Positions 1 to 64,000 of a stretch of DNA of 64,000 nt are shown here, piece by piece. Source of the DNA: an uncultured Rubritalea sp. (GTDB lineage Bacteria; Verrucomicrobiota; Verrucomicrobiia; Verrucomicrobiales; Akkermansiaceae); NCBI GenBank assembly GCA_937923145.1, contig CALAJT010000017.1, positions 1 to 64,000 on the forward strand, written 5' to 3'. A program made the translations under genes and the position numbers. Under the pieces are notes generated by a model. It searched no databases, was not told the origin of the DNA, and worked only from the letters and a program-made list of their open reading frames with translations. The first letter of the stretch is position 1; every line of letters starts with the position of its first letter.

Positions 1-186
1 TCGTTTCTTAGATAAAGCACTAAAAAGATCGTGGTTCTTGGATGGCTTACGGTAGTTCATACCTTGAAGCTACTTTCTACGAAGAAAAATTAAATACCTA
101 AAAATGAAAATCTAACCAAGGGTTTCCAGAAGTGCCCTATAGATAATAAGTTATACATTACTAGTTTACGTCTATATATTTAAGGC

Positions 187-1026
187 ATGTTAACCATTGT
201 GAGGACATTTCCCCCTTTACTCATCGTATTTATCTCACTTAGCAGTTATCTCTCAGCCATCCAGATAGATGGCTTTACTGCGAATACTAATGATCGTTTT
301 GCAAACAACTCTAATTTCATTGCACAAAATCTCGATCTATCTGGAGTAGGTATCTCCAGTGATGGTAAATAGGCTACTCTTGTGAGTGAAAATGTGTTTG
401 TAAGCGCCAGTCATTTTCACCCTAGTAATGGCAGTTCTATTCAATTTTATGCGGGTAATGGTCCTACTGACAACTCGATACCACGATCCGTATCTAGTGG
501 GCAGAGGATTGGTCAAACATATATCTGGGTAGGAGTACTTGACTCCCCAGTGTCACCAAACTTTGCTTTCTATGACGTATCATTGACTCCCAACATAGGG
601 TAGAATGCCTGTATGTTCGGGAGATCTCCATCTGGTCGACCATTAAACCAAGATGTCGCAGTTGGGAGAAATATCTTAAATTCAGTTGCACCAAGCGCAG
701 CCGTAAGAGGTAGCGGAGACGGTATTTTAGCTACTTATAATTCTCCCACAGGTGGAGTAACTTATGAATCACTATTACAAGGTGGAGACTCAGGCGCACC
801 CCTATTCACTAGCGACCCAGTAAATGGAAATATCAGCTTAGTTGGGACTAACTGGTTTGTGGCTCGATTGGGAGTTACGAGCTCCAGTAGCTTTACCAAC
901 TTCAGCGCAGACAGAAATACGATCCAAAACATTATAGCAGAAAACACCGTCGCTATACCTGAACCAAGTAGCACAGCACTCATCTCACTAGCATCATTGA
1001 TGTTGATTTCTAGAAGAAGACGTTAG
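187..1026 (+). pseudogene. Trypsin-like serine protease with PEP-CTERM tail, interrupted by two amber stops
   Basis: One reading frame runs from ATG 187 to TAG 1024-1026 with in-frame TAG codons at 370-372 and 601-603. Read through, it has a signal peptide (residues 1-24, hydrophobic LLIVFISLSSYLSA), then the three trypsin-fold landmarks in order: His in VSASHF (codon 412), Asp in FYDVSL, and Ser in GDSGAP (codon 790). The end is a PEP-CTERM sorting tail (IPEPSS, hydrophobic stretch, RRRR). A live copy would be exported and sorted at the outer envelope. Each TAG is one base from a sense codon likely at that place (TGG before ATLVS; CAG before NAC). Normal genes nearby also end in TAG, so recoding is unlikely. 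I infer a recent pseudogene; a sequencing error at both sites is less likely. Confidence 0.75.
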
Positions 1027-1042
1027 CAGTTGATCGGAATAA

Positions 1043-1489
1043 CTAGTTAGCCTTCAGCTTGTCCCTAAGAACTTCTTGAAAGGCAATCATATCCTCATCA
1101 TCGATCTTATAAGCAGGGTCATCCGCATCTACCGAGAGGCGACCTTCTTGATCTAGTCCCCAGAGAGCCTTCATTCCATCGCTGAAAATAACTTTGCCAC
1201 TAGCTAGATAACCAGGACGCACAATCCCATCAACGGTAGCATCCACATAACCTAGGGGAGTCAATTCTTTAGTTTCTTCCTCTACTTCACCTTCTTCAGG
1301 GTCAGGTTCTTCCTCGACTACGAGCTCGATCCCTAGATCCATGACTGCAAAACGAGTATCCATATAGGTAATATTCGCTCCAAAAGCTTCGCTCATTTTC
1401 TTCTGCAAGTCATTGAGCTGGTATCCAGCGGCCGCCCACTCTGCTACTTGTGCCTGTTGTTGGTCTGTGAGATCTTTTGCGTTAAACAT
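1043..1489 (-). CDS. Conserved-looking hypothetical protein with acidic linker
   Basis: Product of 148 residues that I do not recognise. No signal peptide or membrane segment. Residues 1-55 look helical (DLTDQQQAQVAEWAAAGYQL), residues 58-75 form a very acidic linker (EEEPDPEEGEVEEETKE), and the C-terminal half contains a small globular region with GYVDATVDGIVRPGYLASGK and several aromatic and acidic residues. The start is ATG 1489, with AAGGA a few bases upstream on the minus strand, one of the clearer Shine-Dalgarno sites in the window. It is likely cytoplasmic and stands alone, convergent with the broken protease. No function is proposed. Confidence 0.6.
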   Translation of the reverse strand: MFNAKDLTDQQQAQVAEWAAAGYQLNDLQKKMSEAFGANITYMDTRFAVMDLGIELVVEEEPDPEEGEVEEETKELTPLGYVDATVDGIVRPGYLASGKVIFSDGMKALWGLDQEGRLSVDADDPAYKIDDEDMIAFQEVLRDKLKAN

Positions 1490-1580
1490 AATTTTTTCCT
1501 TCTATCTAGATGAAGTCCACTACTTTTAACTGAGGATTCATAAATGGAAAGCATTATTGCTTTATGTGCTACCTGAACTA

Positions 1581-1994
1581 ATGTCAGTGATGCCTAAGCA
1601 AGATAAATGGGATGCGCTCTATGCTAAGATGGAAAAGCTAGGGTTGCTGCCTGACGACATCACGGAGAAATTCATCCGTGGTTCTGGCAGTGGTGGCCAG
1701 AAGATTAATAAGACAGCTAGCTGTGTTTACCTAAAACACGAACCAACTGGCATGGAGGTGAAATGCCAAGCTCAGCGCTCTCGTGAGATGAACCGCTTTA
1801 TAGCTAGAAAAGAACTCTGCGAACGCTACCAAGAAGTCGTGCTTGGCATCCAAACTAAGCGACAAGAAGCACGAGAAAAGATCCGCCGACAGAAACGACG
1901 ACGCTCAAGAAGATCTAAATCTAGAATGCTAGATGATAAGTCGAAGCAAGGTGAGAAGAAGCAGATGCGGAAGAAGCCTGGACATAATGACTAA
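1581..1994 (+). CDS. Peptide chain release factor-like protein (GGQ domain only)
   Basis: About 137 residues with the class-I release factor catalytic motif in SGSGGQKINKTASCV, followed by the usual VKCQAQRSREMNRFIARKEL helix and a long Lys/Arg-rich C-terminal tail (RQKRRRSRRSKSR). The GGQ glutamine triggers peptidyl-tRNA hydrolysis in the ribosome; the basic tail is typical of stand-alone rescue factors (ArfB/ICT1 and C12orf65 relatives) and binds rRNA. No codon-recognition domain is present, so stop-codon-independent rescue is the likely role. The frame stays open from TTG 1557, but ATG 1581 or ATG 1590 is the more probable start; neither has a clear ribosome site. The gene is monocistronic. 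Confidence 0.8.
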   Translation: MSVMPKQDKWDALYAKMEKLGLLPDDITEKFIRGSGSGGQKINKTASCVYLKHEPTGMEVKCQAQRSREMNRFIARKELCERYQEVVLGIQTKRQEAREKIRRQKRRRSRRSKSRMLDDKSKQGEKKQMRKKPGHND

Positions 1995-2315
1995 TACTCA
2001 AGACTAAGTATAAAGAGAATTTCTGAGATCCCTATACAAATCCTCATGGCTTCCCAGTATCGGGAACGTGAGTAATATGAGTAGTGTGAGTATCAGTTCT
2101 TTCTCTTCTTAGGTATAAGCCAGTAAATCTAGGTCTCCTTCTGCTATTTTGCCAATTTTTCAGACAATACTCTATCTGTTTTGGCAAAGAGCGCCTATAG
2201 ATGGGCTCCGTGGCGTTTTGTTTCATTCACCAAAATTTCTGGGAACCCTACCATGGTTGCCATACTTCTGAATTATCTTTTTACACCATAAGACCATATT
2301 TTCACTACTTTTGAC
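1995..2315. other. Intergenic region, no convincing gene
   Basis: A 321-base stretch between the release-factor-like gene and yraN, which are convergent. A 60-codon open frame on the minus strand (2044-2226) is not recognisable and lacks features of a real protein. No convincing terminator hairpin or repeat was seen. Confidence 0.5.
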
Positions 2316-2759
2316 CTAATCAAATGCTCCCTCCACTACTGTCACCTCAGGCACTTCCCCATCGATCAATTCTACTTCTACTACATCGTATCGCCATATA
2401 AAATCGTTTGTAGTGAGCAGTCCCAACCATGAGTTACCACCACGTTTGATAAGCTCTTGCTTCTTCTTATTTACAGCCTCTAGTGGACGACTCGTGTCTC
2501 GCTTCCTACGAGTTTTTACTTCTACGAAGCTGAGAACTTCACCATCTCTCGCTACGATGTCTACTTCACCGCCTTTTGATCCACGGTAGTTACGATAGAG
2601 GATTTTTCTACCTCTAGATTTTAGGGCTGAGCAGGCGATTTTCTCACCTAATTCACCGATGGCAATATGCCCGAGCCTCTCCCCTGCTCTATCAGTCAAG
2701 CGGCAACGTGAGCTGTGCGACTGGGGCAAAAGATTGGCGATGTATCGAAGTAGCCCCAT
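2316..2759 (-). CDS. yraN: YraN/UPF0102 family nuclease-fold protein
   Basis: 147 residues of the UPF0102 family, a small Holliday-junction-resolvase-like PD-(D/E)XK fold of uncertain cellular role. Visible: the N-terminal GELGEKIACSALKSRGRKIL helix, then the core GGEVDIVARDGEVLSFVEVK, in which E, D and ExK form the predicted metal site. The start lies 68 bases inside the 3' end of rnhB, so the two are translationally overlapped; no downstream ATG would preserve the family N-terminus. The rnhB-yraN pair is a common neighbourhood in bacteria. The first ~30 residues precede the family core and may be a lineage extension. Confidence 0.85.
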   Translation of the reverse strand: MGLLRYIANLLPQSHSSRCRLTDRAGERLGHIAIGELGEKIACSALKSRGRKILYRNYRGSKGGEVDIVARDGEVLSFVEVKTRRKRDTSRPLEAVNKKKQELIKRGGNSWLGLLTTNDFIWRYDVVEVELIDGEVPEVTVVEGAFD

Positions 2760-3330
2760 GATCTTTTAGAGCGGCTAGATGAACTTTAGTTCCGTATCCC
2801 TTGTGACGCTCAAAACCATATTGCGGATATTTCTCTGCATACTCCAGCATTTTCCGATCTCGCTTCACTTTTGCAATAATGCTAGCCGCTGCGATTGATA
2901 GACTTATCCCGTCTCCTTTAACGATACCCTCTGATGAAAATGGGAAGTTTTTTAATGGGAGACCATCGATGAGACAATAGATCTTCGTTTCTCTTGCTAT
3001 ACTATATTTATCTAACAGATCCTGTGTGGACCTCGCCATCGCAGCATGGGTAGCTCGGAGAATGTTTACCTCATCGATCTCTGGCGCTTCAGCGTAGCTA
3101 TGACCCCAGAGAATACGGTCGTCTGCCATGATATCCTCGTAGATAAGCTCACGCTTCTTCTCACTGAGTTTTTTGGAGTCATCCAGTAGGTCATGGGTGT
3201 AGCCTCTGGGAAGGATCACCGCAGCAGCAGAGACAGGTCCTGCTAGAGGTCCTCGACCCGCTTCATCGATGCCGATGATGTGAGTGTGCCCTGCTTTTAG
3301 CGATAATAGTTCGTAACTTAGATCGGGCAT
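2692..3330 (-). CDS. rnhB: Ribonuclease HII
   Basis: 212 residues. RNase HII cleaves RNA in RNA-DNA hybrids and starts removal of misincorporated ribonucleotides. The signature GIDEAGRGPLAGPV is at residues 20-33 with catalytic D22 and E23; further acidic sites are in YCLIDGLPL and the conserved KGDGISLSIAAASIIAKV block, and HKGYGT lies near the end. Full family length. It lies 2 bases downstream of the symporter gene stop and overlaps yraN by 68 bases, so all three are probably one leftward transcript. Confidence 0.95.
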   Translation of the reverse strand: MPDLSYELLSLKAGHTHIIGIDEAGRGPLAGPVSAAAVILPRGYTHDLLDDSKKLSEKKRELIYEDIMADDRILWGHSYAEAPEIDEVNILRATHAAMARSTQDLLDKYSIARETKIYCLIDGLPLKNFPFSSEGIVKGDGISLSIAAASIIAKVKRDRKMLEYAEKYPQYGFERHKGYGTKVHLAALKDHGATSIHRQSFAPVAQLTLPLD

Positions 3331-3332
3331 GA

Positions 3333-4646
3333 TTAGAATGCTTTCTTATCGTTCTGGTAGAGTTGCTCGCCTTCACTTTTCGCGATCACTACTGCCGCAC
3401 ATGAGTCACCGAATACGTTTACTGCCGTCCGAGTCATGTCTAACAGACGGTCGACGATAAAGAGCGCGTAAATGGCATTATTAGCTCCTGGGATACCACA
3501 GTTATTCATGATAATCAGGATCGCGACCATTGATGCCGATGGCACACCAGCCACTCCGATACTAGTGAGCAGAGCAGAGATAACAATAAGCATCTGAGCA
3601 GCAAAATCCATCTGCATTCCCATCACCTGCGCAACGAACATGACAGCGATACACTCGTAGAGAGCGGTGCCGTCCATATTTACAGTCGCCCCGAGCGGAA
3701 GAGTAAAGCTGGCCGTCTGCTTACTAACACCTGCATTTTCCTGTACACAACGCATTGTGATAGGTAGTGTAGCAGACGAGCTTGCGGTGGAAAACGCTGT
3801 GAGTAGAGCAGTCTTCATCGCTCGGAAATGATCCAGTGGATTAATCTTACCTATAACCTTGAGCAAGATTGGTAAGATTACGAAAAGATGTAGACCTAAA
3901 GCGATCAATACCGTGACGAAATAAGGACCGAGTTCTTGGAACACAGCCGCTCCATTCTGATGTATTGTCACCACCATCATACCGAAAATACCTACTGGAG
4001 CGAAGACCATGATCCACTGCGTGATCTTGATCATGACATCATTCAGCGCTTGGAAAAAGTCACGCATGGGTTGCATCTGCTTCGCAGGAAATTGAGTCAT
4101 TGCAATACCGAATAGTAAACTGAATACGAGTAGACCTAGAAGCTGACTCTCTGCTCCCGCCTTAATGATATTAGGTGGAAACATACGCTTGAAGATCGAG
4201 GTCCAGTCCTTAGCTTTCTCCTGCTGCCCCTCTTCGAATCTTGCTTTATCCTCATCAGATAGTTGCTCACCTGAGTTATCAAATACTTGCCGTAGCTCAG
4301 CATTAGGCTGACCGTCTACAAGTCCGGGCTGCATTACATTTACAATCACTAAACCCAGAACGACAGCACTTAATGTAGTTATTCCGTAGAAAGCGAGAGT
4401 CTTAAGCCCCATACGCTTAAAGCCATCAAAACCAGCCATACCAGCTAGTCCTGCGATAATAGATGAGACGACAAGCGGCACGATGATCATCTTCAGCGCC
4501 TGCATGAAGAGGTCACCTAGTAAATCGCAAATCTTTAGAAAAGTAGCGACCCAACCTGCATCGCCGAATTGCTTCAGAAGAGTAGCAAAGATAACAGAAG
4601 CTACTAATGCGATGATAATTTGCCAATGCGCTGCTATTTTCCTCAT
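3333..4646 (-). CDS. Dicarboxylate/amino acid:cation symporter (DAACS family)
   Basis: 437-residue inner-membrane secondary transporter of the GltP/DctA/EAAT type, using Na+ or H+ gradients to import acidic amino acids or C4-dicarboxylates. Seen: N-terminal helices, the hairpin-1 serine-rich FSTASSSATLPITMRC, the TM7 motif NMDGTALYE (cation and substrate site), hairpin-2 GVAGVPSASMVA, and TM8 with DRLLDMTRTAVNVFGDSCA. The arginine in MTRTAVN (rather than the Cys/Thr of neutral exchangers) suggests an acidic substrate. A charged loop near residues 120-155 (QLSDEDKARFEEGQQEKAKD) is longer than usual. First gene of a probable operon with rnhB and yraN. Confidence 0.9.
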   Translation of the reverse strand: MRKIAAHWQIIIALVASVIFATLLKQFGDAGWVATFLKICDLLGDLFMQALKMIIVPLVVSSIIAGLAGMAGFDGFKRMGLKTLAFYGITTLSAVVLGLVIVNVMQPGLVDGQPNAELRQVFDNSGEQLSDEDKARFEEGQQEKAKDWTSIFKRMFPPNIIKAGAESQLLGLLVFSLLFGIAMTQFPAKQMQPMRDFFQALNDVMIKITQWIMVFAPVGIFGMMVVTIHQNGAAVFQELGPYFVTVLIALGLHLFVILPILLKVIGKINPLDHFRAMKTALLTAFSTASSSATLPITMRCVQENAGVSKQTASFTLPLGATVNMDGTALYECIAVMFVAQVMGMQMDFAAQMLIVISALLTSIGVAGVPSASMVAILIIMNNCGIPGANNAIYALFIVDRLLDMTRTAVNVFGDSCAAVVIAKSEGEQLYQNDKKAF

Positions 4647-4705
4647 ACCGCAGGCTGTCAGTAGATATTAAAAGCGTCAATCTCTGAATCGAGCACGCTT
4701 AAGGT

Positions 4706-4833
4706 TTAATCTTCGCTTCTAGCTCATTCATCGCCTATTTATCATGCGATAATTTCTTGGCTCTTGTGAGATAGGATTCCAATTTTTCATATACTCCTAA
4801 AATAGCGTAGATCCTGTATGCAGAGCCACTCAT
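4706..4833 (-). pseudogene. Possible remnant of a TPR-like protein C-terminus, amber-interrupted
   Basis: On the minus strand, from ATG 4833, the frame reads MSGSAYRIYAILGVYEKLES and continues with YLTRAKKLSHDK to a TAG at 4735-4737. Beyond it the frame carries on as AMNELEAKIKP to TAA 4706. The aromatic/Ala/Leu pattern resembles the last repeat of a tetratricopeptide protein, and CAG to TAG would explain the stop. No start region or full domain is present. The reading is by eye only and could be chance. Confidence 0.25.
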
Positions 4834-4958
4834 CAGAGCAAAATAAGAATGTAGTGATTAAAATCTTCAACACAATGATTACAAACGATGTTTTAATGAT
4901 ATTCAGTAATTCAAGTCCAAAATCTTGTCTAAAAATTGCTTAACCCTTCTTAAAAACT

Positions 4959-5390
4959 TCACACTAAATCATATGATAGCTTTCTGCCCTGCTCTAGATG
5001 CTCAATGAAAACACACTTCGTCCCATTTGGCATGAGCTCCGGAAATCTATCTGCCCACTCGACGATGAGTATAGCGTCTCTTTCTAAATAATCTTCCCAG
5101 CCTATTTCTAGCAAGTCTTCCGATTTTTCCAGTCTATAGAGATCAAAATGAATCAAATCAGATTTCTCTACCTCAGTGATATACTCATTCACCAATGCAA
5201 AAGTAGGACTAGTCACCTCGTGTAAGTATCCGAAATACTCCGCTATCCCCTGAGTAATATGGGTTTTGCCGGCACCTAAATCTCCTACTAGAGCAAGCAC
5301 ATCGCCTGATTTCAAATGACGACCTAACTCAATACCAAAATTTCTCATGGCCACTGGATCTGGGATTTCTGTAGGGAATAGATGCTTCAT
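4959..5390 (-). CDS. tsaE: tRNA threonylcarbamoyladenosine biosynthesis protein TsaE
   Basis: 143 residues. TsaE is the ATPase that works with TsaB and TsaD to make t6A at position 37 of ANN-decoding tRNAs. The P-loop GDLGAGKT is at residues 36-43, followed by the family motifs VTSPTFALVNEY and HFDLYRL, then ILIVEWADRFPELMP with the conserved W. Normal length. It is transcribed divergently from rplU, sharing an intergenic region of about 140 bases that holds the rplU promoter. Confidence 0.95.
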   Translation of the reverse strand: MKHLFPTEIPDPVAMRNFGIELGRHLKSGDVLALVGDLGAGKTHITQGIAEYFGYLHEVTSPTFALVNEYITEVEKSDLIHFDLYRLEKSEDLLEIGWEDYLERDAILIVEWADRFPELMPNGTKCVFIEHLEQGRKLSYDLV

Positions 5391-5433
5391 GGATAATGTT
5401 TTTGCATTATTTTTAGAAAATTACAAAAAAAAC

Positions 5434-5470
5434 TTGTGCAAGAGACGCCGATGTGTTGAATTTCCGCCCC
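5434..5470 (+). promoter_or_regulatory. Predicted rplU-rpmA promoter
   Basis: TTGTGC at 5434-5439, a 16-base spacer and TTGAAT at 5456-5461, followed by a C-rich run (TTCCGCCCCACA) at 5462-5473. Spacing and the CCGCCCCAC discriminator match the rpsJ promoter at 25522-25560. The hexamers are weaker than those of the other translation promoters. Inferred leader of about 65 bases. Confidence 0.45.
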
Positions 5471-5532
5471 ACATGAGGATGCGAACTCTTTGCGCCTCAG
5501 TATTTCATTTTAACACACAACTTGTCAACATT

Positions 5533-5844
5533 ATGGCATATGCAGTTTTCAAAACAGGCGGTAAACAATACCGCGTTCAACAAGGCGACGTAATCGACGT
5601 CGAGAAGCTCGACTTAGAAGAAGGCGCAGAGACATCATTCGGTGAAGTCCTCCTCGTCAACGACGGATCATCTACAACAGTAGGCGCTCCAGTAGTCGAA
5701 GGTGCAGCAGTGACAGCTAAGGTTGTGGAGCAATTCCGCGGCAAGAAAGTCATAGCATTCAAATTCAAGCGCCGTCAAGGTTACCACAAGACCAAAGGGT
5801 CTCGTCGCCACCTCACAAAGCTAGAGATCACTAGCGTTTCATAA
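5533..5844 (+). CDS. rplU: 50S ribosomal protein L21
   Basis: 103 residues. L21 binds 23S rRNA domain V near L20. ATG 5533 is chosen because the family starts MAYAVFKTGGKQYRVQQGD; the frame is open back to 5347 but that extension runs through the promoter and overlaps tsaE on the other strand. The C-terminal KFKRRQGYHKTKGSRRHLT RNA-binding block is intact. Cotranscribed with rpmA 22 bases downstream. Confidence 0.97.
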   Translation: MAYAVFKTGGKQYRVQQGDVIDVEKLDLEEGAETSFGEVLLVNDGSSTTVGAPVVEGAAVTAKVVEQFRGKKVIAFKFKRRQGYHKTKGSRRHLTKLEITSVS

Positions 5845-5866
5845 CCCCTAACAACTATTATTTCCC

Positions 5867-6124
5867 ATGGCTCATAAAAAAGGACAAGGATCCGTTAAAA
5901 ACGGCAGAGATTCACGTAGTAAGCGCCTCGGCGTGAAGAAATTTGGTGGCGAAGTAGTCATCCCTGGAAACATCATCATCCGTCAACGCGGAACAAAGTG
6001 GCTCCCAGGTAAGAACGTAGGCATCGGCAAAGATCACACCATCTTCTCACTAGAAGAAGGCAACGTATACTTCGACAAAAGCGGTCGCAGAGTAAACGTA
6101 GAGCTAGCAGAAGCTTCAGCGTAA
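5867..6124 (+). CDS. rpmA: 50S ribosomal protein L27
   Basis: 85 residues. The L27 N-terminus reaches the peptidyl transferase centre. The sequence begins directly [16 protein letters not shown], the mature-type N-terminus, so there is no cleavable Firmicutes-type leader. [11 protein letters not shown] and [15 protein letters not shown] are family hallmarks. Last gene of the rplU-rpmA unit; a hairpin terminator follows at 6169. Confidence 0.97.
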
Positions 6125-6168
6125 TACTTTAGAACACACTACAACTTTTCTTCTACAGAAAATTTATT

Positions 6169-6199
6169 AGCTCTAGGCTTTCTAGCTTAGAGCTTTTTT
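6169..6199 (+). terminator. Rho-independent terminator of rplU-rpmA
   Basis: AGCTCTAGG at 6169-6177 pairs with CTTAGAGCT at 6186-6194 (9 pairs with one G-U), with an 8-base loop and six T directly after. It lies 45 bases past the rpmA stop. Confidence 0.8.
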
Positions 6200-6310
6200 G
6201 TGTCCTGATTGAGAGTTCAATATGAGACTAATAGGTCGTATAAGTCCTATGCTTTATGAGTATCGAACTTTTTATAGTGACTCAATTTTAGAACTCTGTA
6301 AATTTCACCA

Positions 6311-7177
6311 ATGCCAGAAGACATCGAAGAACTGATGAAGAAAGTTTCCCTGCTAGAGATAAAAGCAAGGCGGCTCTCGCTTGAGACATTCTCTGGTGAA
6401 TATCATACTACCTTCAAAGGGCAGGGACTAGATTTCGAAGACTTTCGTGAATACCAACATGGTGACGAAGTCCGATTCATAGACTGGAATGTCACAGCCA
6501 GAATGCGGACACCCCATGTACGAACATTCCGTGAAGAACGCGAGCTTAGCGTCCTGATTGCGGTAGACATCTCTAGCTCTGGTTTCTACACCAGCGGAGA
6601 TCAGTCAAAGCGCGCTCTGGCTGCTGAGATAGCGGCCGTCTTAGCCTTCTCTGCTAAGCAAAACGGCGACAAAATCGGGCTACTCTTATTCACTGGTAAA
6701 ACAGAATTCTACCTGCCTCCAGCGAAAGGAACAAAACACACCCTAAGGATCATCCGCGAAATTCTAGCATGCGAACCCGAAGACAAGACGACCTCTATTG
6801 CCAATGCCTGTGACTTCATCAGCCGCACACTCAACCGCAAGTCGCTGGTCTTTCTGCTTTCCGATTTCATGGACTACGATTTCCACAAGAAGCTCGGCAT
6901 CATGAGCATGAAACACGAGACCATAGGCATCCGGATCTATGACCCCGTAGAAGATGAGCTTCCTCGAGTAGGAAAAGTAAATCTACTCGACCCAGAAACC
7001 GGCTTCCAATCCATCGTAAACACTAATAACACTAATGTCCGTATGGGTTACGAAAAGCTAAACCGTCGTAGACTAGAAGCGCTCAATAAAACATTCACCA
7101 AATACAAGATCCCCCACATTTCGGCAGCTACAGGAAAAGACTATTTACCTGCTCTTCACCAGATTTTTAAGAAGTAA
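6311..7177 (+). CDS. DUF58 domain protein
   Basis: 288-residue cytoplasmic-type DUF58 protein. The family core RTFREERELSVLIAVDISSS carries the VWA-like DxSxS metal site, and GQGLDFEDFREYQHGDEVR precedes it. No membrane segment, unlike the longer DUF58 protein at 39211. DUF58 proteins usually act with MoxR AAA ATPases as assembly or maturation factors for membrane and secreted complexes, but no MoxR gene adjoins this copy; the only one in the window is at 40590. Monocistronic between two ribosomal protein units. Substrate unknown. Confidence 0.85.
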   Translation: MPEDIEELMKKVSLLEIKARRLSLETFSGEYHTTFKGQGLDFEDFREYQHGDEVRFIDWNVTARMRTPHVRTFREERELSVLIAVDISSSGFYTSGDQSKRALAAEIAAVLAFSAKQNGDKIGLLLFTGKTEFYLPPAKGTKHTLRIIREILACEPEDKTTSIANACDFISRTLNRKSLVFLLSDFMDYDFHKKLGIMSMKHETIGIRIYDPVEDELPRVGKVNLLDPETGFQSIVNTNNTNVRMGYEKLNRRRLEALNKTFTKYKIPHISAATGKDYLPALHQIFKK

Positions 7178-7610
7178 TAAGTAACTTGCGAGCTCAATTC
7201 AAAAAAATCTCAGCTAATTACTAAATCTTAAATTCTGAACTAATACCTAGCATCATGAGAACAAGAATTCTTATGATAGGAGAGATCAAAGCGGCTACAT
7301 CAATTAGATAAAACGAAAAGACAGTCACTATTAAAATGATCAATACTAGGCTAATTCAGAAAAACATACACAACGTGAAGGCTATTTAGTGCGGAACGAT
7401 GGATTTTTTGAAATTTCCCCATGAATTACAAAAATAGGGCTTGTCAGATCGCTAATTCTGAGTAAGTTCCCCACCCCAACCCGAGTCTCGCGCAGGAAGA
7501 GACTCTATTAATCAATATTAATAAGGGAGTAAGCAGGATAAATTTAATTTTATGGGAAGGTCCCTTAGAGTTTTAACCTTTCAGTAGACCTCCCACCCAC
7601 AAATAGCTAT
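7178..7610 (+). promoter_or_regulatory. Intergenic region with predicted rpsL promoter and leader hairpin
   Basis: 433 bases without a gene. Bases 7178-7429 show nothing I can name. The predicted promoter has TTGTCA at 7441-7446, a 16-base spacer and TAAGTT at 7463-7468, followed by CCCCACCCC as discriminator. The block AAAATAGGGCTTGTCAGAT is identical upstream of rpsJ. In the leader, GAGTCTC (7483-7489) pairs with GAGACTC (7499-7505), leaving about 105 bases of AT-rich leader before rpsL. GC-rich discriminators are typical of stringently controlled promoters; regulation here is inferred. Confidence 0.65.
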
Positions 7611-7985
7611 ATGCCAACCATTAATCAACTTGTTCGCAAGGGCCGTAAGACTCCAATCACGAAGTCTAAATCACGTGCACTTAACAACTGTCCACAAAGA
7701 CGCGGAGTCTGCCTTCAGGTAATGACTCGTACTCCAAAGAAGCCGAACTCAGCTCTACGTAAAGTAGCTAAAGTCCGCCTCACTAACGGCCGTGAAGTCA
7801 TGGCTTACATCGGTGGTGAAGGCCACAACCTCCAGGAGCACAGCATCGTGCTTGTTCGTGGTGGAAGAGTGAAGGATTTACCAGGTGTTCGTTACCACAT
7901 TGTTCGTGGTGCACTCGATACTCTCGGAGTAGACGGTCGTAAGCAGTCCCGTTCTAAGTACGGTGCTAAGAAGCCTAAGAAGTAA
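7611..7985 (+). CDS. rpsL: 30S ribosomal protein S12
   Basis: 124 residues, normal bacterial S12, part of the decoding centre. [19 protein letters not shown] and [18 protein letters not shown] are intact; the lysines equivalent to E. coli K43 and K88 are both present, so the sequence looks streptomycin-sensitive. First gene of the rpsL-rpsG transcript; no Shine-Dalgarno site is visible (AAATAGCTAT precedes the ATG). Confidence 0.97.
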
Positions 7986-8032
7986 TCTTAAGGCCAATCA
8001 ATTTTTTAATAACTAAATAACAATTTTATACT

Positions 8033-8506
8033 ATGTCTCGCAGAAGAGCAGTAAACGCAAAGAAAGATCGCCGTGACGCACGTTATGACAGCCAATTAGT
8101 GGGAACACTAATCAGCAAAGTCATGAAGGACGGCAAGCGCTCCATTTCAGAAAAGATCGTCTATCAGGCAATCGAAACAGCTAACGAAGGCACAGAGACC
8201 GTTGATCCACTAGAGATCATCACTCGTGCTATCGAAAATGCAAAACCACGCGTAGAGGTTAAGTCTCGCCGTGTAGGTGGTGCTACATACCAGGTGCCAC
8301 TCGAAGTCGCACCAGCACGTTCAGAGTCACTTGCTATGCGTTGGCTCGTAACATTCGCTCGTAACAAAAAGGGAGTGCCAATGCACAAAGCCCTATCGAA
8401 CGAAATCAAAGACGCAGCTAACAACCAAGGTTCAGCAGTAAGAAAGAGAGATGACATGCACAAGATGGCTCAAGCCAACCGCGCATTCGCTCACTTCCGT
8501 TGGTAA
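8033..8506 (+). CDS. rpsG: 30S ribosomal protein S7
   Basis: 157 residues. S7 nucleates assembly of the 3' domain of 16S rRNA. MSRRRAVNAKKDRRDARYDS, the GTETVDPLEI segment and GGATYQVPLEVAPARSESLA are family features. In most bacteria fusA and tuf follow; here the unit stops at a strong terminator and fusA lies 13.6 kb away. Confidence 0.97.
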   Translation: MSRRRAVNAKKDRRDARYDSQLVGTLISKVMKDGKRSISEKIVYQAIETANEGTETVDPLEIITRAIENAKPRVEVKSRRVGGATYQVPLEVAPARSESLAMRWLVTFARNKKGVPMHKALSNEIKDAANNQGSAVRKRDDMHKMAQANRAFAHFRW

Positions 8507-8569
8507 TCACTAACGTCAGCTACTCGGCTCCAAATTGAAGTCGACAATCTGACCTACTAACAATTTTAA

Positions 8570-8605
8570 AAGCACCAAGTCTCCTAGAGACCTGGTGCTT
8601 TTTTG
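8570..8605 (+). terminator. Terminator of rpsL-rpsG
   Basis: AGCACCA (8571-8577) pairs with TGGTGCT (8593-8599); after one mismatch an inner GTCT/AGAC stem extends it. A run of six T follows. Its A-rich 5' flank could also make it act on the convergent beta-helix gene ending at 8641. Confidence 0.9.
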
Positions 8606-8640
8606 GTTATAAAATTAAAGGTGTCCCACTATAACTCCAG

Positions 8641-10410
8641 TTACTCAGGTCTCACCCCAGCTTTTTTCACGACTTCCTTGAGCCTGATCTCAGAATCTTT
8701 GTCATCGACATCATTGTCTACAAAAGTGTGATCCTCTGGGACATTTCTGAAGTGATGGACAGCATGAGCTTTCCTTTTGTCTTCTTCTTTCCAGGTCTCG
8801 ATGCGGCGCACTACATTGCGGCGAATGGTGATTCCTCGCGAGTATTGGTCGAAAAATAATCCTGAGCTTCCTGCACCAATTGCAGTGTCGGATCTCGGCA
8901 CATCATGAAGCCAGTTTTCCTCCACTATCATGCCCTCATTTTGCGCCAGAGTATAAATGCAGGAGCCGTCAGATAAATCCTTCATCACATCATAAATATC
9001 ATTCGCTCTTACTACGTTGCGCTTTACCGGAGTTGGACTCGGGTTCCAATTCCAACCAATGCTGATCCCAGAATAACCAAAATCGGCAATCCGGTTATGC
9101 TCAATGATATTATCGCTAGATTTCGCGACTCGTATCCCTACAGCAGCAGGATGAATCACCCCTCCACGCAATATCTCACAATCAGAAATCAACGTCTTAC
9201 CTGGCAGTTCATCAGTCTTCAATCTCACCTTCTTAGGGTCGATAGAAATACCTCCACCTCCCATATCATAAAATCCACAGCGACTAATTTTAACACCATG
9301 ACACTTACCCTCAATACCTATGCCATAAGACCCAACATTACGGAAAACACACTTCTCAAACACCGCACCGCTCGCATCGAACAACTGCACAGCTTCACCC
9401 AGTAGAGGAGCACTTTGAGGAACCGTCGACCCTTCTGGTAACTTACCCTTTGGGACCTCATCACCATAATATTTGCGGAACGCAGCCCACCAATCTTTAT
9501 GCTGATCATAAACACCGACCCCATAAGCAGAGTGGGCAAATTCTACGCCTCGGAATTTCACCCCTTCAGCCCCTTCAATACGGAGGATAGTCTCCAGTCT
9601 AGCAGCCACAAACTCATCTTCAGCTGGCACTCGTCCTTTCTCTAACAATATAGCGATCTCACCTTTATCAACGTCAAACATCCACTCCCCAGGGAGATCC
9701 ATTCCCATAAGAGTATTCTCTATGCAGTATGGAGTCCCTCCCCCAGTATTCACAGAATAGTTCCAATGAGAAATCGGATAACGACTAGGCGTATACATCA
9801 AAACATCACCCGTTTTTGAATCCCATTTCCAGAGCGGATGCCAAGATGCAGACCATGACCCGAAGGTCTCTACCATCGCTCCCTTAGGCTCCTTAGCCAT
9901 CTTCACGAACAAGGGAAGATCCTCCTTCTTGATCCGAATACCAGCATACAGATAGGGACGATCTTCTCTCCATGGTGCTACCAATTCAGCCGTAGTGGAT
10001 CGGCTCAATTCATGGTCAACCTTTGACAATGCATAACCTCGCAAATGCCCTTTATTAGGAATTCGACTCCGCTGCTTACGCCCGTCTTTCATAGAAAATA
10101 AATCTCTAACAATCAGACCCTTTACTGGAACTTTAGCTCGCCAGACACCATCACCATCGTGACGCCATCCACGGATAGCCACTCCCCCACTTAAAACGGC
10201 ACCTTCCTTACCAATAACTTCCAGCCCCTCCTGCTCTGCACCTAAAACTAATGTTTCATCTAAAAAATACAGCCCTTTTTCAATAACAACCTTAGTCACC
10301 CCTTCCCTTTTCATCGCAGCAGCAACGTCCTCACCAGACTTGACCACCACCTCTTTCGCCATCCCAAAGGGAGTAGCCAAAATCATCACTCCAAAAAATA
10401 TTTTCTTCAT
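8641..10410 (-). CDS. Secreted right-handed parallel beta-helix protein
   Basis: 589 residues with a signal peptide (MKKIFFGVMILATPFGMAKE). The N-terminal part has the 'vksGEDVAAAMK' type start of beta-helix proteins that line up the first coil. The middle and C-terminal parts repeat coil motifs such as FEKCVFRNVGSYGIGIEGKC, VKISRCGFYDMGGGGISID and NIIEHNRIADFGYSGISIGW, and the last third has IYTLAQNEGMIVEENWLHDV. This fold is used by polysaccharide lyases, glycoside hydrolases and carbohydrate-binding proteins. I infer periplasmic or extracellular polysaccharide processing; catalytic residues cannot be assigned by eye. It is convergent with rpsG and has no operon partner. Confidence 0.75.
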   Translation of the reverse strand: MKKIFFGVMILATPFGMAKEVVVKSGEDVAAAMKREGVTKVVIEKGLYFLDETLVLGAEQEGLEVIGKEGAVLSGGVAIRGWRHDGDGVWRAKVPVKGLIVRDLFSMKDGRKQRSRIPNKGHLRGYALSKVDHELSRSTTAELVAPWREDRPYLYAGIRIKKEDLPLFVKMAKEPKGAMVETFGSWSASWHPLWKWDSKTGDVLMYTPSRYPISHWNYSVNTGGGTPYCIENTLMGMDLPGEWMFDVDKGEIAILLEKGRVPAEDEFVAARLETILRIEGAEGVKFRGVEFAHSAYGVGVYDQHKDWWAAFRKYYGDEVPKGKLPEGSTVPQSAPLLGEAVQLFDASGAVFEKCVFRNVGSYGIGIEGKCHGVKISRCGFYDMGGGGISIDPKKVRLKTDELPGKTLISDCEILRGGVIHPAAVGIRVAKSSDNIIEHNRIADFGYSGISIGWNWNPSPTPVKRNVVRANDIYDVMKDLSDGSCIYTLAQNEGMIVEENWLHDVPRSDTAIGAGSSGLFFDQYSRGITIRRNVVRRIETWKEEDKRKAHAVHHFRNVPEDHTFVDNDVDDKDSEIRLKEVVKKAGVRPE

Positions 10411-10580
10411 CTACTTTGTATACGATTGATCGACTAAGACCCTTATCATAATCTACGTCATAAACCTCAATCACTCAGTATATTTCTAAACCGTTGATGG
10501 AATATTCATCTTCCTTGTATGTTAGCTGTCTGTTAATTATTATTCATAAACTATCATCGAAAACCTCAACTCCCACCGCT

Positions 10581-11762
10581 ATGGCAGAAAATAACAACCT
10601 CATTTCCCCCGCTTACGCCCAGTGGCTAAGTGAACTCAAAAACCGCGTTCAGCAGGTTCAAACGAAAGCTGCGCTTGCAGTGAATCGTGAGCTTCTAGTC
10701 TTCTATTGGGAACTTGGCTGTGAGATCATTGAAAAACAAAAGAATGCGAATTGGGGCAGCGGCTTACTTCTTCAATTGAGCAAGGATCTATGCGCTAATT
10801 TCCCCGAAATCAAAGGCTTTTCGATACGAAACCTTCAATATATTGTTCACTGGTGCAACTTTTACTCAAGCGGAATTCCAATTACGCAACAGCCTGTTGC
10901 GCAATTGCCCGAAACATCTGAAAGACCTCCGCAAACATCTGAAAATAAGTCTCTAACTAACCCAACTACAATCTGTGACCAAATTGGGCAACAGGCTGTT
11001 GCCCAATTGCCTGAGTCCTTTCTTGAATCGATAACCTCTATCCCTTGGGGCCATAATATAGCCATCATCTCCAAGTGCTCCTCTATCAAGGAAGCTCTCT
11101 ACTACGTCAGCCAAACCCTGAACCATGGCTGGAGCCGTGCTGTCCTGGTCCATCAGATCGAGAGCGATCTCTATTCCCGCGAAGGTTCTGCCACTTCTAA
11201 CTTCGCCGCCACTCTACCTCCTGCACAATCAGATCTCGCCCAACAGACGCTCAAAGATCCCTACATTTTCGATTTTCTCACCCTCACCAAGGATCACAAT
11301 GAGAGGGATCTTGAAAATCAACTCACCGACCATATCTCCAAGTTCCTCATCGAGCTAGGGGCAGGTTTTGCTTACCTCGGTCGCCAAGTCCCACTTCAAG
11401 TCAGCGAACGCGAATTCTACCTAGACCTCCTCTTCTACCATACCCAACTCCACTGCTACGTTGTCATCGAGCTGAAAACAGGCGACTTCGAGCCCGAGTT
11501 CGCTGGCAAACTGAACTTCTACCTAAAAGCTGTCGACGAAACCCTACGCAGCGATCGAGACGAGCCCACCATCGGCATTCTCCTCTGCAAAACCAAGGAC
11601 AAGCTCATCGCCGAGTATGCACTAAGCGACATCAACAAACCCATCGGCGTCTCCGAATACCAACTCACCCAATCCCTTCCAGAATCTCTCAAACCCAGCC
11701 TCCCTTCCATCGAAGAATGGGAAGCCGAACTTCAACAGGACGTCGATGATGAGAACGAATAA
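10581..11762 (+). CDS. DUF1016 / YhcG-type PD-(D/E)XK nuclease (first copy)
   Basis: 393 residues. The N-terminal DUF1016_N domain (KAALAVNRELLVFYWELG, LSKDLCANFPEIKGFSIRN) is predicted to bind DNA; the C-terminal DUF1016 domain carries a restriction-type nuclease core with D282 (YLDLLFYH) and E297-x-K299 (VIELKTG). ATG 10581 is preferred; the frame opens at 10494 but that extension lacks family features. Between the two domains there is an insert with two QLPE repeats, encoded by a 17-base perfect palindrome (10885-10901) and a 27-base perfect palindrome (10982-11008), just before the conserved SIPWGHN. First gene of the island. Related proteins accompany restriction systems; activity here is inferred. 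Confidence 0.85.
   Translation: MAENNNLISPAYAQWLSELKNRVQQVQTKAALAVNRELLVFYWELGCEIIEKQKNANWGSGLLLQLSKDLCANFPEIKGFSIRNLQYIVHWCNFYSSGIPITQQPVAQLPETSERPPQTSENKSLTNPTTICDQIGQQAVAQLPESFLESITSIPWGHNIAIISKCSSIKEALYYVSQTLNHGWSRAVLVHQIESDLYSREGSATSNFAATLPPAQSDLAQQTLKDPYIFDFLTLTKDHNERDLENQLTDHISKFLIELGAGFAYLGRQVPLQVSEREFYLDLLFYHTQLHCYVVIELKTGDFEPEFAGKLNFYLKAVDETLRSDRDEPTIGILLCKTKDKLIAEYALSDINKPIGVSEYQLTQSLPESLKPSLPSIEEWEAELQQDVDDENE
10885..11008. repeat. Two palindromes inside the DUF1016 gene
   Basis: 10885-10901 is a perfect 17-base inverted repeat (CGCAACAG, C, CTGTTGCG). 10982-11008 is a perfect 27-base inverted repeat with arms of 13 bases (AATTGGGCAACAG and its complement) around G10995. Both share the core CAACAG-N-CTGTTG, are followed by CAATTGCC, and encode QLPE in the same frame. 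Confidence 0.9.
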
Positions 11763-11765
11763 AGC

Positions 11766-11789
11766 AATCCCGTGGAATTCGACGGGATT
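11766..11789. repeat. Intergenic dyad between DUF1016 and fic
   Basis: AATCCCGT (11766-11773) and ACGGGATT (11782-11789) flank GGAATTCG, itself nearly symmetric, giving a 24-base palindrome with one mismatched pair. No T run follows, so it is not a classical terminator; it could be an operator or an RNA hairpin at the 3' end of the DUF1016 message. Confidence 0.5.
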
Positions 11790-11888
11790 AGAAAACAAGC
11801 TATCACTGTAAAACAGAGAGATTTCAATAATGCTCTTCCTTGCTATTGTCCGTCTGCTAAGTATGATAATTAGAACTAAATAAGCCGC

Positions 11889-12494
11889 ATGATACTAGAA
11901 AACAAATTGAATATCAATGACCAAGCTTCCCTTGCTAGAGTGGAGGAAGAAATCAGCAAAAGGAAGGCAAAGCAACTCTTTGATTCTGGTGATATTGATA
12001 ACGTGGAGGTAGGAACCCATGCTGGTCTTGCCTTCATTCATGGGTATCTTTTTGACGAGATCTACCATTTCGCAGGGAAATTAAGAGAAGTAAATATAGC
12101 CAAAGGGAGCTTCCGTTTTTCCCCTGTAATGTACTTAAAGCCTTCACTTAAGAACATCGACCAAATGCCCCAAAACACCTTTGAAAAGATTGTAGAGAAA
12201 TATGTAGAGATGAATGTCGCCCACCCCTTCAGAGATGGCAATGGCAGAGCAACGAGAATCTGGCTAGACCTCATCTTCAAACAAGAACTACAACAAGTAG
12301 TGGATTGGAATTTAATCAATAAAGAAGATTACCTCATGGCGATGGAGCGCAGCGTAGTAAAGGACATAGAGATCAAACACCTCCTAAAACAAGCCCTGAC
12401 TTCAAAGATCAACGACCGAGAAGTCTATATCAAAGGAATTGATGTGAGCTACTACTACGAGGGATACACAACCTTTAAAACAGATGAGCTATAA
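11889..12494 (+). CDS. Fic family protein, class III-type
   Basis: 201 residues. Fic proteins transfer AMP (or another nucleotide moiety) to protein hydroxyls. The active-site loop HPFRDGNGRATR is at residues 112-123, complete with the catalytic His and the anion-binding GNGR. Near the C-terminus, S187-YYY-E191-G192 matches the inhibitory [S/T]xxxE[G/N] motif of class III Fic proteins, in which the C-terminal helix blocks the ATP site until self-modification or dissociation. No separate antitoxin gene is needed in that class. It lies 15 bases upstream of the methyltransferase gene and is more AT-rich than it. Its target, and whether it serves the restriction genes, are unknown. Confidence 0.85.
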   Translation: MILENKLNINDQASLARVEEEISKRKAKQLFDSGDIDNVEVGTHAGLAFIHGYLFDEIYHFAGKLREVNIAKGSFRFSPVMYLKPSLKNIDQMPQNTFEKIVEKYVEMNVAHPFRDGNGRATRIWLDLIFKQELQQVVDWNLINKEDYLMAMERSVVKDIEIKHLLKQALTSKINDREVYIKGIDVSYYYEGYTTFKTDEL

Positions 12495-12509
12495 TTAATT
12501 CTTATTACT

Positions 12510-15257
12510 ATGAACGCCGTAGAAATCGAAGAAGCCGTATCACTACTCGCAGAGCAGCCTTTTGAAGCTGAGGCTGATACTTTCCCCTACGCGTTTCTGG
12601 AGGCTTTTGGTAATAAAGCCACCACCATCAAACGTCTCAAAAGCGGAACGACGAATAAATCAGACATCGGCGGAGTATTACAGCGCGGCAATATCCACAT
12701 CAAGACCTGTGCAGAGGGCGAGGTAGCCGCTACCCTAGACACACTCAGGGACAGCCCTGCTACCAAAGCCCAGAAGGCTAAGTTCACCCTGGCTACCGAT
12801 GGTATAGAATTCCAAGCAGAGGATCTAGAAGGCGGTGAGACAGTAGCATGTGCCTTCCCTGACTTTGCAGACCACTTTGGCTTTTTCCTAGAACTAGCAG
12901 GCATCAGCACCGTTCGTGCTATCAAGGAAAGTTCCTTCGATATCAAGGCGACTGGGCGTCTCAATAAACTCTACATAGAACTCCTACAGGACAATCCCGA
13001 GTGGGCTAGCTCTGAGCGCAGGCATGATCTGAATCACTTCCTCGCTCGTCTCATCTTCTGCTTCTTCGCAGAGGATACAGATATCTTTCTGGGCGATGAC
13101 CTATTCACTGCCACCGTAGAGCAGATGAGTGAGCGGGACTCATCTAACACTCACGAGATCATCGCCGAGCTATTCCGCTCCATGGATACCAAGCCAGCGG
13201 AGAGGGAGAAGCAAAACATCCGCTCATGGGCAAATGTCTTTCCCTATGTAAATGGAGAACTCTTCCGAGTGGTAGACCCCACAGTAGGTCATGCCGTCCC
13301 CCATTTCTCTAAAATAGCGCGCTCCTATCTCAGCCACATTGGCAAGCTGAACTGGACCAAGATTAACCCAGACATCTTCGGTTCCATGATCCAGGCAGTG
13401 GCTGATGATGAAGAACGCGGCTCACTAGGCATGCACTACACCAGTGTGCCGAATATTCTTAAAGTCCTCAACCCGCTCTTCCTAGACGATCTCCGCACCA
13501 AGCTAGAAGAAGCAGCGGACAACACCCGTAAGCTCCTCAACCTCCGCACCCGCATCGCCCACATCCGCGTCTTTGACCCTGCCTGTGGCTCTGGGAACTT
13601 TCTCGTCATCGCCTATAAGGAGATGCGCCAGATCGAGGCTGAGATAAATCAGCGCCGTGGTGAGAAAGACCTCCGCTCAGCGATCGATGTCAGGAACTTC
13701 CGCGGCATTGAGCTACGTCACTTCTCTGCAGAGATCGCCCGTCTCGCACTCATCATCGCCGAATACCAGTGCGATGTCACCTACCGTGGGCAAAAGGAAG
13801 CTCTCGCAGAGTTCCTCCCGCTAGACAGGGCGAACTGGATCACCTGTGGCAATGCCCTCCAGCTAGACTGGCTCAGCGTCTGCCCACCCACAGGAACGGA
13901 AGTAAAACACCGTGCCGATGACCTCTTTAAAACCCCGCTAGATCAAGCAGAAATCGAATTCCGTAATGAAGGTGGGGAAACCTATATCTGTGGAAATCCA
14001 CCCTACAAAGGTAGTAAATGGCAGAAACCTGAGCAGAAATTAGATTTAAAGAATGCTTGGTCGAGATTCCCTCAGCTATCGAAAACTACTGATCTGGTCA
14101 CGGGTTGGATAGCTAAATATCTTAATTACACGCGTGTAGTGAACGATGCAAAAGCTGCATTCGTTGTAACGAATAGCGTCTGTCAAGGTCAGCAGGCTTC
14201 TGATATTTGGTCAGTCGTTTTTAGCGAAAGTATCGAAATCAATTTTGCTCAACTTCCATTCAAGTGGCGTAATCTTGCTAGTCATAATGCAGGTGTAACC
14301 GTAATTATTATAGGTCTTGGCGTCAAAGACTCAAATCCCAAACAGTTATTTGATAAGAGTCAGCTAAGAGTTTGTGATTCGATCGGTCCATATCTAGTTC
14401 CTAATTCAGAGGAGATTGTCGACAGCATAAGACATCCGACTGATCAAAAAGCAAAAATGTTATTTGGGAATATGCCACGAGATGGCGGCCATCTATTTTT
14501 AACTTCTGAGGAAGCCCAATTTTTAAAATCACAGCCTTCAACTAGTAGGTATGTAAAAAAATTCTACGGTTCAAAAGAATTCATTAATGGTAAAGAACGT
14601 TTTTGCTTATGGATAAATGATATTGATTCAGAAAATGCCAAGGAAGATACTTTTATTGCAAAAAAACTCCAGCTTGTATCTGAAAATAGAACTAACTCAA
14701 AGGCTCCTTCTACACAAGCGTTTGCCACACAACCACACAGGTTTGTTCAGCGAGCAGGAATCTGCCGAAATTACACCATTGTTATCCCTGGCGTTTCATC
14801 CGAATCCAGATCTTATCTCCCATGCGGATTACTTGGTGCAGAGGATGTTATTTCTAATAAGAATTTCGGGATGTTCGACGCCCCGCTCTGGAATATGGCT
14901 CTCATTGCCTCACGACTCCACTGGGTATGGATTGGCACAGTTTGCGTTAGAATGAGAACAGATTTTTCTTACTCCAACACCCTCGGCTGGAACACCTTCC
15001 CCGTCCCTACTCTCACGGAGAACGACAAAGCCGCTCTAACCAAATGCGCAGAAGACATTCTCCTAGCCCGTGAAGCTCATTTCCCTGCTACCATCGCTGA
15101 TCTCTACAAACCAGACACGATGCCGGACAACCTCCGTGCAGCACACGAGCGCAATGACGAAACCCTAGAGCGCATCTACATCGGTCGCCGCTTCAAAAAC
15201 GACACCGAGCGCCTAGAAAAACTATTCGACCTCTACACCAAAATGACCACCACATAG
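12510..15257 (+). CDS. MmeI-like DNA adenine methyltransferase (modification subunit)
   Basis: 915 residues laid out like MmeI-family type IIG proteins: N-terminal domain, helical spacer, gamma-class N6-adenine methyltransferase, target-recognition region and C-terminal tail. SAM-binding motif I FDPACGSGNFL is at 355-365 and catalytic motif IV NPPY at 496-499; HYTS near 310 is the usual pre-methylase motif. In the N-terminal domain, where MmeI has a D...ExK nuclease site, I see D52 and K65 but INIHIK-type residues instead of the acidic one, so cleavage is probably lost. Bases about 13990-14950 (target-recognition part) are clearly more AT-rich than both flanks, suggesting domain exchange. Follows fic by 15 bases. 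Likely methylates the system's recognition site. Confidence 0.85.
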   Translation: MNAVEIEEAVSLLAEQPFEAEADTFPYAFLEAFGNKATTIKRLKSGTTNKSDIGGVLQRGNIHIKTCAEGEVAATLDTLRDSPATKAQKAKFTLATDGIEFQAEDLEGGETVACAFPDFADHFGFFLELAGISTVRAIKESSFDIKATGRLNKLYIELLQDNPEWASSERRHDLNHFLARLIFCFFAEDTDIFLGDDLFTATVEQMSERDSSNTHEIIAELFRSMDTKPAEREKQNIRSWANVFPYVNGELFRVVDPTVGHAVPHFSKIARSYLSHIGKLNWTKINPDIFGSMIQAVADDEERGSLGMHYTSVPNILKVLNPLFLDDLRTKLEEAADNTRKLLNLRTRIAHIRVFDPACGSGNFLVIAYKEMRQIEAEINQRRGEKDLRSAIDVRNFRGIELRHFSAEIARLALIIAEYQCDVTYRGQKEALAEFLPLDRANWITCGNALQLDWLSVCPPTGTEVKHRADDLFKTPLDQAEIEFRNEGGETYICGNPPYKGSKWQKPEQKLDLKNAWSRFPQLSKTTDLVTGWIAKYLNYTRVVNDAKAAFVVTNSVCQGQQASDIWSVVFSESIEINFAQLPFKWRNLASHNAGVTVIIIGLGVKDSNPKQLFDKSQLRVCDSIGPYLVPNSEEIVDSIRHPTDQKAKMLFGNMPRDGGHLFLTSEEAQFLKSQPSTSRYVKKFYGSKEFINGKERFCLWINDIDSENAKEDTFIAKKLQLVSENRTNSKAPSTQAFATQPHRFVQRAGICRNYTIVIPGVSSESRSYLPCGLLGAEDVISNKNFGMFDAPLWNMALIASRLHWVWIGTVCVRMRTDFSYSNTLGWNTFPVPTLTENDKAALTKCAEDILLAREAHFPATIADLYKPDTMPDNLRAAHERNDETLERIYIGRRFKNDTERLEKLFDLYTKMTTT

Positions 15258-15340
15258 TCCTAATCTGCCGATTAGTGTAAAAAAAGATGTATAATACACT
15301 AGAAAAGTGTAAAATAAGGTGTAAAGAAAGAGGTATAGAA
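15258..15340 (+). promoter_or_regulatory. Putative internal promoter with repeated GTGTAAA boxes
   Basis: A perfect TATAAT lies at 15290-15295. GTGTAAA occurs in direct orientation at 15275, 15307 and 15319, and the inverted TACAC lies at 15295-15299 overlapping the -10. No good -35 is visible at 17 bases. AGAAAGAGG at 15325-15333 is a plausible ribosome site for ATG 15341. The arrangement resembles a promoter with operator boxes, perhaps bound by the HTH protein encoded two genes down. Confidence 0.45.
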
Positions 15341-16147
15341 ATGGCAACTAAAACGACAAATTCTGATTTTGCTCTAAGTAATCCGCCTTTAATCTGCGTA
15401 GTGGCACGTATGCAGTTTACACCGATTCCAAGGATCAAAAACTACGTAATCAATCTTCAAGACGAACTCAGACAGCAAGGGTTTCTTCACTTTGAAGAAA
15501 GGATCACACATGCTATTCACATTGATCAAAAAGCTGAAGTAGGCACGAACGTATCCTTTAAAAAGGTAAAGCAATGGGTCATTGCGGATCAAAAGCGTAA
15601 TGTCTCCATAAGGCTAGATGATAGCAGTATCTCTATTTTATTTGGCGACTACACCAACTTCTGTGATGCCCTTCCATTTTATCAGGAGCTGCTGCAGGCA
15701 ATTGAAAAGAACATCGTAGGAATCACTTATAATCAACTACAGTTACGCTACATAAATTACATTAATCTATCCGAGGTGGTGGCACCAGATCAATGGGTCC
15801 AGCCTTCTGTATTAGGCTTACCAAATCTACCTGACTTGCAACGATCCGCAAGCGTATCAGAAACTAGCTACCAAACAACATCAGGAGGTCGCTTAGTAGT
15901 GCGCTGCTCATCTATGCCCAGCGGAATCACCATGCCACCAGATTTACTACCATTAGAGATAAGCACTCGACACCCACTGAAATCATCCAGCCCATTCATT
16001 CTTCTAGAAAACTTACATGCCATCAAACTACCCGATGAAATCTTTACCGCTGAAACTTGCTTAAAGCAGTTTAAGGAAATGAGAGCGGATATCCATAAAG
16101 CGTTCAAGCAAACCACAACCCAGAAAGCACAAGAGTCATGGAAATAA
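15341..16147 (+). CDS. TIGR04255 family protein
   Basis: 268 residues from ATG 15341, chosen over the upstream ATG 15287 because AGAAAGAGG precedes it and the upstream ATG overlaps the predicted -10. The N-terminal VVARMQFTPIPRIKNYVINL, the central KQWVIADQKRNVSIRLDDS with FGDYTNFCDALPFYQELL, and GITYNQLQLRYINYINLSEV match the pattern of the sporadic TIGR04255 family, whose function is unknown. No signal peptide, membrane segment or known catalytic motif. It overlaps the next gene by 10 bases, so the two products are probably made in coupled fashion. Inferred accessory component of the island. Confidence 0.7.
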   Translation: MATKTTNSDFALSNPPLICVVARMQFTPIPRIKNYVINLQDELRQQGFLHFEERITHAIHIDQKAEVGTNVSFKKVKQWVIADQKRNVSIRLDDSSISILFGDYTNFCDALPFYQELLQAIEKNIVGITYNQLQLRYINYINLSEVVAPDQWVQPSVLGLPNLPDLQRSASVSETSYQTTSGGRLVVRCSSMPSGITMPPDLLPLEISTRHPLKSSSPFILLENLHAIKLPDEIFTAETCLKQFKEMRADIHKAFKQTTTQKAQESWK

Positions 16148-16824
16148 CAATGGATTACACCAATCAACTCCCGGTCACTTTAGGACAAACAGGAGCTGCA
16201 GAAAAAGTGGTAACAAGCGTAATGGGCATCCTATTTTTAGGTGCTCCTGGAGATGCTATTGCACTCCAGCAAGGCCCTATAGAAACATCTATTCTATACT
16301 CTAGCTCTCAAAGCATCCCTCTAGCCGAAGTAATAGAAAAACCGGCCACATTTCAGCCAAGTGAATCTATCACATTCATTAGAAAAATCTATGGATTTAA
16401 CGTCACCGAGCTAGCTCAGCTACTCGGAGTTACCCGTCCCACGGTCTACAACTGGATAAAAGGAGGAGAAGTCAAAAAAGAAATCTCCGCTAAACTCCAA
16501 GTGTTGGAGGCTGTAGCTAAGCACTGGAGTAAGCTACAAGGGGATGATAATATCTCATTCCTGTTCGACTACAAAGGAACACAAGCTAGCGACATTTCTC
16601 TACGTGAGGCGATGAGCCAGGAGGTAATAGAAACCGATACTCTCACTAATCTCATAGATACTCGTCTGGCTGAATATCAGAGTGCCGCCACAGAATCCCG
16701 AAAAATCATCGGTAACGTGGAGTTAGTGAGAAACTCTGAAATACCAGAAAGCTCTAAAAAACTCAACCAGCTCTGGTCTGATAACATAACAAAACTGAAG
16801 ACCGCTCAACATAAAGGTAGCTAA
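16138..16824 (+). CDS. Helix-turn-helix protein, probable regulator
   Basis: 228 residues. A helix-turn-helix of the XRE/phage-repressor type lies at about residues 79-112 (YGFNVTELAQLLGVTRPTVY followed by NWIKGGEV). The N-terminal ~70 residues are hydrophobic and polar mixed with no recognised fold; the C-terminal 110 residues look helical (LREAMSQEVIETDTLTNLID). The start overlaps the TIGR04255 gene by 10 bases and the stop shares one base with the next ATG (TAATG). It could repress the promoter with GTGTAAA boxes at 15275-15325. Ligand and partner unknown. Confidence 0.65.
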   Translation: MEITMDYTNQLPVTLGQTGAAEKVVTSVMGILFLGAPGDAIALQQGPIETSILYSSSQSIPLAEVIEKPATFQPSESITFIRKIYGFNVTELAQLLGVTRPTVYNWIKGGEVKKEISAKLQVLEAVAKHWSKLQGDDNISFLFDYKGTQASDISLREAMSQEVIETDTLTNLIDTRLAEYQSAATESRKIIGNVELVRNSEIPESSKKLNQLWSDNITKLKTAQHKGS

Positions 16825-17603
16825 TGGTGGATCTAAGGCAGCAGTTAATCGATAAAGGCTGGAAGCAAGGTGTGATCCTTGATTCTGGCTGTATCGATAC
16901 GCCGCCAGATCACTGTATAGGATGCCTAGTCCTCACCCAAACTTGCGACTGTATTAATCCTTGTTTCGAGAAGGAACCGCACCTTGAGCTTCTGCCTCTA
17001 ATAGAGGTAATTGGTAAAGCGGATAAAAATTTCACCAATGGCAAGAACCCTCGAAAAATTCAGTTTACCATTCATGACGGAACTACAGATCTATGGGTCA
17101 CAGCTAAAATCCACGATATTCGGCAAATTGATAGATCAACACACGAGGATCTAGAATTCTCCGCTAATCTATCTATTGGCAGCAGCTTGGATTCAATTAT
17201 CGTTTGGAGAGTCGCTCGCTACGCCAGAACAGCCTTCCCTGATCATTTTGTGAATGCATTCAAGCGTATTTCTGACAAGTTTGGGAAACGTATTAAGTAT
17301 GAGAAACGAGATCAGCTTATCCATTCCCTACTATTATCACTTCAGCCTTTCCATGATCTAGAAGACGAAGAGGAATATGAAATACAGATACTCTTGATGA
17401 TTGAGCCCTCCGTATTGGGAAATATTAACGACGTCAAAGATCTACAAACTCTCTCAGAAGAACTCACCAAAATATTACAGAGTATTGATTGCTTTGATTC
17501 ACCTGTGTGCAAAATTTTATCGCTAGATCAAATGAATATGATGGAAAGAGAAAACTATCATGAGTTCACTCATTATGATTACCTTTCTTTTGGGGAAATA
17601 TAA
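16824..17603 (+). CDS. Uncharacterised Cys-rich LTQTCD protein
   Basis: 259 residues that I cannot assign to a named family. Six cysteines cluster in the first 47 residues (C23, C31, C34, C41, C43, C47) around CLVLTQTCDCINPCFEKEPH; the LTQTCD strand followed by an acidic-polar stretch looks like a conserved core. The central part has IQFTIHDGTTDLWVTAKIHD and VWRVARYARTAFPDHFVNAF; the C-terminal part is acidic and helical. No signal peptide or membrane segment. The ATG overlaps the preceding stop by one base. With the two upstream genes it forms a tightly coupled three-gene module. A metal site on the cysteines is possible but unproven. Confidence 0.55.
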   Translation: MVDLRQQLIDKGWKQGVILDSGCIDTPPDHCIGCLVLTQTCDCINPCFEKEPHLELLPLIEVIGKADKNFTNGKNPRKIQFTIHDGTTDLWVTAKIHDIRQIDRSTHEDLEFSANLSIGSSLDSIIVWRVARYARTAFPDHFVNAFKRISDKFGKRIKYEKRDQLIHSLLLSLQPFHDLEDEEEYEIQILLMIEPSVLGNINDVKDLQTLSEELTKILQSIDCFDSPVCKILSLDQMNMMERENYHEFTHYDYLSFGEI

Positions 17604-17635
17604 ACAATCTAACCTCTTAAAAATAACACCCAATA

Positions 17636-18667
17636 ATGAGTGACATAGAATCAAATACAGGAGGTGACTTTGCCCCCATCGCCCAGCTCATCCGTGAGCG
17701 CCGCACCCGTGCCCTGCAGACGGTAAATCAAGAACTCGTCTCTCTCTACTGGGAAGTAGGAAAAGTCCTCCATGCCAAAACCCAGTCTGACGGCTGGGGG
17801 AAAAAGACGATAGATGAGCTAGCAGCCTGCCTAAAACAGAGCCAGCCTGACTTAAAAGGATTCAGCCGCCGCGGTCTCTACCGTATGCGCCAATTCTACG
17901 AAACCTACCCTGGTTCAATTGTGCCAACACTGTTGACACAATTGTCATGGAGTCACCACCTACTGATATTCAGTCAATGCAAACAGCCTGAGGAACGTGA
18001 ATTCTACCTGCAAGCATCACTCAAAGAGCAGTGGTCATTCAGAGAACTCCAAAGACAGCTAAAAGGCGCTCTGTTTGATAGGATTGCACTCAGTCCGCCA
18101 ATTGTGTCACCAGTGGTGAGACAATTACATCCAACCGCTGAATCCGTCTTCAAAGACAACTACCTCGTCGAGTTCCTAGATCTCGCTGCGGATCATTCAG
18201 AGGCTGATCTCCACAAGGGACTGATCCTGAATCTTAAGAAATTCCTCACCGAGCTAGGGAGAGATTTCTGCTTCATTGGCTCTGAGCATCCGCTACAGGT
18301 CGGTAATCAAGACTTCGCGCTTGATCTCCTCTTTTTCCACCGAGATCTGAATGCTCTAGTCGCTATTGAGCTCAAAGTAGGGCGTTTCGAGCCTGAGCAT
18401 CTGGGCAAGCTGAACTTCTACCTCGAAGCCCTAGACCGTGATATCCGCAAGCCCCATGAAAACCCCAGTATCGGCTTACTACTCTGCGCATCCAAGGATG
18501 ATGAAGTAGTAGAATACGCGCTCAGCCGCTCACTCTCGCCATCCCTAGTGGCGGAATATAAGACTAAACTTCCGGATAAAGCCTTTCTCCAAGCCAAGCT
18601 CCATGAGTTTCTGGAACAGTCGGACTTCACCGAGCCGAGCTCCGAATCGACTTCAGAATCTACCTAA
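17636..18667 (+). CDS. DUF1016 / YhcG-type PD-(D/E)XK nuclease (second copy)
   Basis: 343 residues. The DUF1016_N domain (ALQTVNQELVSLYWEVGKVL, LAACLKQSQPDLKGFSRRGL) leads into QLSWSHHLLIFSQC, and the nuclease domain has D230 (FALDLLFFH) and E245-x-K247 (AIELKVG). Similar to the first copy over both domains but clearly diverged, so not a recent duplication. Two in-frame palindromes occur here too: 17916-17944 (29 bases, one mismatched pair) immediately before QLSW, and 18101-18125 (25 bases, one mismatched pair) at the domain border. The tail is Ser/Thr/Glu-rich. It sits 31 bases before the helicase gene and is a plausible effector nuclease of the system. Confidence 0.85.
   Translation: MSDIESNTGGDFAPIAQLIRERRTRALQTVNQELVSLYWEVGKVLHAKTQSDGWGKKTIDELAACLKQSQPDLKGFSRRGLYRMRQFYETYPGSIVPTLLTQLSWSHHLLIFSQCKQPEEREFYLQASLKEQWSFRELQRQLKGALFDRIALSPPIVSPVVRQLHPTAESVFKDNYLVEFLDLAADHSEADLHKGLILNLKKFLTELGRDFCFIGSEHPLQVGNQDFALDLLFFHRDLNALVAIELKVGRFEPEHLGKLNFYLEALDRDIRKPHENPSIGLLLCASKDDEVVEYALSRSLSPSLVAEYKTKLPDKAFLQAKLHEFLEQSDFTEPSSESTSEST
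17916..18125. repeat. Two palindromes inside the second DUF1016 gene
   Basis: 17916-17944: CAATTGTG, C, CAACA, C, TGTTG, A, CACAATTG; all pairs match except one. 18101-18125: ATTGTGTCACCA, G, TGGTGAGACAAT; one mismatched pair. The first shares the CAACA-N-TGTTG core and the flanking CAATTG with the palindromes of the first DUF1016 gene and lies at the equivalent place in the protein. Confidence 0.85.
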
Positions 18668-18697
18668 TACTTCATTTCAAACTAAATTTCTATCTCT

Positions 18698-20764
18698 ATG
18701 TCTAAACTTCCATCTATCCCCTCTGTATCAGTAAATTACGAGCAGAAAGGCACCTCCGCAAAGTCCAATGAGCTGGGGATGCGCCCGATGCAAGAGCGAG
18801 CGTATCAAAAGCGCGGTGAGCAGTATTTACTCATCAAATCGCCTCCTGCCTCTGGTAAGAGCCGTGCCCTGATGTTCATCGCACTAGATAAGCTGGAGAA
18901 CCAAGGCATGAAGCAGGCAGTGATCATCGTGCCAGAAAAGTCGATCGGGTCTAGCTTCCAAGATGAGCCACTCACTAAATTCGGCTTCTGGGCAGACTGG
19001 ACCGTGGAGCCTATGTGGAATCTCTGTAATGCTCCCGGTGGAGATGATGGCAAGGTGAACTCAGTGAAGAGCTTCCTAGATGGAGATTCTAAAATCCTAG
19101 TCTGCACTCACGCTACCTTCCGCTTCGCAGTGGATAAGTTCGGAGTGGAGGCATTCGATGATCGCTTGGTAGCTATCGATGAATTTCACCACGTATCCGC
19201 TAATCCAGATAATAAGCTAGGCGGTCACCTAGCGGACCTCATGGGCAGAGATAAGGCGCACGTTGTGGCTATGACAGGCTCGTATTTCCGTGGTGACACT
19301 GAGGCAGTGCTCCACCCAGACGATGAGGCTAAGTTCGACACCGTAGTTTACACCTACTACGAGCAGCTAAACGGCTATGAATATCTGAAACAGCTCGACA
19401 TCGGCTACTACTTCTACTCAGGTCCCTACTCCGATGAGATGCTCGCGGTGCTGGACCCGAACGAGAAAACCATCGTGCACATCCCCAATGTGAACTCACG
19501 AGAAAGCACCAAGGATAAGATCCGTGAAGTGGAACACATTCTCGAAGAGCTAGGCGACTGGCAAGGAACTGACCCAGCTACAGGATTCCAGCTGGTGAAG
19601 ACCGCAGAGGGAAAAATTCTAAAAATCGCCGATCTGGTAGATGATGACCCCTCTAAGCGAGACCGCGTCTCCGCATCATTGAAAGACTCAACCCAGAAGA
19701 ATAACCGTGACCACGTCGACATCATCATTGCCCTAGGCATGGCTAAGGAGGGATTCGACTGGATCTGGTGCGAGCATGCACTCACCGTGGGATACCGCTC
19801 CAGCTTGACAGAGATCGTACAGATCATCGGTAGAGCCACCCGTGATGCTCCGGATAAGAGGAAAGCGCGCTTTACAAATCTCATCGCTGAGCCAGATGCC
19901 ACGGAAGGCGCTGTGGTAGAGGCAGTCAATGATACCCTAAAGGCGATCGCTGCCAGTTTACTGATGGAGCAGGTGCTAGCCCCCCGCTTCGAGTTCCGCC
20001 CTAAGCGACCTAGCAATGGACCGACTGAGGGCTACGACTACGGTGAAGACGGCTACCAGAAAGATAAGCCAAATGTGGGATTCAATGGTGAGACAGGGAA
20101 AATCCAGCTAGAGATCAACGGTCTAGTAGAGCCGAAGAGCGAGCAAGCTCAGCGGATCTGTAAAGATGATCTAAACGAAGTCATCACCGCATTCGTGCAA
20201 GACAAGAATACGGTAGAGCGCGGGCTATTCGATGAGGAAGTCGTGCCAGAAGAGCTAACTCAAGTCCGTATGGGCAAGATCATAAAAGAAAAGTATCCAG
20301 ATCTTGACGGTGACGATCAAGAAGCCATCCGCCAGCATGCAGTTGCGGCATTGAACCTGATACAGAAAGCGAAGAAGAATCCTGCGAGCGGTGATGATGG
20401 CGACGATACGCCAAGCTCAAACACCGCTCTTATCGATGGCGTTCGTAAATTTGCTATGGATGTAAAAGGGCTCGATATTGATCTCATTGACCAGATTAAT
20501 CCCTTTGGCGAAGCCTATGCTATCCTGGCTAAGACAATGAGTGAAGAACGACTAAAGCGCATCAAGGAGGTAATCGAGGCGAAGAAAGTCAGCATGAGCC
20601 TAGATGAAGCTCGTGAGCTCTCCAAGCGTGCTCTGAAATTCAAGCAGGAAAAAGGTCGCTTACCAGCATTGACGGCAGCAGATCCATGGGAAAAGAAAAT
20701 GGCAGAAGGAGTAGCCTACTTACAACGCGTTGCAAAAGAAGCCAAGGAGGAACAGGATGCCTAA
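18698..20764 (+). CDS. SF2 DEAD/DEAH-type helicase or translocase
   Basis: 688 residues with superfamily-2 motifs: Q-like RPMQERAYQ near 29-37, Walker A PPASGKS at 49-55, DEFH at 161-164 in place of DEAD/DEAH, MTGSYF (motif III) near 192, and QIIGRATR (motif VI) at 375-382. The two RecA lobes occupy about residues 25-430. The C-terminal ~250 residues are acidic and helical with no recognised fold and probably contact partner proteins. No methylase or nuclease domain is fused. The next gene starts 8 bases inside its 3' end. I infer the DNA translocation motor of the restriction-like system. Confidence 0.85.
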   Translation: MSKLPSIPSVSVNYEQKGTSAKSNELGMRPMQERAYQKRGEQYLLIKSPPASGKSRALMFIALDKLENQGMKQAVIIVPEKSIGSSFQDEPLTKFGFWADWTVEPMWNLCNAPGGDDGKVNSVKSFLDGDSKILVCTHATFRFAVDKFGVEAFDDRLVAIDEFHHVSANPDNKLGGHLADLMGRDKAHVVAMTGSYFRGDTEAVLHPDDEAKFDTVVYTYYEQLNGYEYLKQLDIGYYFYSGPYSDEMLAVLDPNEKTIVHIPNVNSRESTKDKIREVEHILEELGDWQGTDPATGFQLVKTAEGKILKIADLVDDDPSKRDRVSASLKDSTQKNNRDHVDIIIALGMAKEGFDWIWCEHALTVGYRSSLTEIVQIIGRATRDAPDKRKARFTNLIAEPDATEGAVVEAVNDTLKAIAASLLMEQVLAPRFEFRPKRPSNGPTEGYDYGEDGYQKDKPNVGFNGETGKIQLEINGLVEPKSEQAQRICKDDLNEVITAFVQDKNTVERGLFDEEVVPEELTQVRMGKIIKEKYPDLDGDDQEAIRQHAVAALNLIQKAKKNPASGDDGDDTPSSNTALIDGVRKFAMDVKGLDIDLIDQINPFGEAYAILAKTMSEERLKRIKEVIEAKKVSMSLDEARELSKRALKFKQEKGRLPALTAADPWEKKMAEGVAYLQRVAKEAKEEQDA

Positions 20765-21959
20765 GAAGGTCAGCAAAGAAGACTTAGATTTACTCGGTGA
20801 ACTAGGCGTCGATACCACTGCTAAGAAACAGGCAGCACGAACACCAAAGGAGCAGCGCATCATCGCGGGATTCGAGGAGATCGAGCGATTTGTAGAAGAA
20901 AACGATAGAGCTCCAGAGCACGGCGAAAACCGTGATATATTTGAGCGGCTTTACGCTGTGCGACTAGATCAACTCCGAGCATCCGCGGAGTGCCGCGAGG
21001 TTCTAAAAGATATCGATACGAAAAACTTACTGGAGGTTCAAAATAATGATGAGATTTCATCCTTACTTAAGGAAGATTCTACCGATGATGAAATCCTGAA
21101 TGCACTGGGCATTATTCCTGCCCAGAAGCCCCACGATATTACTGAGCTAAAGCATGTCCGCTCTGAGAAGGAGAAGCAGACAGCGGATGAAATAGCCCAA
21201 CGAACTGTCTGCCAAGACTTCGGGATTCATAAGCCCATGTTCCTAGAAATGAAACGCAATCTAAAATCTGGGAGCTGGAAAATAATAGATTGCAAAAATA
21301 AAGCAGAGGTCAAAACAGGTGAATTCTATATTATCCAAGGGCAAACAGCCTATCTAGCAGCGGCAAGCGAACTCTTCACGGATGGAGAAGGGAGACAAGA
21401 CTGTCGATTAAGAATTATTTTTGATAATGGAACAGAGAGCGGGATGTTAAGGCGCTCATTCCAAAAACGACTTTGGGAAGACCCTACAGCGAGAAGAATC
21501 ATACCGCTAGACAATCATGGTGAACTCTTTTCCGACAAGGAAGATGCTGACGATCAGAACGTCGGCTATGTTTATGTTTTACGAAGTAAGTCAGAGAACG
21601 ACTTCATAATTGAAAACCAGAAGATCATTCACAAAATTGGTATCACCAAAGGCTCGGTAAAAAAGCGTATTGCCAATGCCAAACAAGAAACTACCTACTT
21701 ATTGGCAGAAGTTGAGATAATAGAGACCTACAAGGTCTCAAACCTTAACATAACCAAACTTGAAAAACTACTCCACAAATTCTTCGACCCTGCTCGACTC
21801 GATGTGCAATTAAAAGACCGCTTCGGCTTCGATATTGCGCCAAGAGAGTGGTTCCTCATACCGCTCTCTGTTATTGAAGAGGCCATACAGAAACTTATCG
21901 ACGGAACATTACCTGACTATTGCTATAAGCCAGAGGAGGGTAAGATTGCTAGGATTTAG
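20757..21959 (+). CDS. GIY-YIG nuclease, T5orf172/MUG113 type
   Basis: 400 residues. ATG 20757 is chosen because AAGGAGG lies just upstream; it overlaps the helicase stop by 8 bases. Residues 1-130 are helical (SKEDLDLLGELGVD, FEEIERFVEENDRAPEHGEN). A middle domain (about 145-250) includes KPMFLEMKRNLKSGSWKII. The GIY-YIG module begins VGYVYVL near 269, with KIGITKGSVKKRI from 293 and a conserved EKLLHKFF, and ends near PREWFLIPL. This family cuts one DNA strand per active site. Translational coupling to the helicase gene suggests a motor-nuclease pair. Last gene of the island. Confidence 0.8.
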   Translation: MPKKVSKEDLDLLGELGVDTTAKKQAARTPKEQRIIAGFEEIERFVEENDRAPEHGENRDIFERLYAVRLDQLRASAECREVLKDIDTKNLLEVQNNDEISSLLKEDSTDDEILNALGIIPAQKPHDITELKHVRSEKEKQTADEIAQRTVCQDFGIHKPMFLEMKRNLKSGSWKIIDCKNKAEVKTGEFYIIQGQTAYLAAASELFTDGEGRQDCRLRIIFDNGTESGMLRRSFQKRLWEDPTARRIIPLDNHGELFSDKEDADDQNVGYVYVLRSKSENDFIIENQKIIHKIGITKGSVKKRIANAKQETTYLLAEVEIIETYKVSNLNITKLEKLLHKFFDPARLDVQLKDRFGFDIAPREWFLIPLSVIEEAIQKLIDGTLPDYCYKPEEGKIARI

Positions 21960-22024
21960 AGTAGATGCCATTTCATAATCAAACAGGCTTTTCATCTCAG
22001 TTTACTTTAGAGCTCTAAGAGCGT

Positions 22025-22075
22025 AAAAGAGGCTTGCCAGATGGTTCGTTCTGGCTATTTTGCGTCTCCCGCTGG
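22025..22075 (+). promoter_or_regulatory. Predicted fusA promoter
   Basis: GAGGCTTGCCAGAT contains TTGCCA (22034-22039), followed by a 16-base spacer and TATTTT (22056-22061), then GCGTCTCCCGC. The core GGCTTG-Y-CAGAT, the spacing, the TTCT just before the -10 and the GC-rich discriminator match the rpsL and rpsJ promoters. The promoter lies immediately after the island, so fusA has its own start site. Confidence 0.65.
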
Positions 22076-22134
22076 GCTCTTTATTGAGTTTCCATTGGCG
22101 GTCTATCGCATTAAGCAATAACTAGAAAGATACC

Positions 22135-24285
22135 ATGTCAGCTAAGTCAGATAATCCTAATCATCCTAAACGCTCTTACACACTTGAACGCACTCGTAAT
22201 ATCGGGATTGCGGCGCATATTGATGCGGGGAAGACGACTCTTACCGAGCGCATTTTATTTTACACGGGGATGATTCACCGTGTGGGTGAGGTGCATGATG
22301 GGGCTGCTACTACGGATCACATGGAGCAGGAGCGTGAGCGTGGGATTACGATTACTTCGGCAGCGGTTACTTGTGCTTGGGAGCAGGTTCCTGTGGATGG
22401 GGTGAAGAAACTTTATGAGGGAGAGAAGATGCGCGTCAATATCATTGATACTCCAGGGCACGTGGATTTCACTGCTGAGGTGGAGCGTTCGCTCCGGGTT
22501 CTTGATGGGACCGTGGTGGTGTTCTGTGGTGTGGCTGGTGTTCAGCCGCAGACTGAGACTGTTTGGCGACAGGCTACTAAGTATAATGTGCCTCGTATCG
22601 TGTTCGTGAATAAGATGGACCGTATCGGAGCTGACTTTGATAATGTTCTCAATGACGTGCGTGAGAAGCTCGGTGCAAATGCTGGTGCTATTCTCATCCC
22701 GATCGGTTCTGAGGAAGATCTCAGAGGTCAGATCGATGTGGTGAACCAGAAGGCAATCATTTTCCATGACGACAGCAAATGTGGCTCTGTATTCACTGTG
22801 AAAGAACTTGAAGGTGAGCAGATCGAAATAGCTACTCAGGCGAAGCTAGATCTGATCGACCAAATCGCTGATATCGATGAAGAACTCGGTGAGAAGTTCC
22901 TGATGGAGGAAGAAATCACCCCGACTGATCTCAAGGCCGCGATCCGCCGCGCGACGATCGGCAATGACTTCATCCCCGTTTCTGGAGGATCTGCATTTAA
23001 GAATAAGGGCGTTCAGTTTCTTATCGATGCAGTGATCGACTACCTCCCTAGCCCGCTTGATGTGGACTCGGCAAAAGGCATGGTTTCAGAAGATGACGAC
23101 ACTCCAGTGCTGGCACCTTCAGATGACAATGGCAAGTTCTGCTCACTCGCATTCAAGCTCTGGGCAGATAAGTTCGTAGGCAAGCTGGTGTTCTTCCGCG
23201 TTTATTCTGGTACTATTTCTAAAGGTGACATGGTTTACAACCCACGCACTGGTAAGCAAGAGCGTGTGCAGCGACTCATTCAGATGCAGGCGGACAAGAC
23301 TACCGAGATCGATACTGCTTATTCTGGTGATATTGCGGCTTATGTTGGTATCAAGAATGTAACTACTGGTGATACTCTCCGCGATAAGAAACTCGAAATT
23401 TTGTTAGAGCCTCCATCATTCCCAGAGCCAGTGATCGCTATGGCGGTAGAGCCTAAGACGGTGGCAGACTCAGATAAAATGTCTGTAGGTCTTCAGCGTC
23501 TTCAGGAAGAAGACCCGACATTCGTAGTGAAGACTGATGATGACACTGGCCAGACTATTATTGCAGGAATGGGCGAGCTTCACCTAGAGATCATTATTGA
23601 TCGTCTGAAGCGTGAATTTAATGTAGCAGCAAACGTAGGTAAGCCACAGATCGCCTACCGCGAGTCTATCTCAATGGCAGCTAATGGTCATGGTGAAATC
23701 AAGAAGCAGACAGGAGGCACTGGTCAGTATGCCGTGGTCAACATCGCTGTCCGTCCTAACGATAAGGGTAAAGGTCTCACTATCGACAACAAGGTCACTG
23801 GCGGAACTATTCCGAAAGAATACATCAAGTCTGTGATCTCAGGAATCGAAGGCTCTATGACTAATGGCTCAGTCGGGGGCTACCCAGTCATCGACGTTCA
23901 CGTAGATATCATAGACGGTGAGGCTCACGATGTGGACTCGAATGACAACGCATTCAAAGTCGCCGCGATTTTTGCAGTGCGCGATGCATTTGAGAAAGCA
24001 GGTCCTCAGTTACTAGAGCCAGTCATGGATGTAGAAATCTCTACTCCTATCGATTATCAAGGCGATATCATGGGCGATCTCAACCGCAGACGAGCACTCA
24101 TTGGCGGTATGGAATCCAAAGGCAATGTCAGCACCCTCAAGGCACAAGTTCCACTCGCAGAAATGTTCGGCTACATGACAGCACTGAGAACTGTTTCCTC
24201 CGGCAGAGCCTCATTCACCATGGAGCCCTCTAGCTTCGAGCCAGTTCCGCAGGCTATTGTTGATGAGAAATTTGGCGCGCGCTGA
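22135..24285 (+). CDS. fusA: Elongation factor G
   Basis: 716 residues, full-length bacterial EF-G, the GTPase that drives ribosomal translocation. G1 AAHIDAGKTTLTERIL, switch II DTPGHVDFTAEVERSLRVLD and NKMD (G4) are intact, as are domain IV residues (TGGTGQYAVV, GIEGSMTNGSVGGYPV). The N-terminus has a short basic extension (SAKSDNPNHPKRSYTLERTR). Separated from rpsG by the island and not followed by tuf; transcribed from its own promoter at about 22034. Confidence 0.97.
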   Translation: MSAKSDNPNHPKRSYTLERTRNIGIAAHIDAGKTTLTERILFYTGMIHRVGEVHDGAATTDHMEQERERGITITSAAVTCAWEQVPVDGVKKLYEGEKMRVNIIDTPGHVDFTAEVERSLRVLDGTVVVFCGVAGVQPQTETVWRQATKYNVPRIVFVNKMDRIGADFDNVLNDVREKLGANAGAILIPIGSEEDLRGQIDVVNQKAIIFHDDSKCGSVFTVKELEGEQIEIATQAKLDLIDQIADIDEELGEKFLMEEEITPTDLKAAIRRATIGNDFIPVSGGSAFKNKGVQFLIDAVIDYLPSPLDVDSAKGMVSEDDDTPVLAPSDDNGKFCSLAFKLWADKFVGKLVFFRVYSGTISKGDMVYNPRTGKQERVQRLIQMQADKTTEIDTAYSGDIAAYVGIKNVTTGDTLRDKKLEILLEPPSFPEPVIAMAVEPKTVADSDKMSVGLQRLQEEDPTFVVKTDDDTGQTIIAGMGELHLEIIIDRLKREFNVAANVGKPQIAYRESISMAANGHGEIKKQTGGTGQYAVVNIAVRPNDKGKGLTIDNKVTGGTIPKEYIKSVISGIEGSMTNGSVGGYPVIDVHVDIIDGEAHDVDSNDNAFKVAAIFAVRDAFEKAGPQLLEPVMDVEISTPIDYQGDIMGDLNRRRALIGGMESKGNVSTLKAQVPLAEMFGYMTALRTVSSGRASFTMEPSSFEPVPQAIVDEKFGAR

Positions 24286-24436
24286 TCTAATGATTTGCTG
24301 CTATTACCACATACTGTAGATATTAGAGGTAGCCATCATCCCACCTACTCCAGAGATTTCACCTAGAAGATAGGCTACAATTATAATTAAGTTCCTTCAA
24401 AACTCGGAACTAATACAGAAGGTAATACATTTGTTG
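24286..24436. other. AT-rich region after fusA
   Basis: No gene and no convincing terminator stem was seen directly after fusA. With the following stretches it belongs to a 1.5-kb zone between fusA and rpsJ where tuf would be expected. Confidence 0.4.
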
Positions 24437-24574
24437 TCACTCAGATTCTTTCTCAATTTCTTGCTCGCTTGGCTGCTCATTTTGTTTCTCAGTATCATTG
24501 GCGTAATAACTCGAAATAATTAGTATCGCGCTTCCTAAGACTATACATATAAGTGCTAAATTTTTTCTTATCAT
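24437..24574 (-). CDS. Possible small single-span membrane peptide
   Basis: An open frame of 45 residues from ATG 24574 to TGA 24437. It starts MIRKN, then has one hydrophobic segment (LALICIVLGSAILIISSYYA), then a charged tail rich in Glu and Gln (EKQNEQPSEQEIEKESE). The positive-inside then acidic-tail layout is typical of a real small membrane protein. No Shine-Dalgarno site is visible. It lies directly downstream of the integrase-like fragment, same strand. Confidence 0.35.
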   Translation of the reverse strand: MIRKNLALICIVLGSAILIISSYYANDTEKQNEQPSEQEIEKESE

Positions 24575-24633
24575 CGTTATCACGACTTTATCCCAATAGG
24601 ATTATTCCACAATGATTCGTTTTGGTAAAATTA

Positions 24634-24948
24634 TTACGCAGCCTCCAGCCTAGATTGATCTATACTATACTTTTGGTCAGATTCGATCCGGTTTAGATAC
24701 CAGCGTATACCCGTAGCCCAGCGTTCCAGCTGCCAGCTTGCACGCTCTTTGCGGAGTATAGCCTCTTTCCAGAAGAGCCGTGCTGTATTTCTATTTGGCT
24801 CAAGGTTCTGTATGTTACTCCAATTTTCAAACCAACGAACAGCAAAGGTTATGTATTCCTTCTCTAGCTTAGACAATTCATCCGAATTCTCTAAATATTC
24901 GCTCCATTCATCATTTAAGTTCAGCAAGTTCATGCGCTCACTATTCAC
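24634..24948 (-). CDS. Integrase-like N-terminal (SAM-like) domain, no catalytic domain
   Basis: 104 residues resembling the N-terminal DNA-binding domain of Verrucomicrobial tyrosine recombinases: YITFAVRWFENWS, NRNTARLFWKEAIL and WQLERWATGIRWYLNRIE follow the pattern of two helical halves separated by a basic turn. The catalytic domain with R...HxxR...Y is absent; the frame ends at 24634 and nothing downstream continues it. It is either a remnant of an integrase or a free-standing domain protein. The recognition is by eye, without a search. Confidence 0.45.
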   Translation of the reverse strand: MNSERMNLLNLNDEWSEYLENSDELSKLEKEYITFAVRWFENWSNIQNLEPNRNTARLFWKEAILRKERASWQLERWATGIRWYLNRIESDQKYSIDQSRLEAA

Positions 24949-25500
24949 GTGAACACATTAATTGCAATCAAAAATATTCATTTGAACACTAAAAACATTA
25001 TTTAGCTTTATTATTTTTTGATTTAACCAGCTCTAAAATGAACTGTACGAGTGGATGCGCTTCAGGAAAGTTCAATTAGAAAGTTCAGATACTCATTCAA
25101 TATAATGGCAAGATTCTTAAATATTTCGGAGTGTTCAGCTTTCTATATTAAGCTTTTCACTTCGATCATTAAAAATGCTGTAGGTTTGGAATTTCTCGTT
25201 ATCTATCTATAAGAGTTTCTTGCCTTCTCTATTAATTAGAGTGCTAGCCACTAGACCACCAGCCTGTATAAATATTCAGCTGTGATCTTTGGACTGCATT
25301 CTAACCAACAAATGTATGCGGACAGGAAATACTGTCTTTCTTAACTAAAGTAGACTACCATTTATAGTGTGGCTGATAGCTCAATTGAGATTTTTCTCAG
25401 TTTTTAAGTCAAATATCGGCTTATTAGGAGAAAATAACGTCCTAAATGTTAATAAATTCGTAATTTAATCCGTGTTCAACTGATCCTAAGAGATTTATTT
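24949..25500. other. AT-rich gene-free region with tRNA-like half
   Basis: No gene. The minus strand at 25239-25264 reads GGCTGGTGGTCTAGTGGCTA then GCACTC, like the acceptor and D arm of a tRNA-Glu-type gene. It is followed by a stem-loop (CTCTA, TTAAT, TAGAG at 25227-25241) whose loop is too short for an anticodon loop; no T arm or 3' acceptor follows. Near 25000-25070 the minus strand has a short open stretch (FPEAHPLVQFILELVKSK) closed upstream by a stop. The region looks like decayed coding or integration material. Confidence 0.35.
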
Positions 25501-25510
25501 CAAAAAAAGC

Positions 25511-25765
25511 TAAAATAGGGCTTGTCAGATTGGTTTTTCTAGCTAGGTTCGCCGCCCCACAACGTGTCCCAGCGTAGAGAAATATCGCTGGACTAGGGAT
25601 AATTATCGGGTGCACCTCCGGAAAACATGGCTATACGAGTAATACCTCGTGCGTTATTGTGACTCTGTTTTGCGCCTCCGCAACTGTTGAAATACAGAGC
25701 TTTTTACCCCTTTACACCCGCTGTGGAACCTATTTTAACCACACAAATACAACACAAACCATAAC
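25511..25765 (+). promoter_or_regulatory. Predicted S10 operon promoter and leader
   Basis: TTGTCA at 25522-25527, a 16-base spacer and TAGGTT at 25544-25549, followed by CGCCGCCCCACA. The upstream block AAAATAGGGCTTGTCAGAT is identical to that before rpsL. About 205 bases of leader follow, with CCAGCG (25569-25574) able to pair with CGCTGG (25586-25591) and other GC-rich segments up to 25683. A long structured leader would fit autogenous control by a ribosomal protein such as L4, but I cannot match a known leader fold. Confidence 0.65.
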
Positions 25766-26074
25766 ATGGAAAAACAAAAGATAAGAATCCGACTCCGTGC
25801 ATACGACCATCGAGCAATCGACCGTTCAGCACTAGAGATCGTCGAGACTGCCAAGCGCACAGGCGCTAAGGTAGCCGGACCGATTCCTCTGCCGACAAGA
25901 GTTGAGAAGTTCTCAGTGAACGCCTCAGTTAACCAGAACAAGAAAGCAGCAGACCAGTTCGAAATCCGAACTCACAAGCGCGTTCTTGACATCGTAGATC
26001 CTACAGCACGCACAGTGGATGAGCTCAAGAAGCTTAATCTACCAGCTGGTGTAGATATTCAAATCAAGATCTGA
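25766..26074 (+). CDS. rpsJ: 30S ribosomal protein S10
   Basis: 102 residues, normal length; also part of transcription antitermination complexes (NusE). [20 protein letters not shown] and [15 protein letters not shown] are characteristic. First gene of the S10 operon. One or a few residues (MEKQ) precede the family core. No Shine-Dalgarno site (CACAAACCATAAC precedes ATG). Confidence 0.97.
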
Positions 26075-26103
26075 ACCTTAAACCCTATAACTACTAAAAT
26101 ATT

Positions 26104-26754
26104 ATGTCACTAGGACTATTAGGAAAGAAGATCGGAATGACACGCGTCTTTGATAAAGAAGAAGGCATCATGATACCAGTTAACGTTATCGACGTATCTG
26201 GAAACGAATTTCTCCAAGTAAAGACCACTGAAACTGATGGATACTCAGCAGTTCAGATCGGTTACGACGACCAAAAAGAGCAGCGTCTTAATAAGGCTAA
26301 GCTAGGTCACCTCAAAAAGAGCGGTGTTTCACCAAAGAAAATCATCAAGGAGTTCCGCTTCGAAGATGATGCAGCTCTACCTAACACTGAAGAAGCTCAC
26401 CCAGGTGCTGCTGTATTCACAGACGGTCAGACCGTTGATGTGATCGGCACTACTAAAGGTAAAGGTTTCCAGGGTGTAGTGAAGCGTTACAACTTCGCAG
26501 GACAGCCTGACTCACACGGTCACATGATGCACAGACGCCCAGGTGGTATCGGTGCAGGAACATGGCCAGGTCGTGTTTGGAAAAACAAGAAGATGCCAGG
26601 TCGCCACGGTCAATACCGCCGCACAGTGCAGAATCTTAAGATCGTTCAGGTTCGCCCTGAAGACAATGTAGTTCTCGTTTCTGGTGCAGTTCCTGGACCA
26701 AACGGAGGTTACATCGTTATCCGCCCTGGAATCAAAGCTAAAGCAGCTAAATAA
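26104..26754 (+). CDS. rplC: 50S ribosomal protein L3
   Basis: 216 residues. L3 initiates 50S assembly and its central loop approaches the peptidyl transferase centre. MSLGLLGKKIGMTRVF and the loop MMHRRPGGIGAGTWPGRVWK are intact, including the glutamine region (HGQYR). The 29-base spacer to rpsJ is A-rich and lacks a ribosome-binding purine run. Confidence 0.97.
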   Translation: MSLGLLGKKIGMTRVFDKEEGIMIPVNVIDVSGNEFLQVKTTETDGYSAVQIGYDDQKEQRLNKAKLGHLKKSGVSPKKIIKEFRFEDDAALPNTEEAHPGAAVFTDGQTVDVIGTTKGKGFQGVVKRYNFAGQPDSHGHMMHRRPGGIGAGTWPGRVWKNKKMPGRHGQYRRTVQNLKIVQVRPEDNVVLVSGAVPGPNGGYIVIRPGIKAKAAK

Positions 26755-26779
26755 TTTAACATAGAAAGAAACAACTGTA

Positions 26780-27391
26780 ATGTCAGTAAAACAACTTTCA
26801 CTCGAAGACGCTGCATCAGCGAATATCAACGTTATCTCTGGAACTTCCAAGGGTAATCAAGCTGTGCACGATCTCATCGTAGCATACCGTGCTAACCGCA
26901 GAACTGGTTCAGCTTGCACAAAGACACGTGGAGAAGTCCGCGGATCTGGTAAGAAGATCTATAAGCAAAAAGGCACTGGTGGCGCACGTCACGGAGCTCG
27001 CTCAGCACCTATCTTTGTAGGTGGTGGTGTAGTATTCGGTCCACGTCCACGTGACTATTCTAAGAAGGTCACTAAGAACACTCGTAAACTTGCACTACGC
27101 AAAGCACTCGGTGAGAAGATCGCCGCTGGTGAAGTAGCATCTATCGCATCATTTGCTGTATCAGATGGTAAGACTAAGTCATACGTATCAGCTGTAAGAG
27201 AAATCTCAGACGCTAAAAAAGTACTCATCATCGCCAAGTCATTTGACGAGAAGACACAACTTGCTAGCAGAAACGTTCCTAAGGTCAACATCATGACAGC
27301 TGACGAAGTGAACATCGAGCAGATCCTACACGCTAACGCAGTGATCATCGCTGAAGACGCATTCGAAACACTCGCTATGCGAACAGCATAA
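26780..27391 (+). CDS. rplD: 50S ribosomal protein L4
   Basis: 203 residues. The extended loop GRNAYR-like region here reads CTKTRGEVRGSGKKIYKQKG followed by GGARHGARSAPIFVGGG, the part that lines the exit tunnel. In enteric bacteria L4 represses its own operon; whether it does here is unknown. Normal length and order (L3-L4-L23). Confidence 0.97.
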   Translation: MSVKQLSLEDAASANINVISGTSKGNQAVHDLIVAYRANRRTGSACTKTRGEVRGSGKKIYKQKGTGGARHGARSAPIFVGGGVVFGPRPRDYSKKVTKNTRKLALRKALGEKIAAGEVASIASFAVSDGKTKSYVSAVREISDAKKVLIIAKSFDEKTQLASRNVPKVNIMTADEVNIEQILHANAVIIAEDAFETLAMRTA

Positions 27392-27413
27392 AACACTAAC
27401 TAAAGATAATCAC

Positions 27414-27698
27414 ATGAAAGATATATACCAAGTTATCGATACTGTTCATCTCAGCGAAAAAGCGACACTCCTCCAGGAGCAGAACAACGAATACGTTCTA
27501 CAAGTCGATCGCCAAGCGAACAAACTCGAAATCAAACGTGCTGTTGAGCAACTCTTCGGCAAGAAAGTAATCTCGGTCCGCACAGCGAACTGCCACGGTA
27601 AGAAAAAACGTGAGCGTAGAGCAGATGCAGGACGCACCGCACACTGGAAGAAGGCAATCGTTCGCCTTAAAGAAGGAGAGTCACTCGACCTCGTTTAA
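27414..27698 (+). CDS. rplW: 50S ribosomal protein L23
   Basis: 94 residues. L23 sits at the tunnel exit and docks trigger factor and SRP. VHLSEKATLLQEQNNEYVLQ and VEQLFGKKVISVRTANCHGK are family features. Spacer to L4 contains CACTAACTAAAG and no Shine-Dalgarno site. Confidence 0.96.
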   Translation: MKDIYQVIDTVHLSEKATLLQEQNNEYVLQVDRQANKLEIKRAVEQLFGKKVISVRTANCHGKKKRERRADAGRTAHWKKAIVRLKEGESLDLV

Positions 27699-27758
27699 TC
27701 CAGGAACACTGCAACGCTGCAAAACGTAAAAATTAACAAACGAAAAGAATAGCGACAA

Positions 27759-28595
27759 ATGAAAACATTTAAACCAGTAACACCATCTAACCGATACAAG
27801 GTGTGGAACACATTTGAGGAGATCACTAAGACGACTCCTGAGAAGTCACTCCTCCGTGTAAAGAAAAGATCCGGTGGACGCAATAACCAAGGCCGTATCA
27901 CTTGCCGTCACATCGGTGGTGGTCACAAGCAGAAATACAGAATCATCGACTTCAAGCGTAAAAGAACTGAAGACGTAGCTACTGTAGTAGGAATCGAGTA
28001 TGATCCTAACAGAACATGCCGTATCGCACTCATCGAATATAAAGATGGTGAGAAAGCATACATCCTCGCCCCTGTAGGTCTTGAACCAGGTGCAACAGTA
28101 GTTTCAAGCGAGACTGCTGAGCCTAAGCCAGGTAATGCTACTCCACTAAAGAATGTTCCTCTCGGAACTTCTATCCACAACATCGAGCTAACTCCTGGAT
28201 CAGGCGGCAAAATCGCCCGTTCAGCAGGTCAGCAAGCAGTGCTTTCTAACCGTGAGGAAGGAATCGCACTCGTCAAGATGCCATCTGGAGAAATTCGTAA
28301 ATTCAACGATAGATGCCTCTGCACCATTGGTCAGGTAGGCAACCGCGATCACATGAACGTGGTATCTGCTAAAGCAGGTCGCTCTCGCTGGATGGGTATC
28401 CGCCCAACTGTCCGTGGAATGTGTATGAACCCTGTCGATCACCCAAACGGTGGTGGAGAAGGTAAGTCTAAATCCGGTGGTGGCCGTCAACACCTCAAGT
28501 CGCCTTGGGGTCATGTGAAAGGTCAAAAGACTCGTCAGAAGCGTAAAGCATCAGACAAAGTCATTGTTCAACGTCGTAAGACAAAGAATAAGTAA
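27759..28595 (+). CDS. rplB: 50S ribosomal protein L2
   Basis: 278 residues. L2 is needed for subunit joining and peptidyl transfer. [20 protein letters not shown], the [20 protein letters not shown] block and the C-terminal [20 protein letters not shown] with the conserved His are intact. The gene ends [16 protein letters not shown]. Confidence 0.97.
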
Positions 28596-28625
28596 TTTCT
28601 AACCACTAACTGATAACTAAACATT

Positions 28626-28901
28626 ATGCCAAGATCACTAAAAAAGGGACCATTCGTTGACCAAAAGCTACTTGCTAAGATCGATGCTGCTGCTGAAAAC
28701 ACTAGCAAAAATAAGAAACCGATCAAAACATGGAGCCGTAGATCAATGATCACACCAGACTTCGTCGGCCATAACTTCTCAGTTCACAACGGCAAAGCAT
28801 TTGTCGCTGTATACGTAACTGAGAACATGGTAGGACACAAGCTCGGTGAATTTGCTCCGACTCGTATCTTCAAAGCTCACGGAACAGTTGGTAAGAAGTA
28901 A
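28626..28901 (+). CDS. rpsS: 30S ribosomal protein S19
   Basis: 91 residues. [36 protein letters not shown] and [17 protein letters not shown] are diagnostic. In nearly all bacteria rplV follows directly; here a secreted coiled-coil protein gene of 249 codons intervenes. The upstream spacer has CCACTAACTGATAACTAAAC and no purine-rich ribosome site. Confidence 0.97.
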
Positions 28902-28937
28902 TTCTAACTATATAATCGTTCTTAAACCGGTCACAAC

Positions 28938-29684
28938 ATGAAATTCTCCAACCATTCTTCCATACTTACTCTCACATCAAGCGCTCTCGTGCTCGGTGCA
29001 GTGATGAGTGTGGCTCAGATTGGAGAGCAGAATGTTGTGGTAGCTGATGCTAATACAGCAGCTCTTGAGCTAGAAGTTCAACAGCTGCGATCACAGAAAC
29101 GCAACCTCTCCAAATCACTTATTCACGCTAGAGAACAGCAAGAAAAAGCGAATGGAGAGCTTAACAAAATACGGCTTGAACTAGAAGCACTCAAAATGTT
29201 TCCACTGGGATCTGATGATCAGCGACTAGTAGAAGCCGTGGCAAACCGCAAAGTGCTCGAAGGCAGACTCGCTAAGCTAGAAATGGCTGCGACCAACCTC
29301 ACCGCGCAAGTGCGAGAATACATCAACCATGCCATTGTCGCTGACGACCAGCAACGTGCGGCTCTCGAATCAAAAATTAGAGAGCTTGACGTACTGCTAG
29401 GAATCAGAGATAAGCCGCGTCCCCAGATAGATCTAGGCAGCCTTCAGGAAGCCAAAATCGTAGGAATAGATGGCCAATCTGGCACTCTGATCCTAAATGC
29501 TGGAGAGAAGCAGCAAGTTCGTATCGGCATGACGTTTCGTATCCTTCGCGGTAAGAGCCAAATAGCAGAAGCCCGAATCGCAGAAGTGAGACCTAATATA
29601 GCAGGTGCACTCGTGGTTCGACTCGACGACACTAACAACGCGGTCCGCCCTGGCGACATCGCATCAATAAAGACACAAAATTAA
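28938..29684 (+). CDS. Exported coiled-coil protein inserted between rpsS and rplV
   Basis: 248 residues of unknown function. A signal peptide (HSSILTLTSSALVLGAVMSV) is followed by a long coiled coil at about residues 40-160 (LELEVQQLRSQKRNLSKSLI, REQQEKANGELNKIRLELEA). A C-terminal beta-rich domain follows from about 170 (AKIVGIDGQSGTLILNAGEK, VRIGMTFRIL, AEVRPNIAGALVVRL, VRPGDIAS), which resembles the small beta-barrel of FlgT-C or MreC-like proteins. It is therefore periplasmic and perhaps wall- or envelope-associated. Same strand and short spacers (36 and 19 bases), so it is expressed with the ribosomal proteins. Confidence 0.75.
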   Translation: MKFSNHSSILTLTSSALVLGAVMSVAQIGEQNVVVADANTAALELEVQQLRSQKRNLSKSLIHAREQQEKANGELNKIRLELEALKMFPLGSDDQRLVEAVANRKVLEGRLAKLEMAATNLTAQVREYINHAIVADDQQRAALESKIRELDVLLGIRDKPRPQIDLGSLQEAKIVGIDGQSGTLILNAGEKQQVRIGMTFRILRGKSQIAEARIAEVRPNIAGALVVRLDDTNNAVRPGDIASIKTQN

Positions 29685-29703
29685 CAAAACACCATCCAAA
29701 ATC

Positions 29704-30048
29704 ATGGAAGTAAAATCAACTTACAAATTCGCTCGCGTCTCAGCTAAAAAAGCTCGTGACGTAGTACGTGCCATCCAAGGCCTTCCAGTGTCCTCTGCCC
29801 TAGACGTGCTGAACTTCACTCCAAGAAAATCAGCATTCCTAATCGGCAAGACCCTGAAAAGCGCAGTAGCTAACGCAGAAAACAACCACGACCTCGACGC
29901 TGACGACCTCATCGTAAAGGAAGCGACTGTTGGCGAAGGCCCTACATTCAAGCGTTTCAAGCCACGTGCTCGTGGTTCTGCAGGAGCAATCCTCAAGCGC
30001 ACTAGCCACATCTATATCACCCTAGCTCCTAAACAAGCTGAGGCTTAA
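29704..30048 (+). CDS. rplV: 50S ribosomal protein L22
   Basis: 114 residues. L22 spans the exit tunnel with a beta-hairpin. KFARVSAKKARDVVRAIQGL, AVANAENNHDLDADDLIV and the hairpin FKRFKPRARGSAGAILKRTS are intact, with no deletion of the macrolide-related loop. Flanked on both sides by non-ribosomal genes. Confidence 0.96.
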   Translation: MEVKSTYKFARVSAKKARDVVRAIQGLPVSSALDVLNFTPRKSAFLIGKTLKSAVANAENNHDLDADDLIVKEATVGEGPTFKRFKPRARGSAGAILKRTSHIYITLAPKQAEA

Positions 30049-30072
30049 CATCTAACTACTTACTATAACACT

Positions 30073-30393
30073 ATGGATAAGAAAACACTCGGAATACTAT
30101 CATACATCACGATTATCGGATGTATCATAGCATTTGTTAAGAACAAACCGAGAGACGAACACGTATCATTTCATGTGCGTCAGAGTCTAGGGATCATCAT
30201 ACTATCATTCGCGCTATACATTCCCTACACGATCGTAGCAATGGTAGTTCCAAGCATAGCGATGATATTCTCATTAGTTTTTCTAGTTATCCTAGTGCTA
30301 TGGATCATCGGGCTCATGGGAGCTCTTAATAATCAAAAGAAACTCATCCCGGTAGTAGGTGAGAAAATACAATCAATACTTAAATCAATATAA
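30073..30393 (+). CDS. DUF4870-type membrane protein inserted between rplV and rpsC
   Basis: 106 residues with three to four hydrophobic helices: [37 protein letters not shown], and [20 protein letters not shown]. Between the first two lies [13 protein letters not shown], matching the conserved 'FH.RQ' motif of DUF4870/Tic20-like proteins, and the C-terminus has IPVVGEKI. Function unknown; inner membrane. Its stop is 4 bases before the rpsC ATG, so translation is probably coupled. Such a gene within an S10 operon is unusual. Confidence 0.75.
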
Positions 30394-30397
30394 AATT

Positions 30398-31123
30398 ATG
30401 GGACAAAAAGTAAATCCGATCGGATTCCGCCTCGCGCTAAGCAAGGACTGGAGATCTAAGTGGTATGCCACTGGCGCAGACTACACTGACAAACTTCACG
30501 AGGACCTCTCGATTCGTAAATACATCAAAGGTCGTCTACAGTTTGCTGCTCTTTCGAGAGTAACTATCGAGCGTGCATGGAACTCAGTTCGTGTAACACT
30601 CCACACATCTCGCCCTGGACTCGTCATCGGACGTAAGGGATCAGAGATCGAGAAAATGACAGCAGACATCAGCAAGATTTGTGGTGGATGCTCAGTCAAA
30701 ATCGACATCCTCGAAATCCGCAAGCCAGAGTTAGACGCTCAGCTCGTAGCAGAAAACATCGCCGTTCAGCTTGAGCGTCGTATCGCTTTCCGCCGCGCTA
30801 TGAAGCGTTCTATCCAGACAGCTATGGAATTCGGTGCAGACGGCATCCGTGTTCGTTGTTCAGGCCGCCTCGGTGGAGCAGACATCGCCCGTGCAGAGTG
30901 GTATCGTGAAGGCAAAGTGCCTCTCCAGACTCTACGTGTTCCTATCGACTACGGCTTCGCTGAAGCTGCTACTACCTACGGCATCATCGGTGTCAAGGTC
31001 TGGGTCAATAAGAAAGAAGAGAAGATCAAGCCAGGTGGTGGCAACAACCGTGGAGGCCGTGGAGGTCGCCGTGGAGGTGGTGGCCGCGATAACAGAGACA
31101 ATCCTCGCGAAAAGCGCGCCTAA
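30398..31123 (+). CDS. rpsC: 30S ribosomal protein S3 with RGG-rich tail
   Basis: 241 residues from ATG 30398 ([18 protein letters not shown]); the frame opens at 30359 inside the DUF4870 gene but that extension is not conserved. The KH domain ([17 protein letters not shown]) and C-terminal [20 protein letters not shown] are normal and supply mRNA entry-channel and helicase functions. After residue ~212 the protein adds an Arg/Gly tail ([20 protein letters not shown]) that most bacterial S3 proteins lack. Confidence 0.96.
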
Positions 31124-31168
31124 TTACAGGTATCTCAATTAACCAATTAACATTTAAGAAATAATACT

Positions 31169-31591
31169 ATGCCTTTAATGCCAAAACGCACCAAGTTCCG
31201 TAAGTCCATGCGAGGAAATCGCGGTGGAAATGCGCAACGTGGAACAGATGTAAGTTTTGGAGACTTCGGTCTCCAGTCACTCGGTCGCTCATGGATGAGT
31301 AACCGTCAGATCGAAGCATGCCGTATCTCAATCAACCGTTTCCTCAAACGTAAGGGAAAAGTTTGGATCCGCGTGTTTCCACACAAATCAGTAACAGCAA
31401 CTCCAGCCGAGACTCGTATGGGTAAAGGTAAGGGTTCTGTTGACCGTTGGGTTGCTGTCATAAAGCCAGGAACAATGATCTTCGAAGTAGCAGGTGTTCC
31501 AGAAGCATCAGCAAAAGAAGCACTCCGCCTTGCATCTAACAAGCTCGGATTCCGCACACGCTTTGTTGTTCGTAACAAGCTAGCTAAATAA
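31169..31591 (+). CDS. rplP: 50S ribosomal protein L16
   Basis: 140 residues. L16 shapes the A-site of the 50S subunit. [37 protein letters not shown] and [20 protein letters not shown] are family motifs, including the Arg that is hydroxylated in some bacteria. Two Met codons compete (MPLMPKR); the second, 31178, aligns best with family starts. Confidence 0.96.
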
Positions 31592-31619
31592 TTAACTAAC
31601 CATAGAAACAACAACTATT

Positions 31620-31823
31620 ATGGCAAAATCAAGCGAACTACGTGAACTTTCTAAAGAAGAACTCACTAACCGTCTCCGTGACCTCAAACAAGAAGGTCTC
31701 AATCTCCGTCTCCAAGCATCCACTGGACAGCTAGAGAATACCGCCCACATCAAAGCTGTACGCCGCGAAATCGCTCAAGTGAATACTATCTTCACTGAGA
31801 CTCGTGACAAAGCTGAAAACTAA
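31620..31823 (+). CDS. rpmC: 50S ribosomal protein L29
   Basis: 67 residues, a two-helix protein at the tunnel exit. ELRELSKEELTNRLRDLKQE and IKAVRREIAQVNTIFTE fit the family. Upstream spacer TTAACTAACCATAGAAACAA lacks a Shine-Dalgarno site. Confidence 0.93.
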   Translation: MAKSSELRELSKEELTNRLRDLKQEGLNLRLQASTGQLENTAHIKAVRREIAQVNTIFTETRDKAEN

Positions 31824-31847
31824 TACACATAGAAAACAATATATACT

Positions 31848-32102
31848 ATGAGCGAAAATACACATTTACGCAAAACACGTGTTGGCAACGTAGTCTCTAC
31901 TTCAATGGACAAGACAATCGTCGTCGAATACACCGCCCGCGTCCCACACCCACGCTTCAAAAAGATCGTTAAGAAAACTAAAAAGTTCTACGCTCACGAT
32001 GAAGAAAGCAAAGCTGCAGTAGGTGACAAAGTACGTATCACAGAAACCAAGCCTATCTCTAAAAAGAAATGCTGGGTTCTCACTGAGATCCTTACACACT
32101 AA
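31848..32102 (+). CDS. rpsQ: 30S ribosomal protein S17
   Basis: 84 residues, OB-fold primary rRNA-binding protein. RKTRVGNVVSTSMDKTIVVE and AAVGDKVRITETKPISKKKC are signatures. Order L29-S17-L14 is standard. Confidence 0.96.
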   Translation: MSENTHLRKTRVGNVVSTSMDKTIVVEYTARVPHPRFKKIVKKTKKFYAHDEESKAAVGDKVRITETKPISKKKCWVLTEILTH

Positions 32103-32128
32103 TCATTAACCACTAACTATTTAATACA

Positions 32129-32494
32129 ATGTTACAAATGGAAACAAGCGTAGCGATTGCCGATAACACAGGCGCTCGCTCAGCAAAAATGATCGGCGTT
32201 CTAGGTACTCGTTCTAAGATTGCAAACGTAGGAGACATCATCACAGCACACGTGCGTGAAGCTATCCCTACAGCATCAGTCAAGAAAGGCGCAGTAATCA
32301 AAGCAGTTGTCGTAAGAACAGCTGCACCTATCCGCCGCAGAGACGGATCCATCCTTCGTTTCGACAGCAACGCTATCGTTGTAATCGACAAAGATGGTAA
32401 CCCTAAAGGCACACGTATCTTCGGACCTGTAGCTCGTGAACTCCGCGAGAAGAAGTTCATGAAGATCGTATCACTCGCTCCAGAGGTGCTCTAA
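32129..32494 (+). CDS. rplN: 50S ribosomal protein L14
   Basis: 121 residues. Begins [40 protein letters not shown] and [20 protein letters not shown]-type C-terminus (here [17 protein letters not shown]) are intact. L14 makes an intersubunit bridge and binds RsfS. Confidence 0.97.
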
Positions 32495-32519
32495 ACCACT
32501 AACACGAAAGATAACGAAC

Positions 32520-32747
32520 ATGAAGACTAACACTCACGTTAAAAAAGGCGACGAAGTAACTGTCATCTCAGGTAACCACAAAGGTAAATCAGGTAAAGTG
32601 CTGTCAATCAATACAGCAAAGAACCAGGTAATCGTTGAAGGCGTCCGCAAGATGAAAAAAGCAGTAAAGCCTACACAACAAGGTGAAGAAGGTGGAATCC
32701 AGGAGCTTGACGGCCCTATCCACATCTCCAACGTAAAGAAGGCTTAA
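32520..32747 (+). CDS. rplX: 50S ribosomal protein L24
   Basis: 75 residues, shorter than the ~100 of E. coli but within the bacterial range. [20 protein letters not shown] is the KOW motif; [20 protein letters not shown] ends the protein. Last gene of the operon here: rplE, rpsN, rpsH and the rest of the spc genes do not follow. Confidence 0.95.
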
Positions 32748-32773
32748 TTTAAAGAGCTCTCTTAGAAAAATTC

Positions 32774-32812
32774 AAAAGCGCCCTAGCTGATAATCAGCTA
32801 GGGCGCTTTTTT
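32774..32812 (+). terminator. Strong terminator closing the S10 operon
   Basis: A perfect inverted repeat with 18-base arms (AAAAGCGCCCTAGCTGAT at 32774-32791 and its complement at 32793-32810) around one base, with T continuing to 32812. It starts 27 bases after rplX and clearly ends the unit before the usual spc genes. Confidence 0.95.
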
Positions 32813-33049
32813 CTGCCTATGAAGATCTATCAGATACGATGGATTATTTTACATTATGTAGCATGTCATAGATATTTTAAAATAATTAATATCTATTAAA
32901 ATTAAATATCGACTTTCTAAATACTCTGTGTAAGTTAAGCAATCTATTGCCCCCGTCATACAACATCCCCCAGTACCAGCGTTTAAGTGTTTAAGCCTCC
33001 ATTTGAAGTTTCCCTGCACCTAACAGCTTCCCCCTAAAAGAACAATAAT
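32813..33049. other. AT-rich leader before the first PEP-CTERM gene
   Basis: With the terminator this fills the 302 bases between rplX and the PEP-CTERM gene. 32820-32940 is very AT-rich and includes the near-symmetric run AGATATTTTAAAATAATTAA. CTTCCCCCTAAAAGAAC precedes the ATG. No confident promoter hexamers or ORF. Confidence 0.4.
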
Positions 33050-33658
33050 ATGCGAAATACCATACTCTTACTTTTTTCTGTAGTGACTCTAGCACCAGCT
33101 GCTAATGCTCAGACTTATGTGAATTTTTCAAGCTTTGACCAAACTGCTATCGAAAGTGCGGCAGGTCAAAATTTCTCACTACTGACAGGAAGTGTGAACT
33201 TTAAAAGAACCTCTGGAACCTCTGGAACTATCCAATCTGTATCTGGTGTAAATACGATTAGACTAGTTGGTGGAGCTCCTACTACCTACACTATGACCTT
33301 TAGTGGATTAGCTGGGCATAATATCTTCTTAACTGATTTTGAGACCATGTCTAATTTAGAACAGTCTACTTTTACCACTAATGGTGGAAACTGGGTAGCT
33401 GCAGATGCAGGTAATGGACTTTACCAAAACATTACAGGTGTAGGATCATCTTCTGTGAGCTTCCAAGGATTAAATGGAGTTCCTGGACCTTATGGACAAG
33501 GACTAGAATTCAGCTCTCTGAATGCGACCTCGATGAATTGGACTCTCGATAAGGGAAATAATGGTCTAAAAATTGGAGCAGAAGCAGTTCCAGAGCCATC
33601 CAGCACCGCCTTACTAGGTCTTGGCGCTCTAGTACTTCTCGTTCGCCGTAGAATATAA
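33050..33658 (+). CDS. PEP-CTERM sorted exported protein
   Basis: 202 residues of unknown fold. Signal peptide MRNTILLLFSVVTLAPAANA with an AxA cleavage site, a Ser/Thr/Gly-rich beta-type body (GTSGTIQSVSGVNTIRLVGG), and the PEP-CTERM tail VPEPSSTALLGLGALVLLVR with RRI. The tail is recognised by an exosortase and the protein is probably surface- or matrix-associated. It has one related neighbour 138 bases downstream with the same layout but an unrelated body. Confidence 0.85.
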   Translation: MRNTILLLFSVVTLAPAANAQTYVNFSSFDQTAIESAAGQNFSLLTGSVNFKRTSGTSGTIQSVSGVNTIRLVGGAPTTYTMTFSGLAGHNIFLTDFETMSNLEQSTFTTNGGNWVAADAGNGLYQNITGVGSSSVSFQGLNGVPGPYGQGLEFSSLNATSMNWTLDKGNNGLKIGAEAVPEPSSTALLGLGALVLLVRRRI

Positions 33659-33796
33659 TTCTTGCAGTTAATCATTGCAAATCTCTTATCTTACGTTTCC
33701 ACGTAGACTCAAAACTTTTATATAATCAACTAAAATAATACGATTAAGCAGATACCCCGGCAATTATTCCACCACTCCCCCCAAATCGACAACATT

Positions 33797-34408
33797 ATGA
33801 AATATACTATTATCACACTCACTTCTGCAGCGTCTCTAACATGTGCAGCTAATGCTCAGACATTTCTAAGCAATGGCTTCACTGGATCTGGGATCACGTT
33901 TACTGCACCTTTTGCTGGCTCACTTGGTGTTCCTAAATCATTTGTTAGTGACGACGGTTCCGCTACAGTGACTTCTCAAAGATTCGGGATGCTTGCTGGA
34001 GACTTTGGTAGTCAGACTTTAACCCACTCATTTGGAGAAGGTTCTACTTCAGCAACTATTAATGACAGCTTCGTAATAACTTTCAGCGTCATAACTTCGA
34101 GTTTTTCATTCGCTGCAACTCTTAATGATGACGCTTCATTCAGCGCTAATCCCACTCCACAGTCTTTTAGTATTGAAGCATATTCTGGAGGATCATTGAT
34201 TAATAGTCATAGTATTATTATAGGTAGTGGAAATTCATCCTACACTCTTAATGGAGCTAATTTTGATGAAATCAGATTCATCGAGACTGGAAATATTAGT
34301 AGAGACAATGAGGTCTTCACATTTGATGCAGCAAGTGTTCCAGAGCCATCGAGCACAGTGTTACTTGGACTAGGTGCAGTTGGCCTACTAGCTAGACGTA
34401 AAAGGTAA
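33797..34408 (+). CDS. PEP-CTERM sorted exported protein
   Basis: 203 residues. Signal peptide MKYTIITLTSAASLTCAANA, a Ser/Thr/Phe-rich beta body (TSQRFGMLAGDFGSQTLTHS, FSVITSSFSFAATLNDDASF) and the tail VPEPSSTVLLGLGAVGLLAR with RKR. Body sequence is not similar to the preceding PEP-CTERM protein apart from the ends. Likely anchored or released outside the cell after exosortase processing. No known domain recognised. Confidence 0.85.
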   Translation: MKYTIITLTSAASLTCAANAQTFLSNGFTGSGITFTAPFAGSLGVPKSFVSDDGSATVTSQRFGMLAGDFGSQTLTHSFGEGSTSATINDSFVITFSVITSSFSFAATLNDDASFSANPTPQSFSIEAYSGGSLINSHSIIIGSGNSSYTLNGANFDEIRFIETGNISRDNEVFTFDAASVPEPSSTVLLGLGAVGLLARRKR

Positions 34409-34517
34409 TTATTTCATAATAAGTATAATAGCAGGCTGCGTTCCATTGCATAAATGCTATAAATCAGGATTTATGACCTCTATTTAAGCCCGCTCTGGTA
34501 AAACTGGAGCTGGGGTT

Positions 34518-35822
34518 TTATTCGTCCTTTGGAGGACATTTCACCTCATAGTCACTTTTACCAGTGATCAATCTAGCTCCTCTACTTCCAAATATGTAGG
34601 TCCATGCCCAGCTGAATATTACGGAAACTTTACTACGGAAATTTACTAAGAATAAAACATGCACTGCTACCCAGATAAACCATGCGGGGAAGCCTTTTAG
34701 CTTGAACCCACGTATATCTGCAACGGCTTTATTACGCCCGATTGTCGCTAGGTTTCCTTTATCAAAGTAACTAAACTCTCCTCTCTCGACCCAAGTGTCG
34801 TCCTCTAGCTCATGACGGATAATATTGCCAACATATTCTCCACCTTGGATAGCTCCCTGAGCCACACCAGGCACAGGCTCACCAGTTTTGGCTGACTTCG
34901 CAGATGCTTGGTCACCTATCACGAAAACCTTAGGGTAAGCTGGAACACTGAGATCTGGTTCTACAATGACCCTGCCAGAACGATCTAGCTCTACACCTAG
35001 AGATTCACCTATCGGAGATGCCTTTACACCAGCTGCCCAGAAGACATTATTAGCAGCGATAAAGTCTTCACCACACATTACTCCATCAGCACGGACTTCT
35101 GTCACGCGATTACGTAGCATGATCTCTACTCCGAGTTCTTTTAGCTGATCATATGCATCGTCTGAGCTTTCATCTGGAAATGATTTTAGAATTCTATCTC
35201 CACTTTGAATCAAAATCACTCTGGCAGTCTTCGTGTCCACCTGTCTAAAATCATCGGGAATAGAGCGAGCTACTTCAGCCATAGCACCAGCCATTTCACA
35301 GCCAGTAGGACCACCGCCTACCACTACAAATGTTAAGCAAGCTTCCCGAGCCTGAGGGTCTGTCTCCACCTCGGCAGCTTCAAATGCTAATAAAAATCTG
35401 CGCCTAATTTCAGTAGCGTCATCGAGAGTCTTTAATCCTGGAGCATGCTCGCTCCACTGGTCATTACCAAAGTAGGAATGCGTAGCACCAGCTGCCAATA
35501 CTAGATAATCATAGCGCATCGGCTGCCCTTTTACATAAACCTTCTTCTGGCTTAGGTCCACACGCTCTACTGCACCGAGAACTGATCTAAGATTCTTCTG
35601 ATTACGAAAAATTTTACGAATAGGCGCCGCAATATCCGATGGATTCAAAGCCGCTGTAGCCACCTGATACAGTAGTGGCTGGAATAGATGATAGTTTCTC
35701 CGATCAATGAGAATAACTTCAACATCTGTCTTCTTCAGTTTCTTAGCAGCAGCCACACCACCGAATCCTCCCCCCACGATCACTACACGAGGTTTTCTTT
35801 CTTTCTTAGATTGTTTCGTCAT
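34518..35822 (-). CDS. ndh: Type II NADH dehydrogenase (NAD(P)/FAD-dependent oxidoreductase)
   Basis: 434 residues. NDH-2 oxidises NADH and reduces quinone without pumping protons. The FAD-binding Rossmann motif VVIVGGGFGGVAAAKKL is near residue 13, followed by the NDH-2 hallmark LIDRRNYHLFQPLLYQVATA. The NAD-binding motif VVVGGGPTGCEMAGAMAE is near 165, and VFVIGDQASA closes the FAD site. The C-terminal helix region WFIWVAVHVLFLVNFRSKV is the membrane-binding segment. Monocistronic. A thiol- or sulfide-quinone reductase is less likely because the catalytic cysteines are missing. Confidence 0.9.
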   Translation of the reverse strand: MTKQSKKERKPRVVIVGGGFGGVAAAKKLKKTDVEVILIDRRNYHLFQPLLYQVATAALNPSDIAAPIRKIFRNQKNLRSVLGAVERVDLSQKKVYVKGQPMRYDYLVLAAGATHSYFGNDQWSEHAPGLKTLDDATEIRRRFLLAFEAAEVETDPQAREACLTFVVVGGGPTGCEMAGAMAEVARSIPDDFRQVDTKTARVILIQSGDRILKSFPDESSDDAYDQLKELGVEIMLRNRVTEVRADGVMCGEDFIAANNVFWAAGVKASPIGESLGVELDRSGRVIVEPDLSVPAYPKVFVIGDQASAKSAKTGEPVPGVAQGAIQGGEYVGNIIRHELEDDTWVERGEFSYFDKGNLATIGRNKAVADIRGFKLKGFPAWFIWVAVHVLFLVNFRSKVSVIFSWAWTYIFGSRGARLITGKSDYEVKCPPKDE

Positions 35823-35906
35823 CAGTTAGTTATATCTCTTTAATACCAGTGTTCTAAACCCGATATCACGTTTTGCAAGGTTGAGATCTTCTTTTTGACG
35901 CCTATT

Positions 35907-35975
35907 TTATAGCCTGCGTCTTGTTGCAATAGTTATCGCAGACAATCCTAGTAATAGAGTAGAGCTAGGCGTTAC
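35907..35975 (-). pseudogene. Orphan PEP-CTERM tail (gene remnant)
   Basis: On the minus strand 35975-35907 encodes VTPSSTLLLGLSAITIATRR then RL and a TAA stop: a recognisable PSS, hydrophobic stretch and basic end like the PEP-CTERM tails at 33600 and 34330. The frame stays open upstream to about 36098 but holds no signal peptide, no Met start and no repeat of a known body. I read it as the 3' stub of a deleted PEP-CTERM gene. Confidence 0.45.
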
Positions 35976-35995
35976 ACGAGCATATGTTACACGAG
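35971..35995. repeat. Direct repeat GTTACACGAG
   Basis: GTTACACGAG occurs at 35971-35980 and again at 35986-35995, 15 bases apart. It could be an operator or a slip duplication within the decayed PEP-CTERM remnant; it lies about 155 bases upstream of the SRPBCC-GyrI gene. Confidence 0.4.
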
Positions 35996-36151
35996 TAGAC
36001 ACTAGAATGTTAGTTGATATTTTAGATATAAATTTTTCACATAAAACACATTTTACTACAGTAGAACTATTGTCGTATTTTAAAATTTGATTATTTTATG
36101 TCTACTCTTTATCCAGAAAGCTACATTTGCTATTTCATTAGTACGCCAAAA

Positions 36152-37075
36152 ATGAATATTAGCGAGATAATCCATATTGAGAAGAATGTGGACGAAGTTT
36201 ACGCCTATCTCATGGACTTTAGACTATGGTCAGAGTGGTCTCCATGGCTAGTATGCGAACCAGATGCTGAACTTAAATTCAAAGAGAACTCCTACATCTG
36301 GGAAGGCGAAGTCGTAGGCGCTGGAAAAATGACTCTCATAGAGAGTGATAAAAATCAGCGTATGGTCTATGATCTGGAATTTTTCAAACCATGGAAATCA
36401 CATGCTGGTGTGCAGTTCGATCTCAGCCCCAGCGACAGCGGTATGCAGTTAGTCTGGACTATGCAGAGTAGCCTACCTTGGTTCATGTTTTGGCTAAAAC
36501 CGATGATGATACGCATAATCTCGATGGACTACCAACGTGGGCTCAGAATGCTCAAAGAAAAACTAGAAACTGGCAAGATAAACTCAAAACTCGAGTTCTC
36601 CGATCTCAAACCTATTGATGGTTGTCACTATATAGGAATCGAGACTACATGCTCTATAGATGATGTGGATACACGCATTAGAGCAAACTTCACAAGACTG
36701 ATGGAACTCCCACTCAAGAATAAACTCGAAAGTGATGATGAAAACTTAGTCCCATTTACCATCTATCATAAATGGAATATAGGCAAAGGAATCGTCAGCT
36801 ATATCTGCTGTATTCCCATCAAAGAAAAACTCAAGAATATCGCCAAACTCCCTTACGAGACTGTCAGTGGATATCGCCCACCGTGCGATGCCTTCGTAGC
36901 CACGCATACTGGAAGCTACCAGCACTTAGGCAATGCTTGGGCAGCGGCAATGAATAGAGCTCAGAATAAGGTCATCGCTCAAAACAAAAAGATCAGCCCA
37001 TTCGAGATCTACATCACAAATCCTCATGAAGACGAAGGCGATATGATCACTAAAGTGTGTATCCCATTGCGATAG
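36152..37075 (+). CDS. SRPBCC domain fused to GyrI-like effector-binding domain
   Basis: 307 residues from ATG 36152. Residues 1-145 form an SRPBCC/polyketide-cyclase-type ligand-binding domain (SEIIHIEKNVDEVYAYLMDF, LWSEWSPW, VYDLEFFKPWKS). Residues ~155-305 match the GyrI/AraC effector-binding fold (GCHYIGIETTCS, YETVSGYRPPCDAFVATHTG, ending FEIYITNPHEDEGDMITKVC). The GyrI part commonly binds small hydrophobic compounds. No DNA-binding domain is present, so it may bind or neutralise a small molecule. The frame opens earlier (36098), but the extension lacks domain support. Confidence 0.8.
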   Translation: MNISEIIHIEKNVDEVYAYLMDFRLWSEWSPWLVCEPDAELKFKENSYIWEGEVVGAGKMTLIESDKNQRMVYDLEFFKPWKSHAGVQFDLSPSDSGMQLVWTMQSSLPWFMFWLKPMMIRIISMDYQRGLRMLKEKLETGKINSKLEFSDLKPIDGCHYIGIETTCSIDDVDTRIRANFTRLMELPLKNKLESDDENLVPFTIYHKWNIGKGIVSYICCIPIKEKLKNIAKLPYETVSGYRPPCDAFVATHTGSYQHLGNAWAAAMNRAQNKVIAQNKKISPFEIYITNPHEDEGDMITKVCIPLR

Positions 37076-37149
37076 ACATTCATTCTCTCACATTCTGAGA
37101 TTGCTTTTTGCACCATTGCCCACTACTTCTCTGTCTAGAAATTAAGATC

Positions 37150-38031
37150 ATGAGCGATACACAAAAAATTTGGTTAGACGGAGAAATTGTTGATAAATCA
37201 GAAGCTAAGATTTCCGTGTTTGATCACGGTCTCCTCTATGGCGACGGCATCTTCGAAGGCATCCGTATGTATAGCGGCAGAGTCTTCCGTCTCACCGAGC
37301 ACATTGACCGTCTCTTCGACTCAGCTAAGGCTATTCTCATGAAACTTCCTTGGACGAAAGAAGAAGTGATTCAAGCAACTGTCGACACAGTAAAAGCGAA
37401 TAGTCTAACAGATGGCTACATCCGTCTCGTTATCACACGCGGCACCGGTGGACTAGGACTTAATCCTTACCTTTGTGAGACACCTTCGATGTTCATCATC
37501 GCTGCGAATATTCAGCTCTACCCTGAAGAGAATTATGAAAATGGTTTAGAGCTAATCACCTGCGCCACACGCCGCCCGACACCAGCATCGCTCAGCCCAC
37601 AGGTAAAATCTCTCAACTATCTCAACAACATCATGGCGAAGATCGAGTGCATCCAGGCAGGCGTCATGGAAGGCATCATGCTCAATGAGCAAGGTCTCGT
37701 GGCAGAATGTACTGGAGACAATGTATTCATCCTTAAGAGAGGCGTAGTCTACACTCCACCAATAGCCGATGGCTCACTCGATGGCATCACTCGACAAGTA
37801 ATCTTCGACCTCTGTGAAAGCGAAGGTATCGTGATCAAAGAGAAATCCATGACACGCTACGATATCTACACAGCAGACGAAGCATTCCTCACAGGAACAG
37901 CTGCAGAGGTGATTCCATTCGTAAAGCTAGACCAGCGCGAGATCGGAGACGGTAAGCCAGGCGCAATCAGCCAGCAACTAATCACCGCATTCCGCAAGCT
38001 AGCGAATAGCGAAGGCACTCCTTGTGTTTAG
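37150..38031 (+). CDS. ilvE: Branched-chain amino acid aminotransferase
   Basis: 293 residues, fold-type IV PLP aminotransferase. KISVFDHGLLYGDGIFEGIR is the N-terminal signature; VKSLNYLNNIMAKIE carries the PLP lysine; GVVYTPPIADGSLDGITRQV and EAFLTGTAAEVIPFVKLDQR complete the site. It makes Leu, Ile and Val from the 2-oxo acids. ATG 37150 starts MSDTQKIWLDGEIV, the family N-terminus; the longer frame from 37108 is rejected. leuC, another leucine-pathway gene, is elsewhere in the window. Confidence 0.93.
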   Translation: MSDTQKIWLDGEIVDKSEAKISVFDHGLLYGDGIFEGIRMYSGRVFRLTEHIDRLFDSAKAILMKLPWTKEEVIQATVDTVKANSLTDGYIRLVITRGTGGLGLNPYLCETPSMFIIAANIQLYPEENYENGLELITCATRRPTPASLSPQVKSLNYLNNIMAKIECIQAGVMEGIMLNEQGLVAECTGDNVFILKRGVVYTPPIADGSLDGITRQVIFDLCESEGIVIKEKSMTRYDIYTADEAFLTGTAAEVIPFVKLDQREIGDGKPGAISQQLITAFRKLANSEGTPCV

Positions 38032-38047
38032 CCTTAGGTTGATGAAA

Positions 38048-38293
38048 CTACTTCCCATCCCTACACTGTGACTTCTCACTAGGCTCGAGTCCCAGATGGA
38101 TCAGATAAAGATCTTCTACCTTAGCTCTAGCCCAGGGAGTCTTTCGCAAGAACTTGAGACTAGATTTGACGCTTGGGTCACGGCTGAAGCAGTTGATACG
38201 AATTCGGAATGCTAGATCTTCCCAGCCGTATGCTTTCTCTAACTCCGTAAGCATACGCTCCAGAGTGATGCCATGTAGTGGATCGTTGCTCAT
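38048..38293 (-). CDS. VF530-type DNA-binding protein (DUF2132)
   Basis: 81 residues. [40 protein letters not shown] and [10 protein letters not shown] match the small VF530/DUF2132 family, for which a member has a DNA-binding-like fold. Cytoplasmic. A short acidic/polar tail follows the family core. It lies 60 bases downstream of folA, same strand. Role unknown. Confidence 0.85.
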
Positions 38294-38353
38294 TGAGATT
38301 GGTTTATAGATGGAAGAGACCCTCCTGTATAGAAAGTTAATTTATTTTACTAA

Positions 38354-38836
38354 TTACCTGTAATATTTCCTGACCTCAAATTCCTCATAGGTTTCTAAAA
38401 CCTCATACTCATCAAACGTGTCCTCAAACTCTGGGAAATAAGTATCCCCTTCATGGTCTTGGTAAACATGTGAGATGATAAGCTCATCAAAGTGTGGTAG
38501 AAATAGCCCGTAGATCTGAGCACCGCCAATGATGTAGACTTCTTGGCTCTGGAGATCCAGCTGATGAAGTTCATCTGGGGAATGGATCACGGTTGCGCCT
38601 TCGTCTGACCAGCCTTCATCTCTCGTGATCACGATGTTTTGACGGTTAGGCAGGGGCTTGTATTTGCCTAGGGAATCCCAGGTCTTGCGCCCCATTACGA
38701 TAGGATGTCCGGAGGTGGTGCGTTTGAACATCTTGAGATCCTCGGGCAGTCGCCACGGTAGGTCATTGTCCTTACCGATCACGCGCTCAGAGGTCATGGC
38801 TACGATGGCGGTGAGTTTGAGTGCATCCTTTTTCAT
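38354..38836 (-). CDS. folA: Dihydrofolate reductase
   Basis: 160 residues. Reduces dihydrofolate with NADPH. IVAMTSERVIGKDNDLPWRL holds the substrate-site acidic partner region, GHPIVMGRKTWDSLG the NADPH site, and VYIIGGAQIYGLFLPHFDEL the glycine-rich loop. ISHVYQDHEGDTYFPEFE is the usual C-terminal block. No thymidylate synthase gene is adjacent. Confidence 0.95.
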   Translation of the reverse strand: MKKDALKLTAIVAMTSERVIGKDNDLPWRLPEDLKMFKRTTSGHPIVMGRKTWDSLGKYKPLPNRQNIVITRDEGWSDEGATVIHSPDELHQLDLQSQEVYIIGGAQIYGLFLPHFDELIISHVYQDHEGDTYFPEFEDTFDEYEVLETYEEFEVRKYYR

Positions 38837-39210
38837 AAGAGAACCATGAGCTTGGATCTAGGGAGGGTCAACTCTCATCTGTTTAGAGTAAAATAATCCA
38901 GCTATGTCCAGTGATGGTAGTTTACTCAAAATCATCTAACTTTCTGAAAGCTTTCCCAATTTAGAGTATATATAGATTATTAATAAATATTATAATCTCT
39001 TAGAGTTCTTGCCTGTAGTTCATTTAGTTGCTCGATGCTGTTTGCTTACCACATTCTGCTGGCGGCACTCTTATTCACGCTCTTAGAATTTATACATGCA
39101 GCTTTTTGTTATGACAGATCTTGCTCAATATCGCCTCTATATTCGTTGAAGGTATTGCGGTGAGTAGAGGCTGCTTTGTAAACCTCTGGTGATTCCCCAT
39201 AACTAGTCTT
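38837..39210. other. Gene-free region before folA
   Basis: 374 bases between the DUF58 gene end and the folA start. A 42-codon hydrophobic open frame (39035-39163, plus) is not recognisable. GCCTCTA and TAGAGGC near 39130-39165 could form a long-loop hairpin. 38940-39000 is AT-rich and may hold the folA promoter; no clear hexamers. Confidence 0.35.
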
Positions 39211-40581
39211 TTAAAGACGCCCTAGTTTTTTCAACAGATCAGACTGGATCGTTTTCTTGGATATGGAAATGATGCCCAGGCTGGCTCTCTCTTTTTCCTC
39301 TGACGGATCATCTGTTATCACGATAGTGAGCAGACTTAACCCTGTGGCTCTCCACTGTTGGATGAGTTTTTTGCGATTATCATCTAACTCTACGAGAACG
39401 ATGATACACGCAGAAAGAGAGTCTCCATGCGTAAGTACCTTCTTAGAAAGACTTTGCCAATCAGGCTTCAAGTCTACATCGACAGTAGCTAACAACTCTA
39501 ACATTTCCTCAGATTTCGCAATCCCAGAGCCCACCGTTTGCACCTGCGCTCCTTGGTTTAGGAAGATGAGGTCTAGTAAACATTCTTTCGTCTCTACTGA
39601 ACGCACGAATGAGGTGGCGATGGATACAGCCTCCTCAAAATAATCAGCTTTTTCATAAGGGCATGCAGTGTCTAACACCAGTCCATATCTAGGGAAAAAG
39701 ACATCTTCATATTCGCGCACGATGGGCTTTCCTGTCTTCGCCCAGCTACGCCAGTGAATGTGTTTCGGCGGATCACCAGGGCGGTATTCTCGGAGACCTA
39801 CTACCTCATCTGTCTGCCCAGTAGCGCGGGCTACAGAGCGTCCACCCATTTCATTTCGTGAGATGCCTTCTAGGTCGAGTTCGGGGAGTTTATAGCGTCT
39901 AGGTAAAACAATGATTGAGGAACTATCTGGTGCAAGTTTGATTGTTTTCTGAAAGAGCCCCAGCGAGTCAGGCAAGATAAGCTTAGTATCGGGAAATTGG
40001 ATTTTGCCGCGCTTCAGTGGAGTACAGGCCATTGCTATTGTCTTAGTCTCACCACCTTTGATTTCAGGTAAGACTACTGGACTAGAGTGGTAGCTAGCTT
40101 TGCGCTTAATAAGCCAGATCCAACGATAATATTTGAGAAATCTGTCCGCTATATTTCGGAGTTCTTCTCCAGGTTCTTTAGCAGATAGAAACTCCTGACG
40201 TGTGGGACGTGTGTCTGGAGTATCATCGTGCAGTAGTGCTGAGTAGAGCGTTCTTTTACTCGTGTTTGTTATCTCTGCCTGATAAAAAAGTTCTTCTCCA
40301 GCTAGCGCTTGTCCCGGTAGATTGCGTTTTATTTTACATGTTGCAGATCTCACCAGGCACGCGATGAATGATAGACCTACCAGTATTGTGAAGAAAATAA
40401 AAAGATAGAACGTAGAGAGACGATAGTAAGTCAACGCCACCATAAAGATCAGTGGAAATGAAAAGAGTATTAAGAGACCCAGAGTAGTGACTCGACCATT
40501 ATATTTTTTGGATACCGAATGCGTGAATCTATAGAGTGTGTAAAGAGCGCTAGTTACTTTACTGGCTTTTTTCTCACTCAT
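39211..40581 (-). CDS. DUF58 domain membrane protein
   Basis: 456 residues. Two membrane helices near the N-terminus (LLILFSFPLIFMVALTYY; FYLFIFFTILVGLSFIACLV) are followed by a beta-rich extracytoplasmic-type segment and the DUF58 core: ATGQTDEVVGLREYRPGDPP, HIHWRSWAKTGKPIVREYED, with the VWA-like region VLDTACPYEKADYFEEAVSI. Lies 8 bases after the MoxR ATPase gene, the standard partner; the pair is thought to work on assembly of membrane or secreted proteins. Longer than the cytoplasmic DUF58 protein at 6311, so the two are not interchangeable. Confidence 0.88.
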   Translation of the reverse strand: MSEKKASKVTSALYTLYRFTHSVSKKYNGRVTTLGLLILFSFPLIFMVALTYYRLSTFYLFIFFTILVGLSFIACLVRSATCKIKRNLPGQALAGEELFYQAEITNTSKRTLYSALLHDDTPDTRPTRQEFLSAKEPGEELRNIADRFLKYYRWIWLIKRKASYHSSPVVLPEIKGGETKTIAMACTPLKRGKIQFPDTKLILPDSLGLFQKTIKLAPDSSSIIVLPRRYKLPELDLEGISRNEMGGRSVARATGQTDEVVGLREYRPGDPPKHIHWRSWAKTGKPIVREYEDVFFPRYGLVLDTACPYEKADYFEEAVSIATSFVRSVETKECLLDLIFLNQGAQVQTVGSGIAKSEEMLELLATVDVDLKPDWQSLSKKVLTHGDSLSACIIVLVELDDNRKKLIQQWRATGLSLLTIVITDDPSEEKERASLGIISISKKTIQSDLLKKLGRL

Positions 40582-40589
40582 CTCGATGA

Positions 40590-41525
40590 CTAAGCAGGCA
40601 CAGGAGCCTCAGCGATGAGTGTCTGAACTATCGACTTAGCTGACTTCCCAGAGTATTTAGCATCAGCATCTAGCACTAATCTGTGAGCGATGACCTCGAC
40701 AGCACAGGCTTGGATTATGTCTGGTGTAACGAAGTCTTGCGCTTGCATGTAACTCATCGCTTGGCTGACTTTCATCAGAGCTAATGATGCTCTAGGGCTA
40801 GCTGCTAACTTGATCTCAGGTAGCTCACGCGTGGCACCTACTAATGAGACGATATAGCGTTTGAGTTCTTCAGAAATGTGAATTTGAGCCACGTCTCTCT
40901 GCCACTGAGTTACTTCTTCTATAGTTATATCTGCCTTTACAGAATCAATGGGATGTAGCCCAGTCTGCTGATCTGTTAGAATGGCAATTTCTTGGTCAGC
41001 TTCTACATAACCTAGGGAGCACTGCATCATAAATCTATCCATCTGCGCTTCGGGTAATGGATACGTGCCACGAAACTCTACTGGGTTCTGCGTGGCTATG
41101 ACGAAGAACAGGTCATTAAATTGGTGAGTGATCCCTTCGATAGTGGCTTGTTTTTCAGCCATGACTTCGAGCAATGCACTCTGGGTGCGAGGTGATGCAC
41201 GGTTTATCTCATCCGCGAGTAGGATGTTAGAGAAAATAGGACCTTTCTGGAACTTAAACTCAGAGGTCCTAGGATCTAAAATCGATACTCCTAAAATATC
41301 TGACGGCAGTAAGTCAGGGGTGAACTGAATCCTCTTAAAATTAGCACCTGAGATACTTTCTGCGAGAGCTTTAGCTAAAGTTGTTTTTCCCGTACCTGGA
41401 TAATCCTCTAATAAAAGATGCCCTCCTGCGGCAAAACAACAGAGGATTTTATTCACCAGATCCCCCTGCCCTTTGATGACTGAGCTAATAGTGGATTCTA
41501 GTTTCTGGTGGATAGTATGTGCCAA
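40590..41525 (-). CDS. MoxR family AAA+ ATPase
   Basis: 311 residues. Walker A DYPGTGKTTLAKAL is near residue 41; Walker B and sensor regions are NILLADEINRASPRTQSALL and VIATQNPVEFRGTYPLPEAQ, followed by DRFMMQCSLGY. MoxR ATPases act as chaperones that activate VWA-type partners; the DUF58 gene is immediately downstream. The M42 peptidase gene ends 8 bases upstream, suggesting one transcript. Confidence 0.92.
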   Translation of the reverse strand: MAHTIHQKLESTISSVIKGQGDLVNKILCCFAAGGHLLLEDYPGTGKTTLAKALAESISGANFKRIQFTPDLLPSDILGVSILDPRTSEFKFQKGPIFSNILLADEINRASPRTQSALLEVMAEKQATIEGITHQFNDLFFVIATQNPVEFRGTYPLPEAQMDRFMMQCSLGYVEADQEIAILTDQQTGLHPIDSVKADITIEEVTQWQRDVAQIHISEELKRYIVSLVGATRELPEIKLAASPRASLALMKVSQAMSYMQAQDFVTPDIIQACAVEVIAHRLVLDADAKYSGKSAKSIVQTLIAEAPVPA

Positions 41526-41533
41526 AGTAGTTA

Positions 41534-42607
41534 CTAGAGTAGATGGTTAAAATGATCTTCCGCTTGAAGGGATTCTACGAAAGCGACTAGCAAATCTACG
41601 GTGTAATTTATGTCCTCTATATGCGCGGTTTCTACTACTGAGTGCATACTCCTGATAGGAAGGGAAACTAGTGCACTAGGTATACCTTGCTTAGTAGTGT
41701 AGACATTATCAGTGTCTGTATAAGTGCTGTTAGGGGTAGCTTCGTGCTGAAGGGGTATTTTCTTTTCGCTAGCTAATTGGATGAGTCGCTCGACGACTAA
41801 GGGATGATTTGCTGAGCCATGAGCTACCGTAGGACCTTTACCTAATTTTACGTCTCCGACTTCTTTTGCATCTAGGCCAGGAGTGTCCGTAGCATGGGTT
41901 ACATCTATACAGATACAAACATCTGGTAGGTGACGGTAGGCTGCCATCGCTGCTCCAAAGCCACCTATTTCTTCTTGTGTAGCATTAAGACAGATTAGAT
42001 TATGTGTCAGTGTCTTCTCTGATAACCTCTTCATTGCCTGAGCGATGATATATCCGCCGATACGATTGTCCAATGCTCGGCTTACGATTTTATCACCTCC
42101 TAAAAGAGTCGGCTTATCGGCATAGACAGCTACGTTACCTACTCGTATTCCAAGCTTGGCTACTTCTATAGAGTTACTCACTCCCACATCGATCCATAGT
42201 TCATGAACCTTTGGAGCTTTTTCTTCGCTGGCATCTTTTCTCAGATGCACTGCTGTATTTCCTATAATGCCTAAGACCTCACCCTTATCACCTAGAATAC
42301 TAATTCTTCGACCTCTGGCTGTAGCAGTATCGCTGCCACCGAGCTTGTCTACATAGAGGAAGCCTTCATCTGTGATATGCCTGACCATGTAGCCGATCTC
42401 GTCTGCATGCGCTTCGAGCATTACTGACTTTGAGACAGAATTACTAGCTGATTTAGTAGCCCAGGTAGATCCATAAGCATCACATTTAACCTCAGAGGCA
42501 ACAGGCTTCAGAAACTCAGACCACACTCGTTGTCCTGGCATTTCAAAGCCTGTTGGGCTTGGTGTTCCTAGTAGTTTAAAGAGAAATTCTTGATCTTCGA
42601 GTGGCAT
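41534..42607 (-). CDS. M42 family metallopeptidase (glutamyl aminopeptidase/endoglucanase-like)
   Basis: 357 residues. M42 enzymes are dinuclear metal aminopeptidases that form tetrahedral complexes. Metal ligands and catalytic residues are visible: H67 and D69 in LEAHADEIGY, Asp in SRALDNRIGG, Glu pair in ATQEEIGGFG, Asp in CIDVTHATDT, and His in LPIRSMHSVVE. No signal peptide, so cytoplasmic. Name 'endoglucanase' sometimes used for this family is misleading. Between an AsmA-like gene and moxR. Confidence 0.9.
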   Translation of the reverse strand: MPLEDQEFLFKLLGTPSPTGFEMPGQRVWSEFLKPVASEVKCDAYGSTWATKSASNSVSKSVMLEAHADEIGYMVRHITDEGFLYVDKLGGSDTATARGRRISILGDKGEVLGIIGNTAVHLRKDASEEKAPKVHELWIDVGVSNSIEVAKLGIRVGNVAVYADKPTLLGGDKIVSRALDNRIGGYIIAQAMKRLSEKTLTHNLICLNATQEEIGGFGAAMAAYRHLPDVCICIDVTHATDTPGLDAKEVGDVKLGKGPTVAHGSANHPLVVERLIQLASEKKIPLQHEATPNSTYTDTDNVYTTKQGIPSALVSLPIRSMHSVVETAHIEDINYTVDLLVAFVESLQAEDHFNHLL

Positions 42608-42632
42608 TATGAGTCGCAGGGGCAGGTTTACG

Positions 42633-44123
42633 CTAATCAGAAAGTTCCTGGTTTAGCTGGTCAAATGTATCTGCTGGAGACCGTCTCTTAGCACGAGCAA
42701 ACTGGTCTGATAAGTCATCCGTAGGTGATGCTAAAGTTCCTCCTATTGTGATGTCAGTCCATAATAAATCACCATCGTCTTCCTTGAAGATTTTTTTCAG
42801 TCTACGCACTTCTAGAGGTGACAAGCTGACGATGGGAATACCGATTTTCATTTCACCTTTAATATCTCCTGATTTATGCACTTCAAAGCTACCTTTTAGC
42901 TCCATCTGAGAGGTCTCTACTAATTTGATATCTGAGAAAACCACTTTGTCCTTCAGCCAGTTCATCGAAAACTTTGATCCACTGGTGAAGGATGGCCTAG
43001 AGTAGAAACTATCCTTCATCTCTAATGAAAGTGTCTCTACGAATGCGAATGTAGACACCCCTATCTTATCAGATTCTACATGGGTAAGTATCTCTTTAGA
43101 TTCTATGTCACCTAATTTCATCTTGAAAAATCCTTCGCCCTTAGTGATTTCTCCATGCATGAATCTCTTTGTTTTCAGATCTACCCACCCAGACATCGCC
43201 ACATTAGAGAATTTTGTAACAAGTGATATTTTAGAAGCATTTCTGTAACCTACTTCTCCAGCTAAGGATATAGTACCGTCTCCATTTTCAGGCTGTAGAA
43301 CGAGGGAGAGATCTGCATAGGTTTGCTTAATTTCTATTACCCCAGATTTGATCTTATGATCCTCAAATAGTGGTGCTTTTAATTCTCCTCCATAGAGGTA
43401 AACTTGCTTTCCACCATTTGCATCAATAGAGAAGTTAGCTTGCGTATTTGTTACTAGCCAGTCATTTTGCTCGCCAATGGTTGCGGTTAGCTTGTTACAC
43501 TTATAGGTATCAAAGCTGAACTCTACAGGCGTCTCTCCACTCGGACTGATCTGATCTGGAGCATCTAACATATATAGTTTCATCTCTCCACTATCAGCTA
43601 GGACTTCAGGTCCACTCCAGCTGCCGCCTATAAATGAAAATATCCCATAACCTGCATCTAGACTGTCTAGTTTTAAAGAATCGATAACTGAGTTAGGAGA
43701 TACCCAGTCAAATGTGAGCTGCTTCATACTTGCCTTGGCTGGAGATAATGCTAGACCTCCAACTTTTACTTCAGCTCCGGATTTCGACTCAATAGTTGTT
43801 ACTACCTTCTCACTGAATTTATTACCGTTATAGTAAGATAGAGTGATTACAAATGCGATTCCTGCTAGTAATAACATAAAGAGAGATGAACATAAGAGAA
43901 TTACCTTATTACGAGTATTTTTTTTCTCTTTCTCTTTCTTAGGTTGGGTAGATCTCCTCTTACGCGACTTTACTTTTAGAGCTTTTGAGCCATCGGCTCT
44001 AGTGACCATCACTCCGTCTTTCGCTAAATCAGGATTTGCGCTCCTGATATCTTTATTATCACTACCTCGCTTGAGGTTTTGCATCATTTCATCTACGGAA
44101 ATATTCTCGTTTTTCTCTGGCAC
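42633..44123 (-). CDS. AsmA-like membrane-anchored protein
   Basis: 496 residues. A ~75-residue Lys/Arg-rich cytoplasmic N-terminus (RKRRSTQPKKEKEKKNTRN) precedes one membrane helix (VILLCSSLFMLLLAGIAFVI). The large periplasmic part starts like AsmA proteins (SGAEVKVGGLALSPAKASMK) and is beta-rich, ending with a Ser/Pro-rich tail. I do not recognise a named family. It lies 102 bases after the secretin gene and 25 before the M42 peptidase. AsmA-like proteins bridge the envelope or transport lipids; such a role for this one is inference only. Confidence 0.6.
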   Translation of the reverse strand: MPEKNENISVDEMMQNLKRGSDNKDIRSANPDLAKDGVMVTRADGSKALKVKSRKRRSTQPKKEKEKKNTRNKVILLCSSLFMLLLAGIAFVITLSYYNGNKFSEKVVTTIESKSGAEVKVGGLALSPAKASMKQLTFDWVSPNSVIDSLKLDSLDAGYGIFSFIGGSWSGPEVLADSGEMKLYMLDAPDQISPSGETPVEFSFDTYKCNKLTATIGEQNDWLVTNTQANFSIDANGGKQVYLYGGELKAPLFEDHKIKSGVIEIKQTYADLSLVLQPENGDGTISLAGEVGYRNASKISLVTKFSNVAMSGWVDLKTKRFMHGEITKGEGFFKMKLGDIESKEILTHVESDKIGVSTFAFVETLSLEMKDSFYSRPSFTSGSKFSMNWLKDKVVFSDIKLVETSQMELKGSFEVHKSGDIKGEMKIGIPIVSLSPLEVRRLKKIFKEDDGDLLWTDITIGGTLASPTDDLSDQFARAKRRSPADTFDQLNQELSD

Positions 44124-44225
44124 TTTATTTGATATCTATTGGATGTTCGAAAACTATTTAGGAGGGTAATGGATGTAGTCGTATTATTACAACAAACAGC
44201 GGCAAATTTTAATAAGTTAAGATAA

Positions 44226-46739
44226 CTATCTATCTCTCCATGGGCGACCAGTAGGATCTACGAGTTCTGCTTTCACGAAGATGACAATCGCTGTCTTAGT
44301 AGAACGCAACGCATCACTCTGGAAGAATCTGCCAATCATTGGGATATTACCTAGAATCGGCGTCTTGTCATTCACCGTCTCGACTCGGTGCTCCTTTAAA
44401 CCTCCAATTACTAAAGTATGACCATCTTGGATAGTCACATTCGTATTCGTTCGGATCACCCTGAAGACAGGCATAAGTATTTCGTTTCTTGAAATTACCT
44501 GGGGAGTGACTAGTCCTGTAATAGGATCAATTTGAGCCGTCTGTATCGGGCTACCGTAGTTCACAAAACCCTCAAACGAACTAAGGTTAGGGTTTATACT
44601 AAGATCTATGTAGTTTTTATCATCGCTCACAGTAGGCTCCACTTCTAAGAGCATACCTAACTGCTTAGTAGTAAAACTTGTAGGAGTAGGAGGAGTTACT
44701 GGAGAAGCTGCCCCATTACCAGTTTCTACAGTATTAGGCACTTCGCCTGGCTCGTATTCTTCTGGATATATAAAGTCTCTACCAGAATAAATAGTAGCTT
44801 TTTGACCAGGGGCAGTCACTACGGACGGCACCCATATTTGCGAATTATCATTCTTCTGTTTTACTCCACGCAGAATCATCTGGTAGTTCGTATCACTAAT
44901 AGTGCCTGAAACCTGAAGCACACCCGGTGCGCGAGATGGTAGCACTGACGCTACTCCAGAGGAGTTCTGAGAATCTGCTATCAGATTTGAAATACCGCCC
45001 TGTCCAAAGGCAGTATCACCACTTCTGTTACCATTGTTGAGAGGTTGACCTGCGAAAGTTATTCCCGGGATTGCACCTGCAATAGGAGTGAGAGGCGAGG
45101 CTTGATTACCAACAGTTCCACCTCCGACAGATACTCTTCCAGCCTTAGTAGGATCTATAAGCCAATCGTAACCTAACTCTGTTAGGTCTGTTTGTCCGAT
45201 CTCCATTATCGTGACTTTCAATACGACTTGGACTTTTTCCTTCATCGCCTGAGCCCTTACAAAGGTCTCAATAGAATCAAGAGCAAGTGGTGTATTTTTA
45301 ACTCTGAGGGTGTTATTATTACTTGTATAAAAAGCATATGCACCTTCTGGGAAGGCTATACCCAGCTTCTTAAAATACTCAAGCGCAGTCATTTGAGCCT
45401 GTAGTCCAGACTGAGAATTCGCAAACACGTCTTCCTGCTGTTGATTATCTCCAGCATTATCTAAAAACCCGACAGGGACTCTGAATGTGCGCTCTTCTAG
45501 ATCACCACTCTCAGAACCTAAGGGACGGATCACAATGGCATGACGTTCCGCTCTCCAGTAAGTTCCGGTAGCCTGAGTCACTCGGTCTAAAACTTCTGAC
45601 ATCGGGATACTACGAAGCTGTAAAGAAAATCTTGTTGCTCTTATCTTAGGAGCAAAACCTCCTGCTTCGTCACCGAAGCGTGTTACATAGTTAACGCCTT
45701 TTAGAGCAGGATCTAGTTCAGTAGTATCAAGCTCTCTCGTCAATGCACGAATGATGCGTAGAGCATCATCAAAAGTAGTATTCTGAAAATTCACTTCAGG
45801 CACCATGATCTGTGCTACCTTGTTGTTCCTTGTGATCTGATCTTCAGCGATCTGTTGCTCTTCTGATGTTCCGGCACTCACTATAGAGTTAACTTCCTCT
45901 TCTACCTTTCTTTCCCAGAGAGCGTCCACGTCTTGTAGAGCCTGAGCTCTATTTTGATCTCGCCCTGTTGTGTAGGAATGGCTCATCTCACCCATAGTCT
46001 TTTCCATACCACGACGTGCCGCTTTATTGTATGGGTCTAGCTTGAGCACTTCTTTATAAGCGACTACAGACTCATTATATTGTCCTTGGAGATAGTAAGC
46101 CTCTCCCTTGCGTAAAAGTTGACCCACCTGCACCACATCATTCACATGCTCTGGAGTTAGTGTAGGGCTGGAGCGGATCGGATCATCGAGCTTATCTAGC
46201 ATCTTCTTAGCTCCAGTATTTCCTGGCAGCACCTCTGGGCTCAGAATTGCCTCTAGCTGCCTTTTGGCTTCGGCTGATCTTCCTACACGGTTTAGTGATT
46301 TAGCATTCTCGACCACCGCCTGAGCATAACGCTCAGCAGATGCCTGCTTAATCTCATTAGTAAGACCTCCCTTTGGGATCATTTCAAACGCCTTACTGTA
46401 GACATCTACAGCCTTTGCATAATTTCCTTTCGTATAGAATTTATCTCCTTTTAAAAGTAGTTCCTCAGCGAGGATAACACTCTCTTGGCGCTTCTGGATC
46501 TCTTGCTGGATTAATGATGCATCCTGCGCTAGAGATGTGTTACTAAGCAGAAGAATTCCACTCATCGTGGCGGCAGCAGTTATGCTAAGTGCACTTGAAA
46601 ACCTAGACTTAGGTGCTCGGTAATGACTCCCTGACATCATGGATCTACTCCATCCTAGCTCTGCGCTATCACTTGATTTATATAAAATATTGCTTTCTGA
46701 TCTAAGTATCATCATACGAGTGAGACTACTTATACACAT
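44226..46739 (-). CDS. TPR-containing secretin (type II/IV pilus-type outer-membrane channel)
   Basis: 837 residues. After a long N-terminus and signal-like segment (ITAAATMSGILLLSNTSLAQ), TPR repeats occupy about 80-280 (GDKFYTKGNYAKAVDVYSKA; GEAYYLQGQYNESVVAYKEV). N-domains follow, including RFSLQLRSIPMSEVLDRVTQ. The secretin core ends with NVTIQDGHTLVIGGLKEH and ILGNIPMIGRFFQSDALRST. It would form an outer-membrane pore. The start ATG 46739 has AGGAGG 4 bases upstream, but Met 34 or 35 gives a better signal peptide. Similar TPR-secretins occur in Akkermansia pilus clusters, but no pilin, PilM or ATPase gene is adjacent here. Confidence 0.88.
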   Translation of the reverse strand: MCISSLTRMMILRSESNILYKSSDSAELGWSRSMMSGSHYRAPKSRFSSALSITAAATMSGILLLSNTSLAQDASLIQQEIQKRQESVILAEELLLKGDKFYTKGNYAKAVDVYSKAFEMIPKGGLTNEIKQASAERYAQAVVENAKSLNRVGRSAEAKRQLEAILSPEVLPGNTGAKKMLDKLDDPIRSSPTLTPEHVNDVVQVGQLLRKGEAYYLQGQYNESVVAYKEVLKLDPYNKAARRGMEKTMGEMSHSYTTGRDQNRAQALQDVDALWERKVEEEVNSIVSAGTSEEQQIAEDQITRNNKVAQIMVPEVNFQNTTFDDALRIIRALTRELDTTELDPALKGVNYVTRFGDEAGGFAPKIRATRFSLQLRSIPMSEVLDRVTQATGTYWRAERHAIVIRPLGSESGDLEERTFRVPVGFLDNAGDNQQQEDVFANSQSGLQAQMTALEYFKKLGIAFPEGAYAFYTSNNNTLRVKNTPLALDSIETFVRAQAMKEKVQVVLKVTIMEIGQTDLTELGYDWLIDPTKAGRVSVGGGTVGNQASPLTPIAGAIPGITFAGQPLNNGNRSGDTAFGQGGISNLIADSQNSSGVASVLPSRAPGVLQVSGTISDTNYQMILRGVKQKNDNSQIWVPSVVTAPGQKATIYSGRDFIYPEEYEPGEVPNTVETGNGAASPVTPPTPTSFTTKQLGMLLEVEPTVSDDKNYIDLSINPNLSSFEGFVNYGSPIQTAQIDPITGLVTPQVISRNEILMPVFRVIRTNTNVTIQDGHTLVIGGLKEHRVETVNDKTPILGNIPMIGRFFQSDALRSTKTAIVIFVKAELVDPTGRPWRDR

Positions 46740-47094
46740 TTATCCTCCTAGCTTAAGCTCAAAATCATAAATATTACTTAACTTTACAAAACTAAATAAG
46801 CCCAAAGCAGAGAGCTCTACAAATTACTATTTCTTTAAATCAGGGATCACAACGATCAACACGCTAGTAGATTATCTTTTACCATTCCTGAGTGATAGTA
46901 GTCTTCTAATAAGCTATTTGCTATCAGGAGGCTCTCCCCTTCTAACATCTACAGTAGTATATTGATGAATCTCAGTAGACATGAAAACATAGGATTACTT
47001 TTCATTCTGATCAAACCAAAGACAAGATTACTCTACTTCAGTAACGCATGATTTAATATAGAGCTTTATTAAGAAATTCGCTTTAATCACTACC
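46740..47094. other. Gene-free divergent region
   Basis: 355 bases between the leftward secretin gene and the rightward DUF455 fusion gene. AGGAGG at 46743-46748 (minus strand) is the secretin ribosome site. The rest is AT-rich with no ORF, hairpin or repeat that I can support; promoters for both genes are expected here. Confidence 0.45.
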
Positions 47095-49116
47095 ATGAAT
47101 GTCGTACATGAGGGTATGGATATCAAAGACGTCGCTGAATCTGTACTTTTTTCTCGTTCACTAGAAGAGAAACTAAGCTCACCCACGTCGGTGACTGATC
47201 ATCAAAAAGAATTACTCGTTTCACTTCCTGATTTACCTGGAAGACCTAGCGAACTCATCATTTCTGAAAAGGGTGTGAAAGTAGAATTCCCAGGCACTAA
47301 CAAGATCGAAGATAAGCACGAACGTGGCAAAATGCTGCATTTTCTAGCTAATCATGAACTTCTAGCCACCGAGCTGATGGCTCTGGTATTGCTGAAATTC
47401 CCCAACGCCCCTGAAGAGTTCCGCCAAGGTGTTTACAAAACCATGCGTGAAGAGCAGGCACATACTCGGATGTATATGCGTAGGATGAAAGTGTGCGATA
47501 TCGAGTTTGGGCAGTTACCTGTGAATGATTATTTTTGGAGAATGGTAGCACCGATGGAATGCCCTTTGGATTTCGTCAGTCGCCTAAGTCTTGTATTTGA
47601 ACAGGCAAATCTCGACTACTCACTCCACTACGCAAAACTCTTCCGCCAAGCTGGAGACACTGGCACCGCAGCTGTATTAGAGAAGATCTATCACGATGAG
47701 ATTGACCACGTTGGTCATGGTCTCAAATGGTTTAGAAAATGGAAGGACGAAGGACTCACTGACTGGAGCGCATTCAAAAAGCAACTCCACTTTCCTCTCA
47801 CCACTGCACGAGCTAAGGGAATGGCTCCTTACAATTCCTATGGCAGAAAGCTCGCTGGCATCGATGAGGAATGGATAGATGCCCTAGAAGTCATAGAGCA
47901 ATCTCGTGGTAGAACTCCTATCGTGCACTGGTTTAATCCGAATGAGGAGCTTGCCATGACACTGCACGAAAAACCTGTTAGAAATTTCCAAGCTAAAAAA
48001 AACCAACTCACCCTAGAAAAAGATCTCAGCGTGCTGCCCCTCACTTGGGCACGTAGAGATGACGTAGTAATCGTAGACCAAATGCCCACCAGAGAACATC
48101 TCCGCAATCTAAAGCGCTGGGGATTTCCTGTTCCTGAATTTATTCTCAGAGAAGATTCTAAAAGTTTAAAAGAGCGTAAGATCGGCGGACTCTGCCCGTG
48201 GGCATGGGGACCTCAGTCTAGCAGAATGATGCAGACTTATCAGGACTCTATCCCAGCAAAAGTCAACCGCCCATGGAGAGAGGCAGTGAGTCCTACTCTC
48301 TTCTCTAAGCTATCTGGTCTTCAGCTCGCGGAGAAACTAGATGAAAAAATCGGCGTATGGTGCACCACCTCAGATGCAGTAGTAGCTGCCATTTCAAACA
48401 TACCTGGAGGAATCCTCCTCAAAGCAGCTCTCTCTAGCGCAGGTCGCGGGCACCTCAAGATCACCCAACCTCTCACAGACAAAGACAAAAACTGGATTAA
48501 GAATATCCTCAAAGATCAGGGTGGAATAGCGGTAGAGCCATGGCTAGATAAGGTAGTAGATTTCTCTGCACAATACGAAGTCTATAATGACCACATCAAA
48601 CTCAAAGGCATGACTCGGGTAATCAATGATCCTAGCGGGCACTATCTCGGCACCTTTGTCCATTCTAAGTGGTCCACAGGATTAGATAGCGAACTGACGA
48701 AATTTCTCTACAAAGAACAACAACTCATGGAGCTCTACCGGGAGAAAATGCCTGAGCTGATCCGCGAAATAATTGACCCAAACTACCGTGGAAATTTCGG
48801 TATTGATGCTATGGTTTATTTAGATGATCACGGTAACTACCAGCTACGCAAAATAGTAGAAATAAACCCCCGAATCACCATGGGACGCGTCGCTCTTGAA
48901 CTACAAAAAAAATCTGAATCAGGCAAAGTAGGCTACTACGAAATCATCAGAAAATCGAAAATTAAAAACTTCAATCAATGGTTAAAGAATCTAACACAAT
49001 CACAATTTTTTGATGATCCAAGACTCATCGGTGAAGGTATTTACCCTATTAATGATCCAGCTCAGGCCAAGGAGTTCATTGCTTTATGGCATGTCCGAAA
49101 TCCTATGAAATATTGA
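47095..49116 (+). CDS. DUF455 ferritin-like domain fused to an ATP-grasp-like domain
   Basis: 673 residues. Residues ~75-260 match DUF455, a ferritin-like four-helix fold related to MiaE: RGKMLHFLANHELLATELMA, KTMREEQAHTRMYMRRMKVC and EKIYHDEIDHVGHGLKWFRK supply the E/H ligands of a predicted di-iron site (ExxH-type motifs). Residues ~400-640 resemble an ATP-grasp ligase: LLKAALSSAGRGHLKI (glycine-rich loop), VEPWLDKVVDFSAQYEVY, and NYRGNFGIDAMVYLDDHG with VEINPRITMG as the Mg-binding strand. I infer an oxygenase-like and ATP-dependent ligase pair in one chain acting on an unknown metabolite. Neither domain's substrate is known. Confidence 0.7.
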   Translation: MNVVHEGMDIKDVAESVLFSRSLEEKLSSPTSVTDHQKELLVSLPDLPGRPSELIISEKGVKVEFPGTNKIEDKHERGKMLHFLANHELLATELMALVLLKFPNAPEEFRQGVYKTMREEQAHTRMYMRRMKVCDIEFGQLPVNDYFWRMVAPMECPLDFVSRLSLVFEQANLDYSLHYAKLFRQAGDTGTAAVLEKIYHDEIDHVGHGLKWFRKWKDEGLTDWSAFKKQLHFPLTTARAKGMAPYNSYGRKLAGIDEEWIDALEVIEQSRGRTPIVHWFNPNEELAMTLHEKPVRNFQAKKNQLTLEKDLSVLPLTWARRDDVVIVDQMPTREHLRNLKRWGFPVPEFILREDSKSLKERKIGGLCPWAWGPQSSRMMQTYQDSIPAKVNRPWREAVSPTLFSKLSGLQLAEKLDEKIGVWCTTSDAVVAAISNIPGGILLKAALSSAGRGHLKITQPLTDKDKNWIKNILKDQGGIAVEPWLDKVVDFSAQYEVYNDHIKLKGMTRVINDPSGHYLGTFVHSKWSTGLDSELTKFLYKEQQLMELYREKMPELIREIIDPNYRGNFGIDAMVYLDDHGNYQLRKIVEINPRITMGRVALELQKKSESGKVGYYEIIRKSKIKNFNQWLKNLTQSQFFDDPRLIGEGIYPINDPAQAKEFIALWHVRNPMKY

Positions 49117-49208
49117 TGTAGAAGCTCATTGAACTATTCTTAGTAATGTATTCCTTAAAAAACACTGAAAACTCGTTGAAAAATTGGAATGTGCTTTTAA
49201 CATAACTA

Positions 49209-50096
49209 ATGCCCAATACACAAAAAGTCATCACTGAGTCACTCGTGAGCATCTGGAAATCGTTTTTAGAGCACTTACCATTTCTCGTAGGAGCTCTCGC
49301 AGTTTTAATTCTTACATGGCTAGTCGCTAAGGGTATTACTCGTCTCGCTAATCGTGCTTTTAAACGCACAAGCATGAGACCTTCCCTAGCGCAGCTGATT
49401 GTAAGATTAATCAAGACTGGTATCTGGATCTTTGGTTTCATCTCAGCAGCAATGATAGTTTTCCCAGGTCTAACACCCGCTAAGGCACTCTCTGCGGCAG
49501 GACTTGTCTCGGTAGCGGTAGGTCTTGCGTTTAAAGATATCTTTCAGAATTTTTTCGCTGGCGTGATGTTACTCTGGAAGTTCCCATTCGAGGAAGGAGA
49601 TCTAGTTTCCTGCGGTGATGTGAAAGGCCGAGTAAAGAATATAGAGCTACGTCACACACTAATCCAAGACACCTCAGGAGAGCTTATCATTCTACCTAAT
49701 TCTTTACTAGTTACTCAACCAGTCGAAGTCTACACTCATGAATCCGAGCGCAGAATCGAGCTTGACGTAGGTGTCTCATACGACACTGATCTAGATCAGG
49801 CTACTCAAGTTATCACTGAGGCAGTGAACTCTCTGACTAAAATAAACCATGACCGTGGCACCAAGATTTTACCTGTGGGCTTCGGATCTAGTAGCATCGA
49901 TTTTAAAATATTCGCATGGACTAATTCCGAGCCTATGCCCTTCCGTGAAGCTAATGCTGAGATGATCTCTGCTATTAAGAAAGCTCTTGATGATGCATCG
50001 ATTGAAATTCCCTTCCCGTATCGTACGCTGACTTTTAAAGAGCCTCTAAAGACTCTGTCAGAAAAGGCTGGAAACGGCTCAGATCAAGCTAATTAA
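49209..50096 (+). CDS. mscS: MscS-type small-conductance mechanosensitive channel
   Basis: 295 residues. Three membrane helices, with TM1 FLVGALAVLILTWLVAKGI and TM2 WIFGFISAAMIVFPG. The pore helix TM3 is LSAAGLVSVAVGLAFKDIFQ then NFFAGVMLL. The cytoplasmic beta domain has FPFEEGDLVSCGDVKGRVKN and LPNSLLVTQPVEVYTHESER. It releases solutes on hypo-osmotic shock. Convergent with the yqjK-like gene 4 bases away. Confidence 0.92.
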   Translation: MPNTQKVITESLVSIWKSFLEHLPFLVGALAVLILTWLVAKGITRLANRAFKRTSMRPSLAQLIVRLIKTGIWIFGFISAAMIVFPGLTPAKALSAAGLVSVAVGLAFKDIFQNFFAGVMLLWKFPFEEGDLVSCGDVKGRVKNIELRHTLIQDTSGELIILPNSLLVTQPVEVYTHESERRIELDVGVSYDTDLDQATQVITEAVNSLTKINHDRGTKILPVGFGSSSIDFKIFAWTNSEPMPFREANAEMISAIKKALDDASIEIPFPYRTLTFKEPLKTLSEKAGNGSDQAN

Positions 50097-50100
50097 TTAC

Positions 50101-50607
50101 CTAAAGCTGGCGATACCCTGGGGAAATATCATGATCATGAGCGTCATGATACTCTGGAGCTTCGAGTTGGCGCTGTCTTGGCATGAATTTCTTGAGCAGC
50201 ATTGTTTTGCCATGATTGAGCAAGAAGCTTTTAAAGTATGGTTTCGCAACATAAAGCAAGGACGTCGCTAAGAGTCCTTTAGAAACTTTAGTAGGCACGT
50301 CCTTTGTCGTTGCGCTCGCTTTTAGGCTACTACTACTTTTCCTACCGAAAACAACTTTAGTCACAAGTAATCCACCCACTGCTGAACCTAGAAACCACTT
50401 AATCGGACTGCTAGAAAAGGAACTAGTAATATTATTCTTAATTCCATTTTTGATACGCTTAGGAACATTGATCTTTTCTTTGATCTCTTCCTTTTTATCT
50501 TCAATCTGAGTTGCCAGCCTACTTTTTTGGCTAGTGATTTGAGCGCGTTGCCTAGAGAGCTGGTCGAGCAGCTCTAGTTTGCGTTGTTGTTCATCTCGTT
50601 TAGCCAT
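50101..50607 (-). CDS. YqjK-like protein of a yqjD-yqjE-yqjK-type trio
   Basis: 168 residues. N-terminal basic coiled region (KLELLDQLSRQRAQITSQKS, RLATQIEDKKEEIKEKINVP) resembles YqjK; a short hydrophobic segment IKWFLGSAVGGLLVTKVVFG and a second, weaker one (LLATSLLYVAKPYFKSFLLN) follow. It overlaps the upstream gene by 34 bases. Assignment rests mainly on its place after yqjD- and yqjE-like genes. In E. coli the set is stationary-phase and membrane-associated, with YqjD binding ribosomes. Confidence 0.5.
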   Translation of the reverse strand: MAKRDEQQRKLELLDQLSRQRAQITSQKSRLATQIEDKKEEIKEKINVPKRIKNGIKNNITSSFSSSPIKWFLGSAVGGLLVTKVVFGRKSSSSLKASATTKDVPTKVSKGLLATSLLYVAKPYFKSFLLNHGKTMLLKKFMPRQRQLEAPEYHDAHDHDISPGYRQL

Positions 50608-51014
50608 GCTTGATCTTTCTTAAATTCAGATTTGGTAAGTGCAAATAATTCATCCTTCGGTTTCTTGCTAAGTTTCACCAGGTAAATAAGCAGGAAAAAG
50701 AGATGGAAAACTAACATTGCTATTAGTATTGTCTGGCTTCCTGTTAGAGGCACTATTTCCTGTATCTTTCTAAAGAGTGATCCACCATGTTGTAGTAGCA
50801 AGCTGTGAACCAAGATTAGAAATAGCGCATAGGTGAATATTCCAAAAAACACTGTCATTGCTGCGACACTTAGCTTTCTTTTAGCATAAGTAGCGGCTTC
50901 CTTAGACTCAATGGCAGCTAGCTCAGTTTTTGACTTAAAGTAGTCAATACCTGAATCTTTTAACGAAACTATTGTTTCCTTAAGTTCGTTCTCTTGTGTT
51001 GGAATGGGTTGCAT
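50574..51014 (-). CDS. Phage-holin-like membrane protein (YqjE type, DUF1469)
   Basis: 146 residues. A helical N-terminus (ETIVSLKDSGIDYFKSKTEL) with AAIESKEAATYAKRKL leads into two membrane helices (AAMTVFFGIFTYALFLILVH; TILIAMLVFHLFFLLIYLV) and a Lys-rich tail. The fold fits the putative actinobacterial/phage holin superfamily III to which YqjE belongs. Middle gene of the trio, overlapping the next by 34 bases. Confidence 0.65.
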   Translation of the reverse strand: MQPIPTQENELKETIVSLKDSGIDYFKSKTELAAIESKEAATYAKRKLSVAAMTVFFGIFTYALFLILVHSLLLQHGGSLFRKIQEIVPLTGSQTILIAMLVFHLFFLLIYLVKLSKKPKDELFALTKSEFKKDQAWLNEMNNNAN

Positions 51015-51111
51015 TATATAGCAGAGTCCTGATTACTGAGTATTGGGTAAATTTACTAGAAGCCTAGTCTATATCTACTAGTTCTGTTAGATCTGGTGAT
51101 CTCTAAATCAC

Positions 51112-51465
51112 TTATCGGCGTAGTATAAGTCCAATGATAACTCCAACACCAACTGCTCCTAGAACAGCTTTTGTAGGATTCTCTCTGACGTAATCTTCTG
51201 CATTTGCGTGCAGTGCTTTTGCTTTCTCTGCGCCTTGCTTGAGTTTCACCGTAGCCTCGCCCTTAAGAGCTGTTGCTTTTTCGCCTGCATAGGCACGGAA
51301 GTTTTGAGCTTTTTCGACTGCTGCTGCTTTCACTGTCTGAGCCTGAGTTGCGGCGAAGTCACTCACAGAATCTGCTGAGTGGCTGCGTAGATCAGATGCT
51401 GCTCGGCTTACGCCAGAGTAATCTGATGGTGAGAGTGGAGTAGGTTTTGTAGGTGTGTAGTCCAT
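51112..51465 (-). CDS. DUF883 / YqjD-ElaB-type membrane protein
   Basis: 117 residues. Ala/Lys-rich amphipathic helix (TVKAAAVEKAQNFRAYAGEK, LKQGAEKAKALHANAEDYV) followed by RENPTKAVLGAVGVGVIIGL and LRR, the diagnostic DUF883 C-terminal membrane anchor with the preceding ENP motif. Family members bind ribosomes or shape membranes in stationary phase. First gene of the yqj-like trio. Confidence 0.8.
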   Translation of the reverse strand: MDYTPTKPTPLSPSDYSGVSRAASDLRSHSADSVSDFAATQAQTVKAAAVEKAQNFRAYAGEKATALKGEATVKLKQGAEKAKALHANAEDYVRENPTKAVLGAVGVGVIIGLILRR

Positions 51466-51728
51466 GATGTTTATATGATTTATATTGGTAGTAAATTCGG
51501 TGATTCGTGAACCACCTCAGAGTGCAAATATAGCACAGTCGCACTTTCTATATAACTACCTTTACACCGAATCTATCATGGCGCAAGATTGATATGCGAA
51601 ATAAAATCTAAGCTATATAAAATATATAATCTAACTAAGAAAAGTGAATTAAATGCTGACCAAATCAATCCTTCCAGCCACTTGACTTTCCTCTGAATCC
51701 AACGCAGTGTCTGGCTCTAGGAAATTTT

Positions 51729-53132
51729 ATGGCTAAGACATTATACAAAAAGACTTGGGACGCGCATGCTGTCGGCAAAATAGCAGATGGTCGTACACAA
51801 TTATTTATCGGCACACACTTAATCCACGAGGTGACATCTCCTCAGGCATTTGGAATGCTGCGTGACTTAAACTTGGCTGTAAAATACCCACAGCGCACAT
51901 TCGCTACGGTAGACCACATCGTCCCGACGGAAAGCCAAGTGCAGCCATTCGCCGACCCGCTAGCTGAAGGGATGATCAATGAGTTGAAGAAGAATGTCGA
52001 AGAACACGGGATTAAATACTTTTCACTTAACACTGGCATGCAGGGAATCGTCCATATGGTGGGACCTGAGCAAGGTATCACTCAGCCAGGCACTACTATT
52101 GTCTGTGGCGACTCACACACTGCTACTCATGGTGCGTTCGGTGCGATCGCTTTTGGCATAGGCACTACACAGGTTCGCGATGTTTTAGCTACACAGTCTC
52201 TGGCAATGGCGGAGCTCAAGGTACGCCGTATCAATGTGAATGGAGAACTCAAAACTGGGGTATACGCTAAAGATGTCATCTTATATATAATCCGTCACTT
52301 GGGAGCCAAAGGAGGCATTGGTTTCGCTTACGAATACGGAGGTGATGTCTTTGATAGAATGACCATGGAAGAGCGCATGACTGTCTGTAATATGTCCATC
52401 GAAGGAGGTGCGCGCTGTGGCTATGTAAATCCAGATGAGACTACTTATGAATATCTAAAAGGTAAGCCATACGCTCCGAAAGAAGCGGAGTGGGATGATG
52501 CAGTGAAACGATGGAATTCTTACGCCTCTGATGCTGACTGTGAATTTGACGATGTAGTAAATTTCTCCGCTGAAGATATTGAGCCTACTGTAACTTGGGG
52601 AATCTCTCCAGACCACGGTGTAGGTATTTCTGAAACGATTCCTGATCCAGATAAGGCTGCAACTGCTGAAGAGAAAGCAAGTATAGTGGAAGCGCTAGAA
52701 TACATGCGCTTACCAGCAGGAACCCCTGTCACAGATATTCCAGTAGATGTAGCATTCTTAGGTTCATGCACCAATGGTCGACTCTCAGACTTTCGCGAGG
52801 CGGCATCAATTTTAAAAGGCCATAAAGTAGCGCCAAATGTGAAAGCAATCGCAGTCCCAGGATCGCAGATTACTGCTCACCAATGCGAGCAAGAGGGTAT
52901 AGCGGAAATTTTCCGTGAGGCGGGTTTCGAATGGAGAGCCGCTGGTTGTTCCATGTGTCTTGCTATGAATCCTGATAAATTAATCGGAGATCAGATCTGC
53001 GCTAGCTCGTCTAACAGAAACTATAAAGGCCGCCAAGGAAGCCCTACTGGACGCACTATTCTCATGAGCCCTGCTATGGTGGTAGCAGCCGCGGTAAAGG
53101 GCAAGGTCACCGACGTGCGAACAACACTCTAA
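51729..53132 (+). CDS. leuC: 3-isopropylmalate dehydratase large subunit
   Basis: 467 residues, aconitase family, converts 2- to 3-isopropylmalate in leucine synthesis. [20 protein letters not shown], the [20 protein letters not shown] block and the [4Fe-4S] ligands in [14 protein letters not shown] and [13 protein letters not shown] are all present. The small subunit LeuD is not adjacent. The next gene, mlaE, begins 3 bases after the stop. Confidence 0.95.
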
Positions 53133-53135
53133 CGT

Positions 53136-53927
53136 ATGAACTTCATCCGCCTCATAGGCAAACTAGCCATCAGCCTTTTTGCCTTCATAGGGCAACTATT
53201 TGACCTAGTCTGTGATGTGGTAATTTCACTATTCAAAGGGAAATTATACTGGAGTCAGCTGATGAAGCAAATCGTAGAGATTGGCTGGCGATCTCAGCTT
53301 GTAGTTATTCTAACAGGTGCATTCACAGGAGCGGTATTATCCGCGCAGGCCATCTTCCAGATGGAGCAGTTTAAGATGGAGACAATGGCTGGAGCAGTAG
53401 TAAGTGTGGGCATGCTTCGTGAGTTAGGGCCCACAGTTACCGCTCTCATGCTAGCTGGTCGAGTAGGTGCATCTATGGCAGCAGAAATTGGCACTATGAA
53501 GGTAACTGAGCAAGTCGATGCTCTACGCTCGATGGATGTTCACCCTATCGATTATCTCGTAACACCGCGTTTTTTAGCGATGGCAATTTCTATGCCCCTG
53601 TTAATTGCCGAATCAGTAGGATTTGGAATTCTTTCCTCTATTCAAATTGGTACCGGAGTATTTGGCATCAATGAATCCTACTATAATTTCCATATTGCGG
53701 GGCGTACTGAAATGGTCGACATCATGATTTCTATGATCAAAGGAGTTACCTTCGGAATGCTCATAGTGGTGATCTCATGCCATCAAGGTCTTAGAGCTCG
53801 CGATGGTGCCGTGGGGGTAGGCAGAGGCACCACTAATGCGATGGTTTACTCTTCTCTTGCAGTTCTTATAGTAAACTATTTCCTCACCATGATTCTGAAT
53901 ATGCTGTTCCCACTGGGCATGCTTTGA
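53136..53927 (+). CDS. mlaE: MlaE-type ABC transporter permease (lipid transport)
   Basis: 263 residues, five or six membrane helices. The MlaE family core is QLVVILTGAFTGAVLSAQAI, LRELGPTVTALMLAGRVGAS and AEIGTMKVTEQVDALRSMDV. It forms the inner-membrane part of phospholipid transporters that maintain the outer membrane. MlaF (ATPase) and MlaD genes are not adjacent. Tightly packed between leuC (3 bases) and tilS (4 bases). Confidence 0.92.
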   Translation: MNFIRLIGKLAISLFAFIGQLFDLVCDVVISLFKGKLYWSQLMKQIVEIGWRSQLVVILTGAFTGAVLSAQAIFQMEQFKMETMAGAVVSVGMLRELGPTVTALMLAGRVGASMAAEIGTMKVTEQVDALRSMDVHPIDYLVTPRFLAMAISMPLLIAESVGFGILSSIQIGTGVFGINESYYNFHIAGRTEMVDIMISMIKGVTFGMLIVVISCHQGLRARDGAVGVGRGTTNAMVYSSLAVLIVNYFLTMILNMLFPLGML

Positions 53928-53931
53928 TCCC

Positions 53932-54870
53932 ATGAATTTGCTAGATACAGATTGGTTAGAATCAGCTAGAGAAAAACGCTTTTTAATTGGAGTATCTGGC
54001 GGTCGTGACTCCGTAGCACTTCTCCATGCTTGTGTCGCAGCTAGACTTACTGAGTTATTCGTAGTTCATGTGAACCACGAATTACGTGGGGAGGAATCTG
54101 AAGGTGATGCAGATTTCGTTAGAGAATTAGCATCACATTATCACTTACCGTGCTCGGTAAGTAAGCGAGACGTCCAGGCGAGTGCAATAGAAGAGAAAAA
54201 AAGTATTGAACTAAGCGCTAGAGAAGCCAGGCATCGAGTATTTGCTGAAAAAATGGCTCAGCACGATTGCACTGGTGTATTACTAGCTCACCATGCAGAT
54301 GACCAAGCTGAGACAGTTTTATTTAATCTCCTCAGAGGCTCTGCTGGGCTCAGAGGAATGCAGAAAAAGCAACGTCTAGACAGTATGAATATTACCCTCT
54401 ACCGACCGATTTTAGAAGTATCCCGTGCTGACATCAATGACTATATTTCTAGATACCAATTAGAATATAGAGAGGATTCGAGTAATGCAGATGACTTCGC
54501 AACTAGAAATCGTATCCGTAATGAGGTTATGCCATTACTAGAAGAAATAATGGGCAGAAAAGTAGCTCCCGCACTATCCCGTGCACTTAATATTTCTGAT
54601 AAGAAAGACAGCCTACTTAAAGAGATGTTCGATTACAATAGCCTATTAGATCCGCAAGGTAGACTTCATCTTCCTAGTCTAGGAGACATACCAACGGCAT
54701 TACAAGAATTCGCCCTACATCGTTACCTTAAAGAACAGGAGGTTTCTAACATTTCTAAAGAGCTGATCGAATCTGCTGTAAATCTGTTAGATAAATCACA
54801 ACCTGCGAAGATCAATTTACCTCAAGGTAGATTTCTCAGACGCAGTCAGCAACGTGTCTTTATAGAGTAG
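53932..54870 (+). CDS. tilS: tRNA(Ile)-lysidine synthase
   Basis: 312 residues. Converts C34 of tRNA-Ile(CAU) to lysidine so that it reads AUA. The PP-loop is FLIGVSGGRDSVALLHA; VLLAHHADDQAETVLFNLLR with GSAGLRGM and the YREDSSNADDFATRNRIRNE region are signatures. The C-terminal part is shorter than in E. coli (about 430 residues), but lengths vary. Ends 4 bases from the convergent aroA. Confidence 0.93.
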   Translation: MNLLDTDWLESAREKRFLIGVSGGRDSVALLHACVAARLTELFVVHVNHELRGEESEGDADFVRELASHYHLPCSVSKRDVQASAIEEKKSIELSAREARHRVFAEKMAQHDCTGVLLAHHADDQAETVLFNLLRGSAGLRGMQKKQRLDSMNITLYRPILEVSRADINDYISRYQLEYREDSSNADDFATRNRIRNEVMPLLEEIMGRKVAPALSRALNISDKKDSLLKEMFDYNSLLDPQGRLHLPSLGDIPTALQEFALHRYLKEQEVSNISKELIESAVNLLDKSQPAKINLPQGRFLRRSQQRVFIE

Positions 54871-54874
54871 CTAA

Positions 54875-56164
54875 TTACTCCTCACTTACAGACGCGAATT
54901 TCTCGAAGTAGTCTGGGAATGTTTTCGCGGTGCAGCCAGGATCATTGATGGTGACTGCTGTATCACTAAGAGCTACTAGTGAAAAGCACATGGCGATACG
55001 ATGGTCATCGTAGGTGTCGATAGCTGCATGTTTGAGTTGTTTTGGAGGAGTGATTTCTATGTAGTCCTCCCCTTCCACTACTTCTGCTCCTACTTTGCGT
55101 AGCTCCGTGGCCATGGCGAAGAGGCGGTCGGTTTCCTTTACCCTCCAGTTGTAGATGTTTCTGATCGCAGTGGTGCCTTCTGCGAAGAGAGCTGCTGTGG
55201 CGATGGTCATGGCAGCGTCTGGGATGTGATTCATGTCTTGATCTATTGCGCTCAGAGGAGCTGACTTCACGGAGATAAAGTCGTCTCCCCATGTGACCTC
55301 TGCGCCCATATCTGCTAGGACATTAGCGAATTGTGTATCGCCTTGGACGCTGGATTTACCGATGCCTGTGACTTTAATTTCTCCTCCTTTGATAGCTGCG
55401 GCAGCTAAGAAGTAGGATGCGGATGATGCATCGCCTTCTACTAGGAATGATCCTGGGGATTGGTAAGTCTGGCCTGCTTTGACATGGAAGGTCTGGTAAT
55501 TATCATGCTCTACCTCAACTCCGAATTTCTTCATTATATCGAGGGTGATTTCGATGTATGGCTTGGAAACAAGTTCACCTACAATAGAGATTTCCATGTC
55601 CTCTTGAGCCATAGGAGCCGCCATGAGCAGAGCCGTTAGGAATTGGCTAGAGATGGAACCATCTATATTTACTTTGCCCCCCTTAATGCCGTTAGATTTA
55701 ATATGTAGAGGTGGGTAGCCTTCGTTTTTTTGGCAAGTAATATCACTGCCAATTGCTCTGAGTGAATCGACTAAAGCATCGATGGGGCGCTCTTCCATAC
55801 GTGGCTCACCAGTGAGAATATAGTCACCTTTTCCAAGACAGAGTGCCGCACAGAGTGGACGCATAGCTGTTCCTGCGTTTCCTAGGAATAATTCGATCTG
55901 ACCTTTTGATGTAGTATCAAATCCACCTGCGAGACCTTGCACATTACAAACTGTTTTATCTGCTGATAACTCGTAGCTGACTCCTAGCTTTTGAAGGGCA
56001 TTGAGCATGTGACGGATATCATCGCTATCGAGCAGGTTCGTTATCTCTGTATTACCCTCTGCTAAGGCTGCTAATAGGAGAGCTCTGTTTGAAAGGCTTT
56101 TTGAGCCGGGGAGATTGATCACTCCGTTAATTTTTGAGATTGGTTCTAGTGTAAGTGAGTCCAT
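54875..56164 (-). CDS. aroA: 3-phosphoshikimate 1-carboxyvinyltransferase (EPSP synthase)
   Basis: 429 residues. Sixth step of the shikimate pathway. [20 protein letters not shown] is the shikimate/PEP site; [20 protein letters not shown] has the LGNAGTA motif with [10 protein letters not shown] of the glyphosate-sensitive class I type; [20 protein letters not shown] and [17 protein letters not shown] complete the site. The ATG shares one base with the tyrA stop, so translation is coupled. Confidence 0.95.
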
Positions 56165-57018
56165 TATTTGATGAGGTCGCGTTTACGTTTAGCTTCTGCT
56201 AGATAGTCTAGCATCGCTGGCTTATTATTACTCTTCAGAAGCTCTTGAAATTGATTTAGCTCATACACACTCTCTGTGATACTTCGCTGAAGTGCATCCC
56301 TGTTTTCTAACAGTATTTCAGCCCATAGCACAGGATCTCCAGAGGCCACACGTGTAGTATCTTTTAGTCCGCCACCTGCTAGGTCTGATATATCCTCGAA
56401 TGCTAGGCCGACTTTAGCTCCGATACACGCAAGGGAGTGGGGAAAGTGACTGATCCTCGCGACTGCGTAGTCATGATCTTCTGGAGTTAGCTGCCTCACT
56501 CGACAGTGTAATGACTCCCAGAACTCGGTCAGTATTTTGATCTCATTTTCTAGCTCTGGATTTGTAGTGGTGACAATACAGGCTGCGTCATCTAGTAGAT
56601 CCACTCTTGCCGCCTCTATGCCTGCATTCTCAGATCCTGCCATCGGGTGACTACCTATGTAGACCGCTTTAGAGAGTGAGATGATAGGTTCTATCACCTC
56701 ATGCGTGAGACGCTTAACGCTGCCGACATCGGTGAGGATAAATTTATCATCACCCCGTATCGCTATGATTTTTTCAGCTAAATCTCCCATCACTCCTACT
56801 GGTGTGGCTAGGATAATGATGTCAGCATCTGCTACTATTTCCTTTAAATCTGTGGAGGTGTATTCTATGCCTAAATTCCTAGCCTTAATCAGTGCCTGAT
56901 CTCTTCTAGCCCATAGTGATACTTTAAGTCCTGGGTGATGCTTACGTAGAGAGAGGGCGACAGAACCTCCGAGAAGACCTGCACCGAGTATCGCTATTTT
57001 TGGGTTCTGTTGCATCAT
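56164..57018 (-). CDS. tyrA: Prephenate dehydrogenase
   Basis: 284 residues. NAD-dependent conversion of prephenate to 4-hydroxyphenylpyruvate for tyrosine. Rossmann motif [20 protein letters not shown] at the N-terminus; [18 protein letters not shown]; the catalytic-region [20 protein letters not shown] and [11 protein letters not shown] follow. No chorismate mutase or ACT domain is fused. Forms a tyrA-aroA unit. Confidence 0.92.
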
Positions 57019-57035
57019 TATATTATCTCACTAAA

Positions 57036-57066
57036 ACGCCGGCTCTTGCGGAACAAGAGTCGGCGT
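57036..57066 (-). terminator. Terminator of the lysine-rich lipoprotein gene
   Basis: ACGCCGGCTCTTG (57036-57048) and CAAGAGTCGGCGT (57054-57066) pair over 13 positions with one G-U, around a 5-base loop. On the minus strand TTTT follows the stem. It lies between the lipoprotein gene and tyrA and would insulate tyrA. Confidence 0.75.
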
Positions 57067-57128
57067 ATTTATTTAGCTTAGAAGGTCAGCATAGCCAACC
57101 CTAAAACTAGATTCTGTCAAAATTACCA

Positions 57129-57575
57129 CTAAGGGACTCTGAAGACGTGAGTTGGATTTGAGTCATGCGGGTCACGCACTTTAGTTCCAGAAGGAATGCC
57201 TCTAACGTCTACCTGATTATTAGTGTATGGGTTAAATACGAAGCCTGCTTTACCTGGCACTTTAGAAGCATTTTTTACTACCTTAGGTGCTGCTGGCTTA
57301 GGCGGAGTTACCTTTTTAACTACTGGCTTAGTAATTTTTTTAGGTGTAGTTTTTACCTTGCTAGAAGTAGATCTTACTTTTTTCTTAGCAGTTTTAGTAG
57401 TTTTACTTACCTTCTTCTTTGTTGCTGTTTTTACTGCTTTTTTAGTGGGAGTTTTTACTGATGCAGCCTTCTTCTTTACAGCAGTTGCAGTTGCAGGATT
57501 CTGACCCGCTATTGGATAACATGATACCAGACCGCCTAGGCAACCGATTGTGAGGATAGTGTTTAAGATTTTCAT
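57129..57575 (-). CDS. Lysine-rich, histone H1-like lipoprotein
   Basis: 148 residues. A lipoprotein signal (MKILNTILTIGCLGGLVSC; lipobox LVSC) is followed by a ~85-residue Lys/Ala/Thr/Pro-rich stretch (KKKAASVKTPTKKAVKTATK, PKKITKPVVKKVTPPKPAAP) like an H1 C-terminal tail. It ends with a small conserved-looking segment (KAGFVFNPYTNNQVDVRGIP, SGTKVRDPHD, FRVP). The signal argues for an envelope location, so the basic stretch may bind peptidoglycan or lipopolysaccharide rather than DNA. Function unknown. Confidence 0.7.
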   Translation of the reverse strand: MKILNTILTIGCLGGLVSCYPIAGQNPATATAVKKKAASVKTPTKKAVKTATKKKVSKTTKTAKKKVRSTSSKVKTTPKKITKPVVKKVTPPKPAAPKVVKNASKVPGKAGFVFNPYTNNQVDVRGIPSGTKVRDPHDSNPTHVFRVP

Positions 57576-57721
57576 AGTGTAAGTTTAAAATTGGGGATTG
57601 TTAGTTTCTGATATTTCATTAGTAATTAATTACTAAAATTTTCAGAATGGCAGTAGCCTCTATAGAATACGTATATTGTCAAGGAAGTCTATCGATATGA
57701 AACTGTAATCTAGTTATTAAG

Positions 57722-57756
57722 AAAAAAGGTGGAGTCGAGCTACTCAACTCCACCTT
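57722..57756 (-). terminator. Terminator of the multi-helix channel gene
   Basis: AAGGTGGAGT (57726-57735) pairs perfectly with ACTCCACCTT (57747-57756); on the minus strand six T follow (57722-57727). It lies about 28 bases past the stop of the 57784 gene. Confidence 0.88.
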
Positions 57757-57783
57757 AAAAGTGAACCTTATTCTAACGTAGAA

Positions 57784-58995
57784 TTATCCACGCTTATCTA
57801 ACCAACGCTGAACGAAAGTCTGAGCACCAAGACCAATAGCGATAGCGCCACCGATTCCAAATGCAACTCCTGCTGCGTAGATAGCTACAGTATAAGGAAG
57901 ACCTGTAAGCTCAGGAGCAAGTCCTGTGCGATTTAGAGCTACTACTGAAGTAAGGATGATGATAGCGTATTTCGCTATTTTAGCGAGTCCAGCATTTCCT
58001 TCTACGAGGTTATCGTAAGCGAAGCGTGATGCGATAACACCCACTACTAGGATAAGAAGAGCTAGCAGGATATTAAAGTATCCTTGGTATAGTCCTTCTG
58101 ACGCTCTAGATAGAATGTCGATGTTAAGCTTATCAATAGCCGCTGTGAATGTAAGAATGATCACAGAGATCATTACGATAGTTCCAGCGATAGATGAGAT
58201 CGAACGTGAACCTGATGTTGGCACTGAAAGACCTAGCTTAGCTGGAAATTCATCTACGTTTGTCGCTTGAAGAAGATTTGTAACAAGACGCTTAGCGATA
58301 TCACCAATCAAACAACCAATAGCGATGAGAACACCAGCAATGAGGATATTTGGAACAGCACCAGTGATTTGGTTAACAATTCCTTGTATAGGCTTAGATA
58401 CCGCATCGATTCCTAGTATGTTCAACACTGCTGGAGTGAAGAGAAGTAGGAAGAATGCCCAAGCAGCAGTAGCAAGTGCATTACTAATAGGTGCAGTTCC
58501 AGCTACAGATCCGAGACGTTCGTCTACCTTAGCAGCGCTGAGCACGTCACGAACAAGGTTCTTGATAAGACCTGCGATCATGACAACGATATATGCCATA
58601 ACACCAGCTAGAAGTAGCTTAGGAATGAAATCAAAGATATCATTTAGGATGTTAGTGAGAGGCTCACTAACTGAATCTAGATTCGCTGTACCGAGTGCGA
58701 AAATCAAGATGAAGAGCATTAAGATAGCCTTTACGAACCCAACGATTCCTTTTGACACGTTTGTGTCATGACCAAATTTAGCTGCGATTTTATCATCGAG
58801 GCTAGTTTTGCTGAGAGACTTCTCTACAAGCTTACCAACTGCGTTGACGACGAATTTACCAATCCAGAGGATCAATAGCACTAAGAGGATATCTCCAAAA
58901 GTCCCTAGACTTGAGAAAATACCTTTCACTGCTGCTGTCGACTCGTTTACGGTGCGCATGAATGCGTTGCCGAGTATTATATTAATGTTTTGCAT
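57784..58995 (-). CDS. Mechanosensitive-channel-related protein with repeated TM-helix motifs
   Basis: 403 residues from ATG 58995; the frame extends to TTG 59025 without a better start. At least ten hydrophobic segments with a repeated motif of the conserved TM_helix family: LLVLLILWIGKFVVNAVGKL, IPKLLLAGVMAYIVVMIAGL, VPNILIAGVLIAIGCLIGDI and LLALLILVVGVIASRFAYDN. Between repeats lie KVDERLGS and NVDEFPAKLGLS segments. It resembles CmpX-type proteins rather than classical MscS because no cytoplasmic beta domain is present. Membrane channel or osmotic regulator by inference. Confidence 0.75.
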   Translation of the reverse strand: MQNINIILGNAFMRTVNESTAAVKGIFSSLGTFGDILLVLLILWIGKFVVNAVGKLVEKSLSKTSLDDKIAAKFGHDTNVSKGIVGFVKAILMLFILIFALGTANLDSVSEPLTNILNDIFDFIPKLLLAGVMAYIVVMIAGLIKNLVRDVLSAAKVDERLGSVAGTAPISNALATAAWAFFLLLFTPAVLNILGIDAVSKPIQGIVNQITGAVPNILIAGVLIAIGCLIGDIAKRLVTNLLQATNVDEFPAKLGLSVPTSGSRSISSIAGTIVMISVIILTFTAAIDKLNIDILSRASEGLYQGYFNILLALLILVVGVIASRFAYDNLVEGNAGLAKIAKYAIIILTSVVALNRTGLAPELTGLPYTVAIYAAGVAFGIGGAIAIGLGAQTFVQRWLDKRG

Positions 58996-59178
58996 AGTAT
59001 TTGTGTTTAGTTGTTTTATTAACAAGTTTTCGAACTCAATACTGTGGAAGCGCTATTGTTGTTGCTGTAGAAGCAATTGCTACTCCCGTCACGTTTGGGT
59101 TCACTGGTTTAGATAAGACTAAAGCTTTCATTTGTCACATCTAAATGTAAAATAATTCACAATAATTCACTATAAACT

Positions 59179-60198
59179 ATGTCATCACTCTTGAATCAAC
59201 TCCTCACAATGATTTCGTGTCCAGGCTCTACCTTTAATGAGTCTGATTTTTTACGTTTATTTATACACCAAACCGAAAAAAATACCGCCTATTCGACCTA
59301 CGTAGATAACTGTATAGAAAATTTAAATGATATAGCAGATTGGAAAGATATACCCGCAATACCGACAGATGCATTCAAGTCTTCCACAAATCCGACTTCA
59401 TTTGACCTCACTGATAACAATGTAACTACTTTTCTCACCTCTGGCACAACTACAGAAAAACGAGGATCGCACTATTTTCGTAGCACAAAACTCTATGAGG
59501 AATCCGTCATAGCAGGCTGGAGATCACTCTATATTCCAGAGCTACATCCTGACACATTATTTTTGACCTCCAGTGCTGATGAAGCTCCTAATTCATCACT
59601 TTCTCATATGATGGAAACTTTAAAATCTAGATCATGCCCCACTGCTCGCTTTATACTCTCAGAAGGTAAGATTAGTATGGATCTTTTCACGAAAGCTGCG
59701 GATTCCCAGCGACCTATTTCCCTTATTGGCACCGCCCTCGCATTTCTTCAGTTATTTGAAAATCTTGCCGAGAGCAACGAGACATTCTCTCTTCCCGATG
59801 GCAGCTGGGCAATGGAAACGGGTGGATATAAAGGGACAGATAAATCATTTACTAAAGAAGAACTTTACCGTCTATTTACTCAGTACCTTGGACTAAATGA
59901 AAATGATACCTGGAATGAATACTCCATGACAGAACTCTCAAGCCAATTCTATACCAGGGGCATAGGAGCTCCACACAAAGGACCCGCATGGACACTGGTC
60001 AAAGTAATCGACCCAGAGACACTACAGCCAGTCGAGCCTGGCGAGATGGGATATCTAGTTATTTACGATTTAGCAAATTACGACTCATGCCTAGCAATCA
60101 TGACTCAAGATCTGGCTATCTACCATGATGAGAGATCATTTACACTCATAGGTAGAGACCCATCGGCACTGCCTAGGGGCTGCTCTCGCTCTCTGTAG
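59179..60198 (+). CDS. LuxE-type acyl-protein synthetase family protein
   Basis: 339 residues. The adenylate-forming LuxE family activates fatty acids in bioluminescence (luxCDE) or related pathways. FLTSGTTTEKRGSHYFRS carries the phosphate-binding SGTT loop; TGGYKGTDKSFTKEELYRLF and WNEYSMTELSSQFY match the family's later motifs, with a Tyr/Ser acyl-accepting region. No luxC reductase or luciferase gene lies nearby, so light emission is not implied; a role in acyl activation for cell-wall, lipid or natural-product synthesis is possible. Divergent from the channel gene. Confidence 0.8.
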   Translation: MSSLLNQLLTMISCPGSTFNESDFLRLFIHQTEKNTAYSTYVDNCIENLNDIADWKDIPAIPTDAFKSSTNPTSFDLTDNNVTTFLTSGTTTEKRGSHYFRSTKLYEESVIAGWRSLYIPELHPDTLFLTSSADEAPNSSLSHMMETLKSRSCPTARFILSEGKISMDLFTKAADSQRPISLIGTALAFLQLFENLAESNETFSLPDGSWAMETGGYKGTDKSFTKEELYRLFTQYLGLNENDTWNEYSMTELSSQFYTRGIGAPHKGPAWTLVKVIDPETLQPVEPGEMGYLVIYDLANYDSCLAIMTQDLAIYHDERSFTLIGRDPSALPRGCSRSL

Positions 60199-60231
60199 AA
60201 TTCCTAGCTCCCAAGCCATTATTTGAGCAGC

Positions 60232-60786
60232 CTAATAATAAGGCTCTAACATGAAGTAGCAGACTGGTCCAGTGATGGCTACATAGAGCCAGATTGGAAA
60301 TACCCATCTAGCTAGTTTGCGATGCTTTTGGAATTGATTAGTAGCCCCGAACATCCATGTGTAGAGAATGAAAGGTAGACTTATTCCTGCTAGAACAATG
60401 TGGGTAATGAGGACAAAGAAATAGAGCCCGCGTAGAGGTTCGCCCTTGGGATACGTAGTCTCTGGAGTAGTAAAATGATACGATACGTATCCCAGCAAGA
60501 AGAGAACTGAACATAGCATAGCAAAACTGATCCAGCGTTTGTGTGCGGTGACGTTCTTTTTCTTAATCATCCATACAGCCATGATTAGACTGACAGCTAC
60601 TAGCGTATTTAGAAGAGCATGGATAGGCGGGAGGAAGGTCATATCGACTCCGATATCAAACTTCACACGTCGCATCAGCCCGACTGTTATTAATACTACC
60701 GCAGTAAGAATCCAGATGACTTTCTTGAGCGAGCCAGCTAGCTTTGCGTTTACCGGACGTTTGAGATATTCGTTAAATTCGGACAT
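60232..60786 (-). CDS. DUF420 membrane protein (cytochrome oxidase assembly type)
   Basis: 184 residues, five predicted helices including IWILTAVVLITVGLMRRV, ALLNTLVAVSLIMAVWMIKK and FFVLITHIVLAGISLPFILY. The conserved histidines in KKNVTAHKRWISFAMLCSVL and VLITHIVLAG are typical of DUF420 (CtaM/YozB-like), which assists heme-copper oxidase assembly. Last gene of the ctaB-SCO-SCO-DUF420 run. Confidence 0.85.
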   Translation of the reverse strand: MSEFNEYLKRPVNAKLAGSLKKVIWILTAVVLITVGLMRRVKFDIGVDMTFLPPIHALLNTLVAVSLIMAVWMIKKKNVTAHKRWISFAMLCSVLFLLGYVSYHFTTPETTYPKGEPLRGLYFFVLITHIVLAGISLPFILYTWMFGATNQFQKHRKLARWVFPIWLYVAITGPVCYFMLEPYY

Positions 60787-60795
60787 AATAAAATC

Positions 60796-61551
60796 TTAGC
60801 TTTTGATTTGATCGAGCGCCCACTTGATGGTGAGATCTATTTTCTTTCTGGCATTCTCAGTGCGGAGAGTATCGCCATCTTTCATAGGTGCTGCGATGTC
60901 TACTACAGCCCATTGTCCCATTTCCGCTCCGAATACTGCGATCCTCATGTCGTGAAGAATCTCTAGCGCAGTGCTATCATTTCCTTCGATTACTTTTCCA
61001 AAGTCCTTATTCTTTTTAAATGCCATGTAGCCCATGTGCTCTTGGCAAAATTGATTTACTTCTTGAGCATCGGCACTAATGAACCACCAGTTTTTGGAGT
61101 CAGGTGCGTAGTGATCTGCCAGCCCTTTCATCAGCTTAACCGCATCCTTCTCAGGCTTTACACTGATGGTCACAATTTGAAAATCTGGATTGTCTTTATA
61201 CTTTTCGAATAGCTCTTTGAGCACTGCTAAGTTCGTACTGTTACACTCAGGGCAACTTCCGTAAAACTGAGCGAAGACCCAGACTTTTCCCTTCAGACTC
61301 TGAAAAGTAACTTCTTCGCCGAATTGATTCACTGCTGTGAAATCCCCTGTTAATTCCAGAGCTTTATTCTTCCCTATTCCGTCTTCGATCAACTGTATCT
61401 GAACATTTTTCACTATCCCTTGGCGCTTAGCTTCTCCCTTATCAGCCTTCAATGTGCGGAGTTCGCCCAATAGAATAAACCCAGTGATTAGTAACACTGC
61501 GAAGACACCTATACCTACATAAAATAATACTATCTTTTTCTTATCAGTCAT
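60796..61551 (-). CDS. SCO1/SenC-like thioredoxin-fold protein with CPEC motif
   Basis: 251 residues from ATG 61551 (MTDKKKIVLFYVGIGVFAVL); the frame extends to 61629 but overlaps the upstream gene. One N-terminal membrane anchor, then FQSLKGKVWVFAQFYGSCPE with C-P-E-C, and VTISVKPEKDAVKLMKGLAD, NWWFISADAQEVNQF. SCO proteins deliver copper to the Cu-A site; here the pair is CxxC rather than CxxxC, so a disulfide-reductase role is also possible. Ends 9 bases before the DUF420 gene. Confidence 0.8.
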   Translation of the reverse strand: MTDKKKIVLFYVGIGVFAVLLITGFILLGELRTLKADKGEAKRQGIVKNVQIQLIEDGIGKNKALELTGDFTAVNQFGEEVTFQSLKGKVWVFAQFYGSCPECNSTNLAVLKELFEKYKDNPDFQIVTISVKPEKDAVKLMKGLADHYAPDSKNWWFISADAQEVNQFCQEHMGYMAFKKNKDFGKVIEGNDSTALEILHDMRIAVFGAEMGQWAVVDIAAPMKDGDTLRTENARKKIDLTIKWALDQIKS

Positions 61552-61561
61552 GTTCTTAAAT

Positions 61562-62491
61562 TTAACTTCTGCTCTTCTTAAGACGATACCCCATAAACAC
61601 AATAAACAAAATAAATCCTCCGAAAACAATCAACGGAATATTATAGCGATTACTGTTGTTCTTCTTAGAGAAATTTTCATCCTGATCTTCGTTTTCCACG
61701 ATGTAGTTAATGTATTTATACATCTTATCTCGATTATATTGCACAGCATTCTGGTGGCGCTTGAGCACTTTTTGCACTCCTTCTTTCTCTAGTAGGCTAG
61801 GATCTTCTGCTATCTCTTGCTTGGTGCGCTGCTCGATCTCATGATAATAATTAAACTTAAATTGATCGATCTCACCACGCAGATTCGTGCTAGGGTCTAC
61901 GATTCTCAACAGGTCAGGAAGCTCTCGCTCTTTAGTTTCTTTATTCGTTTTAGAAATCATCCCGAGCTTCAATATATCCTTAATAAAGCCACCGAAGCTC
62001 TCCTCATTAGCTGTAAGCACATGCCAGTTTTTGTCGTTTTCTGGGATACCTACTTTCTTAGCGAGTTCTTTCAACTGAGCTACTGAAACTTTAGACTCTA
62101 AATCAGATGAAATACACACTAGTTGCAACTCCTCCTGACCTGCGAAATGCTTAGCCGCTAACTTCATTTCATCTATGATAATCTGCGACTGTTCAGGGAG
62201 GTTTACTGAGATCACAGCCATGAGAGTGACTCTTTTTTCTAGAATATTAAAGGTATAGATTTCTCCATCGAGCCCCTTAGTCTGGAAGTTTTTTCTAACA
62301 TTTCCTAATGACATAGCAGACCTGCCCTTGAGCACTTCTTCATAGTCATCTACCATCTTTTCCTTGTATTTATATACGATAAGGAAACCTCCCACTAGCA
62401 TGATCGCCACTAGCATCATGACAGTAGTGCGGATCGCCTTAGGGTCTCTGACTGGCGGTTCGTATTCGGGATTATCTAGTGCTCTTTTCAT
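61562..62491 (-). CDS. SCO-like membrane protein without active-site cysteines
   Basis: 309 residues from ATG 62491. N-terminal membrane helix (TVMMLVAIMLVGGFLIVYKY), an SCO-like middle (FNILEKRVTLMAVISVNLPE, LVCISSDLESKVSVAQLKEL, NWHVLTANEESFGGFIKDIL) and a second helix at the C-terminus (IPLIVFGGFILFIVFMGYRL). No CxxxC or CxxC is seen where the paralogue downstream has CPEC. It may be a structural or regulatory partner of the SCO protein. The gene stop lies 10 bases before the next ATG. Confidence 0.7.
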   Translation of the reverse strand: MKRALDNPEYEPPVRDPKAIRTTVMMLVAIMLVGGFLIVYKYKEKMVDDYEEVLKGRSAMSLGNVRKNFQTKGLDGEIYTFNILEKRVTLMAVISVNLPEQSQIIIDEMKLAAKHFAGQEELQLVCISSDLESKVSVAQLKELAKKVGIPENDKNWHVLTANEESFGGFIKDILKLGMISKTNKETKERELPDLLRIVDPSTNLRGEIDQFKFNYYHEIEQRTKQEIAEDPSLLEKEGVQKVLKRHQNAVQYNRDKMYKYINYIVENEDQDENFSKKNNSNRYNIPLIVFGGFILFIVFMGYRLKKSRS

Positions 62492-62512
62492 AAGATTTAG
62501 CACCCTATAAAC

Positions 62513-63448
62513 CTACAACCAGCTAAAGGCAAGCAATCCGAGTGCGAATGGCAAATATAATAGTGTGAACAAAAAGAGTCCACGCGAACTCTCACGAGTT
62601 CCTTGTTTACCAAATTTCACACTTAACCAGCACATGTAGACACCAGCTAGGAAACCACCGGCTCCCCAGACCCAATTAGCATAGCCAACTACATCCAAGC
62701 TCGCTATAGGAGCCAGGACTGCTAAACAAGCACTGAAGCCGAACGCTAGGCGAGCGGTCTTCTTACCGCTCACATCGCCATTACTCCACATCACATAGCC
62801 TGCGTCCTCATATTCTTGACGGCAGAGCCAGTTGATCGCCACGAAGTGCGGGAGCTGCCAGAGGAAAAGTAGCGCAAACAAATACCACGCTTCACCATCA
62901 TTCCAGCCACCACCTGCTGCCACCCACCCGATCACTGGAGGTATAGCTCCCGGTATCGCTCCCACGAGTGTGTTGCTAGTAGACTTCCGCTTCATCGGTG
63001 TGTAAACAAAAACATAGATAGCTATCGTCAGCGCAGCCAGATAAGCACTCCAAGGACCAACTTTAGCACTGAGGTGAATGACTCCAAATGCACTGAGCGC
63101 CCAGCCGATCATAAAGGCGGTAATCACATTCATCCGCTTGGATGGCAGTGGACGATTCGCAGTTCTACGCATTTGCAGATCCTGCTCTATCTCCATGAGC
63201 TGATTAAATGCTGCACTTCCGAAAGCGGCGGCCCCCGTGCCTAAAACAGTGTGGAATAACATCCAAAAATGATCCCCAGTCCAGCTAGTCCCTACAGACA
63301 TAGTAGCTAGAATAAACCCGAAAAACGTAGTGATCAGAACGAAGGTATTCAGGCGAATCTTCGTAAGCACCATAAAGTCCTCCCTAAAAGTAACAACTTG
63401 AGGAATTGATTCGGCTTCTTTAACTTTCTCTGAATCACTATCTGACAT
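62513..63448 (-). CDS. ctaB: Protoheme IX farnesyltransferase (heme O synthase)
   Basis: 311 residues. UbiA-type prenyltransferase that attaches farnesyl to heme b for heme-copper oxidases. LTKIRLNTFVLITTFFGFIL, the Mg/prenyl-PP motif NQLMEIEQDLQMRRTANRPL, TLVGAIPGAIPPVIGWVAAG and LLFLWQLPHFVAINWLCRQE with DAGYVMW are diagnostic. Eight or nine helices. First gene of the assembly operon; the oxidase subunits are presumably outside the window. Confidence 0.93.
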   Translation of the reverse strand: MSDSDSEKVKEAESIPQVVTFREDFMVLTKIRLNTFVLITTFFGFILATMSVGTSWTGDHFWMLFHTVLGTGAAAFGSAAFNQLMEIEQDLQMRRTANRPLPSKRMNVITAFMIGWALSAFGVIHLSAKVGPWSAYLAALTIAIYVFVYTPMKRKSTSNTLVGAIPGAIPPVIGWVAAGGGWNDGEAWYLFALLFLWQLPHFVAINWLCRQEYEDAGYVMWSNGDVSGKKTARLAFGFSACLAVLAPIASLDVVGYANWVWGAGGFLAGVYMCWLSVKFGKQGTRESSRGLFLFTLLYLPFALGLLAFSWL

Positions 63449-63705
63449 TTATCCGCGCACTATGCACCTAAAAGATCATTTGCCAAGTACCAACATTTTT
63501 CAAATTCCGCTAAATTCTTCCCATTTCATAGCTCAATCACCTGAGAAATCTAAAATTTCCACAAAAGAATGGTACGCCCTGCTTAAATATGTTCACAACT
63601 ACCTTATTCACAATATTTTTTATATTTACCTATAAGAATTCCTCAGCGTATTGTCCGCTAACTTTCACCGAATCACCGAATCACTCAAACAATTAACTAA
63701 TCACC

Positions 63706-64000
63706 ATGCGTTGTATCCAATGCGGCTCCATAGATGACAAGGTCATCGACTCCAGAATGTCTAAAGACGGCACATCCACGCGCCGCAGAAGGCAATGCCT
63801 ACAATGCTCCTACCGCTACACCACCTACGAACAAATAGAACGAACCGAACTCCGAGTCGTGAAACGTGACAAATCAAGACAGACCCTAAATCGTGAAAAA
63901 CTTCTTCGCGGTTTAGTCAAAGCCTGTGAAAAACGTCCAGTCTCCATGGACAGACTTGACCGAGCAGTCGAAGAAATCCTCTCCGAGCTTCACAAAGATC
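63706..64000 (+). CDS. nrdR: Transcriptional repressor NrdR (partial, runs off the window)
   Basis: 98 codons are visible. The zinc ribbon has C3, C6, C31 and C34 (MRCIQCGSIDDKVIDSR and RRQCLQCSYRYTTYEQIE), followed by the start of the ATP-cone (LRVVKRDKSRQTLNREKLLR, GLVKACEKRPVSMDRLDRAV). NrdR represses ribonucleotide reductase genes when dATP is high. ATG 63706 gives the family N-terminus; ACCGAATCACCGAATCAC lies just upstream. Confidence 0.95.
   Translation, partial: MRCIQCGSIDDKVIDSRMSKDGTSTRRRRQCLQCSYRYTTYEQIERTELRVVKRDKSRQTLNREKLLRGLVKACEKRPVSMDRLDRAVEEILSELHKD

Follow-up and report, generated by a model that had tools for sequence, protein, structure and literature searches.

Described relatives of the locus

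Loci in which the methyltransferase YeeA (DnmA) is joined by YeeB and YeeC have already been published and suggested to be Type I-like (PMC7261158, citing Morgan 2009). Work on dnmA-yeeB-yeeC of B. subtilis reports neither protection against three phages nor a limit on transformation, finds no depletion of the DnmA site in phage genomes, notes that YeeB and YeeC are without C-terminal stretches and terms the system a relic (PMC7261158; PMC9973331). Strains of Vibrio crassostreae deleted for homologues of dnmA and yeeB are reported to be more sensitive to some phage subclades, not to others (PMC9973331).

The DNA analysed here, a stretch of 64,000 nucleotides from an uncultured Rubritalea sp. 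that is referred to as the window, resembles B. subtilis in carrying on one strand an MmeI-like methyltransferase without a nuclease motif, then an SF2 helicase and a T5orf172/GIY-YIG protein. The likeness is one of architecture, together with the name YeeB given to an Acetobacter plasmid relative (65% identity) and an MmeI_Mtase match in the B. subtilis control genome, whereas the window differs in having four extra genes between methyltransferase and helicase. A first-pass annotation had supposed a system that might match no catalogued type; since B. subtilis yeeA-yeeB-yeeC and its homologues have been published with this layout (PMC7261158, PMC9973331), the window system is not uncatalogued.

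Two other groups of enzymes invite comparison. Single-chain MmeI or Type IIL (IIG) enzymes have all five MmeI domains in the same order as the window protein, but the window's YeeA is without the catalytic triad and is linked to a helicase and a separate nuclease. The nuclease of Type I systems (HsdM/HsdS/HsdR) is a PD-(D/E)XK domain fused to the motor, whereas that of the window is a GIY-YIG protein on its own chain; the window is also without HsdS, methylation and recognition being combined on one MmeI-type chain. Neither HsdS nor HsdR families appeared in the Pfam and NCBIfam results for nine window proteins, where the only Type I-related matches were one of 30 bits to N6_Mtase, within the MmeI domain, and one of 26 bits to ResIII, in the helicase. 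Shared with Type I are a translocase-type motor chain, the separation of modification from motor and a fast-diverging specificity domain. Embedded accessory genes also occur in Type I loci, e.g. PrrC (PMC12707154), and an Aeromonas plasmid carries a DUF1016 gene in this way, in the order hsdM-DUF1016-hsdS-hsdR.

Layout of the operon

All genes described here lie on the plus strand. The methyltransferase (12510..15257) is a protein of 915 residues in which Pfam finds MmeI_N, hel, Mtase, TRD and C in that order, in agreement with the first-pass annotation, and which scores 435 bits against MmeI (5hr4). The sequence DPACGSGNF, which we take to be methyltransferase motif I, is at residues 356-364, NPPY at 496-499 and the target-recognition domain (TRD) at about 634-835. 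Solved MmeI chains comprise 749-751 residues, compared with 919 in the sequence.

The helicase (18698..20764; Pfam DEAD/ResIII) contains PPASGKS, DEFH, TGS and QIIGRATRD, presumably Walker A and motifs II, III and VI, and these are invariant in 11 sequences. The open reading frame of the GIY-YIG nuclease (20730..21959; Pfam T5orf172 and MUG113) overlaps it, so that a separate DEFH helicase with an overlapping GIY-YIG gene on the same strand was correctly recognised at first pass. For the nuclease gene the ATG at 20757 is the probable start, in place of the TTG at 20730; it gives an overlap of 8 nt with the helicase, as does the annotation of the seven E. coli loci examined. Four of these seven loci share one common methyltransferase record. 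Sequence searches for solved structures returned none related to YeeC and, with YeeB, only two weak matches to RNA helicases. A Foldseek comparison of YeeC had no match reaching E <= 0.001; its top matches were small barrels of the eIF5A/EF-P type, one of them over 49 columns at 1.8 A with an E of 0.039, which is a weak hint.

Between methyltransferase and helicase lie genes for a TIGR04255 family protein (15287..16147; NCBIfam TIGR04255, 101.7 bits), an HTH protein (16138..16824; Pfam HTH_17 above cut-off), an unnamed 259-residue protein without an informative family match (16824..17603) and a DUF1016/YhcG PD-(D/E)XK nuclease (17636..18667; YhcG_C 184.5 bits, DUF1016_N 145.6 bits). The first three were missing from the first-pass annotation; the genes that it did name are all where it placed them (open reading frame list, Pfam). 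It had assigned two DUF1016 nucleases to the system, and both match DUF1016_N and YhcG_C in Pfam far above cut-off; the gene at 17636..18667 is inside the operon, while the other (10494..11762) is a neighbour outside it, upstream of a gene for a Fic family protein of the NmFic type (11889..12494; NCBIfam NF046029, 302 bits). A Fic gene is also found 5' of the methyltransferase on one Acetobacter plasmid. As a conserved part Fic was rejected, the window's protein having no BLAST match in loci L124-L246. Nor is an island splitting rpsG from fusA claimed: rpsG is at most 1.5 kb from fusA in 22 of 29 relatives' loci, a count in which L256, L279 and L280 stop at a contig edge and L281 and L282 are fusA paralogues. 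It was not found in L254 or L255, nor within 10.8 and 19 kb upstream.

Conservation of the three core chains

At least 560 relatives of the helicase are present in genome_contigs, with a further 43 loci in viral_contigs, and helicase DNA was detected in 99 of 5426 E. coli genomes. A phage origin was set aside, only 3 weak or partial matches having been found among 50,697 phage records. Linkage was examined in the best 80 of the at least 560 genome loci, a set biased to the window's own subclade: where the contig extends 6.5 kb or more upstream of the helicase, the methyltransferase lies 5' of it in 56 of 56 loci (73 of 80 overall), and where it extends 1.3 kb or more downstream, the GIY-YIG gene is directly 3' in 76 of 76. 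The corresponding counts in viral_contigs are 25/26 and 39/41. Across the phylum set, 13 of 16 methyltransferases of the YeeA clade share a contig with the helicase, as against 0 of 51 solo MmeI-like reading frames (of at least 560 residues, several on short contigs); the three without it (L063, L066, L067) are all less than 4 kb from a contig end on that side. Linkage of the core genes is thus far beyond chance, and the proposal that modification, motor and nuclease reside on three separate chains is upheld, with chains that nearly always travel together.

The first-pass annotation also held that the N-terminal nuclease motif of the methyltransferase is impaired. Single-chain MmeI enzymes show an N-terminal D-x(9,10)-E-x-K, and in an alignment 46 of 46 solo enzymes carry this D/E/K triad at the corresponding columns, against 0 of 101 YeeA proteins, window included; L063, L066 and L067 were classed as YeeA solely by their similarity. 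The comparison covers MmeI_Mtase matches of at least 258 bits, many at 137 bits or below being omitted except L119 from the window's own genome. Five of the 51 solo reading frames, in which the motif is missing, were excluded; four run off a contig end (L101, L108, L111, L115) and in L110 a stretch weakly resembling the N-terminus lies on the opposite strand. A reading of YeeA as a single-chain MmeI enzyme was rejected on this count. The motif is therefore lost as proposed, but D52 and K65 are not its remnants in that alignment, because across the YeeA proteins the D column is empty in 97 and H in 4, and the K column holds C/A/V/T/S; the E column holds A/K/L/V/R/M. The N-domain is nonetheless conserved like the methyltransferase domain (mean pairwise identity 0.74 and 0.69, compared with 0.44 for the TRD), which argues that it was repurposed and did not decay. 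The sole Foldseek match of a model of residues 1-330 at E <= 0.001 was MmeI 5hr4 (184 columns). Since no PD-(D/E)XK nuclease was seen among its Foldseek matches, the assignment of the fold relies on Pfam MmeI_N and the predicted order of elements.

Recognition domains diverge quickly. In 12 of 12 pairs of loci with helicases at least 93% identical the TRDs are only 36-51% identical, as expected of live restriction; the pairs span 15 loci and are not independent. Distances, taken as raw identities, were correlated over 63 genome loci: TRD and helicase distances gave an r of -0.11 (933 of 999 permutations as high), helicase and GIY-YIG distances an r of 0.74. The scarcity of structural matches for YeeA, YeeB and YeeC counts against a three-chain restriction system, and so do some correlations, namely a weak one between the TRD and the methyltransferase part (r 0.29; 0 of 999 permutations as high), one between TRD and helicase when all 82 loci, distant ones included, are taken (r 0.26; 0 of 999) and the moderate ones of YeeA residues 1-620 with helicase (r 0.45) and GIY-YIG (r 0.43) in the 63 loci.

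Linkage, triad loss, conservation of the N-domain, TRD divergence and conserved helicase and nuclease residues support the view that the window probably holds a member of the YeeA(DnmA)-YeeB-YeeC family acting as a three-chain ATP-dependent restriction-modification system, Type I-like but built from MmeI parts, with exchangeable cargo in the slot between YeeA and YeeB. The Vibrio crassostreae phenotype is counted in its favour. The TRD of YeeA would recognise a non-palindromic site at which the enzyme methylates one adenine, as published for B. subtilis DnmA, and the N-terminal domain of YeeA would be a conserved surface for docking or sensing; at an unmodified site YeeA may recruit the translocase YeeB, and the translationally coupled YeeC, judging by its intact residues, would cut.

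It is unlikely, by comparison, that YeeA merely marks DNA as an orphan methyltransferase and that YeeB and YeeC are non-functional leftovers. The B. subtilis results, i.e. three phages not protected against, transformation unaffected, a site that phages do not avoid and the authors' own verdict (PMC7261158, PMC9973331), favour such a relic and count against three-chain restriction, and two helicase copies in the phylum set are split (L064 into two reading frames, L122 into two fragments). Against this, all three core reading frames of the window are intact, the helicase residues are conserved across phyla, as are those of the nuclease (G279, Y282, K302, G304, R313 and E345 of YeeC make up 100% of the residues aligned there in 108 sequences), the helicase-GIY-YIG junction is kept in 79 of 79 loci showing both, and TRDs diverge between near-identical operons. 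Less probable still is a BREX- or DISARM-like exclusion in which methylation guides a block without cutting. The pairing of a large methyltransferase with a helicase on its own chain is suggestive of one, as are weak PADLOC matches to DrmMI (76.6 bits) and PglX (26 bits), but the best PADLOC model for the methyltransferase is the type IIG REase_MTase (899 bits) and YeeC retains its nuclease residues. Among the PADLOC matches listed for the nine reading frames at 10494-21959 no BREX or DISARM partner gene stands out.

The slot between methyltransferase and helicase

In 45 of 73 readable genome loci the slot holds 258-3655 bases (about 1 kb too many in L197, where the methyltransferase is in two frames) and in 28 it is empty. 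Its contents, suspected to be defence genes, include DUF1016, RhuM, AlbA/Schlafen, AbiEii, GmrSD and unnamed families; they were called from mechanical reading frames, and 11 of the 45 filled slots are without a recurring family, mostly with only small reading frames. The TIGR04255-HTH-unnamed set of the window is linked elsewhere too: TIGR04255 genes occur with relatives of the two genes that follow here, the HTH protein has a linked homologue in G157:C42 and homologues of the 259-residue protein adjoin TIGR04255 genes in other loci. On a quick tree (LG+G4, 74 rows) cargo has been gained and lost repeatedly, with 37 changes for one family label per locus, 38 for full family sets and, scored as presence or absence over eight families, 37 changes for 41 occurrences. 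Labels shuffled 200 times gave 44 changes on average (least 40), and filled or empty state changed 16 times compared with 22.6 for shuffled labels (least 17), so the slot retains some history.

Of the four families that the first-pass annotation grouped into one system, methyltransferase, helicase and GIY-YIG do occur together; DUF1016 is in the slot of only 6 of 80 genome loci. In two of the six (L138, L180) the contig does not include the methyltransferase and the 2.5 kb preceding the helicase served as the slot, and the remaining four (L171, L174, L187, L188) are drawn from the 45 filled slots. Ten plasmid neighbourhoods of DUF1016 genes were opened from 467 matching records: in eight no restriction-modification gene is annotated within 5 kb (almost every gene in one of the eight is labelled 'hypothetical'), one is the hsdM-hsdS-hsdR case and one adjoins another restriction gene. 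DUF1016 was consequently rejected as a conserved part. That its PD-(D/E)XK protein substitutes for the lost nuclease of YeeA, giving a four-chain enzyme in a subset of loci as the first pass envisaged, is very improbable: it does match both Pfam domains fully in the window, sits between methyltransferase and helicase there and in L054 and L056, just before the helicase in L121, and recurs in those six genome loci and two near-identical viral_contigs loci (L222, L223), but so many slots are empty or filled otherwise, GIY-YIG is retained throughout and plasmid copies mostly lie apart from restriction genes.

Under three-chain restriction the slot genes would most likely be independent or back-up defence genes and not subunits. 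A bolder and rather doubtful possibility is that the YeeA-YeeB junction is a hot-swap slot, the dead nuclease domain being a docking hub and the exchangeable back-up effectors being coupled in expression to the methyltransferase and released when phages inhibit the restriction, like PrrC in a Type I locus. Searches of open-licence PMC literature on accessory genes and on the YeeA-YeeB-YeeC family turned up no account of the slot.

The family is known but poorly understood. It is widespread, as the numbers of helicase relatives and of E. coli genomes indicate, yet the best PADLOC model for its methyltransferase is a single-chain type IIG enzyme. Loss of the triad with the domain kept, a variable TRD and a putative swap junction make it testable whether such loci are relics or live restriction with a built-in cargo bay.

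The island and its relatives

The island is flanked by rpsG on the left (8033-8506) and by fusA on the right (22135 onwards), a distance of 13.6 kb (8506-22135). Among 29 loci of relatives, 22 have rpsG no more than 1.5 kb from fusA, but G390 and G392 do not. After a leftward gene on the - strand (8641-10410), the + strand carries in order DUF1016, Fic, an MmeI-like methyltransferase (YeeA, or DnmA; 12510-15257), TIGR04255, HTH, an unnamed 259-aa protein, a further DUF1016, an SF2 helicase (YeeB; 18698-20764) and a GIY-YIG gene (YeeC; 20730-21959). No BLAST match to the window's Fic protein was obtained in the helicase loci L124-L246. On the Acetobacter plasmid pAC258-26 (L023, 5155-8997) a Fic gene lies directly 5' of the methyltransferase, like that of the window.

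A scan with the helicase alignment, using one genome per species, returned at least 560 relatives, of which the best 80 were read; by record title these came from Alpha-, Beta- and Gammaproteobacteria, cyanobacteria, Firmicutes, Verrucomicrobia and others. Of these best 80, 73 had a same-strand methyltransferase gene upstream, as did 56 of the 56 whose upstream sequence reached 6.5 kb or more; GIY-YIG adjoined the helicase in all 76 of the 76 loci that extend at least 1.3 kb downstream. The 43 loci from viral contigs gave 25/26 for the methyltransferase and 39/41 for GIY-YIG. The helicase was present in 15 of 288 phylum genomes (window counted, one match distant) and, as a DNA match, in 99 of 5426 E. 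coli genomes; among plasmids 264 of 72,556 records matched. Seven E. coli loci were opened and had methyltransferase, helicase and GIY-YIG without intervening genes, four of them having one common methyltransferase record.

The N-terminal domain of YeeA

All five MmeI domains are present in the window's methyltransferase, which hits MmeI (5hr4) at 435 bits; PADLOC ranks a model for a type IIG restriction-methyltransferase first (899 bits), so that an automatic pipeline would label it a single-chain restriction enzyme. An MmeI_Mtase search of 387 phylum genomes found a match in 98; regions were taken for matches of at least 258 bits, those of 137 bits or less being left out, and the 67 aligned ORFs of at least 560 aa divided into 16 YeeA-kind and 51 "solo" ORFs. 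The helicase was on the same contig for 13 of the 16 (the other three are less than 4 kb from a contig end) and for 0 of the 51, some of whose contigs are short. The motif D-x(9,10)-E-x-K was found in 46 of the 51 solo ORFs; four of the remainder (L101, L108, L111, L115) are cut by a contig end.

The fifth, L110 (G005:C2:32001-52000; 11346-13448 and 13643-14449), is a separate case, a solo methyltransferase without an N-terminus, and an adjoining piece on the opposite strand weakly matches the N-terminal part of MmeI (42 bits, 23%); it is perhaps a nuclease domain that is broken or can be inverted. At L119 (G000:C45:15894-16784 and 18879-19325), in the window's own genome, a second, distant MmeI-like methyltransferase frame (1243 aa) is directly followed by another DUF1016 gene.

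In a joint alignment the D, E and K of the triad were in place in 46/46 solo proteins versus 0/101 YeeA proteins, in which the D column held a gap 97 times and H four times, the E column chiefly A or K and the K column chiefly C or A. A looser search (D-x(8,12)-E-x-K, first 110 residues) found the pattern in 2 of 87 YeeA proteins, L200 and L238, beginning at residues 33 and 20 and not at the aligned place. Across 64 YeeA sequences the N-domain had a mean pairwise identity of 0.74, compared with 0.69 in the methyltransferase domain and 0.80 in the C-domain, N49, D52, G55, V56, L57, I62 and H63 being kept in 91-98%, and an AlphaFold2 model of residues 1-330 had a mean pLDDT of 81. Judged by this conservation, the N-domain is not decaying. 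The split system proposed in the first-pass annotation is upheld by three separate, co-occurring chains and by the triad's absence from all 101 YeeA proteins.

A cargo slot between YeeA and YeeB

Distances from the methyltransferase stop to the start of the helicase were bimodal, being -4 to +4 bases in 28 of 73 loci and 258-3655 bases in the other 45; in contrast, the GIY-YIG frame opens -160 to +216 bases from the helicase stop in all 79 loci showing both. Of the 45 filled slots, 27 have a first + strand ORF whose start overlaps the methyltransferase stop by 4 bases. Recurring cargo comprised DUF1016, RhuM (Pfam, 367.6 bits), AlbA/Schlafen with a RecG-C-type domain and unnamed families of ~137, 260, 277, 290 and 365 aa; AbiEii and GmrSD_N were single cases. 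At least one of these eight recurring families was present in 34 filled slots, and most of the other 11 hold small mechanical ORFs only. Out of 1430 kb in the genome loci the slot accounts for ~52 kb, and the cargo families are almost confined to it: outside were DUF1016 once (L189, methyltransferase off the contig), the 365-aa family twice (L130, L176) and matches to GmrSD in L124 and in the viral-contig locus L224. With the slot empty in 28 of 73 loci and its contents variable, the first-pass inference that DUF1016 is a subunit is not upheld.

On a quick helicase tree (74 rows) the 41 occurrences of the eight families require at least 37 changes. The filled or empty state requires at least 16, shuffled labels requiring more (mean 22.6, least 17, 200 shuffles), so exchange of cargo is fast but not memoryless.

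The window's own trio, TIGR04255-HTH-unnamed (15287-17603), was also found together in G157:C42 and is probably a unit of its own. Two of 240 phylum genomes had the HTH gene and two the unnamed gene, the window counted in each. The trio looks like a small three-gene module of several phyla. On a Gloeocapsopsis plasmid TIGR04255 is separated by a hypothetical gene from a relative of the unnamed protein, and on an Acinetobacter plasmid an HTH gene stands between such a pair, with type I RM genes 2.5 kb away; the window's HTH gene had no match in plasmid records. No mention of TIGR04255 was found in open-licence literature.

PADLOC has entries for DUF1016 (PDC-S02) and RhuM (PDC-S05) as candidates and for AbiEii by name, and PMC12707154 deals with accessory genes that are coupled to restriction loci, e.g. 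PrrC. It may be guessed that slot genes act as a back-up of restriction.

Recognition domain, earlier descriptions and function

Helicase motifs were invariant across 11 aligned sequences, and G279, Y282, K302, G304, R313 and E345 of YeeC, which we take to be the GIY-YIG active site, were kept throughout 108 sequences. In Foldseek a model of YeeC matched barrels of the EF-P/eIF5A type weakly (one match with 49 columns, 1.8 A, E 0.039), and the protein perhaps has a nucleic-acid-binding barrel. The target-recognition domain (TRD) was the most divergent domain of YeeA (mean pairwise identity 0.44). Among 63 loci, TRD distances did not track helicase distances (r -0.11; 933 of 999 permutations as high), whereas helicase and GIY-YIG distances went together (r 0.74). 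A clean split between TRD and operon is spoken against by the weak correlation of TRD with the rest of YeeA (r 0.29), the moderate ones of YeeA with helicase (r 0.45) and GIY-YIG (r 0.43), and r 0.26 for TRD and helicase over all 82 loci, distant ones included. Helicase identity reached 93% or more in 12 pairs of loci, some sharing loci, and every one of these pairs had TRDs 36-51% identical. In just one pair were the TRDs at least 75% identical and closer than both other parts, so direct transfer of whole TRDs is suggested, not proven.

The uncatalogued type inferred in the first-pass annotation is not borne out, the arrangement being already in print in outline, for B. subtilis yeeA-yeeB-yeeC and homologues in PMC7261158. 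PMC9973331 extends the synteny of the family further, reports that the B. subtilis locus, termed a relic, gave no protection against three phages, cites V. crassostreae mutants more sensitive to some phages and, in section 8, mentions an uncharacterised neighbourhood protein family that could be another member. The available parts of PMC7261158 and PMC9973331 contain no description of an insert site. Not found in print were the cargo slot, the divergence of TRDs in operons that are nearly identical, and the family-wide measured conservation of a dead N-domain. The YeeA-YeeB-YeeC arrangement is real and looks functional.
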